From contig SCOI01000004.1 in NCBI GenBank assembly GCA_005503085.1, positions 186,001 through 250,000 of the forward strand: a stretch of DNA of 64,000 nt. Reading direction: 5' to 3'. The notes below the pieces were generated by a model. The model made no database searches. It saw only the letters and a program-made list of their open reading frames with translations, and was not told where the DNA came from. Numbering within the stretch: the first letter of the stretch is position 1; every line of letters begins with the position of its first letter. Both the position numbers and the translations under genes were made by a program. Shown here one piece after another: positions 1 through 64,000 of the stretch. This stretch comes from Burkholderiales bacterium C2. GTDB lineage: Bacteria; Pseudomonadota; Gammaproteobacteria; Burkholderiales; Burkholderiaceae_C.

Positions 1-928
1 CGACATCGTCCGGGCTGGCCTCGCGCAGGCTTTCCAGCTTCTCGTCGACCACCATGGTGCCGATGCCGTCATGGGTGTAGACCTCCTGCAAGAGCGCGCC
101 ATCCACCGCCAGCGGCAGGATGTGGCTGCGCTCGACGCCGGCCTGGCAGGCCTTGACGCAATGCTGCAGATAGAAGGCCACATCGGTGGGCTGGGTCGGG
201 CGCGGCAGGCTGGCCAGCATGCGCGTGGCGTCGGCCAGGGCCAGCTCGGTGTCGATGGCGCTGTCCGGGTCGTCCGGGTTCTCGCGCACGCCGGCCACCT
301 CGGTCATGAACAGCAGCTTGTCGGCCTGCAGCGCGATCGCGGCGCTGGTCGCCACCTCTTCCATCGTCAGATTGAAGGCTTCGCCGGTCGGCGAGAAACC
401 GAAGGGCGACAGCAGCACGATGGCGCCGCTGTCGATGGCGCGCTGGATCGCCGCCGCATCGACCTTGCGCACCAGGCCGCTGTGCTGGAAATCGACGCCG
501 TCGACGATGCCTACCGGCCGCGCGGTCAGGAAATTGCCCGACACCACCCGCACCGTCGCATTGGCCATCGGCGTGTTCGGCAGACCCTGCGAGAACGCGG
601 CCTCGATCTCGAAGCGCAGCTGGCCGGCCGCCTCCTGGGCGCAGTCCAGCGCCACCGCGTCGGTGACGCGCACGCCCTGGTGGAACTTCGGCGTCTGGCC
701 CTTGGCGGCCAGCTGCTCGTTGACCTGGGGCCGGAAGCCGTGCACCAGCACGATCTTGATGCCCATCGCATGCAGGATGGACAGGTCCTGCACAAAGGCG
801 TTCAGCTTGCCCGCCGCCACCAGCTCGCCCGGCATCCCGACCACAAAGGTCTCGCCGCGGTAGGCATGGATATAGGGCGCGACCGAGCGGAACCAGGGCA
901 CGAAGGTGTGGGGAAAGACAAGGCTCAT
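1..928 (-). CDS. argA: Amino-acid N-acetyltransferase (N-acetylglutamate synthase), 5' part only
   Basis: ArgA makes N-acetylglutamate from glutamate and acetyl-CoA, the first step of arginine synthesis in the cytoplasm. The frame opens at the ATG at 928 on the minus strand (MSLVFPHTFVPWFRSVAPYI) and stays open to base 1, so the gene is cut by the window edge. About 309 codons are visible. They cover the amino-acid-kinase-like domain (IVLVHGFRPQVNEQL near residue 55, then LSPFGFSPTGEAFNL); the GNAT acetyltransferase domain should lie mostly beyond the edge. The start FVPWFR followed by APYIHAYRGETFV is typical of ArgA and distinguishes it from ArgB. Plus-strand frames over it are shadows. Confidence 0.9.
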   Translation of the reverse strand, partial: MSLVFPHTFVPWFRSVAPYIHAYRGETFVVGMPGELVAAGKLNAFVQDLSILHAMGIKIVLVHGFRPQVNEQLAAKGQTPKFHQGVRVTDAVALDCAQEAAGQLRFEIEAAFSQGLPNTPMANATVRVVSGNFLTARPVGIVDGVDFQHSGLVRKVDAAAIQRAIDSGAIVLLSPFGFSPTGEAFNLTMEEVATSAAIALQADKLLFMTEVAGVRENPDDPDSAIDTELALADATRMLASLPRPTQPTDVAFYLQHCVKACQAGVERSHILPLAVDGALLQEVYTHDGIGTMVVDEKLESLREASPDDV

Positions 929-1000
929 GTAGCGAGAGGGCGGTTGCGGCAGCAGGACGGGACGGAATGGGCCCCGATTGTGCCGCAGCGCCACCTGCTC

Positions 1001-1021
1001 GGAGTGCCGCAAGGGCACTCC
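1001..1021 (-). terminator. Stem-loop just downstream of the S8 protease gene
   Basis: GGAGTGCC (1001-1008) is the exact complement of GGCACTCC (1014-1021), with a 5-nt loop. It lies 13 bases past the stop of the protease gene, between it and argA. There is no T-run on the minus strand, so it may be an mRNA-end hairpin and not a classical intrinsic terminator. Confidence 0.4.
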
Positions 1022-1034
1022 GTGGCCAGGCTGC

Positions 1035-3155
1035 TCAGGCCTGCGGGCCGCGCCGGCGCCGCAGCTGCCAGCTCAGCAGGCCCAGACCCGCCAGCATCAG
1101 CGCGTAGCTCTCGGGCTCGGGCACGGCGCTGATGTCCAGGCGGATACTGCCGTTGTCATAGAACAGCGCGCTGGTGTAGCCCGCACCCAGGCCGCTGACC
1201 TGGACCGACGAGAACTGGCCCATGAAGTTGCCGGCGCTCATCAGCGTGAAGCTGGCCTTGCCGCTGAGCGAGAAGCTGTCCAGCAGGGTCAGCTGCAAGC
1301 CGCCGCCGAGGAAGGCCGTGCCGCCGATGGCCAGCAGATCGGTGCCGCCGGCGCCGAGCTCCAGGTCCAGCCAGCCGCTCGGGAACTGGGCGAAGTTGCC
1401 CAGCACCGTCAGCGTGCCGATCGAATCCTCGCCGGGAGCGATATGGCCGGCCTCGTTGAGCAGGTCGCCCAGGATGGTGGCGTTGCCGGCCAGCGTGCCG
1501 CCATGCACGGTCACATCGCCGCTGCCGAAGGCGCTGGCCGAGCGGCCGACCAGGGTGCCGCCGAACAGCTCGGTGCCGCCGGAATAGCTGTTGTCGCCCG
1601 CCAGCACCAGGGTGCCCGCACCGGACTTGGACAGGCTGCCCTCATAGACCCGGCTGTCGCGGGCGGCTTCCCGGGCCACACCCATCGCGTACTCGGTCTG
1701 CTCATCGGCGCTGGCGCTGGCGGGCAGGCCGTTGAGCCAGCCCTTGGCCGTCTTGGTGGCCTGCCAGCTGGCGGCCTCGGCCTGGTCCTCCAGCTTGCGC
1801 GCCTTGATGGCGGTGTCGGAGATGCTGTTGCTCCAAGTGTCGTTCTGGCCCTGCGTGTTGACGGCGAACTTGCCGAGGAACTGGCCCGGTCCGTTCATCG
1901 CATGGCGCAGGCTCACCGTGCCCCAGCCGTTGCGCTCATCCGGCACCGCGGTCAGCTTGCCGGCATTCGGGTTGACGATGGCCGTACCCGAGGCATTGTT
2001 GATCGTGCCGTTCTGCACCGCGGTGGTCTTCATCACCTCCAGGGCCTGGGCATTCGTCATGTAGCCGTAGCGCTCCATGATGACGGCCAGGGCGCCCGAG
2101 GCATGCGGGGCGGCCATCGAGGTGCCCGACAGGCTGGCATAGCCGGCTGTTGTGCCGGTCACCGAGCTGCCGTTGATGGCATTGCCGGGGGCCGTCACGC
2201 AAGCCCATTTGGACAGGCCGCACTGGTTGTACAGCTGTGCACCCGGCACATTGACCGAGCCGTCTCCGTTCAGCGACTGACCGGCCGCCACGCCGCCGAC
2301 CACCAGGTTCTGACGGATCGCGGCCACGGCCAGCCAGCTGCTTTCCAGTTCCGGCATGAAGTAGGCCATGCCCGAGCGGGCGCTGGCATTCGTGAAGCCG
2401 GTGTTGCCGGCGCTGAAGACCATCACCGTGCCGGTCTTGGCGGCGTCGACGGCGCCCTTGATCCAGGTGTCATCGCGCGACAGAAAACCCCAGGACCCGA
2501 TCAGGCCGGCTACGCCGGTGGGGCTGGATCCCAGGGTGTTGTATTGCTCGCTATTGGGCTGGCTGCCCCAACTGGTGCTGATGATGCGCACGCCCTGGGC
2601 GTTGACGCCGCGGTAGACATCGGCCACATGGGCCTGGTCGATGGTCTGGGCGGCGGTCTGCGTCCCCTGCGGCATGCCGAACAGGGCGGCGTCGGTCTTG
2701 CCGGTGTTGCCGATGTAGACATTGGCATTGAAGGCCACCCCATGGAAGTTGTTGCTGCCGCCGATGCTGCCGTCGCGCGAGGCGCCGATGGTGCCAGAGA
2801 CATGGGTGCCGTGTCTGTCGTTGTAGGCCGGGTTGTAGCTGCCGGCGATGCCGTTGACCGTCACCTGGTGGTAGCGATCGCTGCTCAGCTGCGGGTGCAG
2901 GTCGAAGAAGCCTGAATCGACCATGCCGACCTTGATGCCAGCGCCGCTGTAGCCGGCCGCATAGGCGTACTCGGCGCCGATGGACAGCAGGCCCCAGTCA
3001 CGCCGGAACTCGGCGGTTCGCCAACTGGCCGGATCACCGAGCATGCCGGGGTCGCCGTCGTAGGTGGTGATGGCGGCGGCCTGCTGGGCGGCCAGGCCTG
3101 CAAGCAGCAGGACGGCCAGGCGGGTGGGGCTCAGGTGAGACGGGGTGCGCTTCAT
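1035..3155 (-). CDS. Secreted S8 (subtilisin-like) serine protease with autotransporter-type repeat and PEP-CTERM anchor
   Basis: This is a 706-aa extracytoplasmic serine endopeptidase. A signal peptide covers residues 1-28 (ending QQAAA). The peptidase S8 domain spans about 50-440, with catalytic Asp80 (GMVDSG), His115 (RHGTHVSG), oxyanion Asn251 (SAGN) and Ser346 (SGTSMAAPHASG). Residues about 535-660 resemble a passenger-associated repeat of autotransporters (GAGTLVLAGDNSYSGGT). The C-terminus is a PEP-CTERM sorting signal: VPEPES, a hydrophobic helix, then RRRR. No beta-barrel is present, so the protein is probably processed by an exosortase system encoded elsewhere. The ATG at 3155 is preferred over an upstream start at 3221 because it has a GGAG site and starts a clean signal peptide. 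The substrate is unknown. Confidence 0.9.
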   Translation of the reverse strand: MKRTPSHLSPTRLAVLLLAGLAAQQAAAITTYDGDPGMLGDPASWRTAEFRRDWGLLSIGAEYAYAAGYSGAGIKVGMVDSGFFDLHPQLSSDRYHQVTVNGIAGSYNPAYNDRHGTHVSGTIGASRDGSIGGSNNFHGVAFNANVYIGNTGKTDAALFGMPQGTQTAAQTIDQAHVADVYRGVNAQGVRIISTSWGSQPNSEQYNTLGSSPTGVAGLIGSWGFLSRDDTWIKGAVDAAKTGTVMVFSAGNTGFTNASARSGMAYFMPELESSWLAVAAIRQNLVVGGVAAGQSLNGDGSVNVPGAQLYNQCGLSKWACVTAPGNAINGSSVTGTTAGYASLSGTSMAAPHASGALAVIMERYGYMTNAQALEVMKTTAVQNGTINNASGTAIVNPNAGKLTAVPDERNGWGTVSLRHAMNGPGQFLGKFAVNTQGQNDTWSNSISDTAIKARKLEDQAEAASWQATKTAKGWLNGLPASASADEQTEYAMGVAREAARDSRVYEGSLSKSGAGTLVLAGDNSYSGGTELFGGTLVGRSASAFGSGDVTVHGGTLAGNATILGDLLNEAGHIAPGEDSIGTLTVLGNFAQFPSGWLDLELGAGGTDLLAIGGTAFLGGGLQLTLLDSFSLSGKASFTLMSAGNFMGQFSSVQVSGLGAGYTSALFYDNGSIRLDISAVPEPESYALMLAGLGLLSWQLRRRRGPQA

Positions 3156-3405
3156 CGGTCGATCTCCAAAGGGGTATGGATGACGAGATTGGTGACCGGC
3201 CGGGAAAGGGCGCAGAGGCAAGACCTGACCCGTCTGCCGATCAAGCGCCCGATGCTAGTGTTGCTGCTTCGTGAAGAAGTACCGGTTTTCCCGCGCTTGT
3301 GGCGATGGCGGGCGATAGGCGTTCCTTCGTTCTTGGGGTGTGCGAACAGCGGTCCGACAAGGCCCGCCGCGCCGGGCCTGCAAAGACACCGATAATCCTG
3401 GGCTC

Positions 3406-6400
3406 GTGAATCCATCGTCTTCCTCCCCCAGGCCGCCAAGGCCGCAGCAGTCGCCGAAGGCGAATACCGGCCGGCCCGCGCCGCCGCCCGCCAACCCGCT
3501 GCCGCCCATCAGCTTCCCCGAATCGCTGCCGGTCTCCAGCCGGCGCGAGGACATCGCGCGCGCGCTGGCCGAACACCAGGTCATCATCGTCTGCGGCGAG
3601 ACCGGTTCGGGCAAGACCACGCAGCTGCCCAAGATCGCGCTGGCGCTGGGCCGTGGCCGGGCCAATACCGGCAAGCTGATCGGCCACACGCAGCCGCGGC
3701 GCATCGCCGCCTCCAGCGTGGCCAAGCGCATCGCCGAGGAACTGAAGACGCCGCTGGGCGAGATCGTCGGCTACAAGGTGCGCTTCCAGGACCGGCTGCA
3801 GCCGGGCGCCTCGGTCAAGCTGATGACCGACGGGATTCTGCTGGCCGAGACGCAGACCGATCCGCTGCTGAAGGCCTACGACACCATCATCATCGACGAG
3901 GCCCACGAGCGCTCGCTGAACATCGATTTCCTGCTCGGCTATCTGCGCGAGGTGCTGCCGCGCCGGCCGGACCTGAAGGTCATCGTCACCTCGGCCACCA
4001 TCGACGCCGACCGCTTCGCGAACCACTTTGCCTCGAGCAAGGGCCCGGCGCCGGTGCTGATGGTTTCGGGCCGGCTGTTCCCGGTCGAGCAGCGCTACCG
4101 GCCCTTCGAGGAATCGCGCGAGTACGACGTCAACAACGCCATCGTCGACGCCGTCGATGAACTCTGGCGCGAGGGAGGCGGCGATGTCCTGGTCTTCCTG
4201 CCCGGCGAGCGCGAGATCCGCGAGGCGGCCGAGGCGCTGCGCAAGCACCACCCGCCCGGCGTCGAGGTGCTGCCGCTGTTCGCACGCCTGTCGCAACAGG
4301 AGCAGGACAAGGTCTTCGAACCGCATGGCCAGCGCCGCATCGTGCTGGCGACGAATGTGGCCGAGACCTCGCTGACCGTCCCGGGCATCCGCTATGTGAT
4401 CGACCCGGGCCTCTCACGGGTCAAGCGCTACAGCTACCGCAACAAGGTCGAGCAGCTGCAGATCGAGGCCATCAGCCAGTCCAGCGCCAACCAGCGTGCC
4501 GGCCGCTGCGGCCGCGTCTCCAACGGCATCTGCATCCGTCTGTACGACGAGAAGGACTTCCTCGCCCGCCCCAAGTTCACCGATCCGGAAATCCTGCGCT
4601 CCTCGCTGGCCGGCGTGATCCTGCGCATGAAGGCCTTGCACCTGGGCCAGGTCGACGAGTTCCCCTTCATCGAGCCGCCGCCGCGCAAGGCCGTGGCCGA
4701 TGGCTACCAGTTGCTGGGCGAGCTGGGCGCGGTCGATGACTTGAACGAGCTGACGCCCATGGGTTGGGAGCTGGCCAAGCTGCCGCTGGACCCGCGGGTC
4801 GGCCGGATGATTCTGGAGGCCAGGAACCGCGAGGCGCTGACCGAGATCCTGATCATCGCCAGCGCGCTCAGCGGCCAGGACGTGCGCGACCGGCCGATGG
4901 AGGCGCAGCAGGCGGCCGATGAAAAGCACAAGAAGTTCGACGACGAGAAGTCGGAGTTCCTGGGCTACTTGAAGCTGTGGAAATGGCTGGAAGAGAGCAA
5001 GGGCGGCTCCGGGGAACACAAGCTCAGCCACCGCCGCTACGAAGCGCTGCTGCGCGAGAACTTCGTCAGCCCGCGCCGGGTGCGCGAATGGCGCGACATC
5101 TATTCGCAGCTGCACACCGTGGTCGCCGAGCATGGCTGGCGCATGAATGGCAGCCCGGCCACCTATGAGCAGGTGCATCTGTCGATGCTGGCCGGCCTCT
5201 TGGGCAATATCGGCCTGAAGAGCGACGAGGACGAGTGGTACCTGGGCGCGCGCGGCATCAAGTTCTGGCGCCACCCCGGTGCGCATCTGAGCAAGAAGCC
5301 GGGCCGCTGGATCGTCGCGGCCGAGCTGGTGGACACGACGCGGCTGTTCGGCCGCGGCATCGCCGCGATCGAGCCGCAGTGGCTGCCCTCTATCGCCGGC
5401 CATCTGATCAAGACCCAGCTGATGGAGCCGCACTGGGAGAAGAAGGCGGCCGAGGTGATCGCGCTGGAGCGCGCGACGCTGTACGGCATCGTCATCTACA
5501 GCAACCGGCGCGTGAACTTCGGCAAGGTCGATGCGGCCGCCGCGCGCGAGATCTTCATCCGCGAGGCCTTGGTCAACGGCGAATGGGAGACCCGTCTGCC
5601 CTTCCTGGCCCACAACCAGAAGCAGATCGCCAAGGTCGAGGAGCTGGAGCACAAATCGCGGCGCCAGGATGTGCTGGTCGACGACGAGCTGATCTACGCC
5701 TTCTACGACGCCCAGCTGCCGGCCGAGGTGTGCTCGGGCGCCACGCTGGAGCGCTGGTACCGCCACGAGTCCAAGGCCAATCCGAAACTCCTGCAGCTCA
5801 GCCGCGAGGAGCTGATGCGCCACGAGGCGGCCGGCATCACCGGCAGCGCCTTCCCGAAGACCATCCGCCTGGGCGGTGTCGACTGCGCCGCCACCTACCT
5901 GCACGAACCCGGCGATGCCCGGGACGGCCTCACCGTCACCGTGCCCATCTATGCGCTGAACCAGGTCAACGAGGAACGCTGCGAATGGCTGGTGCCCGGC
6001 ATGCTGGGCGCCAAGGTCACGGCCTTGCTGAAGAGCCTGCACCAGCGGCCGCGCTCGCGCCTGGTGCCGCTGCCGGACTTCGTCGCCGAGTTCATCGAAC
6101 TCAACCCCTTCGCCCAGGGCAGCCTGGTCGAGGTGCTGCTGAAGGCCGTCAAGGAGCGCAGCCAGATCGCGGTGCAGCGCAACGATTTCAAGCTCGAACA
6201 GCTGCAGGCCCATCTGTTCATGAACTTCCGCGTCGTCGACGAGCACGGCCGCCAGCTGGGCCAGGGCCGCAATCTGGCGGCGCTGAAGGCCGAGCTGGGC
6301 GGCCAGGCGCGCAGCGCCTTCCAGGCCCTGGCGGCGCTGAAGCTACCGGCCGCGCCCGTTGCCGAGCCGCCGCCGGTCGCGCCCGGGGGCATCCGGGCCG

Positions 6401-7287
6401 AGATCGTCAAGCCGGCCAGTGCACCGGTGCGCGAGGCGAGCAAGAGTTACACCGGCTGGACCTTTGGCGAGCTGCCCGAGTTGATGGAAGTCAAGCGCGG
6501 CGCCCAGACCCTGATCGGCTTCCCGGCGCTGATCGACCGGGTCAGCCATGTCGAGATCGAGGTGTTCGATGAGCCCGATGTCGCCGCCGCCAAGCACCGT
6601 CTGGGCCTGCGCCGCCTGGTGGCGCTGCAGCTCAAGGAGCCGCTGAAGTATCTGGAGAAGAACATCCCGGATCTGCAGAAGATGTCGGTGCTGTTCATGA
6701 GCCTGGGCACGGCCGAGGAGCTGCGCGACCAGATCATCGGCGTCGCACTGGACCGCGCCTTCCTGGCCGATCCGCTGCCGGCCGACGAATTCGCCTTCAA
6801 GGCCCGCATCGAGGAGGGCCGGGCGCGGCTCAACCTGATCGCGCAGGAGGTGGCGCGTCAGACCGGGGTCGTGCTGATCGAGCTGGCGGCCGCGAGCCGC
6901 AAGCTCAAGGACGCGCGTGCACCCAAGGAGGTGGGCGAGGACATCACGGCCCAGCTGCAGCGCCTGTGCCCCAAGCACTTCGTCACCGCCACGCCCTGGG
7001 CCCAGCTGCAGCACCTGCCGCGCTATCTGAAGGCCATCACCGCGCGGCTGGACAAGCTGCGTGCCGACCCGGCGCGCGACGCCAAGCTGCTGGCCGAGCT
7101 GAAGCCGCTGGAGCAGCGTTTCCTGCGCCGCCTGGCCGAGCTCAAGGGCACGACGGACGCCCGGCTGGTGGATTTCCGCTGGCAGCTGGAGGAGCTGCGC
7201 GTCAGCCTGTTTGCGCAGGAGTTGCGCACGCCGCAGCCGGTCAGCGTCAAGCGGCTGGACAAGGTCTGGGCCCAGCTGAGCGCCTGA
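3406..7287 (+). CDS. hrpA: ATP-dependent RNA helicase HrpA (DEAH box)
   Basis: HrpA is a large cytoplasmic DEAH-box RNA helicase that processes mRNA and rescues stalled ribosomes. Visible motifs are Walker A GETGSGKTTQLPK, DEAH in IIIDEAHERS, motif III VTSATID and motif VI QRAGRCGR. An HA2 domain, an OB fold and the long C-terminal HrpA-specific region (DUF3418) follow. The length of about 1290 residues fits the bacterial HrpA family. Two GTG starts are possible, 3340 and 3406. The later one is chosen because the first 22 residues look like non-coding sequence and a GATAAT element sits just before it; this choice is not certain. It is divergent from the S8 protease gene. Confidence 0.93.
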   Translation: MNPSSSSPRPPRPQQSPKANTGRPAPPPANPLPPISFPESLPVSSRREDIARALAEHQVIIVCGETGSGKTTQLPKIALALGRGRANTGKLIGHTQPRRIAASSVAKRIAEELKTPLGEIVGYKVRFQDRLQPGASVKLMTDGILLAETQTDPLLKAYDTIIIDEAHERSLNIDFLLGYLREVLPRRPDLKVIVTSATIDADRFANHFASSKGPAPVLMVSGRLFPVEQRYRPFEESREYDVNNAIVDAVDELWREGGGDVLVFLPGEREIREAAEALRKHHPPGVEVLPLFARLSQQEQDKVFEPHGQRRIVLATNVAETSLTVPGIRYVIDPGLSRVKRYSYRNKVEQLQIEAISQSSANQRAGRCGRVSNGICIRLYDEKDFLARPKFTDPEILRSSLAGVILRMKALHLGQVDEFPFIEPPPRKAVADGYQLLGELGAVDDLNELTPMGWELAKLPLDPRVGRMILEARNREALTEILIIASALSGQDVRDRPMEAQQAADEKHKKFDDEKSEFLGYLKLWKWLEESKGGSGEHKLSHRRYEALLRENFVSPRRVREWRDIYSQLHTVVAEHGWRMNGSPATYEQVHLSMLAGLLGNIGLKSDEDEWYLGARGIKFWRHPGAHLSKKPGRWIVAAELVDTTRLFGRGIAAIEPQWLPSIAGHLIKTQLMEPHWEKKAAEVIALERATLYGIVIYSNRRVNFGKVDAAAAREIFIREALVNGEWETRLPFLAHNQKQIAKVEELEHKSRRQDVLVDDELIYAFYDAQLPAEVCSGATLERWYRHESKANPKLLQLSREELMRHEAAGITGSAFPKTIRLGGVDCAATYLHEPGDARDGLTVTVPIYALNQVNEERCEWLVPGMLGAKVTALLKSLHQRPRSRLVPLPDFVAEFIELNPFAQGSLVEVLLKAVKERSQIAVQRNDFKLEQLQAHLFMNFRVVDEHGRQLGQGRNLAALKAELGGQARSAFQALAALKLPAAPVAEPPPVAPGGIRAEIVKPASAPVREASKSYTGWTFGELPELMEVKRGAQTLIGFPALIDRVSHVEIEVFDEPDVAAAKHRLGLRRLVALQLKEPLKYLEKNIPDLQKMSVLFMSLGTAEELRDQIIGVALDRAFLADPLPADEFAFKARIEEGRARLNLIAQEVARQTGVVLIELAAASRKLKDARAPKEVGEDITAQLQRLCPKHFVTATPWAQLQHLPRYLKAITARLDKLRADPARDAKLLAELKPLEQRFLRRLAELKGTTDARLVDFRWQLEELRVSLFAQELRTPQPVSVKRLDKVWAQLSA

Positions 7288-7403
7288 GTTGTCGCGCCTG
7301 CGCCGAATGCCCCGTGAATCGAGGCTTTATTGCCGCATCGCCAGGCGCACAATCTGGGTCAAATCACACTTTGTTTCATCAAACTCCAAGGTCCGCACGC
7401 ATC

Positions 7404-9281
7404 GTGCCGAATGCTGAACCGACTGCCAGTCCGCCCGACGCTGGCGCCAAGACCGCCGCCGCCGTGCGGCGCTTTGGTCGTTTTGAACTCCGGGCGCTGC
7501 TGAACAAGAGCACGCGCAGCATGTTGTGGCTGGTGCTGGACACCCGCAGCCAGCAGGAGATGCTGATCTGCATGCCGCGGCTGGCGCCCAACAGCCCCGA
7601 GGCCTTGGCCCACTGGCTGAAGACCGCCAACGCCGGTGCCCGCATCCAGCACCCGAACCTGGCCCATGTGGTCGAGGTCGGCCAGGTCGAGCACTGGCCT
7701 TTCATCGCCTATGACCGGGCGCTCGGCGAGACCCTGGATGAGCGGCTGGCGCGCCAGAACGCGCCGCTGCCGCTGGATGTGGCGGCCTGGACCTGCCAAT
7801 ACCTCGAAGGCCTGGCCTTCGCCCATGAGGCCGGCCATGCGCATCGCGATGTGCAGGCCGCCTCGATGCTGATCGACAGCCTGGGCCATGTGCGGGTGCT
7901 GGGCCTGGAGGTGGCGCAGGAGGTGTTCCCGGCCAATGTGGACTTCAATACCGTGACGCGGCGCGCGGTGCGCGAGGCGGCCCAGGACGATGTGCTGTGC
8001 GTCGGCCTGCTGATGCACCGCATGCTGACCGCCCGGCCGGTGCTCGACGAGGCCGATCTGCTGCTGGTGATGCAGCGCATGCAGCCGCAAGGCCATGAGT
8101 TGCTGCGCCTGGGCTGGGAGACGCCGCACCCGATTGCCGAACCGCTGCGCGCCATCGTCAACCGCGCCACCGACCGCCAGACCGGCCATCGCTACCATCT
8201 GGCGCGCAGCTTCTGGCGCGCGCTGGAAGGCTGGCGCAGCGCCGCCAATGACCAGGGCGGCGCAATCGCGCAGCTGATGGACAAGCTACAGCGCGTCGGC
8301 CATCTGCCGATCGCCTCGCTGCGCCTGCAGCGCATCGCCCAGTCGTCCAGCATGGAGGGCCAGCATGCCAGCGAGCTCTCCGGCCTGGTGCTGCAGGACA
8401 TGGCGCTGAGCCTGGAGATGCTGCGCCGTGTCAACAACGCGCTGAAGCAGCAAGGCATCGCAGCCGGCGGCGGCGCCATCCTGAATATGCAGCGCGCCAT
8501 CGCGATGCTGGGCCTGAACGGCGTGCAGCAGGCGGCCCGCGCGCTCAAGCCCTGGCCCGGCCCGCTGTCCGAAGCCAATGCCGCGACCTTGCGCAGCCTG
8601 ATGGGTCGGGTGCAGCGCGCCGGCCAGGTGGCGCAGGCGCTGCGCCCGGCCGGTTACGACGCCGAGGTGGTCTATCTGATCACCGTGATGCAGAACCTCG
8701 GCCGCCTGCTGCTGCAGTACCACTTTCCCGATGATGCGCAGCAGATCCGCCAGCTGATGCGCCCGTCCGAGCCGACCGCCGACAACCCCAAGCCGGTCGG
8801 CATGAGCGAGCAGTCGGCCGCCTATGCGGTGCTGGGCTGCGATCTCGAAGCGCTGGGCACGGCGGTGGCGCGCTACTGGAGCCTGGGCGACGAGCTGCTG
8901 CACATGATGCGACGCCAGGCCATCGAGGCGCCGGTGCGTGGTGGCGGCAGCGATGCGGAACTGCTGCGCCTGACCTGCAGCCTGGCCAATGAAATCGTCG
9001 ATGCGCTGGCCCTGCCCGAAGAGAAGCGCCAGGCCGGCGTCGAGACGGCCACGCGGCGCTATGCGCGGGCGCTGGGCCTGGGCCTGCGCGAGGTCTACGA
9101 GGCGCTGAATCCGGCCGCAGCTGCGACCCCCGCAACAGCCCACGCCGCCCACCCCGATCATCCCGACCACGCCGTGCCGGCCGCAGCGAAGCCCCAGGCC
9201 TCGCCGCTGCGCTCGCGCCTGCGAGACAAGACCGAGAGCGACGACCCGGTCGCCCAGCCGCCCATCGCGCCGAGCGGCTGA
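7404..9281 (+). CDS. Pseudokinase-HDOD domain signalling protein
   Basis: The protein has 625 residues. The N-terminal half (about 22-280) follows the Ser/Thr kinase fold but has lost the active-site residues compared with its neighbour. The ATP-binding Lys position is Cys56, HRDLKPSN has become HRDVQAAS (Lys to Gln151, Asn to Ser154), and DFG reads GLE (167-169). The second half (about 290-500) is an HDOD domain, a degenerate HD domain found in bacterial signalling proteins; the tail is Ala/Pro/His-rich. The start is GTG at 7404, since upstream codons in this frame overlap hrpA and look non-coding. It lies 37 bases before a homologous kinase-HDOD-GAF gene, so they probably form an operon. 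A scaffold or regulator role is inference. Confidence 0.8.
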   Translation: MPNAEPTASPPDAGAKTAAAVRRFGRFELRALLNKSTRSMLWLVLDTRSQQEMLICMPRLAPNSPEALAHWLKTANAGARIQHPNLAHVVEVGQVEHWPFIAYDRALGETLDERLARQNAPLPLDVAAWTCQYLEGLAFAHEAGHAHRDVQAASMLIDSLGHVRVLGLEVAQEVFPANVDFNTVTRRAVREAAQDDVLCVGLLMHRMLTARPVLDEADLLLVMQRMQPQGHELLRLGWETPHPIAEPLRAIVNRATDRQTGHRYHLARSFWRALEGWRSAANDQGGAIAQLMDKLQRVGHLPIASLRLQRIAQSSSMEGQHASELSGLVLQDMALSLEMLRRVNNALKQQGIAAGGGAILNMQRAIAMLGLNGVQQAARALKPWPGPLSEANAATLRSLMGRVQRAGQVAQALRPAGYDAEVVYLITVMQNLGRLLLQYHFPDDAQQIRQLMRPSEPTADNPKPVGMSEQSAAYAVLGCDLEALGTAVARYWSLGDELLHMMRRQAIEAPVRGGGSDAELLRLTCSLANEIVDALALPEEKRQAGVETATRRYARALGLGLREVYEALNPAAAATPATAHAAHPDHPDHAVPAAAKPQASPLRSRLRDKTESDDPVAQPPIAPSG

Positions 9282-9318
9282 TTCACCCGCTCGCCACGAT
9301 TCCTAGAACAAGGTCCCC

Positions 9319-11745
9319 ATGCTCCCCTCCACACCCACCGCACCGCAGATGCCGCCTGCGCTGGGGCGCTTTCGTCCCTTGCGCCGGCTCGGGCAGGGCG
9401 CGCAGGCGACGGTCTGGCTGGCGCATGACCCGCGGCTGGACCGCGAGGTGGCGCTGAAGGTCTTGCTGGCCGGCGCCACGCCGGCCAATGTCGAGGCCTG
9501 GCTGCACGAGGCCCGCGCCGTCAGCCGCCTGACGCATCCGAATATCGTGCCGGTGTTCGAGGCCGATATGCAGGGCGGCCAGGCCTATCTGGTGTTCGAG
9601 TATGTGGCCGGCCCGACGCTCAGCGAGCGCCTGCGCAGCGGCCCGGCGCTGCGCCCCCGTGACGCGGTGGAGCTGATGCTGGGCGTGCTCGACGGCCTGC
9701 AGGCCGCCCATGCCGCCGGCGTCGTGCACCGCGATCTGAAGCCCTCCAACATCCTGCTCGACGCCAAGGGCCGGGCGCGGGTGATGGACTTCGGCATCGC
9801 TGCCCGGCTGACGGACGCCGGCAAACCGCAAGGCATCGTCGGCACACCCGGCTATATCTCGCCCGAGGCCGCGCGCGGCGAGGCGCCGAGCCCGCAGATG
9901 GATGTGTTCGCGGCCGCGGTGATGCTGGGTGAGCTGCTGTCGGGTCAGCGCCTGAACGCCGACCCCGATCCCTGGCGCGCGGTGCGCCGCGTCATCGAGC
10001 AAGACCTGGCCCTGCCGCCGGGGCTCAATGCCGAGGTCGACGATGCGCTGCGCGCCATCGTGCTGCGCGGCCTGGCGCGCGATGCGACACGGCGCTGGCC
10101 CACGGCCAAGGCCTTTCACGATGCGCTCAACGAATGGCTGCACCCGGCGGTGGCGCCCAGCAGCGAAGCGGGCGACACGGCGGCGCTGGAGTTCCTGCTG
10201 CGCCGCATGCGCCACAAGACCGACTTCCCGGCCATGTCCGATTCGGTCGGTCGCATCCAGCGCCTGACCCTGTCCGAGAACGAGAGCATCACCAGCCTCT
10301 CCAACGAGATCCTGAAGGACGTGGCGCTGACCCACAAGCTGCTGCGCCTGGTCAATACCGCCCAGTTCAGCCATGCCGGCGGCGGCAGCATCTCGACGGT
10401 CTCGCGCGCCGCCGCGCTGATCGGCTTTGCCGGCATCCGCAATCTGGCGCTGTCGCTGATCCTGCTCGAGCGCATGGAGAACAAGGCCCATGCCCAGCTC
10501 TTGCGCGAGGAGTTCCTGCGCTCGCTGATGGCCGGCTCGCTGGCCCGCGAGCTGTGCCTGGTGCAGCGCGAGAACGAGGAGAGCTTTCTCGCCGCGATGT
10601 TCCAGAACCTGGGCCGTTTGCTGACCGAGTTCTACTTTCCCGAGGAGGCCCAGCAGGTGCGCCGCATCACGCGGCCCGAGCGCCGCGCCGGTGGCGACAA
10701 GGCCGGGCCCGCCGCGCCGGTCAGCGAGGCGCTGGCCTCGGCCCAGGTGCTGGGCCTGAGCTATGAGCAGCTGGGCCTGGGCGTGGCCAAGCAATGGGGG
10801 CTGCCGGACAGCCTGCAGCGCAGCATGCGCCGCCCCGACGGTGATGTGCCGACGCGGCTGCAAGACAACCCGGCTGAGCGCCAGCGCTGGCTGGCGCGGG
10901 CGGCCAACGAGATGTCCGACGCGATCCTGCAGACCGAGCCGGCCGAGACCCATGCCAAGCTCAAGGCGATGGCGCAGCGCTACTCGCGCGCGCTGGGCGT
11001 GCCGGTCGAGGCCTTCGATGCGGCCGCCGATCAGGCCCGCCAGCGCCTGGCCCAGCTGGCCCAGGCCATGGGCATCAGCCTGGCGAAGAACTCGCCGGCC
11101 CAGCGTCTGCTGGCGCCGCTGACCCCTACCGTCGATGACAGCCTGTCGCCGCACGAGCTGCAGGCCACCTTGCTGGCCGAGCCGACCCTGCAGCGCAGCG
11201 AGGCCGAGGTCTCGCGCGAGCAGGCCAGCGAGACCCTGGCCGCCGGCATCCAGGACATTACGAATGCGATGGTCGAGAACTTCAAGCTCAACGAAGTGCT
11301 GCGCATGATTCTGGAGACCATCTACCGCAGCCTGGGTTTTCGGCGCGTGGTGTTCTGCCTGCGCGACCCGAAGACCGAAACCCTGACCGGCCGCTTCGGC
11401 CTGGGCGAGGGGGTCGAGGCGGTGGCGCCGCTGTTCCGCGTGCCGCTGCGCAGCACGCCCGGGGTCACGGCCGATCTGTTCTCGGCGGTCTGCCAGAAGG
11501 GCGTCGACACGCTGATCGCCGACGCCTCGGTGCCCAAGATCGCCGAGCGCCTGCCGGCCTGGTTCCTCGGCGCGCCGAAGGCGGCCAGCTTCCTGATACT
11601 GCCGATGGCGGTCAAGGGCGCGCCGTTCGCGATGATCTATGCCGACAAGGCCCGGCCCGGCGGCATCGATCTGGGCGAGAAGGAGCTGTCGCTGCTGCGC
11701 ACGCTGCGCAACCAGGCGGTGATGGCCTTCAGGCAGGCCAGCTGA
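9319..11745 (+). CDS. Serine/threonine protein kinase with HDOD and GAF domains
   Basis: This 808-aa cytoplasmic signalling protein has an intact eukaryote-like kinase domain (about 15-275): glycine loop GQGAQATVW, Lys47 (VALKVL), Glu64, catalytic HRDLKPSN (Asp139, Lys141, Asn144), DFG at 157-159 and GTPGYISPE in the activation loop. An HDOD domain follows (about 285-490), then a GAF-like sensor domain near the C-terminus (about 640-805). No membrane segment is present, unlike PknB-type kinases. The domain order parallels that of the upstream pseudokinase-HDOD protein, suggesting duplication and a functional pair. Ligand and substrates are unknown. It converges with a chemotaxis-receptor gene, with only 9 bases between the stop codons. 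Confidence 0.9.
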   Translation: MLPSTPTAPQMPPALGRFRPLRRLGQGAQATVWLAHDPRLDREVALKVLLAGATPANVEAWLHEARAVSRLTHPNIVPVFEADMQGGQAYLVFEYVAGPTLSERLRSGPALRPRDAVELMLGVLDGLQAAHAAGVVHRDLKPSNILLDAKGRARVMDFGIAARLTDAGKPQGIVGTPGYISPEAARGEAPSPQMDVFAAAVMLGELLSGQRLNADPDPWRAVRRVIEQDLALPPGLNAEVDDALRAIVLRGLARDATRRWPTAKAFHDALNEWLHPAVAPSSEAGDTAALEFLLRRMRHKTDFPAMSDSVGRIQRLTLSENESITSLSNEILKDVALTHKLLRLVNTAQFSHAGGGSISTVSRAAALIGFAGIRNLALSLILLERMENKAHAQLLREEFLRSLMAGSLARELCLVQRENEESFLAAMFQNLGRLLTEFYFPEEAQQVRRITRPERRAGGDKAGPAAPVSEALASAQVLGLSYEQLGLGVAKQWGLPDSLQRSMRRPDGDVPTRLQDNPAERQRWLARAANEMSDAILQTEPAETHAKLKAMAQRYSRALGVPVEAFDAAADQARQRLAQLAQAMGISLAKNSPAQRLLAPLTPTVDDSLSPHELQATLLAEPTLQRSEAEVSREQASETLAAGIQDITNAMVENFKLNEVLRMILETIYRSLGFRRVVFCLRDPKTETLTGRFGLGEGVEAVAPLFRVPLRSTPGVTADLFSAVCQKGVDTLIADASVPKIAERLPAWFLGAPKAASFLILPMAVKGAPFAMIYADKARPGGIDLGEKELSLLRTLRNQAVMAFRQAS

Positions 11746-11761
11746 GCCTGCTCTTCAGCTG
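11739..11761. terminator. Inverted repeat spanning two convergent stop codons
   Basis: CAGCTGA (11739-11745) and TCAGCTG (11755-11761) form a perfect 7-bp inverted repeat with a 9-base loop. Each arm contains the stop codon of one of the two convergent genes. It could be a weak shared transcription end, but there is no clear T-run. Confidence 0.3.
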
Positions 11762-13272
11762 AACACGCTGACCGCAGCGACCAGCTGCTGCGACTGCTGC
11801 TGCAGCGAGGTAGCGGCGGCCGAGGCCTCTTCCACCAGCGCGGCATTCTGCTGGGTGGCCTGATCCATCTGCGTGATCGCCTGGTGGATCTGCTCGATGC
11901 CGGCGGTCTGCTCGACGCTGGCGCTGCTGATCTCGCCGACGATGTCGGTGACCCGCTTCACGCTGGCGACGATCTGCTCCATCGTCGCGCCGGCCTGGCC
12001 GACCAGGGCGCTGCCGCTGTCGACCTTCTCGACCGAGTCGACGATCAGGCCCTTGATCTCCTTGGCCGCAGCCGCCGAGCGCTGGGCCAGGCCGCGCACC
12101 TCGGAGGCGACCACCGCGAAGCCGCGGCCCTGCTCGCCGGCTCGCGCCGCTTCCACCGCCGCGTTCAGCGCCAGGATATTGGTCTGGAAGGCGATGCCGT
12201 CGATCACGCCGATGATGTCGACGATCTTCTTCGACGAGCCGCTGATCGAGTTCATGGTCTGCACCACCTGGCTGACCACCTCGCCGCCCTGCACGGCCAC
12301 GGCCGAGGCCGACATCGCCAGCTGGTTGGCCTGGCGGGCGTTGTCGGCGTTCTGCTTGACCGTGGCGGTCAGCTCCTCCATCGAGGCCGCGGTCTGCTCG
12401 AGCGCGCTGGCCTGGGCCTCGGTGCGGCCCGACAGGTCCAGGTTGCCGGCCGCGATCTGGCCCGAGGCGGTGGCGATGGTGTCGGTGGAGTCGCGGATCT
12501 GGCGCACCGTGCCGGCCAGGCTTTGCTGCATCTGCTGCATCGCGGCCAGCAGGCTGTGCTGGTCGCCGGGTCGCAGCTGCACCTTGACACCGAGGTCGCC
12601 GGCGCCGATGCGGCGCACGATATCGGCCGCATAGTCGGGCTCGCCGCCGAGCTGGCGGTAGATATTGCCCATCATGCGCCAGCCCAGGCCGCCGACCACC
12701 AGCATCAGCAGGCCGCCGACCGAGAGCAGCACGGTCGCGCTGCGCCAGAACGCGGTGTCGATATCGTCGATGTAGTCGCCAAAGCCGATGATCCAGTCCC
12801 AGGGCTCGAACTTGATCACCGCGTAGAGCTTGTCCACCTTGCCCTCGGTGCCGGGCCGGGTGCCCGGTGCGATGACCGTGCCTATGGTCTGGCCGGCCAG
12901 GGCCTTGCGGTAGCGCTCGCCGGCCTCCTTGCCGCCCTTGGCGTCGACGATGCCGATGCGCTTGGGGTTGGGGTGCACATGGTTGATGTCATCCGAGTAG
13001 CCGCGGACGAAGAAATAGAGCTCGTCCTTGCGGAAGCTGCCGATGATGCGCTTGCCTTCCTTCTGCGCATCGGCCTTGGAGATCTCGCCGGCTTTTTCCT
13101 GGGCATGCAGTTTCTCCAGGGCCGAGTGCGCCAGCAGCACCAGGGTCGAGAGCTGGGCGGTGCGCTCCTTCATCATCGACTGCCTCAAGGTGCTCAGCGA
13201 GATGGCGGCCAGCAGCACCACGCCAAGCAGTGCGGTGCCGCAAAGCAGCAGGATTCGTGTGTTGAGCTTCAT
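11755..13272 (-). CDS. Methyl-accepting chemotaxis protein with periplasmic cache domain
   Basis: This is a 505-aa inner-membrane chemoreceptor that would signal to CheA/CheW. TM1 is at about residues 8-28, followed by a periplasmic single-cache (sCache-type) domain at about 30-185 ([17 protein letters not shown], then [15 protein letters not shown]). TM2 is at about 190-212, then HAMP, then the signalling domain. The conserved hairpin tip reads [20 protein letters not shown]. The ATG at 13272 ([10 protein letters not shown]) is chosen over an upstream frame start at 13491 because it begins directly with a membrane helix. No che genes are adjacent, so it is an orphan receptor. Its upstream side abuts the 13445-15780 island. 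Confidence 0.93.
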
Positions 13273-13444
13273 GCGAGACCAGACATCGGGAGAGAGGGAG
13301 CTGGCCGAACGTGGTGCCGTACAGCCATGGCGGGCACCGCCGGGCGGCGGTGATGGCTGTTTATCGGCGCAAATCGGCCGAGCTTGAGCTGATGAGGTCT
13401 GGGGGGGCGGGCGCAGCGCCAGAACGGCGGCGCGAAGAGGGGGG

Positions 13445-13456
13445 TGACGAGCCTTA
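13445..13456. repeat. Left attachment-site repeat (att candidate)
   Basis: TGACGAGCCTTA here matches 15769-15780 exactly. It marks the left edge of the lower-GC segment, between the promoter side of the chemoreceptor gene and the nuclease operon. Confidence 0.7.
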
Positions 13457-13551
13457 GTCTCCCAGATGTGTAATGGAGTTCGCCCGGCCAATCAGCGAAA
13501 CTCTGAAGGGAAATTTTCGTTAATGCATGCTGCCTGGGAGGGCATTCGAAG

Positions 13552-14472
13552 ATGCGCAACGATGGAAGGGCTTTGGAGAGTCTGGTTTCATTCGTGGAGA
13601 AGATGGCGCTCCAGCAGGGCTTGGCGTTACTCGCCAACGAACGCCAGTACAACGCAGACGGCGTGCAGGTCGGAGAGTTTGACCTTCAAGTAAAGGGGCG
13701 GGTCGGAACGACGGACATACGGTGGCTCATCGAATGCCGTGACCGACCGTCTGATGGCCCACAGTCTGGTGCTTGGATTGAGCAACTTGTGGGCCGTCGA
13801 GACCGCTTCGGGTTTAACAAGGTGACCGCAGTGTCAACGACTGGCTTCGCCGCTGGTGCCGTTGAATTCGCGCATCAGAAGGGCATCGAATTGCGCACCG
13901 TTGAGGCAATGGCGCCCGAGTTCTTTAGCTGGCTCATGATGCCAGCCATACATGCTGAGACACGCCAGTCAACTCTGCTCCACGCCGACTTCGGAACGGC
14001 GAAAGAGCTGTCTCAGGAGGTAGCGACGGCGCTGCTGAAGGATCTAACCGGGGTTCGGAGCGATGCGAAGATGCTTAGGGCACCTGATGGGGGCCTTCAG
14101 AGCCTCGCAGAGGCATTCTCGGCATGCGTCAGCGCGCTGGAGGTGGTCTGGGAAGGGATTGAACCTAACGGTCCATCCCGTACTGTGCGCGTGGATGCGG
14201 CTTATCCCGAGGGTAACCGCTACACAGTCGAATTGCCCTCTGGAATATTCGAACTTGCCGTCATTTACTTCAAGGGTGAAGTTTCATTGATCTGCGAAGA
14301 CCTTCCCCTTTTGACCACTAGCGAGTACCGGCAGGTTCAGGAGGGAGGCAGAGTGATTTCTCAGGTTGCGGCCTATGCACCTCAGACCATTAACGGCATG
14401 AAGCTGGCCGTTGAGGCGCATCACATGGGCGATTCTGGAGAAACTCACATCGTCATGAGGCGCGTCGAGTAG
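13552..14472 (+). CDS. Mrr-like PD-(D/E)XK restriction endonuclease-fold protein
   Basis: This 306-aa protein has an N-terminal nuclease-like domain (about 1-120): a first helix with acidic residues, GEFDLQV (Asp44), then WLIECRDR (Glu61-Cys62-Arg63), followed by a helix with Gln and the strand TAVSTTGF. The pattern resembles Mrr-type and type IV restriction nucleases, but the usual catalytic Lys of ExK is Arg63. The rest (about 130-306) is a domain I do not recognise, probably rich in strands near its end. A GGGAGG site precedes the ATG. The next gene starts 14 bases after this stop codon, so the two are probably co-translated. It is lower in GC than neighbouring genes and lies inside the ffs-integrated island. 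The function is likely DNA or RNA cleavage in defence; the target is unknown. Confidence 0.72.
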   Translation: MRNDGRALESLVSFVEKMALQQGLALLANERQYNADGVQVGEFDLQVKGRVGTTDIRWLIECRDRPSDGPQSGAWIEQLVGRRDRFGFNKVTAVSTTGFAAGAVEFAHQKGIELRTVEAMAPEFFSWLMMPAIHAETRQSTLLHADFGTAKELSQEVATALLKDLTGVRSDAKMLRAPDGGLQSLAEAFSACVSALEVVWEGIEPNGPSRTVRVDAAYPEGNRYTVELPSGIFELAVIYFKGEVSLICEDLPLLTTSEYRQVQEGGRVISQVAAYAPQTINGMKLAVEAHHMGDSGETHIVMRRVE

Positions 14473-14486
14473 AGGAGGGGTTGGGC

Positions 14487-15371
14487 ATGGGGAGTTTGAC
14501 GCCTCTGCGCGTTTCAGAGTTGGTGGTCATCGAATCTCTGGAAGACCATGAAGTCAAGACGGGTGCCATCTTGGCTGACTATGTCTCAGGTCTGGAAAGC
14601 GTCCGAGCACTGGGCATTCGCGTCCGTCTGCTTGGGTGCTCTTACTCGGCTGAGTTCGCTAACCTGATCGACAGTCTGGCGGGCGAGGCTGAGCAGGGCA
14701 TGACGTTCCCCATCCTTCACGTTGAGTGTCATGGCTCTGCTGAACGTGGTCTGGAATTTGCCAACGGGAGCGAGTTGTCATGGGCATCGTTTGGAGACTG
14801 CTTGCGGCGTCTCAATGCCGCTACTGGCATCAACTTGATCGTCTCCGTTTCGGCCTGCTACGGTGCGCACTTACTTGGAGTCATGCCCTCGACATTGCCT
14901 GCACCATGTCTGACTAGCGTGGGTCCAATTCAAGAAGTGGACCCCTCCGACCTCATGGCAGGGTTCCGGCTGTTTTATCGAACGCTATTTGACACAGGTG
15001 ATGCGGGAGTTGCTGGTAGAGAGCTGCGCCGATCAACTGAACTTACCGGGATTTGGGATGTAACCCATGCCGAGCAGTGGTTCGAGTTGGTGACTACCAA
15101 TTACATCAAGGACGAGTGCACTCCGAAAGCCGTTCGGCAGCGTGCGATGGCGCTGTTTCATCGCGCCAAGCGCGAGGGGCGTTTGCTATCCATGGCCGAG
15201 TACAAAAGACAGCTGGTGCAGTCACACCGTCGTGACCTGCAAGGCCGGATGTTTGATCTCTTTTTCATGCTCGACGAGCATCCGCAGCACGCCATGCGCT
15301 TTCACCGCGCACGGACGAGATTGGCGGAAGCGATTGAAGCCCTTCGCGCCACCGGTCGCTATGTTCTGTAG
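14487..15371 (+). CDS. Caspase/CHAT-like cysteine protease
   Basis: This 294-aa protein carries the hallmark dyad of clan CD proteases. ILHVECHGS places His82-Gly83 at the end of one strand, and IVSVSACYGAHL places Cys124 after the next; GLEFANGSELSW lies between them as in CHAT domains. The C-terminal part (about 180-294) is helical and charged, possibly a substrate or partner-binding region. It has no signal peptide or membrane helix. The ATG at 14487 is chosen over a TTG at 14481 because AGGAGG (14473-14478) lies 8 bases upstream. It is the second gene of the nuclease operon. In other bacterial defence systems such proteases cleave a host or effector protein upon infection; the substrate here is unknown. 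Confidence 0.72.
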   Translation: MGSLTPLRVSELVVIESLEDHEVKTGAILADYVSGLESVRALGIRVRLLGCSYSAEFANLIDSLAGEAEQGMTFPILHVECHGSAERGLEFANGSELSWASFGDCLRRLNAATGINLIVSVSACYGAHLLGVMPSTLPAPCLTSVGPIQEVDPSDLMAGFRLFYRTLFDTGDAGVAGRELRRSTELTGIWDVTHAEQWFELVTTNYIKDECTPKAVRQRAMALFHRAKREGRLLSMAEYKRQLVQSHRRDLQGRMFDLFFMLDEHPQHAMRFHRARTRLAEAIEALRATGRYVL

Positions 15372-15665
15372 GCTGGCTTCCTTGACCAGTTGAGGCATCA
15401 GCTGGATAGGGGCCAGTGCAGTGGCCTTCTGGGGCCTTGACGCGCGATGTTGCGCAAAGCTGGTCAGCCAGTGGGCTCGGAAGGCCGCAGCCCGGTCATT
15501 GGCCGTTCCCAGGTCCGAGGTCTCCAGGGAGCAGCGGTGCGCCCATTGACCGGAGTAGAGGTACTTGAGGTCTACAGGGGCCTTGATGCCCCAATGCCAA
15601 AGACTTGATCCTGGCCGCTGATGAACCCCGGGGGCTCTCTTCATTTCGTCGCTCACTTTCGTCAT
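15222..15665 (-). pseudogene. Truncated tyrosine-type integrase, N-terminal domain only
   Basis: The first ~98 residues (15665 to about 15372) match the start of phage-type site-specific integrases with a DUF6538-like N-terminus: GVHQRPGSSLWHWGIKAPVD, then QWAHRCSLETSDLGTAND and a helix ending TSFAQHR. The core-binding and catalytic domains (R-H-R-Y) are absent. Homology stops at the stop codon of the protease gene, and the frame runs on as meaningless antisense of that gene to 15222. The gene is therefore broken, apparently by a deletion. It reads away from the right att repeat, about 100 bases from it, as expected for the integrase that inserted the island. Confidence 0.75.
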
Positions 15666-15678
15666 GAGCGAACCCCGG

Positions 15679-15700
15679 AAGTACACATCAAAAGTACACA
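15679..15700. repeat. Pair of 9-bp direct repeats AAGTACACA upstream of the integrase remnant
   Basis: AAGTACACA occurs at 15679-15687 and 15692-15700, 13 bases apart, just upstream of the integrase start. The spacing is about one helical turn, as for arm-type integrase binding sites or an operator. Confidence 0.5.
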
Positions 15701-15768
15701 GTCAAGGTCTTGAAACCCGCTTGAACGCTGGGAACCCGCATGGATGCTGGGTTCTAGGGTGTTGGGGT

Positions 15769-15780
15769 TGACGAGCCTTA
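15769..15780. repeat. Right attachment-site repeat (att candidate), 3' end of ffs
   Basis: TGACGAGCCTTA is the exact second copy of 13445-13456. On the minus strand it forms the closing-stem 3' arm of 4.5S RNA, so integration here regenerates a complete RNA gene. Confidence 0.7.
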
Positions 15781-15864
15781 CCCCCGGCACTGGTCACAAC
15801 AGTTAGGGCTGCTTGGTTCCCCATCTGACCCGGTTGGCCGTGCTTCCATGCGAGGAGGCCCGTC
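15770..15864 (-). ncRNA. ffs: 4.5S RNA, small bacterial signal recognition particle RNA
   Basis: This is the RNA scaffold of the SRP, which binds Ffh and targets membrane proteins. Read on the minus strand, GACGGGCCT (15864-15856) pairs with AGGCTCGTC (15778-15770) through nine pairs, one of them G-U. The apical Ffh-binding hairpin reads GUCAG-A-UGG-GGAA-CCA-AGCAGCC (15829-15807). The GGAA tetraloop and the GUCAG/AGCAG internal loop match E. coli, while the short helix is UGG/CCA instead of UCC/GGA, a compensatory change. The length of about 95 nt fits. Location close to dnaX-ybaB-recR parallels the scr-dnaX order known in Bacillus. Ends are assigned from the closing stem and may be off by a few bases. 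Confidence 0.88.
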
Positions 15865-15871
15865 AGCGCGC

Positions 15872-15877
15872 ATTGTA
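15872..15877 (-). promoter_or_regulatory. -10 element of the ffs promoter
   Basis: TACAAT on the minus strand lies 7 bases before the inferred 5' end of 4.5S RNA, as expected for a sigma-70 -10 box. I see no good -35 element. Confidence 0.55.
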
Positions 15878-15915
15878 TGCGATGCGCGCCGGCCTTCTCG
15901 GAACCTGGGGTGCGC

Positions 15916-16293
15916 CTACAGCCCCAGCGTGGCGGAGCGCGTCATCGAGGCGCCGATGGCATAGCCCAGCAGGGCCAGTGCGCCGAGATAGGCGGGCAGG
16001 CGGTAGTCGCGGCTCACCACGGTCCAGTGGGCGCAGGCCGCGTAGCCGCACAGCGCCAGCAGCTTGGCGGCCAGCCAGCTGTCACGCAGCAGGTCGTAGT
16101 GCAGCAGCCCCCACAGGCTCAGGCCGGAGACGGCCAGCAGGAAGTGCAGGCCGAAGGAGATCGCGCGCAGGCGGTCGTCATCACCCCATTCGGCCTTGAC
16201 CTGGGCGGCCAGGCCGCGGGCAAAAAAAAGCACGAGGCTGGCCCAGGCCAGCAGCTCGTGCATTCGCAGCATCCCCGAGTAGAACCAGTCCAT
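15916..16293 (-). CDS. SirB2-like small integral membrane protein
   Basis: This 125-aa protein consists of four predicted membrane helices (HELLAWASLVLFFARGLA; LHFLLAVSGLSLWGLL; WLAAKLLALCGYAACAHW; YLGALALLGYAIGASM). Length and layout fit the SirB family, named for an invasion regulator of Salmonella, but of unclear function in most bacteria. The ATG at 16293 is used; a GTG directly before it is the alternative. It lies 60 bases after the PurM-like gene on the same strand and may be co-transcribed with it. Confidence 0.7.
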   Translation of the reverse strand: MDWFYSGMLRMHELLAWASLVLFFARGLAAQVKAEWGDDDRLRAISFGLHFLLAVSGLSLWGLLHYDLLRDSWLAAKLLALCGYAACAHWTVVSRDYRLPAYLGALALLGYAIGASMTRSATLGL

Positions 16294-16356
16294 CACCGCC
16301 CCCTGTTTGGGGCAAGCTTGGTCGGCGCCAGCGAGGCTGTCAAGCCCGGTCGGGGC

Positions 16357-17484
16357 TCAGCGCAGCTGCAGATCGTCGTCGCTGAAGCGGATGTTCAGCG
16401 GCTCGATCAGCAGCTGCTTCTCGCCTTCTTCCAGGCTGCCGGCCACCCAGGCCTCGATGCCGCAGGCCTTGGCCACCTCGACGGTGCGCTGGGCATCGGC
16501 GGCCGGCACGAAGATGGCAAAACCTGCCCCCATGTTCAGGGTCGAGTAGGCCTCGCGGTCGTCCTGCTTGGCCTGTTCCTGCATGAACTTCAGCACCGGC
16601 GTGACCGGCGGCACCGTGTGGATGCGGTAGCTGAATTGGGCCGGGTGGCGCAGCAGCTTGCGCCAGCCGTGGCCGGTGATGTTGGCGCAGTAGTGGGGCT
16701 GGATGCCGGCCTTGAAGAGCGCCTCGGTGACCGGCGAGTACAGCACGGTGGGGGCCAGCAGTGCGTCGCCGTAAGTGAGGCCGGGTTCGATCTCGGTCAG
16801 GTAGCCGTTCGGCAGGCGCTCCACCAGCTTGCGCGCCAGGCTCAGGCCGTTGGCGTGGATGCCGCTGGAGGCCAGGAGCACGATGGCGTCACCGGCGGCC
16901 AGATCGTCGCCGACCGACAGCCGGCTCTTGGGATTGATCAGGCCGGTGCAGGAGGCGGCCAGGTCGATGCGGCCGTCCTCGACGATGCCGGCCAGCGCCG
17001 GAGTCTCGCCGCCGCCCCAGGCCACGGCACAGGTGTCGCAGGCCTTCTTCCAGCCCTCGACCAGAGCTTGCGCGCGGGCCTTGTCACCGAACCAGTCCGA
17101 GCCGCCGGCGGCCCAGTAGGCCTGCACCACCAGCGGCGTGGCGCCGACGGTGATCAGGTCGTTGACGGCCATCGCGATGGTGTCCTGGGCGATGCCGGCG
17201 TAATAGCTGCTCTTGCCGGTCAGGCGCGCCATCTCGTCGGCCACCAGGGTCTTGGTGCCCAGGCATTCGACGATGGAGGCGATGTAGAAGGGCCCGACAT
17301 CCACCACATAGGCCGACTCGCCGCGCGAGGCCGGCACCTCGCTGAAGCCATGGCCGCCCAGATGGGCGCCGGTGGCCGCCGCTGCGCGCTGGGCGGCGAT
17401 CTTCAGCGGGTCGATCAGGTCGTAATTGACACCGGCCTGCTCATAGCTGAGGGTGTCGGGAGAGGAGGGGGCATGCGTGCTCAT
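16357..17484 (-). CDS. AIR synthase (PurM)-like protein
   Basis: This 375-aa protein belongs to the PurM superfamily, whose founding member converts FGAM to aminoimidazole ribonucleotide in purine synthesis. Visible signatures are LSYEQAGVNYDL near the N-terminus, ECLGTKTLVADE, the core IAMAVNDLITVGATPL, AWGGGETPAL and SSGIHANGLSLARK. The PurM order is kept, but the N-terminal segment and the glycine-rich loop GGHGFSEV differ from classical PurM. It may therefore be a paralogue, with the true purM elsewhere. It is divergent from dnaX. Confidence 0.7.
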   Translation of the reverse strand: MSTHAPSSPDTLSYEQAGVNYDLIDPLKIAAQRAAAATGAHLGGHGFSEVPASRGESAYVVDVGPFYIASIVECLGTKTLVADEMARLTGKSSYYAGIAQDTIAMAVNDLITVGATPLVVQAYWAAGGSDWFGDKARAQALVEGWKKACDTCAVAWGGGETPALAGIVEDGRIDLAASCTGLINPKSRLSVGDDLAAGDAIVLLASSGIHANGLSLARKLVERLPNGYLTEIEPGLTYGDALLAPTVLYSPVTEALFKAGIQPHYCANITGHGWRKLLRHPAQFSYRIHTVPPVTPVLKFMQEQAKQDDREAYSTLNMGAGFAIFVPAADAQRTVEVAKACGIEAWVAGSLEEGEKQLLIEPLNIRFSDDDLQLR

Positions 17485-17551
17485 GGGGCGGGATTATCGA
17501 CCATGCGCCCGGCCCGTGGCGGGGCTGGGCGCGCCCGTAGAATGCGCCCCC

Positions 17552-19552
17552 ATGAGTTACCAGGTCCTCGCCCGCAAATACCGCCCCCACAGTTTCGAGG
17601 AACTGCGGGGCCAAGAGCATGTGGTCCAGGCCCTGGCCAATGCGCTGACGCAGCAGCGCCTGCATCATGCCTATCTGTTCACCGGCACCCGCGGCGTCGG
17701 CAAGACCACGGTGTCGCGCATCCTGGCCAAGAGCCTGAACTGCACCGGCGCCGATGGGCAGGGCACGATCACGGCCCAGCCCTGCGGCGTCTGCGAGGCC
17801 TGCCGCGATATCGATGCCGGCCGCTTCGTCGACTATGTGGAGCTGGATGCGGCCTCGAACCGGGGCGTCGAGGAGATCTCGCAGCTGCTTGATCAGTCGG
17901 TCTACAAGCCGGTCGTGGGGCGCTTCAAGGTCTACATGATCGACGAAGTCCATATGCTGTCGAACACCGCCTTCAACGCGATGCTGAAGACGCTGGAGGA
18001 GCCGCCGGACTATCTGAAATTCGTGCTGGCGACGACCGACCCGCAGAAGGTGCCGGTCACCGTGTTGTCGCGCTGCCTGCAGTTCAATCTGCGGCCGATG
18101 GCGCCGCAGACCGTGCTGTCGCACCTGAGCGCCGTGCTGGAGGCCGAACAGGTGGCGGCCGATGCCGGCGCGCTGCGCCTGCTGGCGCGCGCCGCGCGCG
18201 GCTCGATGCGCGACGCGCTGTCGCTGACCGACCAGGCGATCGCGTTTGGCGCCGGTGCCCTGGTCGAGGCCGGTGTGCGCCAGATGCTTGGCACGGTGGA
18301 TCGCGGCCATGTGGTGGCCATCCTGGATGCGCTGGTGGCCGCCGATGGTGCGGCCGTCGTGGCCCAGGCCGATGGCTTGCGCAGCCTGGGCCTGTCGGCG
18401 GCCGGCACGCTGGAGGACCTGGCCAGCCTGCTGCAGCAGACGGCGGTGGCCCAGGCCGCGCCCAAGGCCGTGGACGATCAAGACCCCGACAGCGCCGAGG
18501 CCCGGCGCCTGGCCGGCCTGCTGCCGGCCGACGAGATCCAGCTGATGTACAGCATGGCCCTGCATGGCCGGCAGGAACTGGGACTGGCGCCGGACGAGTA
18601 CGCCGGCCTGACCATGGTGCTGCTGCGCATGCTGGCCTTTCGGCCCGGTGGCATCGCGACGAACCCGGCACTGAACCAGGCCGCGGCCCCGCCGCGCAAG
18701 CCCGAGCCGGCACCGGCACCTGTGAGCGCGCCCTTGCTGCGGCCGGCGGCGCCGAGCCTGGTGGTGCGTCCGCCCGAGCCCAAGCCGAGCCCGGTGCAGG
18801 AGCTTTCAAGCGTGTCTGCGAGCGAGCCCGCAACAACGCCTGCCAGCGCGCCGCCGCCCAGCCCGGTGGCCGTCGAGGTGCGCGAACCTGCGCCGCCGGC
18901 GGTGGCGCAGCCCGCGCCGATGTCGCCGCGCGCCCAGGCCGAGGCCGGCAGCTTGAGTGCCCGGCTGCGTCCGCGCCCGGTGGTGATCGACGAGCGCGGC
19001 GAGGCCGACGAGCCGCCGCCTTGGCTGGATGCGCCGCCCGCCGATGAGGAGGGTGGTGCGGTGGTGCAGGCCGGCGGCGACGAGTCGGCCGAGCCCGGCG
19101 AGTCCGCCGGCCATGGCGGCGTCTACGCCTCCACCGCCGGCAGCGATGTGCAGCTGTCACCGACGCCGCTGGGCGAGCGCTGGGCCGGGCTGGTCAAGCG
19201 CCTGAGCCTGGTGGCGCTGGCCCGCGAGCTGGCGTTGCAGGCCGAGTGCGTCGGCTTCGACGAGCAGGCCGAGACAGCGCTGATACGGCTGAAGGTCGAG
19301 CGCGAGTCGCTGCGCCAGCCGGCGCTGAAGGACAAGCTGCAGGCGGCGCTGGCCGCCGTGCTGGAGCGCCCGGTGGCCATCGAGGTCGAGCCCGGCGTGG
19401 CACAGGACTCGCCGGCGCTGCGCGATGCCGCGGACGTCCAGGCGCGCCAGCGTCAGACCGAACAATTCGTTTTCCAAGACCCGCTGGTCCAGCAACTGCT
19501 GGCCCAGTTCAAGACGGCGCGCATCGTGCCCGGGTCAATCAAACCCCACTGA
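17552..19552 (+). CDS. dnaX: DNA polymerase III subunits tau/gamma
   Basis: This 666-aa clamp-loader ATPase organises the replicative polymerase. Walker A is GTRGVGKTT (Lys51); the zinc site uses Cys64, Cys78, Cys81 and Cys84; Walker B/DExH is YMIDEVHML, and the sensor region is EEPPDYLKFVLATTDPQK. After residue ~370 comes a long Pro/Ala-rich linker, then a tau C-terminal domain (about 530-666). I see no A-rich slippery site of the E. coli type, so a separate gamma form by frameshifting is not supported. The ATG at 17552 begins the family-typical MSYQVLARKYRP. It is the first gene of dnaX-ybaB-recR. Confidence 0.96.
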   Translation: MSYQVLARKYRPHSFEELRGQEHVVQALANALTQQRLHHAYLFTGTRGVGKTTVSRILAKSLNCTGADGQGTITAQPCGVCEACRDIDAGRFVDYVELDAASNRGVEEISQLLDQSVYKPVVGRFKVYMIDEVHMLSNTAFNAMLKTLEEPPDYLKFVLATTDPQKVPVTVLSRCLQFNLRPMAPQTVLSHLSAVLEAEQVAADAGALRLLARAARGSMRDALSLTDQAIAFGAGALVEAGVRQMLGTVDRGHVVAILDALVAADGAAVVAQADGLRSLGLSAAGTLEDLASLLQQTAVAQAAPKAVDDQDPDSAEARRLAGLLPADEIQLMYSMALHGRQELGLAPDEYAGLTMVLLRMLAFRPGGIATNPALNQAAAPPRKPEPAPAPVSAPLLRPAAPSLVVRPPEPKPSPVQELSSVSASEPATTPASAPPPSPVAVEVREPAPPAVAQPAPMSPRAQAEAGSLSARLRPRPVVIDERGEADEPPPWLDAPPADEEGGAVVQAGGDESAEPGESAGHGGVYASTAGSDVQLSPTPLGERWAGLVKRLSLVALARELALQAECVGFDEQAETALIRLKVERESLRQPALKDKLQAALAAVLERPVAIEVEPGVAQDSPALRDAADVQARQRQTEQFVFQDPLVQQLLAQFKTARIVPGSIKPH

Positions 19553-19573
19553 ACATCTTTAGGAGATACGCAC

Positions 19574-19900
19574 ATGATGAAGGGTCAACTCGCCGGCCTG
19601 ATGAAGCAGGCCCAGGCCATGCAGGACAACCTCAAGAAGGCACAGGACGAGCTCGGCAATATCGAGGTCGAGGGCCAGTCGGGTGCCGGCCTGGTCAAGG
19701 TCACGATGACCTGCAAGCACGAGGTCAAGCGCCTGACCATCGATCCCAGCCTGCTGGCCGATGACAAGGACATGCTGGAAGACCTGGTCGCCGCCGCCTT
19801 CAACGACGGCCTGCGCCGCGCCGAGGAAGTCAGCGCCGAGAAGATGGGCAAGCTGACCGCCGGCATGCCGCTGCCGCCCGGCATGAAGTTCCCCTTCTAA
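19574..19900 (+). CDS. YbaB/EbfC family nucleoid-associated protein
   Basis: This small (108 aa) DNA-binding protein forms dimers that coat the nucleoid. The N-terminal helix [18 protein letters not shown], the strand segment [19 protein letters not shown] and the Met/Pro tail [10 protein letters not shown] are characteristic. AGGAG lies 10 bases before the ATG. It sits between dnaX and recR as in most bacteria. Confidence 0.95.
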
Positions 19901-19904
19901 GCCC

Positions 19905-20486
19905 TTGACCGCACTCGACGATCTGATCGAGGCGCTCAAGCGCCTGCCGGGCGTGGGCCAGAAATCGGCCCAGCGCATGGCCTACCACCTGCTGCAGCAC
20001 GACCGCGAGGGCGCGCGCCGCATGGCGGCCTCGCTGACCGCGGCGATGGCGCAGGTGGGCAACTGCCAGCGTTGCCATACCTTCAGCGAGGCGCCGATCT
20101 GCGCGATCTGCGCCGATGCCCAGCGCGACGCACGCCTGCTGTGTGTGGTCGAGAGTCCGGCCGACCAGGCCGCGCTGGAGCGCACCGGCTCCTACCGCGG
20201 CTATTACTTCGTGCTGCAGGGCCGGCTGAGCCCGCTGGACGGCCTGTCCACCCAGGCCATCGGCGCCGAGCAGCTGCTGCTGCGCGCGGCCGAGGCGGCG
20301 GTCGAGGAGGTGATTCTGGCCACCAGCTTCACCGCCGAGGGCGAGGCCACCGCCCATGTGCTGGCCGAGGCGCTGCGCTCGCGCGGCATCCGCGCCACCC
20401 GGCTGGCGCGCGGCGTACCAGTGGGCAGCGAACTCGAGTATGTGGATCTGGGCACCATTGCCCATGCTTTGACCGATAGGCGCTGA
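19905..20486 (+). CDS. recR: Recombination mediator RecR
   Basis: RecR (193 aa) acts with RecO/RecF to load RecA on gapped DNA. The N-terminal helix-hairpin-helix contains [20 protein letters not shown]4 zinc finger uses Cys54, Cys57, Cys66 and Cys69, and the Toprim domain begins [10 protein letters not shown]. The C-terminal [15 protein letters not shown] is standard. It starts with TTG at 19905, four bases after the ybaB stop; no nearby ATG preserves the conserved N-terminus. Full family length. Confidence 0.95.
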
Positions 20487-20490
20487 GCGA

Positions 20491-20880
20491 ATGACTGTTG
20501 CCAACTACTGCATCATCGCGGCCTGCGTGCTGCCCATCCTCTGCGCCGGCATGGCCAAGTCCAAGGGCTTCGGCAAGCCGCGCCGCGACGGGGGCTTCGA
20601 CAACCACAATCCCCGCGCCTGGCTGGCCGGCCTGTCGGGCTGGCAGGCTCGCGCCAACGCGGCCCAGGCCAACAGCTTCGAGGCCTTGCCGCTGTTCATT
20701 GCCGGTGTGCTGGCGGCGCAGCAGATGGGAGCGGTGCAGGAGCGCATCGACATGCTGGCGCTGTCCTTCATCACCTTCCGCCTGGCCTATATCGGCCTGT
20801 ACCTGGCCGACCAGCCGAATCTGCGCTCGCTGGCCTGGTTTGCCGCGCTGGGCAGCGCGGTGGCCTTGTTCTTCGCCTGA
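20491..20880 (+). CDS. MAPEG family membrane protein
   Basis: This 129-aa four-helix inner-membrane protein resembles the MAPEG family (membrane-associated proteins in eicosanoid and glutathione metabolism). Typical segments are WQARANAAQANSFEALPLFI, the central motif, and a last helix LRSLAWFAALGSAVALFF. Bacterial members are poorly characterised. It follows recR by four bases and is probably the last gene of that operon. It converges with mltD, with four bases between the ends. Confidence 0.85.
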   Translation: MTVANYCIIAACVLPILCAGMAKSKGFGKPRRDGGFDNHNPRAWLAGLSGWQARANAAQANSFEALPLFIAGVLAAQQMGAVQERIDMLALSFITFRLAYIGLYLADQPNLRSLAWFAALGSAVALFFA

Positions 20881-20884
20881 TTGA

Positions 20885-22429
20885 TCAGCGCTTGGCCGCC
20901 TTGCGCGCGGCCGAGGCTACCCGGGTGCCTTTCGCGGCCGGGCGGCCGGCCTTGACGGCCTTGGTCGTGCGCGCCGCTGCGGCCACGCGCTGGCTATTGG
21001 GCGTGTAGACCACCAGGGTCTGGCCGGGCTTGAAGGCGGTCTTGGCCGAGACCTTGTTCCACTGCGCGACCTGGCTGGCGCTGACCTTGTAGCGCTGCGC
21101 GACGCTGGCGACGGTCTCACCCTTGCGGGCCTTGAAGCTGACACGGCGCAGCGCCGGCACATCGGGCGCGAGGCTGATGCTGGCGTTGTCGGCCAGATGT
21201 TCGGACACATCCTGGTCGCGCTTGGCGCTGCGCGGCACCAGCAGGGTCGAGCCCTGGCGCACCAGCATGCGCGGCGGGATCTTGTTGATCTCGCGCAGCG
21301 CGGCCTCGCTCATGCCGACCTGCTGGGCGGCATCGGCCGGCTTCATCGTGCGCGGCACCACCCAGGCGGTCCAGCTCGCCATCGCGCCACGGTGGGCGGC
21401 CAGATTGCGGGCAAAGGCGTCGGCGTTGTCGTAGGGCAGCAGCACCTGCTCGGTCGCTGCGGCCAGCATCACCGGCTTGTTGACCTGCGGGTTGAACTGC
21501 TTGAACTCATCGACCGTCATGCCGGCAAAGCGAGCGGCGACATCGACATCGATGTCGCGGTCGATATTGACGCTGAGGAAGTAGGGGTGGTTGGCGATCT
21601 CGGGCAGGGACAGCGCAAAGGCCTCGGGGCGCAGCACGATGTTCTTGACCGCCTGCAGCTTGGGCACGTAGTAGCGCGTCTCGTCGGGCATGCGCAGACT
21701 CTCGTAGTCGGTCGGCAGGCCGGCGCGCTCGTTGCGCTTGATGGCGCGCTGCACATTGCCCTGGCCCCAGTTGTAGGCCGCCAGTGCCAGATGCCAGTCG
21801 CCGAACATGGTGTGCAGACGGCCCAGGTAGTCGAGCGCGGCGCGGGTAGAGGCCAGCACATCGCGGCGGTCGTCGCGGAAGATGTTCTGGCGCAGCTCGA
21901 AATCGCGACCGGTGGCCGGCATGAACTGCCACATGCCGGAAGCCTTGGCCGATGACAGCGCCTGCGGATTGAAGGCGCTCTCGATGAAGGGCAGCAGGGC
22001 CAGCTCCATCGGCATGCCGCGCTTCTCGACCTCGACGACGATGTGATAGAGGTAGCGGCCGCCGCGCGTGGTCATGCGCGCCACATAGTCGGGGCGCTGG
22101 CTGTACCAGGCCTCGGCGCGGCGCACCAGATCGTTCTCCAGCGTGGGCATCGCAAAGCCGCCGCGCACCCGTACCCACAGATCGGCCTTGGCCTTGGCGT
22201 CGTTCAGGTCGACGGTGACGCCGGGCTGCAACGCGTCCTCGACCTGGGGCAGGGCGGCGAGGGTGCCGGGTGCCGGCGACTCGGCCACCGGCGCGGCGGT
22301 CGCTGCGGTGCTGAGCTGCGGAGCCGGGGCGGCAGACTCCATCGGCGGCAGCGGAGTGCTGGCGCAGGCGCCCAGCAGCAAGGCCAGCGCCAGCGTGAAG
22401 AGTGTGGGCAGGGGGGTGTTGATCATCAT
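20885..22429 (-). CDS. mltD: Membrane-bound lytic murein transglycosylase D
   Basis: This 514-aa lipoprotein cleaves peptidoglycan to anhydromuropeptides. The signal peptide ends in lipobox LLGAC (Cys about residue 20). The SLT domain has the catalytic Glu in LLPFIESAFNPQ, followed by SGMWQFMPATGRDF and AAYNWGQGNV. Two LysM-like modules lie in the C-terminal half (WVVPRTMKPADAAQQVGMSE; KARKGETVASVAQRYKVSAS), and the tail is basic and Ala-rich. The ATG at 22429 overlaps the gloB stop codon (ATGA), so the two genes are translationally coupled; the mltD-gloB linkage is also known in E. coli. Confidence 0.93.
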   Translation of the reverse strand: MMINTPLPTLFTLALALLLGACASTPLPPMESAAPAPQLSTAATAAPVAESPAPGTLAALPQVEDALQPGVTVDLNDAKAKADLWVRVRGGFAMPTLENDLVRRAEAWYSQRPDYVARMTTRGGRYLYHIVVEVEKRGMPMELALLPFIESAFNPQALSSAKASGMWQFMPATGRDFELRQNIFRDDRRDVLASTRAALDYLGRLHTMFGDWHLALAAYNWGQGNVQRAIKRNERAGLPTDYESLRMPDETRYYVPKLQAVKNIVLRPEAFALSLPEIANHPYFLSVNIDRDIDVDVAARFAGMTVDEFKQFNPQVNKPVMLAAATEQVLLPYDNADAFARNLAAHRGAMASWTAWVVPRTMKPADAAQQVGMSEAALREINKIPPRMLVRQGSTLLVPRSAKRDQDVSEHLADNASISLAPDVPALRRVSFKARKGETVASVAQRYKVSASQVAQWNKVSAKTAFKPGQTLVVYTPNSQRVAAAARTTKAVKAGRPAAKGTRVASAARKAAKR

Positions 22430-23208
22430 CGGAAGTCGTTTTTCCATTGCCGCAGGGTGGCGAACACCGCAACAGGGTCGGTGTCCAGGAGCTGCGGCTG
22501 GTAGGCCAGGGCGGCGGCCCGCACGGCGGGCTGGTCGCAGCGCAGAAAGGGGTTGATGGCTTGTTCCTGACCTATGGTCGAGGGCAGGGTCGGCAGATTG
22601 TCGTGGCGGCGGGTCTCGCACCAGGCTTGGTAGTCGAGCAGCGCCGGATTCGCGGGCTCTATGGTCCGCGCAAAACGCAGATTCGACAAGGTGTACTCAT
22701 GCGCGCAGCAGACCCGGGTGTGGCCGGGCAGCGCGGCCAGCGTCTGCAGCGAGGCCAGCATCTGCGCCGGCGTGCCCTCGAACAGGCGGCCGCAGCCGCC
22801 GGAGAACAGCGTGTCGCCGCAGAACATCAGGGGGGCGCTGGCATCGCTGGGCGTCTCGATCAGATAGGCGATATGGCCGGCCGTGTGGCCGGGCACGTCG
22901 ATCACGCGGATTTGCTGGCCCAGCAGCTCGAAGCACTGGCCGCCGCTGCAGGCCTGCACAGGCCCCGGAATGGTCTCGCGCGCCGGGCCGAAGACGGGGC
23001 CTTGCAGGCGCGGCCGCAGGCCGGCCAGGCCGCCGACATGGTCGCCGTGATGGTGGGTCACTAGAATGCCGGCCAGGCGCAGCGAGTAGTGGTCCAGGGC
23101 GCGCAGCACGGGTTCCGCCTCGCCGGGATCCACCACCAGGGCTTGAGCACCGTCGTGCAGCATCCAGATGTAGTTATCGGTAAAGGCGGGCAGTGCGACC
23201 AAATCCAT
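22426..23208 (-). CDS. gloB: Hydroxyacylglutathione hydrolase (glyoxalase II)
   Basis: This 260-aa metallo-beta-lactamase-fold enzyme hydrolyses S-lactoylglutathione to lactate and glutathione in methylglyoxal detoxification. The metal motif THHHGDH is at 51-57. Further ligands lie in GHTAGHIAYL, FCGDTLFSGGCGRLFEG and CAHEYTLSN; the C-terminal substrate domain contains NPFLRCDQP. It is full length. Its start codon overlaps that of the divergent methyltransferase gene by two bases (CATG). Confidence 0.95.
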   Translation of the reverse strand: MDLVALPAFTDNYIWMLHDGAQALVVDPGEAEPVLRALDHYSLRLAGILVTHHHGDHVGGLAGLRPRLQGPVFGPARETIPGPVQACSGGQCFELLGQQIRVIDVPGHTAGHIAYLIETPSDASAPLMFCGDTLFSGGCGRLFEGTPAQMLASLQTLAALPGHTRVCCAHEYTLSNLRFARTIEPANPALLDYQAWCETRRHDNLPTLPSTIGQEQAINPFLRCDQPAVRAAALAYQPQLLDTDPVAVFATLRQWKNDFR

Positions 23209-24091
23209 GCAGCGAGTTCTTGTGACGCGTGAAACCTCGATTGTAGAGTTGGCCGCCTGGCTGCAGACACCGCCCGGCCGCTATCTGCTGGCCTGGGAGC
23301 AGGCCCAGCTCGACGCGGCCGTGGTCGACCTGTTCGGCTTCCACGCGCTGCAGCTCGGCCTGCCCGAGCTGCAGGGGCTGCGCGCCAACCGCATGCCGCA
23401 CCGCTGGCTGGCGCTGGACAATCTGGCGCAGAACGCGGCGGACTGGCATGCCAGCGTGCCGGCCGACGAGGAAGCGCAGGCCGGTTTCAGCCAGTTCGGC
23501 CTCGACACCCAGCTCGCCGACCGGGGCGTGGCGCTGTTCGGCGAGTTTGATGCGCTGCCCTTCGAGGCCAACAGCCTGGACCTGGTGCTGCTGCCCCACA
23601 CGCTGGAGTTGGCGCCGGACCCGCACCGCACGCTGCGTGAGGTCGAGCGGGTGCTGCGGCCCGAGGGACGGCTCGTGATCTCGGGCATCAATCCGGCCAG
23701 TGCCTGGGGGCTGCGGCAGAATCTGGGCCGGCTGGTGAACCGCCTGCCGGGCAGCGGCGAGCGGCTTTACCTGCCGCGCGCCGGCGATTTCATCGGCTAC
23801 TGGCGGCTGCGCGACTGGCTGCGCCTCTTGAGCTTCGAGGTCGAGGGCGCACAGTTCGGCGGCTACTGCCCGCCGCTGCGCAGCGACAAATGGCTCAAGC
23901 GCTGGGACTGGCTGGAGGGCGTGGGTTCGCGCTGGTGGCCGGTGCTGGGCGCGGTTTATTTCCTCACTGCGGTCAAGCGCGTGCACGGCATGCGCCTGAT
24001 CGGCCTGGCCCGCCAGCCGGCCCGGCCCGCCAAGGCGCGCGCGGCCGTGGCCTTGCATCAACATCACAAGCACCGAGAAGCGAACGAATGA
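23207..24091 (+). CDS. YafS-like SAM-dependent methyltransferase
   Basis: This 294-aa predicted class I methyltransferase has an acidic SAM-site region around [20 protein letters not shown], then [20 protein letters not shown] and [16 protein letters not shown]. These match the E. coli YafS pattern, and the gloB-yafS-rnhA order is the same, supporting orthology. The substrate is unknown. The ATG at 23207 shares two bases with the gloB start; a GTG at 23222 would relieve the overlap. The 3' end overlaps rnhA by ATGA. Confidence 0.85.
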
Positions 24092-24555
24092 CGACAGAGA
24101 ACAAGCCCGCCGCCACCATCCAGAAGCCGGTGGTGACGATTTACACCGACGGGGCTTGCAAGGGTAATCCCGGGCGCGGCGGCTGGGGCGCCTGGCTGAG
24201 CTCGGGCGGCCACGACAAGGAGATGTTCGGCGGCGAAGCCAACACCACCAACAACCGCATGGAACTGACCGCGGTGATCGAGGCGCTGGCCTCGCTCAAG
24301 CGCAGCTGCAAGATCACGATCTACACCGACAGCGAGTACGTGCGCAAGGGCATGACCGAGTGGATCAGCGGCTGGCAGCGCCGCGGCTGGAAGACCGCCG
24401 ACGGCAAGCCGGTCAAGAACGTCGAGCTCTGGCAGCGCCTGGACGCGCTGCGCAAGCTGCATGAGGTCGAGTGGCGCTGGGTCAAGGGCCATGCCGGCGA
24501 CCCGGGCAACGAGCGCGCCGATGCGTTGGCCAACCGGGGCGCTGCCAGCGTCTGA
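24088..24555 (+). CDS. rnhA: Ribonuclease HI
   Basis: This 155-aa enzyme cleaves RNA in RNA-DNA hybrids. Active-site residues are Asp21 ([11 protein letters not shown]), Glu59 ([12 protein letters not shown]), Asp81 ([10 protein letters not shown]) and Asp145 ([10 protein letters not shown]), with the basic protrusion [11 protein letters not shown]. The ATG overlaps the stop of the upstream methyltransferase gene by four bases, indicating translational coupling. Confidence 0.97.
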
Positions 24556-24693
24556 ATGCCGGCCGACGGCGTGCGCTGTGCGCCCGGCGGGTGCTGTTGA
24601 CGCCTCTGCCGCCGTGTTTCAGTGCCGTAATGCCGCAGCGCCGACTGCAACAACATGTGTTCGCCGCTACAGTGCGCGGTCGGAGAAAAATGC

Positions 24694-25851
24694 ATGAGCT
24701 TCAAGAAACTACATAGCGTCGTTGCGGTTGTTGCGTTGGTCGGGCTCAGTGCGCTGGCCTATTGGTGGCAGCACCAGCCGGGCAAAGCCCAGGCGGCGGC
24801 CAAGTCCGGCCAGGCTGCCCAGCCTGGCGGGCGCGGCCCGCTCAGCGTCGAGGCCGGCCGGGTTCAGGTGCAGAGCCTGGCCGACGACGCGCAGGCGGTC
24901 GGCGCGCTGCGGGCGCGCCAGTCGGTGATGCTGCGGCCCGAGGTCAGCGGCCGCATCACCAAGCTCGGTTTCACCGACGGCCAACGCGTGCGCCAGGGCC
25001 AGTTGCTGGTGCAGCTGGACGAGGCCTTGCAGGCGGCGCAGCTGCAGCAGGCCGAGGCCCAGGCCGGCATCGCCCGCACCCAGCTGCAGCGCAACCGTGA
25101 GCTGCTGGCCCAGAGTTTCGTCTCGCCCAGCGTGGTCGACCAGGCGGAGGCGACCCTGAAGGTGGCCGAGGCCCAGGTATCGCTGGCCCGGGCCCAGCTG
25201 GCGCGGCTGCAGGTGCGCGCGCCCTTTGACGGCGTGATGGGCATACGGCTGATCAATCTGGGTGACTATGTGAAGGACGGCGCCGATCTGGTCAGCGTCG
25301 AGGATGCCTCGTCGATGTGGGTGGATTTCCGCCTGCCCGAACGTTTCGTACCCCAGCTGCGCCTGGGCCAGGATGTGTCGCTGGGCCTGGATGCCTTGCC
25401 GGGCCGCGAGTTCAAGGCCCGTATCGAGGCGCTGGACAGCCAGCTGGACACGGCCGGGCGGTCGATGCTGGTGCGCGCGCGCCTGCTGGGCGACACCAGC
25501 ATGCTGCGCTCGGGGCTGTTCGCCCGCGTGCGGGTGGTGTTCGCGCTGCGCGAGCAGGCCCTGGTCGTGCCCGAGGAGGCGCTGGTGCCGATGGGCGGCA
25601 AGCAGTTTGTCGTCAAGCTGGTCGAGGGCGCCGATGGGCGCTTGATGACGCAGCGCGTCGAGGCGCAGCTGGGCATGCGGGTGCCGGGCAAGGTGGAACT
25701 GCTGGGCGGCGTCAAGGCCGGCGACCGGGTCGTGACGGCGGGGCAGGGGCCGCTGATGCGCGGGGAGTCGCAAGCGGTCAAACTGGTGGACCTGGACAAG
25801 CCGGCTGCCGCTCGCGCGCCCGCGCCGACAGCCTCGGCCGCCAGCCGCTAA
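24694..25851 (+). CDS. RND efflux pump periplasmic adaptor (membrane fusion protein)
   Basis: This 385-aa protein has an N-terminal membrane anchor (VVAVVALVGLSALAYWW), a lipoyl/barrel-sandwich hybrid (LRPEVSGRITKLGFTDGQRV), an alpha-hairpin (about 105-165), the return segment VRAPFDGVMGIRLINLGDYV and beta-barrel and membrane-proximal domains. It links the inner-membrane pump encoded next to an outer-membrane channel encoded elsewhere. GGAG lies upstream of the ATG at 24694. The tail is Ala/Pro-rich. Confidence 0.92.
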   Translation: MSFKKLHSVVAVVALVGLSALAYWWQHQPGKAQAAAKSGQAAQPGGRGPLSVEAGRVQVQSLADDAQAVGALRARQSVMLRPEVSGRITKLGFTDGQRVRQGQLLVQLDEALQAAQLQQAEAQAGIARTQLQRNRELLAQSFVSPSVVDQAEATLKVAEAQVSLARAQLARLQVRAPFDGVMGIRLINLGDYVKDGADLVSVEDASSMWVDFRLPERFVPQLRLGQDVSLGLDALPGREFKARIEALDSQLDTAGRSMLVRARLLGDTSMLRSGLFARVRVVFALREQALVVPEEALVPMGGKQFVVKLVEGADGRLMTQRVEAQLGMRVPGKVELLGGVKAGDRVVTAGQGPLMRGESQAVKLVDLDKPAAARAPAPTASAASR

Positions 25852-25864
25852 GGAGGGTTGCCTC

Positions 25865-28800
25865 ATGCGCATCTCTGAAACCTCGATACGCCGCCCCGTC
25901 TTTGCGACCGTGATGTCGCTGCTGCTGCTGCTGGTGGGCATCGTGTCCTTCGACAAGCTGTCGCTGCGCGAGTACCCACGCATCGACGAGCCGGTCGTGA
26001 CGGTCAGCACCCGGCTGGTGGGGGCTTCGTCGGAGGTGATCGAAACCCAGGTCACCAAGCCGATGGAGGACTCGATCGCCGGCATCGACGGTGTCGACAT
26101 CCTGACCTCGATCTCGCGCTCCGAGCAAAGCCAGATCACGGTGCGCTTCAAGCTGGAGAAGAATCCCGACGATGCCGCCGCCGATGTGCGCGACCGCGTC
26201 TCGCGGGTGCGCGGCCGTCTGCCCGATGCGGTGGACGAGCCCATCGTCGCCAAGGTCGAGGCCGATGCGACGCCGACGATCTGGCTGGCCTTCACCAGCG
26301 AGACCCTGGACCCGCTGCAGATCACCGATCTGGTGAACCGCGTCGTCAAGCCGCGGCTGCAGACCGTGCCGGGCGTGGCCGATGTGCAGATCGGCGGCGA
26401 CCGCAAGTATTCGATGCGCATCTGGCTGGACCCGGACCGGCTGGCCGCCTACAAGCTGACGGTGCAGGATGTCGAGGACGCACTGCGCCGCCAGAACCTG
26501 GAGGTGCCGGCCGGCCGCATCGAGAGCCAGCAGCGCGAGTTCAATGTCACCGCGCGCACCGACCTGAACACGGTGGCGCAGTTCGCCGAGGTGGCGCTGA
26601 AGCAGGCCAGCGGCTTCACGGTGCGGCTCAAGGATGTGGCGCGCATCGAGGAGGCCGCCGCCAGCGAGCGCTCGCGCGTGCGGCTGAACGGTGTGCCCTC
26701 GGTGTCGTTGGGTGTGATCCGTCAGGCCACGGCCAATCCGTTGGATGTGTCGGCCGGCGTGCAGGCCATGCTGCCGCGCATCCAGCAGGACCTGCCGGAC
26801 ACGGTGACGGTGCGGCCGGCCAATGACAACTCGGTCTTCATCGACCGTTCGATCAAGTCCGTTTACACCACCATCGCCGAGGCGGTGGTGCTGGTGGCCC
26901 TGGTGGTGTTCGTGTTCCTGCGCACCTTGCGGGCCTCCATCATCCCGCTGGTGACGATCCCGATCAGCCTGATCGGCTCGTTCGCGCTGATGGCGGCCGC
27001 CGGCTTCACGATCAACACGCTGACCCTGCTGGCCCTGGTGCTGGCGATCGGCCTGGTGGTCGACGATGCCATCGTCGTGCTGGAGAACATCTTCCGCCAT
27101 ATCGAGGAGGGGCTGGAGCCCTTCCAGGCGGCGCTGAAGGGGGCCAAGGAGATCGGCTTTGCGGTGGTCGCGATGACGCTGACCCTGGTGGCGGTGTTCG
27201 CGCCGCTGGCCTTCACGCCGGGGCGCACCGGGCGGCTGTTCGTCGAGTTCGCGCTGACGCTGGCCGGCGCCGTCGTGGTGTCGGGCTTTGTTGCGCTGAC
27301 GCTCACGCCGATGATGTGCAGCAAGCTGCTGCGCCATAACAGCAAGCCGACGCGCTTCGACACCGGCATGGAGCGGGTGCTGGTCTGGATCAGCGATCGC
27401 TATGCGGCCGCGCTGCGCTTCGCGCTGCGCACGCGCTGGCTGGTGGTGGCGGTGATGGTGGCCTCGGGTGGCTACAGCTGGTGGCTGTTCAGCCATGCCA
27501 AGAGCGAGCTGGCGCCGCTGGAGGACCGAGGCGTGATCTTCATGCCGATCAGCGCGCCGGACGGCTCGACCCTGGAGTTCACCGCCCGCTATCTGGATGC
27601 GATCGACCGGGTCGCGGCCGGCTATCCGGAGTTCGACCGCCGCTTCATGTTTGTCGGCGGCGCGACCGTGGCTCAGGCCACCGGCATCCTGCGCACGGTG
27701 GACTGGGTGGACCGCGATGTCAGCACCCAGGAGCTGGCGCGCCGGCTGCAGCCGCAGCTGGCCGGGCTGCCGGGGGTCAGCGTGTTCGCGGTGACGCCGC
27801 CCAGCCTGGGCCAGGGCTTTCGCGAGCGTTCGATCAACTATGTGATCCTGACCAGCGACAGCTATGCCAATCTGGCCGGCGTGACCCAGCAGTTCATGGC
27901 CGCGCTGGCCAAGAACCCGGGCTTTGTGCAGCCCGACAACGATCTGCGCCTGAACAAGCCCGAGGTCTTTATGGAGGTGGACCGCGAGCGCGCGGCCGAT
28001 CTGGGCGTCAATGTCGATCAGGTGGCGCGCACCGTCGAGACCATGCTGGGCGGCCGCAATGTGACCCGCTACAAGCGTGACGCCGAGCAGTACGACGTGA
28101 TCGTGCAGACCGATGCGGTAGGCCGCACCACGCCCGACCATATCGAGAAGCTGTTCGTGCGCGGCCGTGGCGACGCGATGATTCCGTTGGCCAGCCTGGT
28201 CAAGGTGCGCGAGGCGGTCAGCCCGCGCGAGCTGAACCACTTCAACCAGCGCCGCTCGGTGGCCATCACGGCCAATCTGGCGCCCGGCTATGCGCTGGGC
28301 GAGGCGCTGGAGTTCATGGACGCGACCGCGCGCGAGATCCTGCCGATGGGCTATGCGACCGAGCTCAACGGCGTCTCGCGCGAGTTCCGCTCGTCCAGCG
28401 GCGCGCTGGGCCTGGTCTTCGTGCTGGCCCTGCTCTTCATCTTCCTGGTGCTGGCGGCGCAGTTCGAGAGCTTCATCGATCCCTTTGTGATCATGCTGGC
28501 GGTGCCGCTGTCCATGGTCGGTGCGCTGGCGGCGCTGCAATGGTCGGGCGGCACGCTCAATGTCTACTCGCAGATCGGCCTGATCACGCTGGTGGGGCTG
28601 ATCACCAAGCACGGCATTCTGATCGTCGAGTTCAGCAACCAGCTGCGCCAGCAGGGCAAGGATGTGATGGAGGCGGTGATCGAGGCCTCGGCACTGCGCC
28701 TGCGCCCCATCCTGATGACCACCGGCGCGATGGTGCTGGGCGCGATCCCGCTGGCGCTAGCCAGCGGCGCCGGCGCCGAGAGCCGTCAGCAGATCGGCTG

Positions 28801-28924
28801 GGTCATCGTCGGCGGCATGAGCTTCGGCACCTTGCTGACCATCTTCGTCGTGCCGACCATGTACACGCTGTTCGCGCGCAAGAGCACGCCCGGCGAGATC
28901 ACGACGCCGGCGCTGGCGTCTTGA
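25865..28924 (+). CDS. RND family efflux transporter, inner-membrane subunit
   Basis: This 1019-aa proton-driven exporter of the AcrB/HAE1 superfamily starts MRISETSIRRPVFATVMSLL. Two large periplasmic loops alternate with twelve membrane helices. The proton-relay region is VLAIGLVVDDAIVVLENIFR (paired acidic residues), and the second half has LITLVGLITKHGILIVEF. An AGGAGG-like site precedes the ATG 13 bases after the adaptor gene, forming a two-gene operon without an outer-membrane channel. Specificity cannot be read from sequence. Confidence 0.93.
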   Translation: MRISETSIRRPVFATVMSLLLLLVGIVSFDKLSLREYPRIDEPVVTVSTRLVGASSEVIETQVTKPMEDSIAGIDGVDILTSISRSEQSQITVRFKLEKNPDDAAADVRDRVSRVRGRLPDAVDEPIVAKVEADATPTIWLAFTSETLDPLQITDLVNRVVKPRLQTVPGVADVQIGGDRKYSMRIWLDPDRLAAYKLTVQDVEDALRRQNLEVPAGRIESQQREFNVTARTDLNTVAQFAEVALKQASGFTVRLKDVARIEEAAASERSRVRLNGVPSVSLGVIRQATANPLDVSAGVQAMLPRIQQDLPDTVTVRPANDNSVFIDRSIKSVYTTIAEAVVLVALVVFVFLRTLRASIIPLVTIPISLIGSFALMAAAGFTINTLTLLALVLAIGLVVDDAIVVLENIFRHIEEGLEPFQAALKGAKEIGFAVVAMTLTLVAVFAPLAFTPGRTGRLFVEFALTLAGAVVVSGFVALTLTPMMCSKLLRHNSKPTRFDTGMERVLVWISDRYAAALRFALRTRWLVVAVMVASGGYSWWLFSHAKSELAPLEDRGVIFMPISAPDGSTLEFTARYLDAIDRVAAGYPEFDRRFMFVGGATVAQATGILRTVDWVDRDVSTQELARRLQPQLAGLPGVSVFAVTPPSLGQGFRERSINYVILTSDSYANLAGVTQQFMAALAKNPGFVQPDNDLRLNKPEVFMEVDRERAADLGVNVDQVARTVETMLGGRNVTRYKRDAEQYDVIVQTDAVGRTTPDHIEKLFVRGRGDAMIPLASLVKVREAVSPRELNHFNQRRSVAITANLAPGYALGEALEFMDATAREILPMGYATELNGVSREFRSSSGALGLVFVLALLFIFLVLAAQFESFIDPFVIMLAVPLSMVGALAALQWSGGTLNVYSQIGLITLVGLITKHGILIVEFSNQLRQQGKDVMEAVIEASALRLRPILMTTGAMVLGAIPLALASGAGAESRQQIGWVIVGGMSFGTLLTIFVVPTMYTLFARKSTPGEITTPALAS

Positions 28925-28931
28925 TGAGGGC

Positions 28932-29612
28932 TCAGGCCGGCGGGCTGGCGTAGTCGCGCAGGCCGGCCAGGCTCAGCACCTCGATGCCGCGCCGGCTGAT
29001 GTTCAGCAGACCGGCGGCCTCCAGACGCTGCAGCGCGGCATTGGCGCGCTGGCGCGAGATGCCGGCCAGCTGGGCCACCTCGACCTGGCGCAGGTCCAGG
29101 AACAGGCCCGGCTCCGGGTAGAGCTCGGGGTTGTAGAGCGCGGCCAGGCTGCGCGCGACCCGCGCCGTGCAGTCCAGCAGGCGCTGGTTGCACAGCTGGG
29201 CGATGAAGCTGCCCATGCGGGCGTTCATCAGGTGCTGCAGATAGTGGTTGAAGGGCAGGCTGGTGGCGCGTAACCACTCGAAGGTCTCGCGCGGCAGCAG
29301 GGCCAGGTGCGAGTCGCGCAGGGCCACGCCCTCGTACTGCCAGCGGCCGCGCTTGATCAGCGTGCCTTCGCCGAACCAGCCGCCGGGCGCGGTGCCGATC
29401 AGCGTGGTCTCGCGGCCGTCGGGGCTGCCGACGCTCATCTTGCCGAAGCCGCTGATCAGCCCGACCCAATGCTCGGCCGGCTCGCCCATGCGTACCATCG
29501 CCTGGCCGGCCGCCACCCGGCGCTCGCGGCACTCCGCCTGCACGCGTTGCATTTCGGCAGGGCTGAGGTTGCGGCCCCAGATCGACTTCTCCAGCATCTC
29601 TTGCAAGCTCAT
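28932..29612 (-). CDS. Crp/Fnr family transcriptional regulator
   Basis: This 226-aa regulator has a cyclic-nucleotide-binding-like beta-roll (about 20-130; GWFGEGTLIKRGRWQYEG), a long dimer helix and a C-terminal winged helix-turn-helix (about 165-215; VEVAQLAGISRQRANAALQR). It lacks the N-terminal cysteine cluster of Fnr, so it is not an oxygen-sensing iron-sulfur type. It converges on the RND operon, with seven bases between the ends, and is divergent from the deaminase gene; either could be a target, but nothing shows it. Confidence 0.88.
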   Translation of the reverse strand: MSLQEMLEKSIWGRNLSPAEMQRVQAECRERRVAAGQAMVRMGEPAEHWVGLISGFGKMSVGSPDGRETTLIGTAPGGWFGEGTLIKRGRWQYEGVALRDSHLALLPRETFEWLRATSLPFNHYLQHLMNARMGSFIAQLCNQRLLDCTARVARSLAALYNPELYPEPGLFLDLRQVEVAQLAGISRQRANAALQRLEAAGLLNISRRGIEVLSLAGLRDYASPPA

Positions 29613-29672
29613 GCGGCGATTCTAGGAGGCGGCCCGGTACAGTTCGGCTCAGCCTCCAACATCACTGCAGCT

Positions 29673-30224
29673 ATGACGAAGAATCAGCCCCTGATCCGAT
29701 GGCACTCCATGTTCATGGGCGTGGCCCTGCTGGCCGCCGCGCGCTCCAAGGACGAGCGCAAGCGCAACGGCGCCTGCATCGTCAGCGCCGACAACAAGAT
29801 CCTGGGCGTTGGCTACAACGGCCTGCCGCGCGGCTGCTCCGACGAGGATGCCGGCTACTGGGCCGATGACGACGCCGATCCCTATCAATCGCGCCACAGC
29901 TACATCGTCCATGCCGAGGTCAACTCCATCCTGAACTGCGTCGTGCTGCCGCTGACCGGCAGCACGATTTACGCAACCCAGTTTCCCTGCCCGCGCTGCG
30001 TGCAGTCCATCATCCAGGTCGGCATCCGCCAGGTGATCTATCTGGAGAAGAAACCGCATCACTCGCGGGCCAACGAGGCCGCCAACAAGATGCTGGCCGA
30101 TGCCGGGGTTCATATCCATTCGCTCGAAGCTCTGGAGCCGCCGTCGGCGCTGTGGTCCGAGGCCTTGGCGGGGTTCATCGCGCAGCAGGCGCTGGTTGAT
30201 GGCGCGACTAAGGGCGCGACTTGA
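29673..30224 (+). CDS. dCMP deaminase family protein
   Basis: This 183-aa zinc-dependent deaminase would convert dCMP to dUMP, feeding dTMP synthesis. The zinc/catalytic motif is HAEVNS (His80, Glu82) and PCPRC (Cys106, Cys109), with GVGYNGLPRGCSDED as the nucleotide-binding segment typical of dCMP deaminases and ComEB. The ATG at 29673 gives MTKNQPLIRWHSMFM; the longer upstream frame is antisense to the Crp gene. Confidence 0.9.
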   Translation: MTKNQPLIRWHSMFMGVALLAAARSKDERKRNGACIVSADNKILGVGYNGLPRGCSDEDAGYWADDDADPYQSRHSYIVHAEVNSILNCVVLPLTGSTIYATQFPCPRCVQSIIQVGIRQVIYLEKKPHHSRANEAANKMLADAGVHIHSLEALEPPSALWSEALAGFIAQQALVDGATKGAT

Positions 30225-30323
30225 GCCGAATCAGCGGGTGAAGCGCCGGCTTTTTCTCGCTTAAGTTGCGCCGGCTCCCGGCATCATCCGCTCCATCAAC
30301 CCGCCGGTTCGAGGAGTTCGACG

Positions 30324-30641
30324 ATGATGATCCCGCTGCACCTGATTCCTGCCCAGAGCCGCCCATCGCTGGACTTCTTCGACGCCGGCGTCGCTGAGGT
30401 GCCGGATCTGGGGCTGTCGATTGCCGGTCCGGTGGACGGCGCCCAGTTGCAGGCCTTCCAGGCCCTGATGCAGCAGGCCGGGCTGCGCCTGCAGCCGACC
30501 CGCATGCTCTACGACCGGCTCTACGCCTTTGAGCGCCTGGCCGATGCGCATGCCAGCGGCAATCAGGCCTTGCGGGAACTCGCGATGCAGTTGTTTGACA
30601 GCTATCAGCGTGCCGGCGAATGGATCGCGCTGATGCACTGA
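30324..30641 (+). CDS. Hypothetical protein (105 aa)
   Basis: I do not recognise this protein. It is soluble-looking, with no signal peptide or membrane helix, and starts MMIPLHLIPAQSRPSLDFF. A helical second half contains LQAFQALMQQAGLRLQPTRM and ALRELAMQLFDSYQRAGEWI. GAGGAG lies seven bases before the ATG, and a strong intrinsic terminator follows 27 bases after the stop codon, both supporting a real monocistronic gene. Confidence 0.7.
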   Translation: MMIPLHLIPAQSRPSLDFFDAGVAEVPDLGLSIAGPVDGAQLQAFQALMQQAGLRLQPTRMLYDRLYAFERLADAHASGNQALRELAMQLFDSYQRAGEWIALMH

Positions 30642-30667
30642 AGCGCCAGGTTTCGCCGCTTCCACAG

Positions 30668-30692
30668 AGCGCCCCGCGAGGGCGCTTTTTTT
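30668..30692 (+). terminator. Rho-independent terminator
   Basis: AGCGCCC (30668-30674) pairs with GGGCGCT (30680-30686), with a five-base loop, followed by seven T residues counting the last stem base. It ends the 105-aa protein gene. Confidence 0.85.
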
Positions 30693-30713
30693 GTTGGCGG
30701 GCGAGCGGGGTGC

Positions 30714-30977
30714 TCAGAGTGCGGTCAGCCAGTCGCAGCGCAGCCGTCCCTGACGATGCAGGCGCCGGCGCGCCCGGGCATACCAGGTCGGCAGCAGAAA
30801 GGCCGCCAGACTCAGCGGCAGCACCACCCAGGCCTGCAGCAGCAGCAGGCCGGGCACGCTGATCCAGCCCAGTACCCAACAGGTCAGCACGAGGTCCCAG
30901 GCCTGCGATTCCACCGGATGACGACCGCCATGCAGGATCAGCCAATGCTTGACCTGGGTCAGTTGCTGCAGAGTCAT
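30714..30977 (-). CDS. Small two-helix membrane protein (87 aa)
   Basis: This is an unrecognised small inner-membrane protein. The N-terminus is MTLQQLTQVKHWLILHGGRH. Two hydrophobic segments follow (WDLVLTCWVLGWISVPGLLL and AWVVLPLSLAAFLLPTWY), then a strongly basic tail (RARRRLHRQGR). AGGAG lies eight bases before the ATG at 30977. Cytoplasmic placement of the basic tail is expected from the positive-inside rule. Confidence 0.7.
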   Translation of the reverse strand: MTLQQLTQVKHWLILHGGRHPVESQAWDLVLTCWVLGWISVPGLLLLQAWVVLPLSLAAFLLPTWYARARRRLHRQGRLRCDWLTAL

Positions 30978-31516
30978 GGCCAAACTCCTTGCGCCGATGC
31001 TGTCAGTTTCGGGTCAGCTTGTTTATCGCTCAACTGCGTCTGAAAAGCCAGCGCTTTGAGGCGCTCAGGCCGGCAAGAGGCTGTGGTCTGCCAGCAAAAC
31101 CGGGCGCGATCGTCTCTGTTGTTTTTGCGTGCATCGGCGCACGGCCTCAGTGCATGTCATCTGGCCTACATATCGCGTCGCCAAACTGTCACACGGAAAA
31201 TTTGATCGAGCTGTGCTCATGGTCCGCCCTTTGCGGGGCACCGATGAGAGTTGTTTCAGGTCTTGCTGGCACCGTCTTTGCTATTCGAGTTCGGGTAGAT
31301 GAGGCACGAGCGCGGCGCTTTGCATCGCGATGGTGCAAGTTCGCTCGCAAAGGGAGCGAGCGAGCCGGGCAGCACAAACAGCAGCTTCTTTCAAGCCGTA
31401 GTTCCTCGGTGTGGGAAAACCGCGATCCCAAACGTTTGCGGCTACCCCGGGTGCTACATTTTTTTACGGTGGGCGTTGGCATGCGCCGGTGTGGGAAGTC
31501 TTTGAGGAGTCACAGC
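30978..31516 (+). promoter_or_regulatory. Long gene-free leader of the TonB receptor gene with hairpin and palindrome
   Basis: These 539 bases contain no convincing gene. A perfect 8-bp hairpin (TCGCTCGC 31341-31348 with GCGAGCGA 31356-31363) lies mid-way. A 10-bp palindrome, CAAACGTTTG, is at 31429-31438, about 80 bases before the receptor start. That core matches the centre of LacI/PurR-family operators, so repression by such a regulator is plausible. No clear -35/-10 pair was found. Confidence 0.4.
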
Positions 31517-34500
31517 ATGAGTAGCAATCGTTGGAGTTTTACGAGGACCGCGTTGAGCGCGGCGGTAGCCATCGTGGCCGCAGCGCCCGTCATGGCGCAG
31601 AACACGACCGCCGCCGTGAGCGGCCGTGTCACGGCCGCAGATGGCAAAGCCATTGCGGGCGCAAACGTTAGCGTCTTGCATCGTGAGTCGGGCTCGGTGA
31701 ACAACTTGGTCACCGACGCCGAGGGGCGCTACTCCGCTCGCGGTCTGCGCGTCGGCGGCCCTTACAGCATCACGGTTGTTAAGGGCAGCGACAAGGAAGT
31801 GCGCGAAAACGTTTACCTGGCCCTGGCCGAGACCCTGAGTCTTGATCTGCGCCTGGGTGCCAGCCAACTGGAAACCGTGGTGTTGACCGGCGCGCGCGCC
31901 CAGGTCGGTGCCTACAACTCCGGCGCCACGGGTGCCGGCACCAACCTGAGTCGCCAGGAACTGGACGCCTATGCCTCCATTTCCCGCAGTCTGCAGGACT
32001 ACGCCCGTATCGATCCGCGCCTGGCCCAGACCGACAAGGAGCGCGGCGAGATCTCGGCCTTGGGGCAGAACTCCCGTTTCAACTCCATCACGGTCGACGG
32101 CGTCAACATCAGCGACACCTTCGGGTTGGAGTCCAACAACCTGCCGACGGCCAAGCAGCCCATCTCGATCGATGCGATCCAGTCAGTGCAGGTCAATGTC
32201 TCCAACTACGACGTGACCCAGAAGGGCTATACCGGCGCCAATATCAACGCCGTAACCAAGTCCGGCACCAATGACATCAAGGGCAGCGTTTACTACGTGT
32301 ACCGGGACGATGGTCTGGGTGGCCAGCGCTACAACCGCACTGACGACAGCTATTTCTACCCGCTGGCCTTCACAGAGGAGACCAAGGGCGCGACCCTGGG
32401 CGGGCCGATCATCAAGGACAAGCTCTTCTTCTTTGCCAGCGTCGAGGAGCTCAAGAGCGACCGGGCCCAGCCCGAGTTCGGCCCCGTCGGTTCTGCATTG
32501 ACCAATGTGGCCATTTCTGCGGACACCATCACCAAGCTGAAGCAGTTGGCCAAGTCGCGCTATGGCATGGATGTGGGTTCGCTCAGCGAGAAGACGAATC
32601 TCACGGTCCGTGACGCCCTGCTGAAGCTGGACTGGAGCATCAACGACCAGCACCGCGCCAATATGCGCTTCTCGCGGACCGAGCAGTCGGAGACCAATAA
32701 CGGGGGCTTCGGCGGCTACAGCACGACCGCACTGCAACTGACCTCGGCCTGGTTCACTCAGCAGAAGACCGTGGACACCGTCGTGGCCCAGCTCTTCTCG
32801 GACTGGACCCAGAACTTCTCCACCGAGCTCAAGGTCTCCAGCCGCGACTACAACAGCGTGCCGGAGAACTACAGCAACCTGCCGTCCATGGCCCTGCGCT
32901 TCAGCGGCGGCGCACCCATCGGCACGCCGGCCGGTGTGTCGGCTAGCGGCAATCGCTTCCTGAACTTCGGTACCGAGCGCAGCCGCCATTTCAATGTGCT
33001 GGACACCAAGACCCTGGACGCTTACCTGGGCGCGAACTGGGTGCTGGGCGATCATGAGATCAAGTTCGGCGGCGACCTGCAGCGCAACAAGGTCTTCAAC
33101 GCATTCTTCCAGGACACCAAGGGCAACTACACCTTCGCTTGCGGCAGCAACCTGACCTACGCTCAGTGCGAGGCGCAGGTGCTGGACAACTTCAGCCGCG
33201 GCAATGCGCTGAACTACTCCTACCAGGTCCCCGTGGCCGGCACGACCTTGGAGGAGGGCGCAGCCCGCTTCACGCACACCAGCACCGGCCTGTTCCTGCA
33301 GGACACCTGGGCCGTCAACGACAAGCTGACCCTGGGTTTTGGCGTGCGCTACGACAAGCTGTCGACCGATGACAAGCCCGCCTTCAACGCCAATGCTGCA
33401 GCGGCCAGCGTGGCTGGTAGCATCACGGGCGCGAACACTGTCGTGCGGGGCCGGGGTGGCTTCGGTCTGGACAACAGCCAGACGCCCGATGGCACGGATC
33501 TGCTGCAGCCGCGTCTGAGCTTCAACTACGCGCTGGACGCCGCCAACAAGCGCAAGTCGCAGGTTCGTGGTGGCCTGGGTCTGTTCCAGGGCGCTGCTGC
33601 CAATGTCTGGCTGGCTAACCCCTACTCCAACACTGGACTGGCCACCCGCATCATCACCTGCGGCACGACCTGCCCGACCAACAACACCCTCTTCAATCCG
33701 GATCCCAGCCAGCAGCCCACCTCGGTGACGGGGGTGCCGCCAGCCGCCAATGTGGACTTCATCGCCAAGGGCCTGGGCCAGCCTTCCGTCTGGAAGTTCA
33801 ATCTGGCGTATGACGCCGAGCTGCCCTGGTTCGGCCTGGTGGCGGGCGCCGAGTGGGTGCACACCAAGACCCACTCCGGTCTCTACTACCAGAACCTGAA
33901 TCTGGGTGACCCGACCCGTACCAGCAAGATCGACGGCCGCCAGATGTTCTTCATGCCGCAGAGCTACAGCGACAGCTGCTTTGCCGCCAACGGCAACATC
34001 TCGACCAGCGGCGCCTGCGCCCCTGGGACTGGCTTCACCGCTCAGCGCGCCCTGAGCAACGCCAACTTCGGCAATGTGCTGCTGGCCACCGAGACCAAGA
34101 AGGGTGGCGGCAACGCCCTGACCCTGTCGCTGTCCAAGGCCATGCCGCAGTACGGCCTGAACTGGCAGTTGGCCTATACCCGCATGAGCGCGACCGAGGT
34201 GAGCCCGCTGACCTCCTCTGTGGCCAACTCCAACTTCAACTCGCGGGCCATCTACAACCCCAACGAGGAAGTGTCGGCCAACTCCGCCTACCTGGTGCGT
34301 GACCGGGTCAGCGCCGCCGTTAACTGGTCGCGGGCCTTTGTGGGCAAGTACAAGACGACCGTGGGTCTGTTCTATGAAGGTCGCAAGGGCAAGCCGTTCA
34401 GCTGGACCTATGCGAATGACATGAATGGCGACAACGTCACCAATGACTTGTTCTATGTGCCCAGCGCACCCGGCGCGGCTGGTGTGGTCTTCCGTCCGGC

Positions 34501-34930
34501 TCAGAACAGCGGCCTGGCCGACAATGCGGCTGCCGAGAAGCGTTTCTGGGAGATCGTCAACAGCAATTCGACCCTGTCCGCCAGCAAGGGTAAGGTCGTT
34601 GCGCGCAACTCCAGTTTCGCAGCCTTCGTCAATAGCTTTGACCTGCGCCTGAGCCAGGAGGTTCCCGGTTTCACCAGCCGTCACAAGGGCGTGATCAGCC
34701 TGGACATCCTGAACGTCGGCAATCTGCTGAACAAGCGCTGGGGCCGGATCGACGAGTTGCGCTTCGAATCCCAGGGCGGGCAGCGTCGCAGTTTCGTGAA
34801 CTACGGTGGCATCGATGCCAACGGCAACTACGTTTACTACGTCGACAACAAGGTCACCGACTACACGACACGCCAGGCCAAGGGTGAGTCGCAATGGGCG
34901 GCGCAAATCACCGCGAAGTACGAGTTCTGA
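31517..34930 (+). CDS. TonB-dependent receptor with carboxypeptidase-regulatory-like N-terminal domain
   Basis: This 1137-aa outer-membrane active transporter has a signal peptide at 1-26 (ending AAPVMA). A CarboxypepD_reg-like domain covers about 30-115 (AAVSGRVTAADGKAIAGANV), the plug about 120-240 (ITVDGVNISDTFG; TKSGTNDIKGSVYY), and the remainder is a 22-strand barrel ending in Phe (ITAKYEF). This Oar-like architecture is commonly linked to uptake of sugars or peptides, but the ligand is unknown. GAGGAG precedes the ATG; the longer upstream frame is the untranslated leader. It is monocistronic, ended by a strong terminator. Confidence 0.92.
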   Translation: MSSNRWSFTRTALSAAVAIVAAAPVMAQNTTAAVSGRVTAADGKAIAGANVSVLHRESGSVNNLVTDAEGRYSARGLRVGGPYSITVVKGSDKEVRENVYLALAETLSLDLRLGASQLETVVLTGARAQVGAYNSGATGAGTNLSRQELDAYASISRSLQDYARIDPRLAQTDKERGEISALGQNSRFNSITVDGVNISDTFGLESNNLPTAKQPISIDAIQSVQVNVSNYDVTQKGYTGANINAVTKSGTNDIKGSVYYVYRDDGLGGQRYNRTDDSYFYPLAFTEETKGATLGGPIIKDKLFFFASVEELKSDRAQPEFGPVGSALTNVAISADTITKLKQLAKSRYGMDVGSLSEKTNLTVRDALLKLDWSINDQHRANMRFSRTEQSETNNGGFGGYSTTALQLTSAWFTQQKTVDTVVAQLFSDWTQNFSTELKVSSRDYNSVPENYSNLPSMALRFSGGAPIGTPAGVSASGNRFLNFGTERSRHFNVLDTKTLDAYLGANWVLGDHEIKFGGDLQRNKVFNAFFQDTKGNYTFACGSNLTYAQCEAQVLDNFSRGNALNYSYQVPVAGTTLEEGAARFTHTSTGLFLQDTWAVNDKLTLGFGVRYDKLSTDDKPAFNANAAAASVAGSITGANTVVRGRGGFGLDNSQTPDGTDLLQPRLSFNYALDAANKRKSQVRGGLGLFQGAAANVWLANPYSNTGLATRIITCGTTCPTNNTLFNPDPSQQPTSVTGVPPAANVDFIAKGLGQPSVWKFNLAYDAELPWFGLVAGAEWVHTKTHSGLYYQNLNLGDPTRTSKIDGRQMFFMPQSYSDSCFAANGNISTSGACAPGTGFTAQRALSNANFGNVLLATETKKGGGNALTLSLSKAMPQYGLNWQLAYTRMSATEVSPLTSSVANSNFNSRAIYNPNEEVSANSAYLVRDRVSAAVNWSRAFVGKYKTTVGLFYEGRKGKPFSWTYANDMNGDNVTNDLFYVPSAPGAAGVVFRPAQNSGLADNAAAEKRFWEIVNSNSTLSASKGKVVARNSSFAAFVNSFDLRLSQEVPGFTSRHKGVISLDILNVGNLLNKRWGRIDELRFESQGGQRRSFVNYGGIDANGNYVYYVDNKVTDYTTRQAKGESQWAAQITAKYEF

Positions 34931-34962
34931 TCTGAGCCAGTCCGGCGCCTGAGCGCCTTCAG

Positions 34963-34999
34963 AAACCGCCGCATGACTCGTTCATGCGGCGGTTTTTTT
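34963..34999 (+). terminator. Strong Rho-independent terminator of the TonB receptor gene
   Basis: A 14-bp perfect stem (34963-34976 with 34982-34995) has a five-base loop, and its right arm runs into a seven-T tract. It starts 32 bases after the stop codon. On the minus strand it would also serve the response-regulator gene ending at 35015. Confidence 0.92.
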
Positions 35000-35014
35000 A
35001 ATGGTCGTCGTGCG

Positions 35015-35860
35015 TCACAGCCCCTTGAACAAATGCGCAAACATGCGGCTCACCGCCAGGCGCTCCGGCCGTTCGCGCAGATGCAAGCTCAGCCTGCCGG
35101 CCTCATCGCGCACCGCGCGAGTGATCGCGTCGGCGCGCACCACGACGCTGCGATGCACCTGCCAGAACTCTTGCGCGTCGAGCTGGGGCAGCAGCTCCCG
35201 CAGCGAGGCGCGCACCAGATGTTCCTTGTCGGCGGTGACGACGCGCACATACTTGTCGGCCGCCTCGAAATAGATCACCTCGCTGACCTGCACCATATGG
35301 ATGGTCGGGCCGACGCTGACCTGCAGCAGGCGCAGCGGTTGGGCCGAAGCGGCCGGCAGACCCAGTGCCTCGGACACGCCGGGTGCAGTCAGCAACTGGC
35401 GCAGCTGGGCGACCGCATCCATCGCGCCGCTGTCGGCGGGGCGCTGTGGTGTCGACGATGCGGCCTCGCGTTGCTGCAGGGCCATCTGCAAACGGCTGCA
35501 GGTCTGCGCCAGGCGCTCGCGCTGCACCGGCTTCAGCACATAGTCCAGCGCGGCCTGCTCGAAGGCCTTCAGCGCGTACTGGTCGTAGGCGGTCACGAAA
35601 ACCAGCAGCGGGAATGGTGTCTCATCGGGCCAGTCCTCGGCCAGCGCCTGGGCCACTTCGAGCCCCGTCATGCCCGGCATGCGGATGTCCAGGAACAGCA
35701 CCTGGGGTCGCAGTCGCAGCGCGGCCTCCAGCGCGGCCTCGCCGTTCGCGGCCATCGCAACAATCTGCAGTCCAGGCCACAGTGCGGCCAGATCGGCACG
35801 CAGGCTCTCGGCCAGCAGCAGTTCGTCTTCGGCAATCAGCGCGGTGCATGCGGTGTTCAT
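35015..35860 (-). CDS. LytTR family response regulator (AlgR/LytR type)
   Basis: This 281-aa protein has a receiver domain (about 6-125) with acidic pair Glu11-Asp12, phospho-acceptor Asp58 (LFLDIRMPG), Thr in FVTAYD and Lys in VLKPV. A linker follows, then a LytTR DNA-binding domain (about 180-280; VIYFEAADKYVRVVT, FWQVHRSVVVRAD). Its ATG overlaps the stop codon of the histidine-kinase gene by four bases, so they are coupled partners. Targets are unknown. Confidence 0.94.
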   Translation of the reverse strand: MNTACTALIAEDELLLAESLRADLAALWPGLQIVAMAANGEAALEAALRLRPQVLFLDIRMPGMTGLEVAQALAEDWPDETPFPLLVFVTAYDQYALKAFEQAALDYVLKPVQRERLAQTCSRLQMALQQREAASSTPQRPADSGAMDAVAQLRQLLTAPGVSEALGLPAASAQPLRLLQVSVGPTIHMVQVSEVIYFEAADKYVRVVTADKEHLVRASLRELLPQLDAQEFWQVHRSVVVRADAITRAVRDEAGRLSLHLRERPERLAVSRMFAHLFKGL

Positions 35861-36975
35861 GGCGTGGGCTCGATGAGGGGCAGGGTGACGCTGACCAGGG
35901 TGCCGCCGCGAGCATCCTCGGCCGGCTCGATGCGCAAGGCGGCAGCACTGCCGTACTGGGTCGCCAAGCGGGAACGCACCTGCTCAAGCCCGAAGCCGGT
36001 GCCTGTCGATGGGGCGGCCTGGCGCAGACCGGCGCCGGTGTCCCGCACCTGAAGCAAGAGCTGACCCCGCTCGCCTCTTGCCGCGCTGATGATCAGTTCG
36101 CCGCCCTCGATATGAGGCTCCAGCCCATGCTGGATGGCGTTCTCGACCAGGGGCTGCAGCAGCAGTGGCGGGATGGTTAACCCCGCCAGCTCATCGGGCA
36201 GTATCAGCTGCGGCCGCAGCCGTTCGCCCATGCGAACCTGCATCAAGGCCAGATAGTCGCCCAGCCGGGCGAATTCCTCGCACAGCGGGTGGGCGCCGCT
36301 GCGCGAGGCGTTCAAGGTGGCGCGCAGAAAGGCGATCAGCTGGTCCAGCATGGCCTGGGCGCGCGGCGCGTCCAGCGCGATCAGCACGCGCAGATTGGCC
36401 AGGGTGTTGAACAGCATATGCGGCTCCAGCTGCGACTCCAGCAGGCGCAGCTGCATCTCGGCGGCCTGGCGGCGCGCCTGCTCGGCCTCAACCTGGCTGG
36501 CATGGAGGCGGCCCCGCGCGTAGAAAAAGCCGGTGGCCACGATGGAGGCCAGCAGCGAGACCAGCAGCAGGCCGGCGATCTCGCGCCAATGGCTGTTCCA
36601 CAGGCTGCGCGTGCGGTAGCCCATCATCTGGTCGGCCAGCCCGCTGCCCAGGCTGTAGGCCAGCGGCACGCTGAGCGCCACGCAGACCAGCATCACCGGC
36701 CAACCGGGCCAGTCGTGCCGGTGCGCCTCGCAGCCCGGCCGCAGCCGTCGCATCACGGCCGCGCTGAGGGCGCGCGAGGCATCGATCAGCGCCCAGCACA
36801 GCAGGCCTATCGTGATCGAATAGACGAGGCTGGCCACCAGATTGTTGCGCGAGAAGCCATAGACCAGCAGGCCGATGCCGGCCGAGAACAAGGTCGTGAC
36901 GCTGGCCATGCGCAGCGGGTAGGGCAGGCGGCTTGAGAGTCTGTGTATCGAGGGGGGCAGCGGCATGACAGCCAT
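35857..36975 (-). CDS. LytS/YehU-type sensor histidine kinase
   Basis: This 372-aa membrane kinase has about four N-terminal helices (25-155), a short coiled coil, the His_kinase domain with phospho-acceptor His186 in QLEPHMLFNTLANL, and an ATPase domain with N-box LVENAIQHGLEP and G-box DTGAGL and GTGFGLEQ. The signature IxPHFLFNTL is slightly altered (EPHMLFNTL). The ATG at 36975 (MAVMPLPPS) is preferred over the longer frame, which runs into the divergent amidohydrolase promoter. The signal sensed is unknown. Confidence 0.9.
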   Translation of the reverse strand: MAVMPLPPSIHRLSSRLPYPLRMASVTTLFSAGIGLLVYGFSRNNLVASLVYSITIGLLCWALIDASRALSAAVMRRLRPGCEAHRHDWPGWPVMLVCVALSVPLAYSLGSGLADQMMGYRTRSLWNSHWREIAGLLLVSLLASIVATGFFYARGRLHASQVEAEQARRQAAEMQLRLLESQLEPHMLFNTLANLRVLIALDAPRAQAMLDQLIAFLRATLNASRSGAHPLCEEFARLGDYLALMQVRMGERLRPQLILPDELAGLTIPPLLLQPLVENAIQHGLEPHIEGGELIISAARGERGQLLLQVRDTGAGLRQAAPSTGTGFGLEQVRSRLATQYGSAAALRIEPAEDARGGTLVSVTLPLIEPTP

Positions 36976-37086
36976 TGTCGAGCAGGCGAGGCCTGCCACG
37001 GCCGGCGCTGCGACGACGCGCACACAGAGGGCGCGAGCCGCACCGGGCGGGCGCGAGTGGCCCGGCGTCTCACGCACAATCCCGCC

Positions 37087-37920
37087 ATGCAAGCCTTTGT
37101 CCTGACCCCGCCCAGCGCCCCGGCGATCCCGCTGATCATCGACTCGCCGCACAGCGGCCAGCACTACCCGGCCGACTTCGGCAGCCGCCAGCCGCTAAGT
37201 GTCTTGCGCGAGGGCGAGGACGCCTTCGTCGAGCGGCTCTACGAAGGCGCGCACCAGCTCGGCGCCACGCTCTTGGCCGCGCAGTTCCCGCGTGCCTATA
37301 TCGACCCCAACCGAGACCTGGACGATATCGACCCGGCGATGCTGGATGCCGACTGGCCCGGCGCCGTCACACCCAGCCGCAAGACCGAGCTGGGCATAGG
37401 CCTGATCTGGCGCACCATGGGCCAGGGTCGCGAGATCTATGACCGGCGCCTGACGGTTGCCGAGGTGCAGGCGCGCATCCGCGACTGCTACCGCCCCTAT
37501 CACCTGGCGCTGCGGCGCCTGCTCGACGACGCCTTGGCACGGCATGGCCGACGCTGGCACCTGAATGTGCATTCGATGCCCGACGATTCCTATGCCCAGC
37601 TGGGTCTGCCGGAGCGTCAACTGGCCGACTTCGTGCTGGGCAATCTGGACGGTGCCAGCAGCGATGCCGCGACTCTGCTGGTGCTGGCCGAGCCGCTGCG
37701 TGCGGCCGGTTATAGCGTGGCCTTCAACGAGCCCTTCAAGGGCGTGACCCTGATCCAGCGCTCCGGCAACCCGGCCGCGCTGTGCCACTCGGTACAGATC
37801 GAGATCAAGCGCTCGCTCTATATGGATGTGGCCAGCCATCAGCCCAACGAAGGCTTTGCGCGCGCCCAGGCCGCGATCCAGGCCATGCTGGCGGCGCTGG
37901 CGCGGCACAGCAGCGCGTAG
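37087..37920 (+). CDS. N-formylglutamate amidohydrolase
   Basis: This 277-aa hydrolase releases formate from N-formylglutamate, the last step of one histidine-degradation route, or acts on related formyl amino acids. Family signatures are IIDSPHSGQHYP, the acidic RAYIDPNRDLDDID, LNVHSMPDD and VQIEIKRSLYMD. No other hut gene is near, so a histidine role is not certain. Its last 116 bases overlap the 3' end of the opposing LysR gene. Confidence 0.88.
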   Translation: MQAFVLTPPSAPAIPLIIDSPHSGQHYPADFGSRQPLSVLREGEDAFVERLYEGAHQLGATLLAAQFPRAYIDPNRDLDDIDPAMLDADWPGAVTPSRKTELGIGLIWRTMGQGREIYDRRLTVAEVQARIRDCYRPYHLALRRLLDDALARHGRRWHLNVHSMPDDSYAQLGLPERQLADFVLGNLDGASSDAATLLVLAEPLRAAGYSVAFNEPFKGVTLIQRSGNPAALCHSVQIEIKRSLYMDVASHQPNEGFARAQAAIQAMLAALARHSSA

Positions 37921-38848
37921 GCGGGGCTTCGAGGGCCGGGTGCTCGCGCAGCGCCTCGCCCAGATAGTCGATGAACAGGCGCAGCGGTGCCGGCATCTGG
38001 CGACGCTCGCGCCAGCAGGCGAAGAACTCCAGCGGCTCGGCCACCGCCTGGGCCTCGTCCTCGGCCAGGAACAGCGGCAGCAGCAAGCCCTGGCGCAGCG
38101 GCTCTCGGGCGACGAAGCTGCCGAGCCGGGCGATGCCCATGCCGCCGATGGCCAGCGCGGCCAGCGCGTCGATGTCGTTGGCCAGGCAGCTGATCTTCAG
38201 CTCGGGCACGATGCGCTCGCCCTCGCGCGTGATGAAAGCCCAGGGCAGCAGGCGGCCGTCAACCGGCAGGCGAAAGCCCAGGCAGTCGTGCTGCTGCAGC
38301 TGCTCCGGCCGGGTCGGCCGCCCGGCGCGCGCCAGGTAGTCGGGCGAGGCGCAGAACAGCATCGGCGCGGTCGCGATGCGCCGTGCGATCAGGCCCGGCT
38401 CCAGCTGGGCCCGGAAGCGGATGCTGAGGTCGAACTCCTCGCGCACATGGTCGACGCTGCGGTCGGCCAGCGTCAGCTCCAGCTGGATGCGTGGATGGGC
38501 GCGCGCAAACGCAGGGAGCAGCGGCGCGATCAGATGCCGACCGAAGGCCACCGAGGCGGCGATGCGCAGCCGCCCGCGCGGCTCGCCGCTGAAGGCCGCG
38601 ACATCGGCGCGCGCCTGCTCCAGCTGCGCCTGCAGATCGCGCACGCGCTGGAAATAGAGCTCGCCGGCCTCGGTCAGCGCCAGTGCCCGCGTGCTGCGGG
38701 TCAGCAGCCGCGTGCCCAGCGAGGCCTCCAGCCTGGCGATGGCCTGGCCGGCCGAGGCCGGCGTGATGCCCAGCTGCCGGGCGCTGGCGGCGATGCTGCC
38801 GGCCTCCACGGCCTTGACGAAGGCGGCAATGCCGCTGAGGGTGTCCAT
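37805..38848 (-). CDS. LysR family transcriptional regulator
   Basis: This 347-aa protein has an N-terminal winged helix-turn-helix (MDTLSGIAAFVKAVEAGSIA; ITPASAGQAIARLEASLGTR) and a periplasmic-binding-like effector domain to about residue 300. The final ~45 residues (Pro/Arg-rich) are not conserved in the family and are read from the antisense of the amidohydrolase gene, so the tail probably arose by loss of an earlier stop codon. The divergent neighbour is a DUF2798 gene, the most likely target by position. Confidence 0.9.
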   Translation of the reverse strand: MDTLSGIAAFVKAVEAGSIAASARQLGITPASAGQAIARLEASLGTRLLTRSTRALALTEAGELYFQRVRDLQAQLEQARADVAAFSGEPRGRLRIAASVAFGRHLIAPLLPAFARAHPRIQLELTLADRSVDHVREEFDLSIRFRAQLEPGLIARRIATAPMLFCASPDYLARAGRPTRPEQLQQHDCLGFRLPVDGRLLPWAFITREGERIVPELKISCLANDIDALAALAIGGMGIARLGSFVAREPLRQGLLLPLFLAEDEAQAVAEPLEFFACWRERRQMPAPLRLFIDYLGEALREHPALEAPPTRCCAAPAPPAWPGSRPGRAQSLRWADGWPHPYRASA

Positions 38849-38997
38849 GCGCCAGATTATGTTGGATCGCGGCTATTGACGGAGGTTGATTCAATGCTTT
38901 TGGCATCGAGTGAGCAGGGTGCCGATGGGCTTATCAGCCAGGCCCTGCGTGCCTACAGTGGCGTCAATCCCATTTCATTGATGCCTATCTGACCGTT

Positions 38998-39261
38998 ATG
39001 AATCACCCCACCTTGTCCAAGACCACGGCCGCACGCGGCCTGCCCAAGCGTTTCACGCCGGCGGTATTCGCCTTCTATATGGCCGGCATCATGGCCATGC
39101 TGATGTGCCTGGTCATCGTCGGCGTCAACACCGGGCTCGGCCCGGGTTATCTGAGCCGGGTGCTGGGCACTTATGCGCTGGCCTTTCCGGTGGCGTTCTG
39201 CTGCGTGATGCTGGTGCGGCCGCTGGTGCTGAGGCTGGTCGCCGCGACGGTGGCCGACTGA
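38998..39261 (+). CDS. DUF2798 small membrane protein
   Basis: This 87-aa protein has two membrane helices (FAFYMAGIMAMLMCLVIVGV and TYALAFPVAFCCVMLVRPLV), fitting DUF2798. The function is unknown. It is divergent from the LysR gene (149 bases) and converges with the HerA-type ATPase gene, two bases apart. Confidence 0.8.
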   Translation: MNHPTLSKTTAARGLPKRFTPAVFAFYMAGIMAMLMCLVIVGVNTGLGPGYLSRVLGTYALAFPVAFCCVMLVRPLVLRLVAATVAD

Positions 39262-39263
39262 GC

Positions 39264-40793
39264 TCAGCGGCGCTTCTTCGTGCCGCCGCCCAGAATGCTG
39301 CCCAGCACGCCGCGGATGATCTCGCGGCCCACCGTCGATCCCATCGTGCGCAGCGCCGACTTGGCGGCCGTTTCGGCCAGGCCCTCGCGGCGCCCGCCGC
39401 GCGGGCCGGTGGAGCCGAACAGGATGTCCTTGAGACCGCCCATCAGGCCGCCGTCTTCGGCCGTCTGCCCGGGCTTGCCCTGGTTCGTCGCGGCCGTGGC
39501 CCCATCGGCCATCGTCGCCTCGGTACGGCCCTTGAGCTTCTCGTAGGCTGACTCGCGGTCCACCAGCTTTTCGTAGACGCCGGCCACCAGCGAACCCTTG
39601 ATCAGCGCGGCGCGCTGTTCGGCCAAGATCGGCCCGATCTGGCTGCCCGGGGGCAGCACGAAGACGCGCTCGGTGATGCCGGGCCGACCCTTCTCGTCCA
39701 GCAGGCTGACCAGGGCCTCGCCGACCGCCAACTCGGTGATGGCCGCGGCTATGTCCAGCCCCGGCTTGGGCCGCATGGTCTCGGCCGCCGACTTGACGGC
39801 CTTCTGGTCGCGCGGCGTGAAGGCGCGCAGCGCATGCTGGACCCGGTTGCCCAGCTGGCCCAGCACCGTGTCCGGGATATCCAGCGGGTTCTGGGTCACG
39901 AAATAGACGCCGACGCCCTTGGAGCGCACCAGGCGCACGACCAGCTCGATGCGTTCGACCAGCGCGTCCGGCGCCTCCTTGAACAGCAGATGGGCCTCGT
40001 CGAAGAAGAACACCAGCTTGGGTTTCTCCAGGTCGCCGACCTCGGGCAGGGTCTCGAACAGCTCGGACAGCATCCACAGCAAGAAGGTCGCGTACAGCCG
40101 CGGCGCATTCATCAGCTTGTCGGCCGCCAGGATGTTGATGACGCCCTGGCCGGCCTCGGTCTGCATGAAGTCGGCGATGTTGAGCATGGGCTCGCCGAAG
40201 AATTGGTCGCCGCCCTGGGCCTCGATCTGCAGCAGGCCGCGCTGGATCGCGCCTACGCTGGCGGCCGAGACATTGCCGTACTCGGTGGTGAACTGCGCGG
40301 CGTTGTCGCCGACATGCTGCAGCATTGCGCGCAAATCCTTCAGATCCAGCAGCAAGAGGCCGGCGTCGTCGGCGATCTTGAAGACCATCTGCAGCACGCC
40401 TTGCTGGGTCTCGTTGAGCGCCAGCATGCGGGCCAGCAGCAGCGGGCCCATGTCGGAGACGGTGGCGCGCACCGGATGGCCCTGCTCGCCGAACACATCC
40501 CACAAGGTGGTCGGGCAGGCGATCGGCGCGGGCGCCTCGATGCCGCGATCCTTCAGCACCGCCAGCAGCTTCTCGCTGGGCTTGCCGGTCTGCGAGATGC
40601 CGGTCAGATCGCCCTTGACGTCGGCCATGAAGACCGGCACGCCGAGCTTGGAGAAGCTCTCGGCCAGCGACTGCAGGCTGATGGTCTTGCCGGTGCCGGT
40701 GGCGCCGGTGATCAGGCCGTGGCGGTTCGCCAGCGCGGGCAAGAGCTGGCACTCGGTGGCCGCGTTGCGAGCCAGCAGAATCGGGTCGGCCAT
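39264..40793 (-). CDS. HerA-type ATPase of the DUF853 family (YjgR-like)
   Basis: This 509-aa P-loop ATPase has Walker [12 protein letters not shown] near residue 30 and Walker [14 protein letters not shown] near 270; [13 protein letters not shown] follows as the sensor region. A Gly-rich segment near the end ([20 protein letters not shown]) and basic terminus TKKRR are typical. It is related to DNA-translocating HerA/FtsK ATPases, but the cellular role of this family is not established. GGAG precedes the ATG at 40793. Not linked to any nuclease gene here. Confidence 0.88.
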
Positions 40794-40903
40794 TGGGGTT
40801 CTCCAGGAGATATGGTGGCGGCGGCTAAAATCGCAGTCTATCCAACAAAACATGGAGCCGCCCCCGGCATGCGAAGGGGTGCGCTCGCCAGGAGAAGCAG
40901 GCA

Positions 40904-41632
40904 ATGGCAGGGCATTCCAAATGGGCCAATATTCAGCACCGCAAAGGTCGTCAGGACGAGAAGCGCGGCAAGATCTGGACCCGCATCATCCGTGAAATCA
41001 CCGTCGCGGCCCGCCAGGGCGGCGGTGATGTCAAGGAGAACCCGCGCCTGCGCCTGGCCGTGGACAAGGCCAAGGCCGCGAACATGCCGGCCGACCGCAT
41101 CAAGTACAACATCGACAAGGCCTCCGGCGCCCTCGAAGGTGTCAATTACGAGGAAATCCGCTACGAAGGCTATGGCTTCGGTGGCGCGGCCATCATCATC
41201 GACACGATGACGGACAACCGAGTCCGCACCGTGGCCGAGGTGCGTCACGCCTTCAGCAAGTACGGCGGCAGCATGGGCACCGAGGGCGCGGTGGCCTTCC
41301 AGTTCAAGCATTGCGGCCAGCTGATCTTTGCCCCGGGGAGCTCCGAGGACAAGATCATGGAGGTGGCGCTGGAAGCCGGCGCCGACGATGTGATCACCGA
41401 CGACGATGGCGCCATCGAGGTGCTGACGCCCGCGCCGGCCTTCGAGGCCGTCAAGAACGCGCTGGAAGCCGCCGGCCTGAACCCCGAGGTGGCCGAGGTC
41501 ACGATGCGGCCGGACAACACGATTGAACTGACGGGCGAGGACGCCGAACGCATGCAAAAACTGCTGGATGTGCTGGAAGACCTGGACGATGTCCAGGATG
41601 TGTTCCACAACGCGAGCATCGAGGCCGCATGA
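40904..41632 (+). CDS. YebC/PmpR family regulator (TACO1-like)
   Basis: This 242-aa cytoplasmic protein begins [18 protein letters not shown] and has acidic domains 2 and 3 ([19 protein letters not shown]). The family includes transcriptional regulators and proteins easing translation of proline stretches. It heads the run to rng; its 3' end overlaps purD by four bases. Confidence 0.95.
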
Positions 41633-42909
41633 AAGTTCTCGTGCTTGGCAACGGCGGCCGTGAACATGCCCTGGCCTGGAAGCTGGCCCAGGGTGAGCGG
41701 GTCAGCCAGGTCTTTGTCGCTCCGGGCAATGGCGGCACGGCCCGCGACCCGCTGCTGAAGAACATCCCCATCACCGACGTCAAGGCGCTGGCCGACTTCG
41801 CCGAGGCCGAGAAGATCGCGCTGACCGTGGTCGGCCCCGAGGCCTATCTGGCCGCCGGCGTCGTCGACGAGTTCCGCGCCCGTGGCCTGCGCATCTTCGG
41901 CCCGACCAAGGCGGCCGCGCAGCTGGAGAGCTCCAAGGCCTTCGCCAAGGACTTCATGAAGCGCCACGGCATCCCGACGGCGGCCTATGAGGTCTTCAGC
42001 GACGCGGCGGCGGCCCATGCCTATGTCGACGCGCAGGGCGCCCCCATCGTCATCAAGGCCGATGGTCTGGCGGCCGGCAAGGGCGTGGTCGTCGCGACCA
42101 GTCTTGAGCAGGCGCACGAGGCGATCGACTGGATCCTGGCGGACAACAAGCTGGGCGTGGTGCATAACGAAGGCGGCGCGCGCGTCGTCATCGAGCAGTT
42201 CCTGAGCGGTGAGGAAGCCAGCTTCATCGTGCTGTGCGACGGCAAGAACGTCGTCTCGCTGGCCACCAGCCAGGATCACAAGCGCTTGCTGGACGGCGAC
42301 GAGGGGCCGAATACCGGCGGCATGGGCGCCTATTCGCCGGCCCCGGTGGTGACGCCCAATGTGCATGCGAAGGCGATGCACGAGATCATCATGCCCACCA
42401 TCCAGGGCATGGCGCGCGACGGCATCCCCTTCACCGGTTTCCTCTATGCCGGGCTGATGATCGACGAGCACGGCCAGCCGCGCACGGTCGAGTTCAACAC
42501 CCGCATGGGCGACCCGGAGACACAGCCCATCATGATGCGGCTCAAGAGCGATCTGCTGGAGGTGCTGCTGCAGGCCACCGACGGCACGCTGGACCAGGTC
42601 GAGCTGCAGTGGGACCGCCGTGTGGCGCTGGGTGTGGTGATGGCCGCCCACGGCTATCCGCTGTCGCCGCGCAAGGGCGATGCGATCACCGGCCTGCCGG
42701 CCGATGCGGAGGATGCGATGGTCTTCCACGCCGGCACGGCCGAGGTCGACGGCCAGCTGCAGACCTCGGGTGGCCGTGTGCTGTGCGTGACGGCGTTGGG
42801 CGAGTCGGTACGCAAGGCCCAGCAGCTGGCCTATGACAGCCTGGTCAATATCCAGTTCGAAGGCAAGCAGTTCCGCCGCGACATCGGCCACCGGGCGGTG
42901 AAGCGTTGA
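41629..42909 (+). CDS. purD: Phosphoribosylamine--glycine ligase
   Basis: This 426-aa ATP-grasp enzyme converts phosphoribosylamine and glycine to GAR, the second step of purine synthesis. Signatures are [54 protein letters not shown] and [20 protein letters not shown]. The start overlaps the yebC stop (ATGA) and the end overlaps the acyltransferase gene. Confidence 0.97.
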
Positions 42910-43538
42910 GCGCGAGCTTCTCCGCCGGGCCGCAAGCCATCTCCGGTGCGATGCCGGTGCAGCCGCGAGGCCATGCGCTGGCACGTTCGCTGCTGCGCCT
43001 GGCCGGCTGGCGCCTGCTGTTCGACGGGCTGCCGGGACCGCAGGGCGTGATCCTGGTCTATCCGCACACCTCGAACTGGGACTTCGTGCTGGGCCTGATG
43101 TCCAAATGGGCGCTGGGGCTGGAGCTGCGTTTCTGGGTCAAGAACAGTCTTTTCGGCCTGCCGCTGTTCGGCCGCTGGCTGCGCTGGCTGGGCGGCGTTG
43201 CGGTGGAGCGGCGCAGCAAGCAGGGCCTGGTCGGCGGCACGGTGGCGCAGCTGCAGGCGGCGCGCGCCGAGGGGCGCAGCTTCTGGCTGGCCGCCGCGCC
43301 CGAGGGCACGCGCTCGCTGAGCGCTGGCTGGCGCTCCGGCGCCTATCAGGTGGCGGTGCAGGCCGGTGTGCCGTTGGGCCTGGCCTACTTCGATTTCGCC
43401 AGCAAGACCGTGGGCCTGACCCAGTTCGTGCAACTCAGTGGCAATGCCGAGGCGGACTTTGCGCTGATGGCGCAGTATCTGGCCGGTAAACGTGGCAAAC
43501 GGCCCGAGCTGGCCAGTCCGGTGAGGCTCAATCCATGA
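42906..43538 (+). CDS. 1-acyl-sn-glycerol-3-phosphate acyltransferase-like protein
   Basis: This 210-aa PlsC-type acyltransferase has the HX4D motif in [12 protein letters not shown], followed by a substrate motif region [19 protein letters not shown]. It is probably membrane-associated and acylates lysophospholipid. The TTG at 42906 overlaps the purD stop; an ATG at 42951 is a possible shorter start. Confidence 0.85.
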
Positions 43539-44473
43539 TGAATACCTTGGCGGTCCGCGAGTATTTGCTGGGTCTGCAGCAGACCATCGTCTCCAGCTTC
43601 GAGGCGGCCGATGGCCAGCCCTTTCTCAGCGATGGCTGGGAGCGCGAGCCCGGCGGCCGCCTGGAGGGCGACGGCCTGACCCAGCTGATCGAGAACGGCG
43701 CACTGCTGGAGCGCGGCGGCTGCAATTTCTCGCATGTGCGGGGTCGGGTCTTGCCGCCCTCGGCCACTCAGCACCGGCCCGAGCTGGCCGGCTCGCCCTT
43801 CGAGGCCATGGGCGTCTCGCTGGTGATGCACCCGCACAACCCCTTTGTGCCGACCGTGCACATGAATGTGCGCATGTTCGCGGCGCTGCCGGCGGACCGT
43901 GCGCCGGTGGTCTGGTTCGGCGGCGGCATGGACCTGACGCCCTACTACGGCTTCGAACGCGACGCGCAGCATTTCCATCGCACCTGCGAGGCGGCCCTGA
44001 AGCCGCATGGCGAGCAGCTCTATCCGCGTTTCAAGACCTGGTGCGACGAGTACTTTTTCCTGAAGCATCGCAACGAGCCGCGTGGCATCGGCGGCATCTT
44101 CTTCGATGACTATGCGGACGGCGGTTTCGAGGCCGCGTTCGCGATGTTGCGCTCGGTGGGCGATGCCTTCCTGCCGGCCTATATGCCCATCGTCGAACGC
44201 CGTCAGGGCCTGCCCTATACCGAGCGCGAGCGCGACTTCCAGGCCTACCGGCGCGGCCGCTATGTCGAGTTCAATCTGGTGTTCGACCGCGGCACCCTGT
44301 TCGGCCTGCAGTCGGGCGGGCGTACCGAATCGATCCTGATGTCGATGCCGCCCATCGTCAAATGGCGCTATCAGTACGCGCCCGAGCCCGGCACGCTGGA
44401 GGCCAAGCTGTACACGGACTTCCTGCGTCCGCGCGACTGGGCCCATGAGCAGGCCGGGCATTTATGGCTTTGA
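43535..44473 (+). CDS. hemF: Oxygen-dependent coproporphyrinogen III oxidase
   Basis: This 312-aa enzyme oxidatively decarboxylates coproporphyrinogen III to protoporphyrinogen IX in haem synthesis. Signatures are [50 protein letters not shown] and [20 protein letters not shown]. The start overlaps the acyltransferase stop (ATGA); the last ten bases overlap nadD. Confidence 0.97.
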
Positions 44474-45090
44474 AGACCGGGCTGTTCGGCGGCAGCTTCG
44501 ACCCGGTCCATCTGGCCCATCTGAGCCTGGCGCGCTGCGCGCTGGAGCAACTGGGCCTGGACCAGCTGCTGTGGCTGCCGGCCGGCCGACCCTGGCAGAA
44601 ATTGCAGCAGGGGACGGGGCGGGGCCTGGCCTCGCCCGAGCACCGGCGCGCGATGGTCGCGCTGATGGTGGCGGGTGAGCCGCGTTTCGCGGTCGACGAC
44701 AGCGAGCTGGAGCGCGACGGCGCCAGCTACACGATAGACACGGTGCGCGCGCGGCTGGCGGCCCGGCCCGATGAGCAGCTGTTCCTGCTGATCGGCCAGG
44801 ACCAGTATGCGCGGCTGCACACCTGGCGCGAATGGCGCGAGTTGCTGGGCCTGGTCACCCTGGCGGTGGCGGCGCGCGACGGCCAGGCCATCCAGGCTTC
44901 GGCCGAGCTGCAGGGCCAGCCGCACCGGATGCTGAGGCTGGCGATGCCGGCCCTGGCTTATTCATCAACCCAAGTGCGCGACATGGCGTCGCGTGGCGAG
45001 GACATACGCCCCATGGTGGGCGAGGCGGTAGCGGGTTATATTGCCCTCCATCGTCTTTACGAGGCTGCGGCCCAAAGAAGCGAGAACTGA
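44464..45090 (+). CDS. nadD: Nicotinate-nucleotide adenylyltransferase
   Basis: This 208-aa enzyme adenylates nicotinate mononucleotide in NAD synthesis. The nucleotidyltransferase signature [14 protein letters not shown] is at residues 7-20; the second motif is [20 protein letters not shown]. It overlaps hemF by ten bases and is contiguous with rsfS. Confidence 0.95.
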
Positions 45091-45792
45091 ATGGACATTC
45101 GTAAACTGCAACGTGCCATCGTCGATGGTCTGGAAGACGTGAAGGCCCAGAACATCGTGGTCTTCAACACCGAGCATCTGTCGCCCTTGTTCGAGCGCGT
45201 GATCATCGCCTCGGGCACCAGCAACCGCCAGACCAAGGCCCTCGCGTCCAGCGTGCGCGTGACGGTCAAGGAACGCGGCATGGACGTCATGCGCATGGAA
45301 GGCGAGGAGAACGGCGAGTGGATCATCGTCGACTGCGGCGCCGCCGTCGTCCATGTGATGCAGCCCGCGATCCGCGACTACTACCACCTCGAAGAGATCT
45401 GGGGCGACAAGCCGGTCAAGCTCAAGCTCGGCGACAGCGAGACCAAGCTGGTCAAGGCCTCCGAAGACGAGGCCCCGGCCAAGAAGCCGGCCGCGAAGAA
45501 GACCAGCACCAAGGCTGCGCCTGCAGCCGTCAAGAAGCCTGCCGCGAAGAAGACCTCGGCGACCGCCAAGCCTGCAGCCAAGAAGGCCGTGCCGGCGAAG
45601 AAGGGCGTGACCCGCACCGTGGGCGTCAAGACCGCAGTCAAGGCGCCGGCCGTCAAGACCATCAAGGTCGGCACGCCCAAGCCTGCCGCCAAGAAGACCG
45701 CCGCGAAGACCGCTGCGAAGGCGGCTGCCCGCCCGGCAGCGAAGAGGGCCGCCCCGGTGAAGGCCGCGGCCAAGAAGGCCGCCCGCGCCTGA
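45091..45792 (+). CDS. rsfS: Ribosomal silencing factor RsfS with a histone H1-like C-terminal tail
   Basis: RsfS binds ribosomal protein uL14 and blocks subunit joining in starvation. Residues 1-~112 are the usual domain ([55 protein letters not shown]). The remaining ~120 residues are almost only Lys, Ala, Pro, Thr and Val in repeats of the PAAKKTxxK kind, as in bacterial histone H1-like proteins. This makes the protein about twice usual length (233 aa). The tail is in frame with no stop codon and its end overlaps the rlmH start by one base, so it is a genuine fusion or extension. It is probably nucleic-acid binding (inference). Confidence 0.93.
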
Positions 45793-46262
45793 TGCGGCTG
45801 CTGCTGGTGGCCGTGGGCCAGCGCCAGCCGGCCTGGGCCGACACGGCTTACGAGGACTTCGCCAAGCGCTTCCCGCCCGAGATGCGGCTGGAACTGAAGG
45901 CCGTCAAGGCCGAGCCGCGCAGCGCCGGCAAGAGCACCGAGCAGCTGATGGCGGCCGAAGCCCAGCGTTTGGAAGCCGCGTTGCCCAGGAGCGTGCGCCG
46001 CGTCATCCTCGATGAACGCGGCGACCGTGTCACCACCGTGCAACTGGCGCAGCGTCTGGAGCGCTGGAAGGGCGATGGCCGCGATGTGGCCATCTTCATC
46101 GGCGGCCCCGACGGTCTCGACCCGGCGCTGAAGGCCACGGCCGACGAGACGCTGCGCCTGTCCGACCTGACCCTGCCGCACGCTTTTGTGCGCGTGCTGC
46201 TGGCCGAGGCGCTGTACCGCGCCTGGTCGGTGATGGCCGGCCATCCCTATCACCGTGAGTGA
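45792..46262 (+). CDS. rlmH: 23S rRNA pseudouridine-1915 N3-methyltransferase
   Basis: This 156-aa SPOUT methyltransferase modifies m3Psi1915 in helix 69. Signatures are [37 protein letters not shown] and [25 protein letters not shown] (the C-terminal trefoil knot). It starts one base inside rsfS and overlaps the maf start. Confidence 0.96.
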
Positions 46263-46869
46263 GCGCGCCCCGATGATCTATCTCGCTTCGCAAAGCCCGC
46301 GCCGCCGCCAGCTGCTCGATCAGCTGGGCGTCGCCCATGAGCTGCTGCTGCCCGGCGCCGACGAGGATGCCGAGGCGCTGGAGGCCGAGCAGGCCGGCGA
46401 GCTGCCTGAGGCCTATGTGCGGCGCGCGACGCAGAACAAGCTCAATGCGGCGGTGCTGCGGCGCGCCGCGCGGGGCCTGCCCGCAGCGCCCATCCTCTGC
46501 TCGGACACCACGGTGGCGCTGGGCACGGCCATCCTCGGCAAGCCGGCCGACGCCGCACATGCACTGGCGATGCTGCGTCGCCTGTCGGGCCACACGCATC
46601 GCGTGCTGACGGCGGTGGCGCTGGCCTGGGGCGATGGTCAGCAGGCCTTGAGCGTCAGCATCTCCCATGTGCGTTTTGCCGCTGTGCCCGACGCGCTGCT
46701 GCAGCGCTACGTGGCCAGCGGCGAGCCGATGGGCAAGGCCGGGGCCTATGCGATCCAGAGCCAGATAGCAGGATGGATCGAACACATCGACGGCTCATAT
46801 TCAGGCATCATGGGTCTGCCCTTGTTCGAGACCGCCCAGCTCTTGCGCGGCGCCGGTTTCGAGCTCTGA
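46255..46869 (+). CDS. Maf family nucleotide pyrophosphatase
   Basis: This 204-aa house-cleaning NTP pyrophosphatase, acting on modified or non-canonical nucleotides, has the N-terminal signature [14 protein letters not shown] and catalytic aspartate segment [11 protein letters not shown], then [20 protein letters not shown] and GKAGAYAIQ. Starts are GTG at 46255 (used) or ATG at 46273, which gives the more typical MIYLASQ. It overlaps rlmH. Confidence 0.93.
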
Positions 46870-46952
46870 GGACCGAGTCTTGTCGCCAGGCCGCGCGCCT
46901 GCCGACAGTGCTTGACCGGGGACACAGAGCCCCGGTTATGGAGACACAAGCT

Positions 46953-48446
46953 ATGGAAGATATTCTGATCAACTGGTCTCCGCAGGAGACCCGGGTGGCC
47001 GTGGTCGAAAACGGCTCGGTGCAGGAACTGCACATCGAACGCACGCTGGAGCGCGGCCTGGTGGGCAATGTCTACTCGGGCAAGGTCGCCCGGGTGCTGC
47101 CGGGCATGCAGTCGGCCTTCATCGACATCGGCCTGGAGCGGGCGGCCTTTCTGCATGTGGCCGATCTGCATGTCGCCGGTGTCAGCCCGCGCAGCCATCA
47201 CGCCGAGGCAGGCACGGCGGTGCCGATCGAGCGCCTGGTGTTCGAGGGTCAGGCCTTGACCGTGCAGGTGATCAAGGACCCGATCGGTACCAAGGGCGCG
47301 CGGCTGTCGACCCAGATCAGCATCGCCGGCCGCATGCTGGTGCACCTGCCGCAGGACGACCATATCGGCATCTCGCAGAAGATCGGTTCGCCCGAGGCGC
47401 GCGAGGCTTTGCGCGCGCGCATGCAGGCCCTGGTCGGCACGCCGGCCGACAACGGCGGCGGCAGCGGTGGCGGCGGCTTCATCCTGCGCACCAACGCCGA
47501 GGACGCCTCCGACGAGGAGCTGGCCACCGACATCGCCTATCTGCGCAAGACCTGGGCCTTGATTCGGGAACGCGCGCACCGCTCGCCGCCCGGCACCTTG
47601 CTGCATCAGGACCTGAGCCTGGTCGAGCGGGTGCTGCGCGACCTGGTCAGTGAGCGCACCGGCTCGATCCGCATCGACTCGAAGATGCAGTACGAGGTGC
47701 TGCATGCCTTCGGCGAGCTCTATATGCCGGCAGCGACCGCCAAGCTCGAGCATTACCGCGGCGAGCGGCCAATCTTCGATCTGAACAATATCGATGCCGA
47801 GCTGGTGCGTGCGCTGGCTCGCCGCGTCGATCTGAAGTCGGGCGGCTATCTGATCGTCGACCAGACCGAGGCGATGACCACGGTGGACGTCAACACCGGC
47901 GGCTTCGTCGGCGCGCGCAATTTCGACGACACCATCTTCAAGACCAATCTGGAGGCGGCCGGCGCGATCGCCCGCCAGCTGCGCCTGCGCAATCTGGGCG
48001 GCATCATCATCGTCGACTTCATCGACATGACGCGCGAGGAGCACAAGAGCGCGGTGCTCAGCGAGTTCCGCAAGCAGCTCAGCAAGGACCGCACCAAGGT
48101 CACGGTGGGCGGCTTCACCCAGCTGGGCCTGGTCGAGATGACGCGCAAGCGCACCCGCGAATCGCTGGCCCGCATGCTGTGCGAACCCTGCCCGACCTGC
48201 GAGGGTCGCGGCCAGATCAAGACTGCGCGCAGCGTCTGCTACGACATCATGCGCGAGATCCTGCGCGAGGCGCGCCAGTTCTCGCCCAAGGAGTTCCGCG
48301 TCGTCGCCGCCGCCAATGTGGTCGAGATGCTGCTGGACGAGGAGAGCCAGCATCTGGCCGGCCTGTCGGACTTCATCGGCAAGCCCATCTCGCTGACCGC
48401 CGAGCCGGCCAACCAGACCGAGCATTACGACATCGTGCTGCTCTGA
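46953..48446 (+). CDS. rng: Ribonuclease G
   Basis: This 497-aa endoribonuclease of the RNase E/G family matures 16S rRNA and starts mRNA decay. It has an N-terminal S1 domain (GNVYSGKVARVLPGMQSAFI, AAFLHVADL), the catalytic DNase-I-like domain (MTTVDVNTGGFVGARN, IIIVDFIDM), and the zinc-link CEPCPTCEG. The ATG at 46953 has GGAG upstream; METQA at 46938 is the alternative. There is an 83-base gap from maf, with no terminator seen. Confidence 0.95.
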   Translation: MEDILINWSPQETRVAVVENGSVQELHIERTLERGLVGNVYSGKVARVLPGMQSAFIDIGLERAAFLHVADLHVAGVSPRSHHAEAGTAVPIERLVFEGQALTVQVIKDPIGTKGARLSTQISIAGRMLVHLPQDDHIGISQKIGSPEAREALRARMQALVGTPADNGGGSGGGGFILRTNAEDASDEELATDIAYLRKTWALIRERAHRSPPGTLLHQDLSLVERVLRDLVSERTGSIRIDSKMQYEVLHAFGELYMPAATAKLEHYRGERPIFDLNNIDAELVRALARRVDLKSGGYLIVDQTEAMTTVDVNTGGFVGARNFDDTIFKTNLEAAGAIARQLRLRNLGGIIIVDFIDMTREEHKSAVLSEFRKQLSKDRTKVTVGGFTQLGLVEMTRKRTRESLARMLCEPCPTCEGRGQIKTARSVCYDIMREILREARQFSPKEFRVVAAANVVEMLLDEESQHLAGLSDFIGKPISLTAEPANQTEHYDIVLL

Positions 48447-48456
48447 GCATCGGGCG

Positions 48457-49356
48457 ATGCGACTGAAGGCCATCGAGGTGTTCAATGCGGTGATGCTGAC
48501 CGGCACGGTCAGCGGCGCCGCACGCCTGCTGCATGTGACCCAGCCGGCGGTCACGCAGGCGCTGCAGCATGCCGAGCAGCAGCTGGGCTATGTGCTGTTC
48601 GCCCGCCAGCGCCAGCGCCTGGTGCCCACCCGCGAAGCCCTGGCGCTGTATCCCGAGGTGCAGCGCCTGATGTCTCAGCTGGAGTCGGTGCGCCGGCTGG
48701 CGGTGGCGCTGGGCGGTGGGGCCGACAGCGAGCTGCGCGTGCTGGTCGTGCCCTCGCTGGCGGTGCGGGCCTTGCCCGATGCCTTGCAGCGTTTCCGTGC
48801 CCGCTATCCGGACATGCCGGTGTCCATACGCAGCCTGCACTCCAACGAGATCGCCCGCGCGATCGCGCTGCAGGAGGGCGATGTGGGCATCGTCTACGGC
48901 AGCCCGGGCCATGCGGCCGTGCACGAGGAACTGGTGGCCACCGGCCGCCTGGTCTGCGTCTCGCGGGTTGGCGGTGCCGGCGCCGACAAGCGCGCGACCG
49001 TGACGATGGAGGAGGTCTTGCGCGCGCCCTTGATACGCATCGACGAGCGCGATCCGCTGGGCGCGATGCTGGCCGATCAATGGGCGCGGCTGGAGATGGC
49101 GCCGCAGGCCGGCATCACGGTGCAGACCCACCATATCGCGATGGTGCTGGCCGAGCAGGGCTTTGGCCCGGCCATCATCGACTCCTTCACCGCCCAGGCC
49201 AGCCAGAGCGACACGCTGCATGTGCGCGCCTTGCTGCCCGAGGTGCCGGTCGAGGTGCGGGCGCTGCTGCCACAAGGCCTGCGCTCGCCGCAGCCGGTGG
49301 CGGACTTTATTGCGGCGTTTCGTGAAGTGACGGACGCTGGCTCAAGGACCAGCTGA
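48457..49356 (+). CDS. LysR family transcriptional regulator
   Basis: This 299-aa protein has an N-terminal helix-turn-helix (MRLKAIEVFNAVMLTGTVSG; VTQPAVTQALQHAEQQLGY) and a substrate-binding-like effector domain. It lies ten bases after rng but its function suggests it regulates the opposing amino-acid racemase and binding-protein genes. Its last 50 bases overlap the 3' end of the racemase gene. Confidence 0.92.
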   Translation: MRLKAIEVFNAVMLTGTVSGAARLLHVTQPAVTQALQHAEQQLGYVLFARQRQRLVPTREALALYPEVQRLMSQLESVRRLAVALGGGADSELRVLVVPSLAVRALPDALQRFRARYPDMPVSIRSLHSNEIARAIALQEGDVGIVYGSPGHAAVHEELVATGRLVCVSRVGGAGADKRATVTMEEVLRAPLIRIDERDPLGAMLADQWARLEMAPQAGITVQTHHIAMVLAEQGFGPAIIDSFTAQASQSDTLHVRALLPEVPVEVRALLPQGLRSPQPVADFIAAFREVTDAGSRTS

Positions 49357-50044
49357 CCGCGCGGCGCGCCAGCGCGGCCGTGGCATCGATCACCGGCACC
49401 GGCGCGTTCGCAGTCGTCAAGACCAAGGGGATCTCGGTGCAGCCGAGCACCAGGGCCGCCGCACCGCGCCGCTGCAACGCCGTCGCCGCGCGCAGCAGCA
49501 GCGCGGATGCTTCGCCCAGCCGTCCGGCCTTGACCGCCTGGATGCCCGGCATCACCCAGTCCAGCATCTCGCTGGCCGTGGGCAGCAGCCATTGCACCTG
49601 CTGCGAGGCCGGGCGGTTCAGGTAGAGGCCCGAGGCCAGGGTCGCGTCGGTGGCCAGCAGGCCGATGCGCGCGCTGAGCCCGGCGCTGGCCACCGCGTCT
49701 TCCAGCGCCGCATCGACCAGATGCAGCATCGGCAGGCCCAGCGCGGCCTGCAGCTCATCGAACCACAGATGGGCGGTGTTACAGGGCATCACGACCAGGC
49801 CGGCACCGGCATCGCGCAGGCGCCGGCCGCTGGCCAGCATGGCCGCCAGCGGCGAGTCGCCCTCGCCACGGAAGGCCTCGGTGCGGTCCGGCACCTGGGG
49901 GATGGAGCTCAGCACCACCGGCACATGCTCCTGGTCGCGCGCGGCCGGCGTGGCCGCCAGCATCTTGTGCATGAAGTCCAGCGAAGCCAGCGGCCCCATG
50001 CCGCCCAGCACACCCACCACATCGGTATCTACAACTGCAAGCAT
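49307..50044 (-). CDS. Aspartate/glutamate racemase family protein
   Basis: This 245-aa cofactor-independent racemase has both catalytic cysteines: Cys88 (MPCNTAHLW) and Cys202 (LGCTEIPLVL), with GVLGGMGPLASLDFMHKML at the start. It would interconvert L- and D-aspartate or glutamate. It starts eight bases after the binding-protein gene, so they likely form an operon for acidic amino-acid uptake and conversion. Confidence 0.9.
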   Translation of the reverse strand: MLAVVDTDVVGVLGGMGPLASLDFMHKMLAATPAARDQEHVPVVLSSIPQVPDRTEAFRGEGDSPLAAMLASGRRLRDAGAGLVVMPCNTAHLWFDELQAALGLPMLHLVDAALEDAVASAGLSARIGLLATDATLASGLYLNRPASQQVQWLLPTASEMLDWVMPGIQAVKAGRLGEASALLLRAATALQRRGAAALVLGCTEIPLVLTTANAPVPVIDATAALARRAVSWSLSQRPSLHETPQ

Positions 50045-50052
50045 CGGGGTTC

Positions 50053-50940
50053 TCAGAGCGCCGGCTTGTCCGACAAGGCCTTCAGGTTGTCCTGCAACTC
50101 CTGGCTCATCGGCGCGTTCAGATTGATGCCCTTGGGCGGGATCGGCGACTGGAACCACTTCTTGTAGAGCGCCTCGAACTCGCCGCTCTTCATCAGGCCG
50201 GCCAGGGTGTCGTCGACCAGTTTCTTGAAGGCCGGGTCGTCGCGGCGCAGCATGATGGCGTAGGGCTCGACCTGCAGCGCCTCGCCGACCACGGCCAGCT
50301 CGGCCGGGTTCTGTGCGCTGGCGCGCAGGCCGTAGAGCAGGATGTCGTCCATGCCGAAGGCATCGGCGCGCTGCTGCTGCACCAGCAGGGCCGATTCGGC
50401 ATGGTCCTTGGCGGCGATCAGCTCGAAGCCGAGGTTCTGTTCGGCATTGAGCTTGCGCAGCACCTGGTAGTTGGTCGTGCCGGTGGTCGAGACCACCTTC
50501 CTGCCCTTCAGATCGGCCGTGCTCTTGATAGGCGAGCCGGCCCGCACCAGCAGCCGGGTGCCGGTGTAGAAGTAGTTGGTCGCGAAGGCCACCTGCTTGG
50601 CGCGCTCGCTGTTGTTGGTGGTCGAGCCGCATTCGATGTCTATCGTGCCGTTCTGCAGCAGCGGGATGCGGTTTTGCGAGGTCACGGCCTGGGTGGCGAC
50701 CTTCAGGTCCGCGCGGCCGGTCGCTCGTCTGACCTGCTCGACGATCTTGCCGCAGATCTCCCAGCCGAAACCGACCGGCTGGCCCTCGCCGCCGAGGTAG
50801 GAGAAGGGGATCGACGATTCCCGGTAAGCCACGGTCATGCTGCCGCTGGCCTTGATCTTGTCCAAGGTGGCCGGCGTTTGCGCCAGGGCTGCGCCGCAGG
50901 CGCCGAGCAGGGTCAGGACGGTGAGGGTCGAGAGACGCAT
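50053..50940 (-). CDS. Amino-acid ABC transporter substrate-binding protein (GltI-like)
   Basis: This 295-aa periplasmic binding protein has a signal peptide ending GAALAQ and the family-3 motif GFGWEICGKIVEQV; DIECGSTTNNSERAKQVAFA and FFYTGTRLL-like segments resemble glutamate/aspartate binders. No permease or ATPase gene is adjacent, so transport needs partners elsewhere. It precedes the racemase. Confidence 0.9.
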   Translation of the reverse strand: MRLSTLTVLTLLGACGAALAQTPATLDKIKASGSMTVAYRESSIPFSYLGGEGQPVGFGWEICGKIVEQVRRATGRADLKVATQAVTSQNRIPLLQNGTIDIECGSTTNNSERAKQVAFATNYFYTGTRLLVRAGSPIKSTADLKGRKVVSTTGTTNYQVLRKLNAEQNLGFELIAAKDHAESALLVQQQRADAFGMDDILLYGLRASAQNPAELAVVGEALQVEPYAIMLRRDDPAFKKLVDDTLAGLMKSGEFEALYKKWFQSPIPPKGINLNAPMSQELQDNLKALSDKPAL

Positions 50941-51048
50941 GCTGAAATCCTTGTTGGGGGCTGACGAAGAGCCCCATGCTATGGATTGCAGCGCCCGGTG
51001 TTCATCGCGTTTATACCGGGGGTCATAAGTTCAACTAATGACCGAGCC

Positions 51049-51657
51049 TCAGGGTTTGGCGGGGCGGGGCAGGCGGCCCAGCAGGTAGAACTCGTCGTTG
51101 GGCCGCAGCGAGATGGTGTTGGCCAGGCGGTTGGACAGTCCGAACAGCGCGGTGATCGAGGTGATGTCCCAGATGTCCTCGTCGTCGAAGCCATGGGCGT
51201 GCAGGGCGCTGTAGTCGTCCTCGCCGACCTCGGCCGAGCGCAGGCAGACCTTCAGCGCGAAGTCCAGCATCGCGTGCTGGCGCGGCGTGATATCGGCCTT
51301 GCGGTAATTGGTCGCGAGCTGGTCGGCCAGGCGCGGTGCCTTCTCATAGACGCGCAGGATGGCGCCGTGCGCGACCACGCAATACAGGCATTGGTTGGCG
51401 CCGCTGGTGGCGACGATGATCATCTCGCGCTCACCCTTGCTCAGACCCGACTCACGCAGTAGCAGCGCGTCGTGATAGGCCAGGAAGGCCCGGAACTCGT
51501 CCGGGCGGCGCGCCAGTGCGAGGAACACATTCGGTACGAAGCCGGCCTTCTCCTGCACCTCCAGAATGCGCTGGCGCACATCGTCGGGCAGGGCGCCGAG
51601 ATCGGCGGGGTCCGGGGTGGGGTAGCGGCACGGGGTCTGGGAATTTGTCTCGCTCAT
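51049..51657 (-). CDS. Peroxidase-related (AhpD-like, carboxymuconolactone decarboxylase fold) protein
   Basis: This 202-aa all-helical protein has the redox/general-acid motif CLYCVVAHG (Cys90, Cys93, His97) of AhpD-like enzymes and the segment KGEREMIIVATSGANQ. This subfamily is usually called 'uncharacterised peroxidase-related enzyme'. A 5' leader of about 130 bases separates it from divergent tolB. Confidence 0.88.
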   Translation of the reverse strand: MSETNSQTPCRYPTPDPADLGALPDDVRQRILEVQEKAGFVPNVFLALARRPDEFRAFLAYHDALLLRESGLSKGEREMIIVATSGANQCLYCVVAHGAILRVYEKAPRLADQLATNYRKADITPRQHAMLDFALKVCLRSAEVGEDDYSALHAHGFDDEDIWDITSITALFGLSNRLANTISLRPNDEFYLLGRLPRPAKP

Positions 51658-51786
51658 GGGGGCCTCTTGTTACTGTTTGCAGCATGATAGCCAGCGGCCT
51701 CAGCGGGCCTTCAGCCGGCTCAGGCAAAATACGGCCCTGCATTGAATGGCAGCGTCCGTCGTGGGCGCTCATGCTCAGCGAGTCGA

Positions 51787-53082
51787 ATGTCCGCACACAA
51801 GCTATCCCGTCCCCCCATCGATCTGATGCGCCGCAGCCTGCTGGGCTCGGCCGCCGCGCTCAGCCTGCCGGCCCTGGCCCAGTTCCGGGTGGAGATTGCC
51901 GGCGTCGGCGCGACGCAGATGCCGATCGCCATTCCCGAGTTCCGCGATGAGGCCCGCAGCGGCCAGCCGGTGTCGGCCATCATCCGCAGCGATCTGGAGC
52001 GCAGCGGCCAGTTCCGCCTGATCGAGGCGCTGGCGGGTCCGACCGAGAACAGCGCTCCCGACTGGTCCGAATGGCGCGGCCGCCAGGCCGATGCGCTGGC
52101 CGCCGGTTCGGTGACGCGGCTGGCCGATGGCCGCTTCGATGTGCGCCACAAGCTCTGGGACGTGGTCAAGGGCCAGGACCTCGGTGGCGAGGCCCATGCG
52201 GTGGCGCCCGACGATGTGCGTCTGGCCGCGCACCGCATCGCCGACTCGATCTACCAGAAGCTGACCGGCGAGCGCGGCGTGTTCGCGACCCGCATGGCTT
52301 ATGTGACCAAGGCCGGCGGCCGCTACTCGCTGCGCATCACCGATGCCGACGGCGAGGGTGGCCAGGTGGCGCTGGGCAGCCCCGATCCGATCATTTCGCC
52401 GACCTGGTCGCCCGACGGCCGCGAGCTGGCCTATGTTTCATTCGAGAGCCGCAAGGCCGTCGTCTGGGTGCAGGACCTGTCGACCGGCCGACGCCGTGTG
52501 CTGGCCGATTTCCGCGGCAGCAACAGCGCGCCGGCCTTCTCGCCCGACGGCCAGCAACTGGCGCTGACCCTGTCGCGCGAGGGCGGCTCCCAGCTCTTCA
52601 TGATGAACCGCAATGGCTCGGGCCTGCGCCGGCTGACGCAGAGCTCGGCGATCGACACCGAGCCGGTGTTCGCACCGGACGGCCAGACCCTGTTCTTCGT
52701 CAGCGACCGTGGCGGCAGCCCGCAGATCTACCGCATGCCGGTGGCCGGGGGGACGCCCGTGCGCGTCAGCTTCAACGGCAGCTACAACATCAGCCCGGCC
52801 ATCAGCCCGGACGGCAAGACCCTGGCCTACATCACCCGCAACGGCGGCGCGTTCCGCCTCAGCGTGATGGACCTGGCCAGCGGCGCGGTGCAGCAGATCA
52901 GCGATACCAGCGACGACGAGAGCCCGAGCTTCGCGCCGAACGGGCGTCTGCTGGTCTACGCGACCCGCGTCGGCGGCAAGGACGTGCTGATGACGACGAC
53001 GCTGGACGGCCGCATCAAGGCCAAGCTGGTGTCGACCGCGGCCGATGTGCGCGAGCCGACCTGGGGCCCGTTCGGGCGCTGA
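51787..53082 (+). CDS. tolB: Tol-Pal system beta-propeller protein TolB
   Basis: TolB (431 aa) is a periplasmic partner of Pal that helps draw the outer membrane inward at division. After a Tat-like leader (MRRSLLGSAAALSLPALA) an N-terminal domain (to ~150) precedes propeller repeats of the SPDGxxLAY type (WSPDGRELAYVSFESRK; FAPDGQTLFFVSDRGG). The ATG at 51787 is chosen, but MRRSLLG at 51826 would start the signal peptide directly. Next to pal and cpoB. Confidence 0.94.
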   Translation: MSAHKLSRPPIDLMRRSLLGSAAALSLPALAQFRVEIAGVGATQMPIAIPEFRDEARSGQPVSAIIRSDLERSGQFRLIEALAGPTENSAPDWSEWRGRQADALAAGSVTRLADGRFDVRHKLWDVVKGQDLGGEAHAVAPDDVRLAAHRIADSIYQKLTGERGVFATRMAYVTKAGGRYSLRITDADGEGGQVALGSPDPIISPTWSPDGRELAYVSFESRKAVVWVQDLSTGRRRVLADFRGSNSAPAFSPDGQQLALTLSREGGSQLFMMNRNGSGLRRLTQSSAIDTEPVFAPDGQTLFFVSDRGGSPQIYRMPVAGGTPVRVSFNGSYNISPAISPDGKTLAYITRNGGAFRLSVMDLASGAVQQISDTSDDESPSFAPNGRLLVYATRVGGKDVLMTTTLDGRIKAKLVSTAADVREPTWGPFGR

Positions 53083-53145
53083 GGGCAACGATTGAATTTC
53101 ATGCCGCTTTGCGAGGGCAAGGCGATTTCCTTAGGAGTGATAGTG

Positions 53146-53679
53146 ATGATGATGAACAAGCTGGCCCTTTCCGTTCTGGCCGCCGCCGCCCTGGTGGGCT
53201 GCAGCTCCACCAAGCTGGATGAGCCCGCACCGGTCGAATCCCGCCCGGTGACGGCCACGCCGTCGGGCAACACCGGCGCCAACACCGCGCCGACCTCGGA
53301 GTCCAAGGTCGCCACCGTCGACCTGGCCGCCCAGGCCGCCGCCGCCGTGTCTAGCCTGCGCGTGGTCTATTTCGACTACGACAGCTTTGTCGTCAAGTCC
53401 GATTTCCAGAATGTCATCGATGGCCACGCCAAGCGCATGAATGTCGACACCAAGGTGGCCCTGCGTCTGGAAGGCCATACCGACGAGCGCGGTGGCAGCG
53501 AGTACAACCTGGCCCTGGGCCAGAAGCGCGCCGAGGCCGTGGCCAAGTCGCTGGGTCTGCTGGGTGTGCCGGCCGCGCGTGTCGAGCCGGTCAGCTTCGG
53601 CAAGGAGCGCCCGGCCGTGCAAGGCAGCGACGAGGCCGCCTGGGCCAAGAACCGTCGCGTCGAGCTGAAGGACAAGTGA
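53146..53679 (+). CDS. pal: Peptidoglycan-associated lipoprotein Pal
   Basis: This 177-aa outer-membrane lipoprotein has lipobox LVGC. Its C-terminal OmpA-like domain (about 70-177) contains VYFDYDSFVVK, the peptidoglycan-binding LEGHTDERGGSEYNLALGQK and ASGEE-like strand PVSFGKERP. TAGGAG lies eight bases before the ATG at 53146; a frame from 53092 is too long. Confidence 0.96.
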   Translation: MMMNKLALSVLAAAALVGCSSTKLDEPAPVESRPVTATPSGNTGANTAPTSESKVATVDLAAQAAAAVSSLRVVYFDYDSFVVKSDFQNVIDGHAKRMNVDTKVALRLEGHTDERGGSEYNLALGQKRAEAVAKSLGLLGVPAARVEPVSFGKERPAVQGSDEAAWAKNRRVELKDK

Positions 53680-53680
53680 G

Positions 53681-54454
53681 ATGAGGGCACTGAGATCCGG
53701 CCTCGGCGCGCTGGCGCTGGCGGCCCTGAGCTTGTGCAGCCAGCCGGCCTTCGCGCTGTTCGAGGACGACGAGGCACGCAAGGCCATTCTGGACCTGCGC
53801 ACGCGGCTGCAGCAAAGCGAGGAGGCGCAACGCAAGGCCTCCGAGCAGCAGGCGCAGGAGCAGATCGCGCCGCTGCGCCGCAGCCTGCTGGATCTCAATG
53901 CCCAGATCGAGGCCTTGCGCAGCGAGGTCGCCAAGCTGCGCGGCCAGAACGAGCAACTGGCACGCGACCTGGCCGAGACCCAGCGCAAGCTGGCCGATCA
54001 GTCGCAGGCGCTGGAGACGCGTCTGCGCCCGCTGGAGCCGCAGAAGGTGGTGCTGGACGGTCGTGAGTTCCAGGCCGGCCCGGACGAGAAGACCCAGTAT
54101 GAGGCCGCGATGGCCCTGGTGCGGCGCGGCGACTTCGCCGAAGCCGCCACGGCGCTGGCGGCCTTCCAGCGCCGCTTTCCGTCCAGCGGCTATGGCGATT
54201 CGGCGCGTTTCTGGCTCGGCAATGCGCTGTACGGCAAGCGCGACTACAAGGAAGCGATTGCGACCTTCAAGGCCTTCGTGGCCGCGAATCCTGCCCACCC
54301 GCGCGCGGCCGAAGCCATGCTGGCCATGGCCAACTGCCAGATCGAGCTGAAGGAAGTGAAGGGCGCGCGCCGCAGCCTGGAAGACCTGTTGAAGGCCTAT
54401 CCAGGCACCGAGGCGGCGCAGGCGGCAAAAGAGCGCTTGGCCTCGCTGAAGTAA
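53681..54454 (+). CDS. cpoB: Cell division coordinator CpoB (YbgF)
   Basis: This 257-aa periplasmic protein links peptidoglycan synthesis (PBP1B) to Tol-driven constriction. A signal peptide ends SQPAFA, a coiled coil spans about 30-120 (LRTRLQQSEEAQRK; LRSEVAKLRGQNEQ), and TPR repeats follow (YEAAMALVRRGDFAEAATAL). It is separated from pal by one base and ended by a terminator. Confidence 0.94.
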   Translation: MRALRSGLGALALAALSLCSQPAFALFEDDEARKAILDLRTRLQQSEEAQRKASEQQAQEQIAPLRRSLLDLNAQIEALRSEVAKLRGQNEQLARDLAETQRKLADQSQALETRLRPLEPQKVVLDGREFQAGPDEKTQYEAAMALVRRGDFAEAATALAAFQRRFPSSGYGDSARFWLGNALYGKRDYKEAIATFKAFVAANPAHPRAAEAMLAMANCQIELKEVKGARRSLEDLLKAYPGTEAAQAAKERLASLK

Positions 54455-54533
54455 TGGCTTTGCGGGACAGACCGCCCGAGCGCAGCGAGTAGCTCTGTCC
54501 CCAACTGACTGGAGTCGCCCATTGCAAGACCTG

Positions 54534-54564
54534 GCCCCACCGGTTCCGGCCCGTGGGGCTTTTT
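54534..54564 (+). terminator. Rho-independent terminator of the tolB-pal-cpoB operon
   Basis: GCCCCAC (54534-54540) pairs with GTGGGGC (54553-54559), followed by five T residues. It is located 80 bases after the cpoB stop codon and 25 bases before the YeeE/YedE start. Confidence 0.8.
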
Positions 54565-54588
54565 CATTGCCGCCTAGAATCCCGCCCC

Positions 54589-55698
54589 ATGCAAGAACTC
54601 GATATCAACGCCCTGGGCCAGCAGGTGCTGTGGGCCGCCTTCGGCCTCGCCTTCGTCTTTGGCGCACTGGCCCAGCGTACCCATTTCTGCACGATGGGAG
54701 CGGTGGCCGACATCGTCAATATGGGCGATTGGGCGCGCATGCGCATGTGGGTGCTGGCGATCGCGGTGGCGATGCTGGGCTTCAACACCATGGTCTTCCT
54801 CGGCTGGATCGATGCCGGCAAGACGATTTACGCGGCGCCGCGCCTGCTGTGGCTGTCGAACGTCGTGGGCGGGCTGATGTTCGGCTTCGGCATGGTGCTG
54901 GCCTCGGGCTGCGGCAGCAAGACCCTGGTGCGCATAGGTGCCGGCAATCTGAAATCGCTGGTGGTGTTCGTGGTGATGGGTGTGGCCGCGTTCGCGACGC
55001 TCAAGGGCATCACGGCGGTGCTGCGCGTGGCCACGGTCGACAGCGTCGCCGTCACGCTGGCCGGCGGTCAGGACCTGCCGTCGCTGCTCGCGCCCGGCCT
55101 GGGTGTGGCCCAGCAGCAGCTGGCGCTGATGCTGGGCCTGGTGATCGGCGGCGGCCTGCTGGTCTGGGCACTGATGCGTGCCGAGGGCCGCAGCGCCGAT
55201 GTGCTGCTGGGCGGCCTGGGCAGCGGTGCGGTGATCGTCGGCATCTGGTGGGTGTCGGGCGTGCTGGGCCATGTGGCCGAGGATCCGAACACGCTGGAAG
55301 AGGTCTTCGTGCGCAGCACCAGCGGCGCGCGCATGGAGGCGCTGAGCTTTGTCTCGCCAATGGCCTACACGCTGGACTGGCTGATGTTCTTCAGCGACAC
55401 CAGCAAGCTGCTGACGATTGCCATCGTCAGCACGGTGGGGGTGGTTGCCGGCTCCGGCGTCTACGCGCTGGCGACGCGCAGCTTCCGCTGGGAGGCCTTC
55501 CGCGGCGTTGAGGACACCAGCAACCACATCGTCGGCGCGCTGCTGATGGGCGTGGGCGGCGTGGTCGCGCTGGGTTGCACGATAGGCCAGGGCCTGTCGG
55601 GTGTTTCGACCCTGAGTCTGGGCAGCTTCATCGCGCTGGCCGCCATCATCGCCGGTGCGGTGCTGGCGCTGCGCTATCAGATGTGGCGCCTCGGATGA
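54589..55698 (+). CDS. YeeE/YedE family membrane transporter
   Basis: This 369-aa protein of about nine helices has the conserved cysteines of thiosulfate/sulfur transporters: THFCTMGAVAD near residue 36, ASGCGSKTLVR near 108 and GCTIGQGLSG near 328. It probably imports a reduced sulfur species. Its stop overlaps the tcdA start (ATGA), hinting at a shared use of sulfur or persulfide chemistry; that link is inference. Confidence 0.9.
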   Translation: MQELDINALGQQVLWAAFGLAFVFGALAQRTHFCTMGAVADIVNMGDWARMRMWVLAIAVAMLGFNTMVFLGWIDAGKTIYAAPRLLWLSNVVGGLMFGFGMVLASGCGSKTLVRIGAGNLKSLVVFVVMGVAAFATLKGITAVLRVATVDSVAVTLAGGQDLPSLLAPGLGVAQQQLALMLGLVIGGGLLVWALMRAEGRSADVLLGGLGSGAVIVGIWWVSGVLGHVAEDPNTLEEVFVRSTSGARMEALSFVSPMAYTLDWLMFFSDTSKLLTIAIVSTVGVVAGSGVYALATRSFRWEAFRGVEDTSNHIVGALLMGVGGVVALGCTIGQGLSGVSTLSLGSFIALAAIIAGAVLALRYQMWRLG

Positions 55699-56501
55699 GC
55701 CTGCCTGATGCTGCCGATCTGGAGCGCCGCTTCGGTGGCCTGCGCCGCCTGTATGGCGACGCCGACTATCTGCGCCTGCGCGGCGCGCGGCTGGCCGTGG
55801 TCGGCCTGGGGGGGGTGGGCTCCTGGGCCGTCGAGGCGCTGGCGCGCACGGGGGTGTCAGGTCTTGTGCTGATCGATCTGGACCAGGTGGCCGAGTCCAA
55901 TATCAACCGCCAGGTGCAGGCGCTCGGCTCGACCGTGGGCATGGCCAAGGCCGAGGCGCTGCGGCGTCGCATTGCCGACATTCACCCGGGCTGTGAGGTC
56001 ACGGTCATCGAGGAGTTCGTCGATGAGCAGAACTGGCCGGCCCTGCTCGGCGATGTTCAGATCGACGGCCTGATCGACGCCTGCGACCAGGTGCGCGCCA
56101 AGGCGGCGCTGGCGGCCTGGGCGCGCGGGCAGGGCAGGGCCTTCGTCACGGTGGGCGCGGCCGGCGGCAAGCGCCAGCCGCATGCGCTGCAGGTCGAAGA
56201 CCTGGGCCTGGTCACGCATGACCCGCTGCTGGCCTCGCTGCGCCAGCGCCTGCGCAAATTCCACGCCGCGCCACGGGCCGGCAAGATGGGCGTGGCCTGC
56301 GTGTTCTCGCGCGAGGCGGTGCTGCGCCCGGCCGATGCCGGTTGCGCCATCGATGCGCAAAGCGACAGCAGCCTGAACTGCCACGGCTATGGCTCCAGCG
56401 TCGCGGTCACGGCCAGTTTCGGTATGGCCGCCGCCGCCGAATTGCTGAAACATTTTTTGGAAAGCTCTTGCGCCAAGCGTTTGGCGCCGCCTATAATGTG
56501 A
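55695..56501 (+). CDS. tcdA: tRNA threonylcarbamoyladenosine dehydratase
   Basis: TcdA (268 aa) cyclises the t6A base of tRNA to ct6A with ATP. The E1-like Rossmann segment is AVVGLGGVGSWAVEALARTG (residues ~34-53), followed by DLDQVAESNINRQVQA and DACDQVRAKAAL; late segment GKMGVACVFSREAV is conserved in the family. Next to the lysine tRNAs, which are t6A substrates, though position alone proves nothing. Confidence 0.94.
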   Translation: MSLPDAADLERRFGGLRRLYGDADYLRLRGARLAVVGLGGVGSWAVEALARTGVSGLVLIDLDQVAESNINRQVQALGSTVGMAKAEALRRRIADIHPGCEVTVIEEFVDEQNWPALLGDVQIDGLIDACDQVRAKAALAAWARGQGRAFVTVGAAGGKRQPHALQVEDLGLVTHDPLLASLRQRLRKFHAAPRAGKMGVACVFSREAVLRPADAGCAIDAQSDSSLNCHGYGSSVAVTASFGMAAAAELLKHFLESSCAKRLAPPIM

Positions 56502-56535
56502 GGCTCTGCTGAAGAGCAGAACAACTAGATTGTTG

Positions 56536-56611
56536 GGTTGTTAGCTCAGTTGGTAGAGCACCGGACTTTTAATCCGATGGTCGCAGGTTCGAGTCCCGCA
56601 CAACCCACCAT
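56536..56611 (+). tRNA. tRNA-Lys (anticodon TTT)
   Basis: The acceptor arm GGGTTGT pairs with ACAACCC; the D-arm reads GCTCAGTTGGTAGAGC, the anticodon loop CTTTTAA gives UUU, and CCA is encoded at 56609-56611. Length is 76 nt. The T-arm has one A-C mismatch. Confidence 0.96.
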
Positions 56612-56639
56612 CACCGGTTGATCGTTATTGCAGTTTCGG

Positions 56640-56715
56640 GGGCTCTTAGCTCAGTTGGTAGAGCAGCGGACTCTTAATCCGTAGGTCGAGTGTTCGAGTC
56701 ACTCAGGGCCCACCA
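56640..56715 (+). tRNA. tRNA-Lys (anticodon CTT), copy 1
   Basis: The acceptor GGGCTCT pairs with AGGGCCC (two G-U pairs). The anticodon loop CTCTTAA gives CUU, and CCA is encoded. Length is 76 nt, identical to the next copy at 56755-56830. Confidence 0.96.
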
Positions 56716-56754
56716 AACAAGCAATGACGGCATAGACGGGCAGTACAAATTTCA

Positions 56755-56830
56755 GGGCTCTTAGCTCAGTTGGTAGAGCAGCGGACTCTTAATCCGTAGG
56801 TCGAGTGTTCGAGTCACTCAGGGCCCACCA
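56755..56830 (+). tRNA. tRNA-Lys (anticodon CTT), copy 2
   Basis: This is an exact copy of the tRNA at 56640-56715, with the same 76 nt and encoded CCA. The 39-base spacer separating them does not match the spacer before copy 1, so the duplication covers little more than the gene itself. Confidence 0.96.
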
Positions 56831-56945
56831 GAAAAGCAAGCGGGATCAGCCGAGAGGCTGGTCCCGTTTTGCATTTGTCTCGACCCAGATCAAGGGCTAC
56901 CTGCTGCGACAATGCGCCGCTTCGCTTTCTAGTCAGGCCCTGTCG

Positions 56946-57446
56946 ATGAAACGCCGTGATCTGCTGACCTTGGCTGCCGCTGCGACGGTGCTTCCTGCAG
57001 CGGCAGACGCGCTGCGCCGGCCCTGGCCCAAGAGCCTGCCGACGCCGACCCTGACACTGCCCGGTTTCGAGGGCCCCGCCTGGAGCCTGGCCGAGGCCAA
57101 GGGGCGGCCGGTGCTGCTGAACTTCTGGGCCAGTTGGTGCGAGCCCTGCCGCGCCGAGATGCCCTCGCTGGAGTTGCTGGCCCAGCGCCATGAGGCCGAG
57201 GGCCTGTTGGTGCTGGCGGTCAACCACCGCGAGACCGATGCCGCGATCCGCCGTTTTCTGCAGACCATGCCGGTCAGCCTGCCCATCCTGCGCGACACCG
57301 ACGGCGCCACCAGCCGCAGCTTCGGCGTGCGCATCTTTCCGACCAGCGTGCTGATCGCCCGCGACGGCCGTGCCGCCTTTTCCGTCATCGGGGAACTCGA
57401 TTGGACCGGTGCCCAGGCCCGCCAATGGATCGCCCCGCTGCTCTAA
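56946..57446 (+). CDS. TlpA-like thioredoxin-fold protein
   Basis: This 166-aa periplasmic disulfide reductase has a twin-arginine-like leader (MKRRDLLTLAAAATVLP) and the active site WASWCEPC (Cys65, Cys68); FPTSVLIARDG contains the cis-Pro. Such proteins usually reduce cytochrome c or copper-site apoproteins. The ATG at 56946 is chosen; the longer frame overlaps a tRNA. Confidence 0.9.
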   Translation: MKRRDLLTLAAAATVLPAAADALRRPWPKSLPTPTLTLPGFEGPAWSLAEAKGRPVLLNFWASWCEPCRAEMPSLELLAQRHEAEGLLVLAVNHRETDAAIRRFLQTMPVSLPILRDTDGATSRSFGVRIFPTSVLIARDGRAAFSVIGELDWTGAQARQWIAPLL

Positions 57447-57471
57447 GCCCCTACCTTTCCAGGAACCCGCC

Positions 57472-58578
57472 ATGACACTGTCCCGTCGCCAACTGATCCA
57501 AGCCGGATGTGCCGCTGCGCTGCCTTTGCCCGCGCTGTCGCAGACCCAGGCGCCGCGCCGTTTCGAGCCCCAGATCGGCCCCTGGCGCAGCTTCGAGATG
57601 ACGATGGATATTGCGGTGGCCGACCATCAGGGCACGACCAAGCTCTGGCTGCCGCTGCCCGATGTCGAGACCGACTACCAGCGCAGCTTGGGCCACAGCT
57701 GGAGCGGCAATGCCAGCGAGATGCGGCTGGTGGCCGATGCGCCGCGCGGCGTGCGCATGCTCTATGCCGAGTTTCCTGCGAGCGTGACAACGCCGACCCT
57801 GCAGCTGGTCAGCCGGCTGCAGACGCGCAGCCGCGCGGTCGACTGGCACAAGCCGGGCCGTGCCAGCGAGGACCCCGAGGTGCTGCGTGCCAACCTGGCG
57901 CCGACCGAGCTGATTCCGGTCGACGGCATCGTCCGCAAGACGGCGCTGGCGGCCACACAGGGCGCGCGGACCGATCTCGACAAGACCCGCGCGATCTATC
58001 GCTGGCTGCTGGCCAATGCCCACCGCGAACCCAAGGTGCGCGGCTGCGGCACCGGCGATGTGCGCACCATGCTGGAGACCGGCAACCTGGGCGGCAAGTG
58101 TGCCGACCTGAATGCGGTCTTCGTCGGCCTGTGCCGCGCGGTGGGTGTGCCGGCGCGCGATGTCTACGGCCTGCGCCTGGTGCCCTCGGCCTTCGGCTAC
58201 CGCGAGCTGGGCGCCAATCCGGCCGGGCTCAAGGGCGCCCAGCACTGCCGTGCCGAGGTGTTTCTGAAGCAGTACGGCTGGGTCGCGATGGACCCGGCCG
58301 ATGTGCTGAAGGTGATGCGACAGGAGACCCAGGAGTGGATCAAGGACCCGGCGCATCCGCTGGTGGCGCCGGTCAACAAGGGCTTGTTCGGCGGCTGGGA
58401 GGGCAACTGGGTGGCCTACAACACCGCGCACGATCTGCGGCTGCCCGGCAGCGCCGGCAAGGCCAGCCTGCCTTTCCTGATGTACCCGCAGGGCGAGAAC
58501 GCCAGCGGCCGCTTCGATGAGTTGGCGCCCGACAGCTTCAGGTACGCGATCAGCGCCAAGGAGCTGGCGCCGGCATGA
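57472..58578 (+). CDS. Transglutaminase-like (cysteine protease superfamily) protein
   Basis: This 368-aa protein probably is exported by Tat (SRRQLIQAG). The transglutaminase-core triad is Cys210 (GGKCADLNA), His258 (QHCRAEVFL) and Asp274 (MDPAD). The N-terminal ~120 residues form a beta-rich domain. Such bacterial proteins are generally thiol peptidases or amidases with unknown substrates. It is 25 bases after the TlpA gene, and its stop overlaps the nitroreductase start. Confidence 0.85.
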   Translation: MTLSRRQLIQAGCAAALPLPALSQTQAPRRFEPQIGPWRSFEMTMDIAVADHQGTTKLWLPLPDVETDYQRSLGHSWSGNASEMRLVADAPRGVRMLYAEFPASVTTPTLQLVSRLQTRSRAVDWHKPGRASEDPEVLRANLAPTELIPVDGIVRKTALAATQGARTDLDKTRAIYRWLLANAHREPKVRGCGTGDVRTMLETGNLGGKCADLNAVFVGLCRAVGVPARDVYGLRLVPSAFGYRELGANPAGLKGAQHCRAEVFLKQYGWVAMDPADVLKVMRQETQEWIKDPAHPLVAPVNKGLFGGWEGNWVAYNTAHDLRLPGSAGKASLPFLMYPQGENASGRFDELAPDSFRYAISAKELAPA

Positions 58579-59159
58579 GCAGCCACGACAAGCCCCAGGC
58601 CCTGGCCCTGCAAGCCCTGCTGTCGCGCTACTCGGTCGGCCCCAGGCATCTGGTGGAGCCCGGCCCCAGCGAGGACGAGCTGAGCCTGATGGTGCAGGCC
58701 GCCTTGCGCGCGCCGGACCATGGCGAGCTGCTGCCCTGGCGTTTCAAGATCGTGCGTGGCGCTGCGCGCCAGCGCATGGCCGATCTGTTTGCCGCTGCGG
58801 CCCGGGCCGCCGGCAAGGACGAGGCCGGTGCGCAGCTCGATGCCGAGCGCGCGCTGCGGCCGCCGGTCACGGTGGCCGTGTTGGCCCGCATCGATCTCGG
58901 CCATCCGCAGGTGCCGGCCCACGAGCAATGGGCGGCGGTGGGCGGCGCGCTGGCGCAGTTTCTTGCGGCCGCCCATCTGCTGGGCTATGGCGGCAAGATG
59001 CTCAGCGGGGCGAAGGTGCGCGATGCGCAGATCGCGGCCGCCTTCAGCGAGCCGGGCGAGACCTTGCTGGGCTGGATCGCGCTGGGCACGCCGACGCGCC
59101 GCGCCCAGGGGCCGTCGAGAAAAGGTGGCGTGGACGCGGCCATGACGATCTGGGGCTGA
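58575..59159 (+). CDS. Nitroreductase family protein (YdjA-like)
   Basis: This 194-aa flavoprotein has the family start LALQALLSRYSVGPRHLVEP, followed by AALRAPDHGELLPWRFKIV, AQFLAAAHLLGYGGKMLSG and ETLLGWIALGTP. It is likely an FMN-dependent NAD(P)H oxidoreductase. The substrate cannot be told. The ATG overlaps the transglutaminase-like stop codon. Confidence 0.88.
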   Translation: MSSHDKPQALALQALLSRYSVGPRHLVEPGPSEDELSLMVQAALRAPDHGELLPWRFKIVRGAARQRMADLFAAAARAAGKDEAGAQLDAERALRPPVTVAVLARIDLGHPQVPAHEQWAAVGGALAQFLAAAHLLGYGGKMLSGAKVRDAQIAAAFSEPGETLLGWIALGTPTRRAQGPSRKGGVDAAMTIWG

Positions 59160-59224
59160 GGGGCGCTGTTGTGCCGCCGCAGTGGACGTTGGGGGCCCGT
59201 CCCGGCACACTGCGGCCCACCCTC

Positions 59225-60508
59225 ATGAGCCGCCTCCTGCCCTCACTCCAGCCCGCCGGCGCTGCGTCCGCAGCGGTCGTGCTGCAACCGCTTACGCCGC
59301 TTGCGCCCTCGCGCATGGAGCAATGCCTGCTGCTGGCGGTGCTGCTGCACATCCTGCTGGTGCTGGTGCTGGGCAACACGCCCGGCGGCACGGCCCGGCG
59401 CGGCGAAGGGGTCTGGGGAGCACTCAACATCACGCTGCGCAGCGATGCGCTGAATGCGCCGCGCCCCGGGCCTGGCGCCGGCCTGCCGGCCCCGCCGGAG
59501 CAGCACAGCGGCCCGACCGGCGAGGCCCGGCAGCGGCGCTATGGCGGGGCCGTGCGAGCCGCCCCAGCGCCCGCCGACGCCGAGCCCGGTGCGGCCCGGC
59601 TCGGCCAGTGGCAGCCGCACACGGCCGAGCCCTCGGCAGCGCCAGCGGCACTGCAGCCGCTGGAATCGCCCCCGCTGGCAACGCCGGAGCCGGCACCTGC
59701 CGTGCCCGCCGTGCCCGCCGTGCCCGCCGTGCCGCTGGCACTGCCCGAGCCGACCCCGCTGGCCCGCCCCACGCCCAGCGCCGCGCTGGGCCAGGCACCG
59801 GCCCTGCAAGCCGAGCCTGAGGCCTTGCCCTCTTTGCCGGCTATACCGGCTTTGCGCGCCCGGCCTCGCGCCGCCGTAAGTCCGCCCAGCGTCAGCGGCG
59901 CTGCGGTGGCGGCCCCCGAGGCGCTGCCGGCCTTGCCGGCTTTCGAGGCGCCGCCCTTGCCCCCGGCCGCGCTGCCGGCGCTGCCCGAGCCGAGCCCGGC
60001 CACCCCGGTCCAGGCCCTGCCTCAGCTGAGCCCCAGCACGCGCTTGGAGACGCCGGATCTGCCGGCCGCACCGAGCGCCCCGACGGTGCCCCAGCCCGAA
60101 CGCCCGCCGGCGCCTGCCGCCCAGCCGGTCACGGTCGCTCCCTCAACAACTGACCCCGGCTCGCGCACGAGCCCGGCGCCGTCGGCCACGCCCGCAGTGC
60201 CGCCCGCCGGCAGCCCCGATGCCGGCGCCCGCCAGGGCCATGATGTGGCCACGCCGGCCTCGACCCCGCCGAATGCACCGCGGCTGAATCTGAACCTGCC
60301 GCTGACCCGCGGCGGCGAGGTCTCGAGCCGGGGCTCGCGCGGCGTGCTGCCGCTGGTGCCGCATCCGCCCGAGCTCAAGTCCAAGCTCAGCGAGAGCATC
60401 GAGAAGGCCGCCAAGTCCGACTGCCGCCAGGCCTACCAGGAGATGGGGCTGCTGGCGGCGCTGCCGCTGGCCGCCGATGCGGCCAGGAACAAGGGCTGCC
60501 GCTGGTAA
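59225..60508 (+). CDS. Proline/alanine-rich membrane-anchored protein
   Basis: This 427-aa protein has one N-terminal membrane helix (about residues 36-53, LLLAVLLHILLVLVLG). A ~320-residue Pro/Ala-rich stretch follows, then a short conserved-looking C-terminal domain with two cysteines (KSDCRQAYQEMGLLAALPLA, then NKGCRW). The architecture resembles energy transducers such as TonB/TolA, but the C-terminal domain is not TonB_C, and I do not assign a function. The ATG at 59225 is 65 bases after the nitroreductase gene. Confidence 0.75.
   Translation: MSRLLPSLQPAGAASAAVVLQPLTPLAPSRMEQCLLLAVLLHILLVLVLGNTPGGTARRGEGVWGALNITLRSDALNAPRPGPGAGLPAPPEQHSGPTGEARQRRYGGAVRAAPAPADAEPGAARLGQWQPHTAEPSAAPAALQPLESPPLATPEPAPAVPAVPAVPAVPLALPEPTPLARPTPSAALGQAPALQAEPEALPSLPAIPALRARPRAAVSPPSVSGAAVAAPEALPALPAFEAPPLPPAALPALPEPSPATPVQALPQLSPSTRLETPDLPAAPSAPTVPQPERPPAPAAQPVTVAPSTTDPGSRTSPAPSATPAVPPAGSPDAGARQGHDVATPASTPPNAPRLNLNLPLTRGGEVSSRGSRGVLPLVPHPPELKSKLSESIEKAAKSDCRQAYQEMGLLAALPLAADAARNKGCRW
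59698..59733 (+). repeat. Minisatellite encoding PAVPAVPAV
   Basis: Repeats of the 9-base unit GCCCGCCGT (in phase) within the proline-rich gene encode a Pro-Ala-Val repeat. It could expand or contract by slippage without shifting the frame, changing linker length. Confidence 0.7.
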
Positions 60509-60536
60509 TCGCGGCGCGCCTCGGGTCTTGTCGAGT

Positions 60537-61082
60537 TCAGCCGGCGGGCTGGGCCAGATCGCGCAAATGGGTCGGGCCGGCCTGGCGTTCGATCTCGGCC
60601 AGCATCGAGCGGCCCCAGCCCAGCATGAACAAGGCCTCGCCGACGACGAACATCGGTCCGACCAGCAGGCCCACCAGGTCGTCGACGAAGGCGGGCTTCT
60701 TGCCCTCGTAGTAGTGGCCGACGAACTGGATGATCCAGCCCAGCACAAACATGCCGAGGCCCCAGCCCAGCCAGGCGGCGGTCGAACCGGTGGCCAGCGG
60801 CTCGGCCAGCGCCATCAGCACCGCATTGACCAGCGCGGTGGCCGCGCCCAGCACCAGATTGCCACGGCTCAGATACCAGGCGGTGCTCGCCGCCCACAGC
60901 AGCCAGGCCGCGCTGAGCTGGACATCGCCGAGCTGGAACTGCGCGCGCGCCAGCAGGATGCCAATCGCGAACACGATCAGCGGGATGCCGACGAAGTGGG
61001 TGGCGATATTGCGGCGGTCGCGGTGGTAGCGGGCGTACTGCACCATCAGATCGAGCGCGGGGCGGAAGGGGCTGGCGGCCAT
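60537..61082 (-). CDS. DUF962/Mpo1-like membrane protein
   Basis: This 181-aa protein has about four helices. The N-terminus SPFRPALDLMVQYARYHRDR, then NIATHFVGIPLIVFAIG and WIIQFVGHYYEGKKPAFVDD match the DUF962 family, whose yeast member Mpo1 is a 2-hydroxy fatty acid dioxygenase. The His residues that bind metal in Mpo1-type proteins are present (HFVG, GHYYE). CAGGAG precedes the ATG at 61082. It converges on the proline-rich gene. Confidence 0.85.
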   Translation of the reverse strand: MAASPFRPALDLMVQYARYHRDRRNIATHFVGIPLIVFAIGILLARAQFQLGDVQLSAAWLLWAASTAWYLSRGNLVLGAATALVNAVLMALAEPLATGSTAAWLGWGLGMFVLGWIIQFVGHYYEGKKPAFVDDLVGLLVGPMFVVGEALFMLGWGRSMLAEIERQAGPTHLRDLAQPAG

Positions 61083-61176
61083 GGCGATGTCTCCTGTTTG
61101 CTTATGGCTGGATGCTAGTGCAGCACGCTGCCGGCCGACTGTCAAAATGCCGACACCGGGACTCGCCGTTTTCCCT

Positions 61177-61896
61177 ATGTTGCTTGATCTCCTGGCCCCG
61201 GCGCGGCGGGCCGCGCTCTTGATCGGCCTGTGGCTGGCCGGCTGTGCAGCGCCACCGACCGAACCCGCGCCGCCGGCCCAGGACCTGGAGCCGCGCTTTG
61301 CCGCGCTGCGGGCCGGGCAGGGCGGGCGGCTCTACCGCATCGAGGCGGCCGACTCGGCCGTGCGCATCTATGTGTTCCGCGCCGGCCGGGCCGCGCGGCT
61401 GGGCCACAACCATGTGCTGGCGGCGCCACGCTTCGAGGCCTGGCTGTTGTGGCCCGACACCCTGGCCGAGGCCCGCTTCGAGCTGCGCCTGCGCCTGGCG
61501 GACTTGCAGCTCGACGACCCGGCGCTGCGCGCGGCCACCGGCGGCGGCTTTGCCGGCCCGCTGAGCGCCGAGGCGGTGGCGGCCACCCGCGCCAATATGC
61601 TCGGCGAGCGCGGGCTGGATGCCGCGCGCCACCCCGAGCTCGGGCTGCGTTTGCTAGCGCTGGCCGGCGAGCCGCCGAAGCTGGCGGCCCGCATCGAGAT
61701 CGCGCTGGCCGGGCGCCGCCATGCGCTGAGCCTGCCGCTGACGCTGAGCGAGCAGGACGGCAGCCTGCGCATTGACGGCGCCTTCGTGCTGCGGCACAGC
61801 GATCTGGGCCTGCAGCCCTTCAGCGTCGCCGGCGGCCTGCTGGCGGTGCAGGACGAGCTGGTGATCGAGTTCAGCCTGCTGGCACGGCCGCTCTGA
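61177..61896 (+). CDS. YceI-like lipoprotein
   Basis: This 239-aa protein has a lipoprotein signal ending LAGC, then a lipocalin-like YceI fold (RIEAADSAVRIYVFRAG; LGHNHVLAAPRFEAWLL; FVLRHSDLGLQPFSV). YceI proteins bind isoprenoid-like ligands. The ATG at 61177 gives a compact signal peptide; 61147 is the alternative. The last 26 bases overlap the DapA-family gene on the other strand. Confidence 0.8.
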   Translation: MLLDLLAPARRAALLIGLWLAGCAAPPTEPAPPAQDLEPRFAALRAGQGGRLYRIEAADSAVRIYVFRAGRAARLGHNHVLAAPRFEAWLLWPDTLAEARFELRLRLADLQLDDPALRAATGGGFAGPLSAEAVAATRANMLGERGLDAARHPELGLRLLALAGEPPKLAARIEIALAGRRHALSLPLTLSEQDGSLRIDGAFVLRHSDLGLQPFSVAGGLLAVQDELVIEFSLLARPL

Positions 61897-62788
61897 AGGC
61901 CCCGGGCTGCAGCTGCTCCCCGGCCTGTCCATAAGCGTCCCACAGCCGCTGCTCCAGCTCGGGCGAGGCCTGCTGCAGCGGGGCGCGCAGCTCGTTGTGC
62001 AGCCGGCCCAGCCGCGCCAGCGCAGACTTGATCGGTGCCGGATTGCTCTCGGCGAAGCTGAGGTTGATCAGCCGGGCCAGCGCCTGCCACAGCCGCCGGG
62101 CGGTCTCGGTCTGCTCCTCGCGCAGGGCCTGGACCAGGCGCACGAAATGGGCGGTGTGCAGATGGGCGCTGGCCGCGATCGCGCCGGCGCCGCCCAGGGC
62201 CAGGGTCGGGAAGATGTTGTGATCCTCGCCGGCCAGCACGGCCAGGCGGCCATCGGCGATCAGCGCCTGGGTGGCTTGCAGCGAGCCGCCGCAGTCCTTC
62301 AGCGCCTCGATGTTCGGATGCGCGGCCAGGGTCAGCAGCGTAGTCAGCTCGATCTTGACCCCGGTGCGGTAGGGAATGTCGTAGAGCACCAGCGGCGCCG
62401 GCGCGACATCGGCGATGCTGCCGAAAAAGTTCAGCAGCCCCTGCTGGCTGGGCCGGATATAGCTGGGCGCCGGCAGCAGGAAGGCGCAGACCGGGAAACG
62501 CTTGGCGATCGCCAGCATGCGCGCCGCCACCTGGCTGGGGCGCGGGCCCGAGACGCCCATCATCACCGGCGTGCCGCCGGCCGCCTCGCAGACCGTCTCC
62601 AGCACCGCATCCTGCTCATGCTCATCGAGCAAGGCGGCCTCGCCGGTGCTGCCGCAGGCGACGAAGCCATTGACCCCCTGCGCCTTCAGATGCAGCACCA
62701 GCTGCGACAAGGCCGCGTGATCGACCACATCATGGTGGAGGGGGGTCACCAGGGGAATCCACAGACCGCTGTAATTGTTGTCAGACAC
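61871..62788 (-). CDS. DapA/N-acetylneuraminate lyase family aldolase
   Basis: This 305-aa aldolase has a TIM barrel with Schiff-base Lys164 (EALKDCGGS), Tyr136 (LVLYDIPYRTG) and CGSTGEAALLDEHE. It fits the dihydrodipicolinate synthase superfamily, but no lysine-biosynthesis neighbour is present, so another pyruvate-dependent aldol reaction is possible. It starts with GTG at 62788 after GGAGG; the longer frame would run through an inverted repeat. Confidence 0.88.
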   Translation of the reverse strand: MSDNNYSGLWIPLVTPLHHDVVDHAALSQLVLHLKAQGVNGFVACGSTGEAALLDEHEQDAVLETVCEAAGGTPVMMGVSGPRPSQVAARMLAIAKRFPVCAFLLPAPSYIRPSQQGLLNFFGSIADVAPAPLVLYDIPYRTGVKIELTTLLTLAAHPNIEALKDCGGSLQATQALIADGRLAVLAGEDHNIFPTLALGGAGAIAASAHLHTAHFVRLVQALREEQTETARRLWQALARLINLSFAESNPAPIKSALARLGRLHNELRAPLQQASPELEQRLWDAYGQAGEQLQPGAFRAAVPAG

Positions 62789-62863
62789 GATGGTCCTCCA
62801 GTATTGACCTGGGAGGCCGTGCCAAGACGAGCGGGACCGGACCGTGGCGATGCCAGGGCTGCC

Positions 62864-62916
62864 GTCGCTCATCTGAGCGCGGCAGCAGTGCCGGTCAGAT
62901 GAGCGACTGCTTTTTC
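62864..62916 (+). terminator. Strong hairpin with T-run in the intergenic region upstream of the DapA-family gene
   Basis: A 13-bp perfect inverted repeat (62864-62876 with 62895-62907) with an 18-base loop is followed by TGCTTTTTC. It acts like an intrinsic terminator on the plus strand, yet no plus-strand gene ends here. Confidence 0.6.
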
Positions 62917-63022
62917 TTGCTTTTCTTCAAAACCGCAGGCGCGGCACCGACCCAGCGCTGGGCGGGAGTCGGCGTGTGGCGTTGCGGCATGCGGCGACTA
63001 TAACCAGGGCCGGCGCTCCGGC

Positions 63023-64000
63023 TCAAGCCGGCTGCTGGCGTTTTTCTGCATACATGCCCAGATCGCTGCGCAGCAGCAGGCTGTCCAGGCTGTCGTCGCT
63101 GCGCGAGCGGGTCAGGCCCAGGCTGACGCTGACGCACAGGCCGGTGGCCAGCATGCCCCAGGCATAGGCGGCCACGGCGCGCTTGAGGCGCTCGCCGACC
63201 GCGGCCGCCTGCTCGTCGTCCGGAGCCCAGAAGGCCAGCACGAACTCATCGCCGCCCCAGCGTGCGGCCAGGTCCTGGCCGCGCAGCGACTGCTGGAACA
63301 GCTCGGCCAGCACGCGCAGCACCTGATCGCCGACCTGATGGGAGTAGCGGTCGTTGACCGACTTGAAGCGGTCCACATCGACCACCGACAGATACAGCGC
63401 GCTGCCGTCCTCGGGCCGGCCGGCCAGTGCCTCGGTCAGCAGCAGCTCCATGCCGCGCCGGTTCAGCAGGCCGGTCAGCGCGTCTTCCATCGACAAGCGC
63501 TGCAGCTGCTGCGCATTGCTTCTCAGGTGCTGCACCTCCTGCTTGTGCTGGCGCAGCTCGAAGTGCAGGGTCGCGACGCTGCGACGGTGGTGCATGCTGA
63601 CCTGGCGGAGCTGGTGTTCGCCGCGCTGCAGCAGGCGCAGGCAGGCCAGCGCCTCGCCGGCCTGGCCTTGCCGCTCATGCAGCTCGCTGCTCAGCAGCAG
63701 TGCGATGCGCTGCAAGGGCTGGTGTTCGATGCGCACGCAGGAGGCGTGCATCTGCTGCGCCGCCTGCAGCGCGGCGGGTGCCGCATCGCTGAGCAGGGCC
63801 ATCTCGCAGCGCAGCCAGGGCTGCATGGCCTGCAGCAGGCGCACCTCGGGCAGGCGCGCGGCCAGCGCCTCGCTGGCCTGCACCAGCGGCTCGGCCGCCG
63901 CCGCGCCATGCTGCCAGCCCTCGGCCAGCGCGCGCAGCCACTGCAGCACGCCCTGTTGCATCAGCGAGGCCGGTGCGCCGGCCTTGCCCAGGGCCTCGGC
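63023..64000 (-). CDS. Diguanylate cyclase (GGDEF), 3' part only
   Basis: The frame stays open to base 64000, so the N-terminus is beyond the window. About 325 codons are seen. A helical, TPR-like sensor region and coiled coil precede the GGDEF domain (RWGGDEFVLAFWA), which has the inhibitory I-site RGQD five residues upstream. The product is cyclic di-GMP made from two GTP. It is probably cytoplasmic. Confidence 0.92.
   Translation of the reverse strand, partial: AEALGKAGAPASLMQQGVLQWLRALAEGWQHGAAAAEPLVQASEALAARLPEVRLLQAMQPWLRCEMALLSDAAPAALQAAQQMHASCVRIEHQPLQRIALLLSSELHERQGQAGEALACLRLLQRGEHQLRQVSMHHRRSVATLHFELRQHKQEVQHLRSNAQQLQRLSMEDALTGLLNRRGMELLLTEALAGRPEDGSALYLSVVDVDRFKSVNDRYSHQVGDQVLRVLAELFQQSLRGQDLAARWGGDEFVLAFWAPDDEQAAAVGERLKRAVAAYAWGMLATGLCVSVSLGLTRSRSDDSLDSLLLRSDLGMYAEKRQQPA

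Follow-up and report, generated by a model that had tools for sequence, protein, structure and literature searches.

The stretch of 64 kb that we analyzed (hereafter the window) contains a 4.5S (SRP) RNA gene, ffs, whose 3′ end recurs at some distance, and this raises the question if the gene has served as the integration site of a mobile element and, if so, of which kind. The gene is located at positions 15767–15864 on the minus strand and is intact, as judged by its match to the Rfam family RF00169, its fold and its identity to the ffs gene of an empty site. The sequence-only reading of this DNA had suggested a check with a covariance model, and RF00169 (Bacteria_small_SRP) indeed matched positions 15864–15767 with 59.1 bits, where the gathering score is 40, covering model positions 1–97 in cmscan; this is the single RF00169 match in the whole genome. 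The RNA is predicted to fold with −42.7 kcal/mol (z −2.36), and 3 of 200 shuffled sequences were equally low. The 12-bp sequence TGACGAGCCTTA (given for the plus strand) occurs in two exact copies that border an insert, one being the att core in the ffs 3′ end at 15769–15780 and the other the distal att core at 13445–13456, each assigned by the exact repeat and by the join found at the empty site. According to the earlier reading, this repeat equals the last 11–12 bases of ffs; an exact 12-mer does lie in the 3′ end of the gene, but the Rfam match continues 2 nt beyond it. In the RNA fold, the closing stem has its 3′ strand within the core. With identical core sequence on either side, the 4.5S RNA remained complete. 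In this simple sense the earlier reading is right about a restored closing stem, the gene being the same as in the empty-site genome. From base composition, 0.003 exact copies of the core are expected in 64 kb, and no further match with up to two mismatches is present in the window. Since 2.81 matches would be expected at this tolerance, two such matches are unremarkable as a count, and the weight lies on their exactness, their position and the empty site.

The empty site was found in G001, the sole other genome of the genus examined. It is contiguous with window positions 11955–13456 (92.7% identity) and 15764–17364 (93.9%), and the two aligned blocks have nothing between them and share 17 bases at the core. 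The exact core occurs once in a 16-kb stretch of G001, and both ffs genes are identical, with no difference over 98 bases. A single core joining the ffs 3′ end to the sequence left of position 13445 had been predicted and was thus found, in one genome; together with the exact repeat and the RF00169 match, it confirms the observation and supports the 4.5S RNA gene as an integration site. With a single other genome of the genus for comparison, the data fit either a gain in the window or a loss in G001. The insert measures 2,324 bp from core to core and has a G+C content of 57.3% compared to 68.0% for the window, of which it is the G+C minimum: none of 617 windows of equal length (step 100 bp) was lower. 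Hence, the locus displays the border repeats, the empty site (in one genome) and the intact RNA gene of an element residing at the 3′ end of a structured RNA gene, but an intact integrase gene is missing from it. Elsewhere in the window, we observed three consecutive tRNA-Lys genes at 56535–56830, two of which carry a CTT anticodon and are identical over the Rfam match, and two adjacent long open reading frames at 6966–9281 and 9319–11745 that by eye resemble fusions of protein kinase and HDOD-type domains.

What is left of an integrase is an N-terminal remnant of a tyrosine integrase with a DUF6538 domain at 15372–15686 on the minus strand, the catalytic domain being absent. It was recognized by PF20172/DUF6538 (E 4.3e-7), by an HMM of its relatives (E 3.5e-16) and by BLASTP, and it is 70% identical over 105 aa to the integrase of a Pelomonas aquatica element at ffs. 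The similarity ends at codon 105, coinciding with the stop codon of a cargo gene; about 105 N-terminal codons thus persist in the island, and there is no working integrase. A profile of seven ffs integrases revealed no other integrase relative in the genome of the window at E≤0.001. The open frame of the remnant starts 67 bp from ffs on the same strand. In six relatives (G016, G237, G259, G193, G767 and G084) the integrase frame starts 33–108 bp after ffs, and in G774 and G252 it extends back into the gene. The remnant is too short for a phylogenetic tree and was assigned to its group by similarity: its nearest BLASTP matches are the integrases of loci L214 and L199, both of the ffs group, followed by tRNA-site integrases, and two of the latter (L106 and L105) resemble it more than many ffs-site integrases do.

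The DNA beside ffs also carries two kinds of paired repeats. Two direct 19-bp repeats CCCAGCRTYCAWGCGGGTT lie beside the core (15714–15751, minus strand) and were noticed in the comparison of ffs flanks; similar pairs are present in G287 and G774 and a single unit in G006, and the repeats are possibly sites for accessory factors. Putative paired arm-type sites of the form TGTGTACTT-N4-TGTGTACTT lie at 68 and 81 bp, counted from the core (15679–15700, minus strand), their place and 13-bp period being the same as in relatives; this pair is a TGTGTAC-type variant that falls outside our loose search pattern. Neither pattern nor inspection revealed paired arm sites inside the far core of the window. 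Compared to the ffs-specific DUF6538 group described below, the window therefore has the DUF6538-type N-terminus behind ffs on the same strand and the paired 13-bp sites, but no matching pair inside the far core.

Two cargo genes, both with open frames, make up the remainder of the island. Cargo gene 1 (13552–14472, plus strand, 306 aa) encodes an Mrr-like nuclease, based on a match to PF04471 (E 4e-4, 20.9 bits, slightly below the cut-off of 21) and on a Cupriavidus pauculus plasmid protein to which it is 37.9% identical over its full length; the gene that follows in C. pauculus is unrelated to cargo gene 2. Cargo gene 2 (14481–15371, plus strand, 296 aa) contains a conserved His-Gly motif and a Cys, of which the His and the Cys are invariant in an alignment of the window protein with three plasmid relatives. 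The two occur in the same order as the His-Cys pair of caspase-like/CHAT peptidases, and the gene possibly encodes a putative caspase-like protein. It matches phrog_38219, a family of unknown function, with an E-value of 3.2e-8; in Pfam no family reaches its cut-off, PF15640 coming nearest with E 0.17. We also considered an assignment as a protease by fold and discarded it, as single-sequence AlphaFold2 yielded an unusable model with a mean pLDDT of 41.1. NCBIfam gave no match for either cargo protein, and PADLOC none for the three proteins of the island.

Relatives of cargo gene 2 were found in 20 plasmid records (23–43% identity), one of them within 4 kb of annotated CBASS-type genes, and none were found among the genome contigs searched. 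As a single-sequence query it had no relatives in viral contigs or phages, and as an alignment query it matched three viral loci; among 349 genomes of the order there were two matches, one being the window's own. The other ffs loci contain no relative of either cargo gene at E≤0.001 (tblastn, 249 loci). In G472 (L245, positions 22–3577), a cargo-2 relative is flanked by an open reading frame with a weak, below-cut-off Mrr_cat match, which precedes it, and by an HNH endonuclease gene, an arrangement that may represent a nuclease plus caspase-like module. A conserved pairing of cargo genes 1 and 2 received no support, since BLASTP showed no real similarity of the Mrr_cat-like frame in G472 to cargo gene 1. 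Judging from sequence features, the two-gene cargo of the window possibly serves anti-phage defence.

Does the island stand alone or does it belong to a wider group of elements at ffs? An ffs match at E≤0.001 was obtained in 293 of 299 genomes of the family, with two matches in five of them. The second match in G084 and G006 falls below the RF00169 family cut-off, the ffs copies in G193 and G084 bracket an element with the integrase behind the first ffs, and the second copies in G002 and G028 lie close to contig ends. When 399 family genomes were searched with a profile built from the integrases of G084 and G193, 20 of them contained matches at E≤1e-30, 25 in total. Eight of these matches, including the two queries, are situated directly behind ffs, all confirmed by Rfam. 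Twelve of the remaining 17 were run in ARAGORN, which reported a tRNA or tmRNA gene within the fetched DNA for ten and none for two. In named genomes, with seven ffs integrases as query, 26 of 46 loci lie behind ffs (six being the query's own), and Rfam confirmed each of the 26, 19 directly and seven as the same records in the family set. ARAGORN placed a tRNA gene upstream of the match in 16 of the 17 loci run out of the 20 without ffs; L114–L118, L201, L205 and L234 were outside the scope of the ARAGORN analysis. The genera with an occupied ffs site include Variovorax, Polaromonas, Limnohabitans, Curvibacter, Pseudorhodoferax, Polynucleobacter, Piscinibacter, Roseateles, Pelomonas, Ramlibacter and Rhodoferax. 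A metagenome-assembled genome (MAG) labelled Rickettsia typhi (L211) also contains ffs with an ffs integrase, which the tree places among burkholderial sequences, those of Limnohabitans included; this MAG is probably mislabelled or contaminated.

Not every search led to ffs. Across the order, none of 25 loci with a relative of the G193 integrase was at ffs, as judged by an ffs pattern within the fetched DNA. Matches of the remnant in G080, G159 and G070, from 200 family genomes, had been candidates for ffs loci and were dropped, since Rfam finds tRNAs and no ffs there. A search for integrase reading frames by catalytic boxes was likewise abandoned in favor of the HMM, as many of its long-frame matches were unsupported by the latter. 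To look at the site irrespective of integrases, we took 72 ffs flanks from the list of ffs scores, which represent part of that list and are in some cases short. The HMM matched an integrase in one of them, the remnant in G287, indicative of a low occupancy of ffs.

We then asked how the integrases at ffs are related to one another. The tree comprises 60 of the 71 integrase loci, leaving out seven duplicates of named records and four reading frames shorter than 280 aa (L217, L226, L228 and L229). L199 was assigned to ffs by hand, as its open frame passes back through ffs and the gene was seen there. All 24 ffs-site integrases fall on one side of a single branch with an ultrafast bootstrap of 100 and an SH-aLRT of 97; the site label changes once on the tree, and none of 500 shuffles was equally low. 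The midpoint root serves the drawing only, and the program warned of long branches in rows with other sites and flagged five rows, four with ffs sites, for unusual composition. Among the sites examined, neighboring branches are associated with tRNA-Pro, tRNA-Arg and tRNA-Ser genes. The gene ffs is a repeated target of one tyrosine integrase group in Burkholderiales, and one move to ffs with none away from it is the simplest account for this sample, whose queries were ffs integrases.

The members of this group also share a common att layout, in which the core is followed by 13-bp repeats in pairs, for the most part some 67 and 80 bp away. A loose pattern, composed after the sequences had been seen, detected tandem TGTRTCAC-type sites in 24 of 29 flanks, compared to a mean of 3.0 and a maximum of 8 in 200 shuffles. 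The sites start 54–76 bp from the core in 23 flanks, mostly at 65–68 bp; in L199 the pattern matched at 134 bp, and inspection revealed a pair at 69/82. The five flanks missed by the pattern carry variants visible by inspection: pairs at 68/81 in the window and at 67/80 in L214 (the same element as G237), L192 and L195, and one clear site at 67 in G287. G006 has no arm sites by pattern or inspection. At the far end, the pattern found a pair in 8 of 13 closed elements, 83–84 bp before the core in five and 117–120 bp in three, the latter being elements with a longer ffs-derived repeat. No far-end pair was found by pattern in the window, G006, G193, L192 and L228; by eye, G193 has a weaker pair ahead of its full ffs copy. 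Longer copies of ffs at the far end were seen in several elements. Curvibacter gracilis (G193) has two identical full-length ffs genes (L047, positions 2579–2675 and 17343–17439), one per end of its 14.8-kb element, with identity beginning 5 bp before the gene and ending 18 bp after it, and partial ffs-derived far repeats of 62–78 nt are present in G084, G006 and L218.

The 13 elements closed by core repeats, the window included, range from 1.1 to 14.8 kb, with sizes of 1,071, 1,782 (one core mismatch), 2,324, 4,315, 5,260 and 6,665 bp for the smaller and 10,298, 11,638, 11,747, 12,910, 13,571, 14,764 and 14,771 bp for the larger ones. We scanned 30 proteins from ten other ffs elements with Pfam and obtained no match at E≤0.01 for 14 of them. 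Nuclease or defence-like matches occur in 5 of the 11 elements examined, with the window among the 11. The G006 element of 1,071 bp consists of one putAbiC gene between ffs and a partial ffs copy and has no integrase. That of G774 encodes NERD, a Swt1-like HEPN protein at its cut-off and SRAP, and that of G193 an HsdR, an IRG-like GTPase and a DUF5906 primase/helicase-type protein. The Variovorax element L196 has an Mrr_cat-like frame slightly below cut-off. Further matches were a DUF5906 primase/helicase-type protein and DUF2806 in G084, Rha in G016, a resolvase and, below cut-off, a phage lysozyme in G252, and a UvrD-type helicase and an AAA protein in L218. Conjugation or capsid genes were not recognized among the 30 scanned proteins, which cover the ten elements in part. 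A small serine resolvase gene recurs in ffs elements, identified by Pfam in L182 (positions 14383–14988) and by a look at the sequence in L196, L208 and L218. Reduced integrases are seen here as well: a Rhodoferax MAG element of 1,782 bp contains an integrase fragment, and in G287 (L172/L184) the integrase N-terminus only is stranded behind ffs, with no second core at ≤3 mismatches in a 39-kb stretch. G287 represents a further stage of the same decay.

Taken together, the island in the window very probably arose by integration at ffs of an element of the DUF6538-type group, which then lost most of its integrase and one arm. A mobile element with an ffs-specific DUF6538-type tyrosine integrase would have recombined its attP with the last 12–14 bp of the host ffs and would thereby have come to lie between two core copies, leaving the 4.5S RNA whole. 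We infer that an integrase of the ffs lineage carried out this step. Later, the integrase would have been lost beyond codon ~105, as would the paired sites that are expected inside the far core at ~83 bp from it, and the two-gene cargo of Mrr-like nuclease and putative caspase-like protein would have stayed beside the att site. The former presence of the far arm sites and of the rest of the integrase, and their subsequent deletion, is suggested by the relatives; the far end, where arm sites were looked for and not found, may also be rearranged rather than simply lost. The island is probably incapable of moving by itself now, and a mobilization by a related incoming integrase able to use one arm seems unlikely.

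Other origins have to be weighed against this. The island could be a non-autonomous unit, i.e. a defence cassette with core and arms that is moved in trans by the ffs integrases of other elements. The well-preserved core and arm sites beside ffs, the open frames of both cargo genes and the integrase-less one-gene element of G006, closed by ffs repeats, would agree with such a unit, but far-end arm sites are absent in both the window and G006, the partial integrase gene suggests decay and neither cargo gene has relatives in the other ffs loci at the threshold given above. We consider a trans-mobile cassette improbable, as one arm is missing and its own genome offers no helper, i.e. no other integrase relative at E≤0.001. 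An insertion by a Tn7-like CRISPR-associated transposon (CAST) of type I-F3b comes to mind because such transposons have been recorded to attach at ffs (PMC11406308). Here, two frames of ~300 aa and the integrase remnant fill the insert and leave no room for tns and cas genes, neither frame has a transposition or Cas family in Pfam, no tns/tniQ or cas candidate is present among the island's reading frames, and the repeat lies inside ffs, is 12 bp long and recurs in tyrosine-integrase elements. The gene content thus rules out this origin, to which we attach next to no probability. Equally negligible is a chance 12-mer repeat combined with an ordinary intergenic indel around native cargo: the number of matches at ≤2 mismatches is ordinary for the window, but the expectation for exact copies, the G+C minimum and the presence of an integrase remnant and arms speak against it, and the join of the empty site exactly at the repeat rules it out. 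A broader notion would be that the ffs gene of Burkholderiales acts as a swap port, with elements of one group reduced to att-keeping defence cassettes of one or two genes that are mobile in trans via helpers; we regard this as doubtful.

How does decay of an ffs-specific integrase element, the origin we favor, relate to what is known? Tyrosine integrases create islands at tRNA and tmRNA genes in which the core repeat corresponds to the 3′ end of the structured RNA gene, the integrase is adjacent and the gene remains intact, and such islands have reportedly been treated by Williams in 2002 and by Islander and TIGER; PMC12884075 refers to this line of work. The window resembles them in that its core repeat equals the RNA gene 3′ end, the integrase adjoins and the gene is intact, and differs in that the target is the SRP RNA gene and the integrase is reduced to a remnant. 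A close relative of the island, the ffs element of Pelomonas aquatica (G237; L119/L214), shares 78.7% identical DNA over 437 bp of ffs and flank as well as the same arm sites; its integrase frame comprises 516 aa in contrast to the N-terminal remnant of the window. One search matched that integrase only at positions 121–351 of 462, so its C-terminus may be damaged, and no far core with ≤2 mismatches was found in a 29.8-kb stretch.

As a target, ffs has been described before. The pneumococcal prophage group PPH015 integrates in ffs with short attL/attR repeats (PMC8637289). The element in the window is alike in its position at the SRP RNA gene and its short repeats. Those elements are streptococcal prophages with another core sequence, whereas the closed elements here are islands of 1.1–14.8 kb with the 3′ closing-stem strand as core, and one group is faithful to ffs across many Burkholderiales genera. 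The Tn7-like CRISPR-associated transposons of type I-F3b also land at ffs (PMC11406308); they do so by RNA-guided transposition rather than by core-by-core recombination through a tyrosine integrase, and no CAST genes are present in the island. Among the papers covered by our literature search, with subscription journals mostly outside it, there was no report of tyrosine-integrase elements at ffs except the pneumococcal ones and none of a DUF6538 ffs integrase group, a result that argues only weakly for their absence. The kind of element and ffs as a target for pneumococcal prophages and type I-F3b CASTs are thus known already, while the dedicated integrase group, its breadth in Burkholderiales and the reduction to integrase-less inserts appear to be new.

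A group faithful to ffs beside tRNA-Ser, tRNA-Pro and other tRNA lineages offers a clean natural case of target change followed by retention, and the common core and arm positions make the target switch testable. Moreover, the ffs 3′ end with its 12–14 bp repeat provides an anchor for small islands that are invisible to integrase-based searches, as exemplified by the two-gene insert of the window and the one-gene putAbiC insert of G006.
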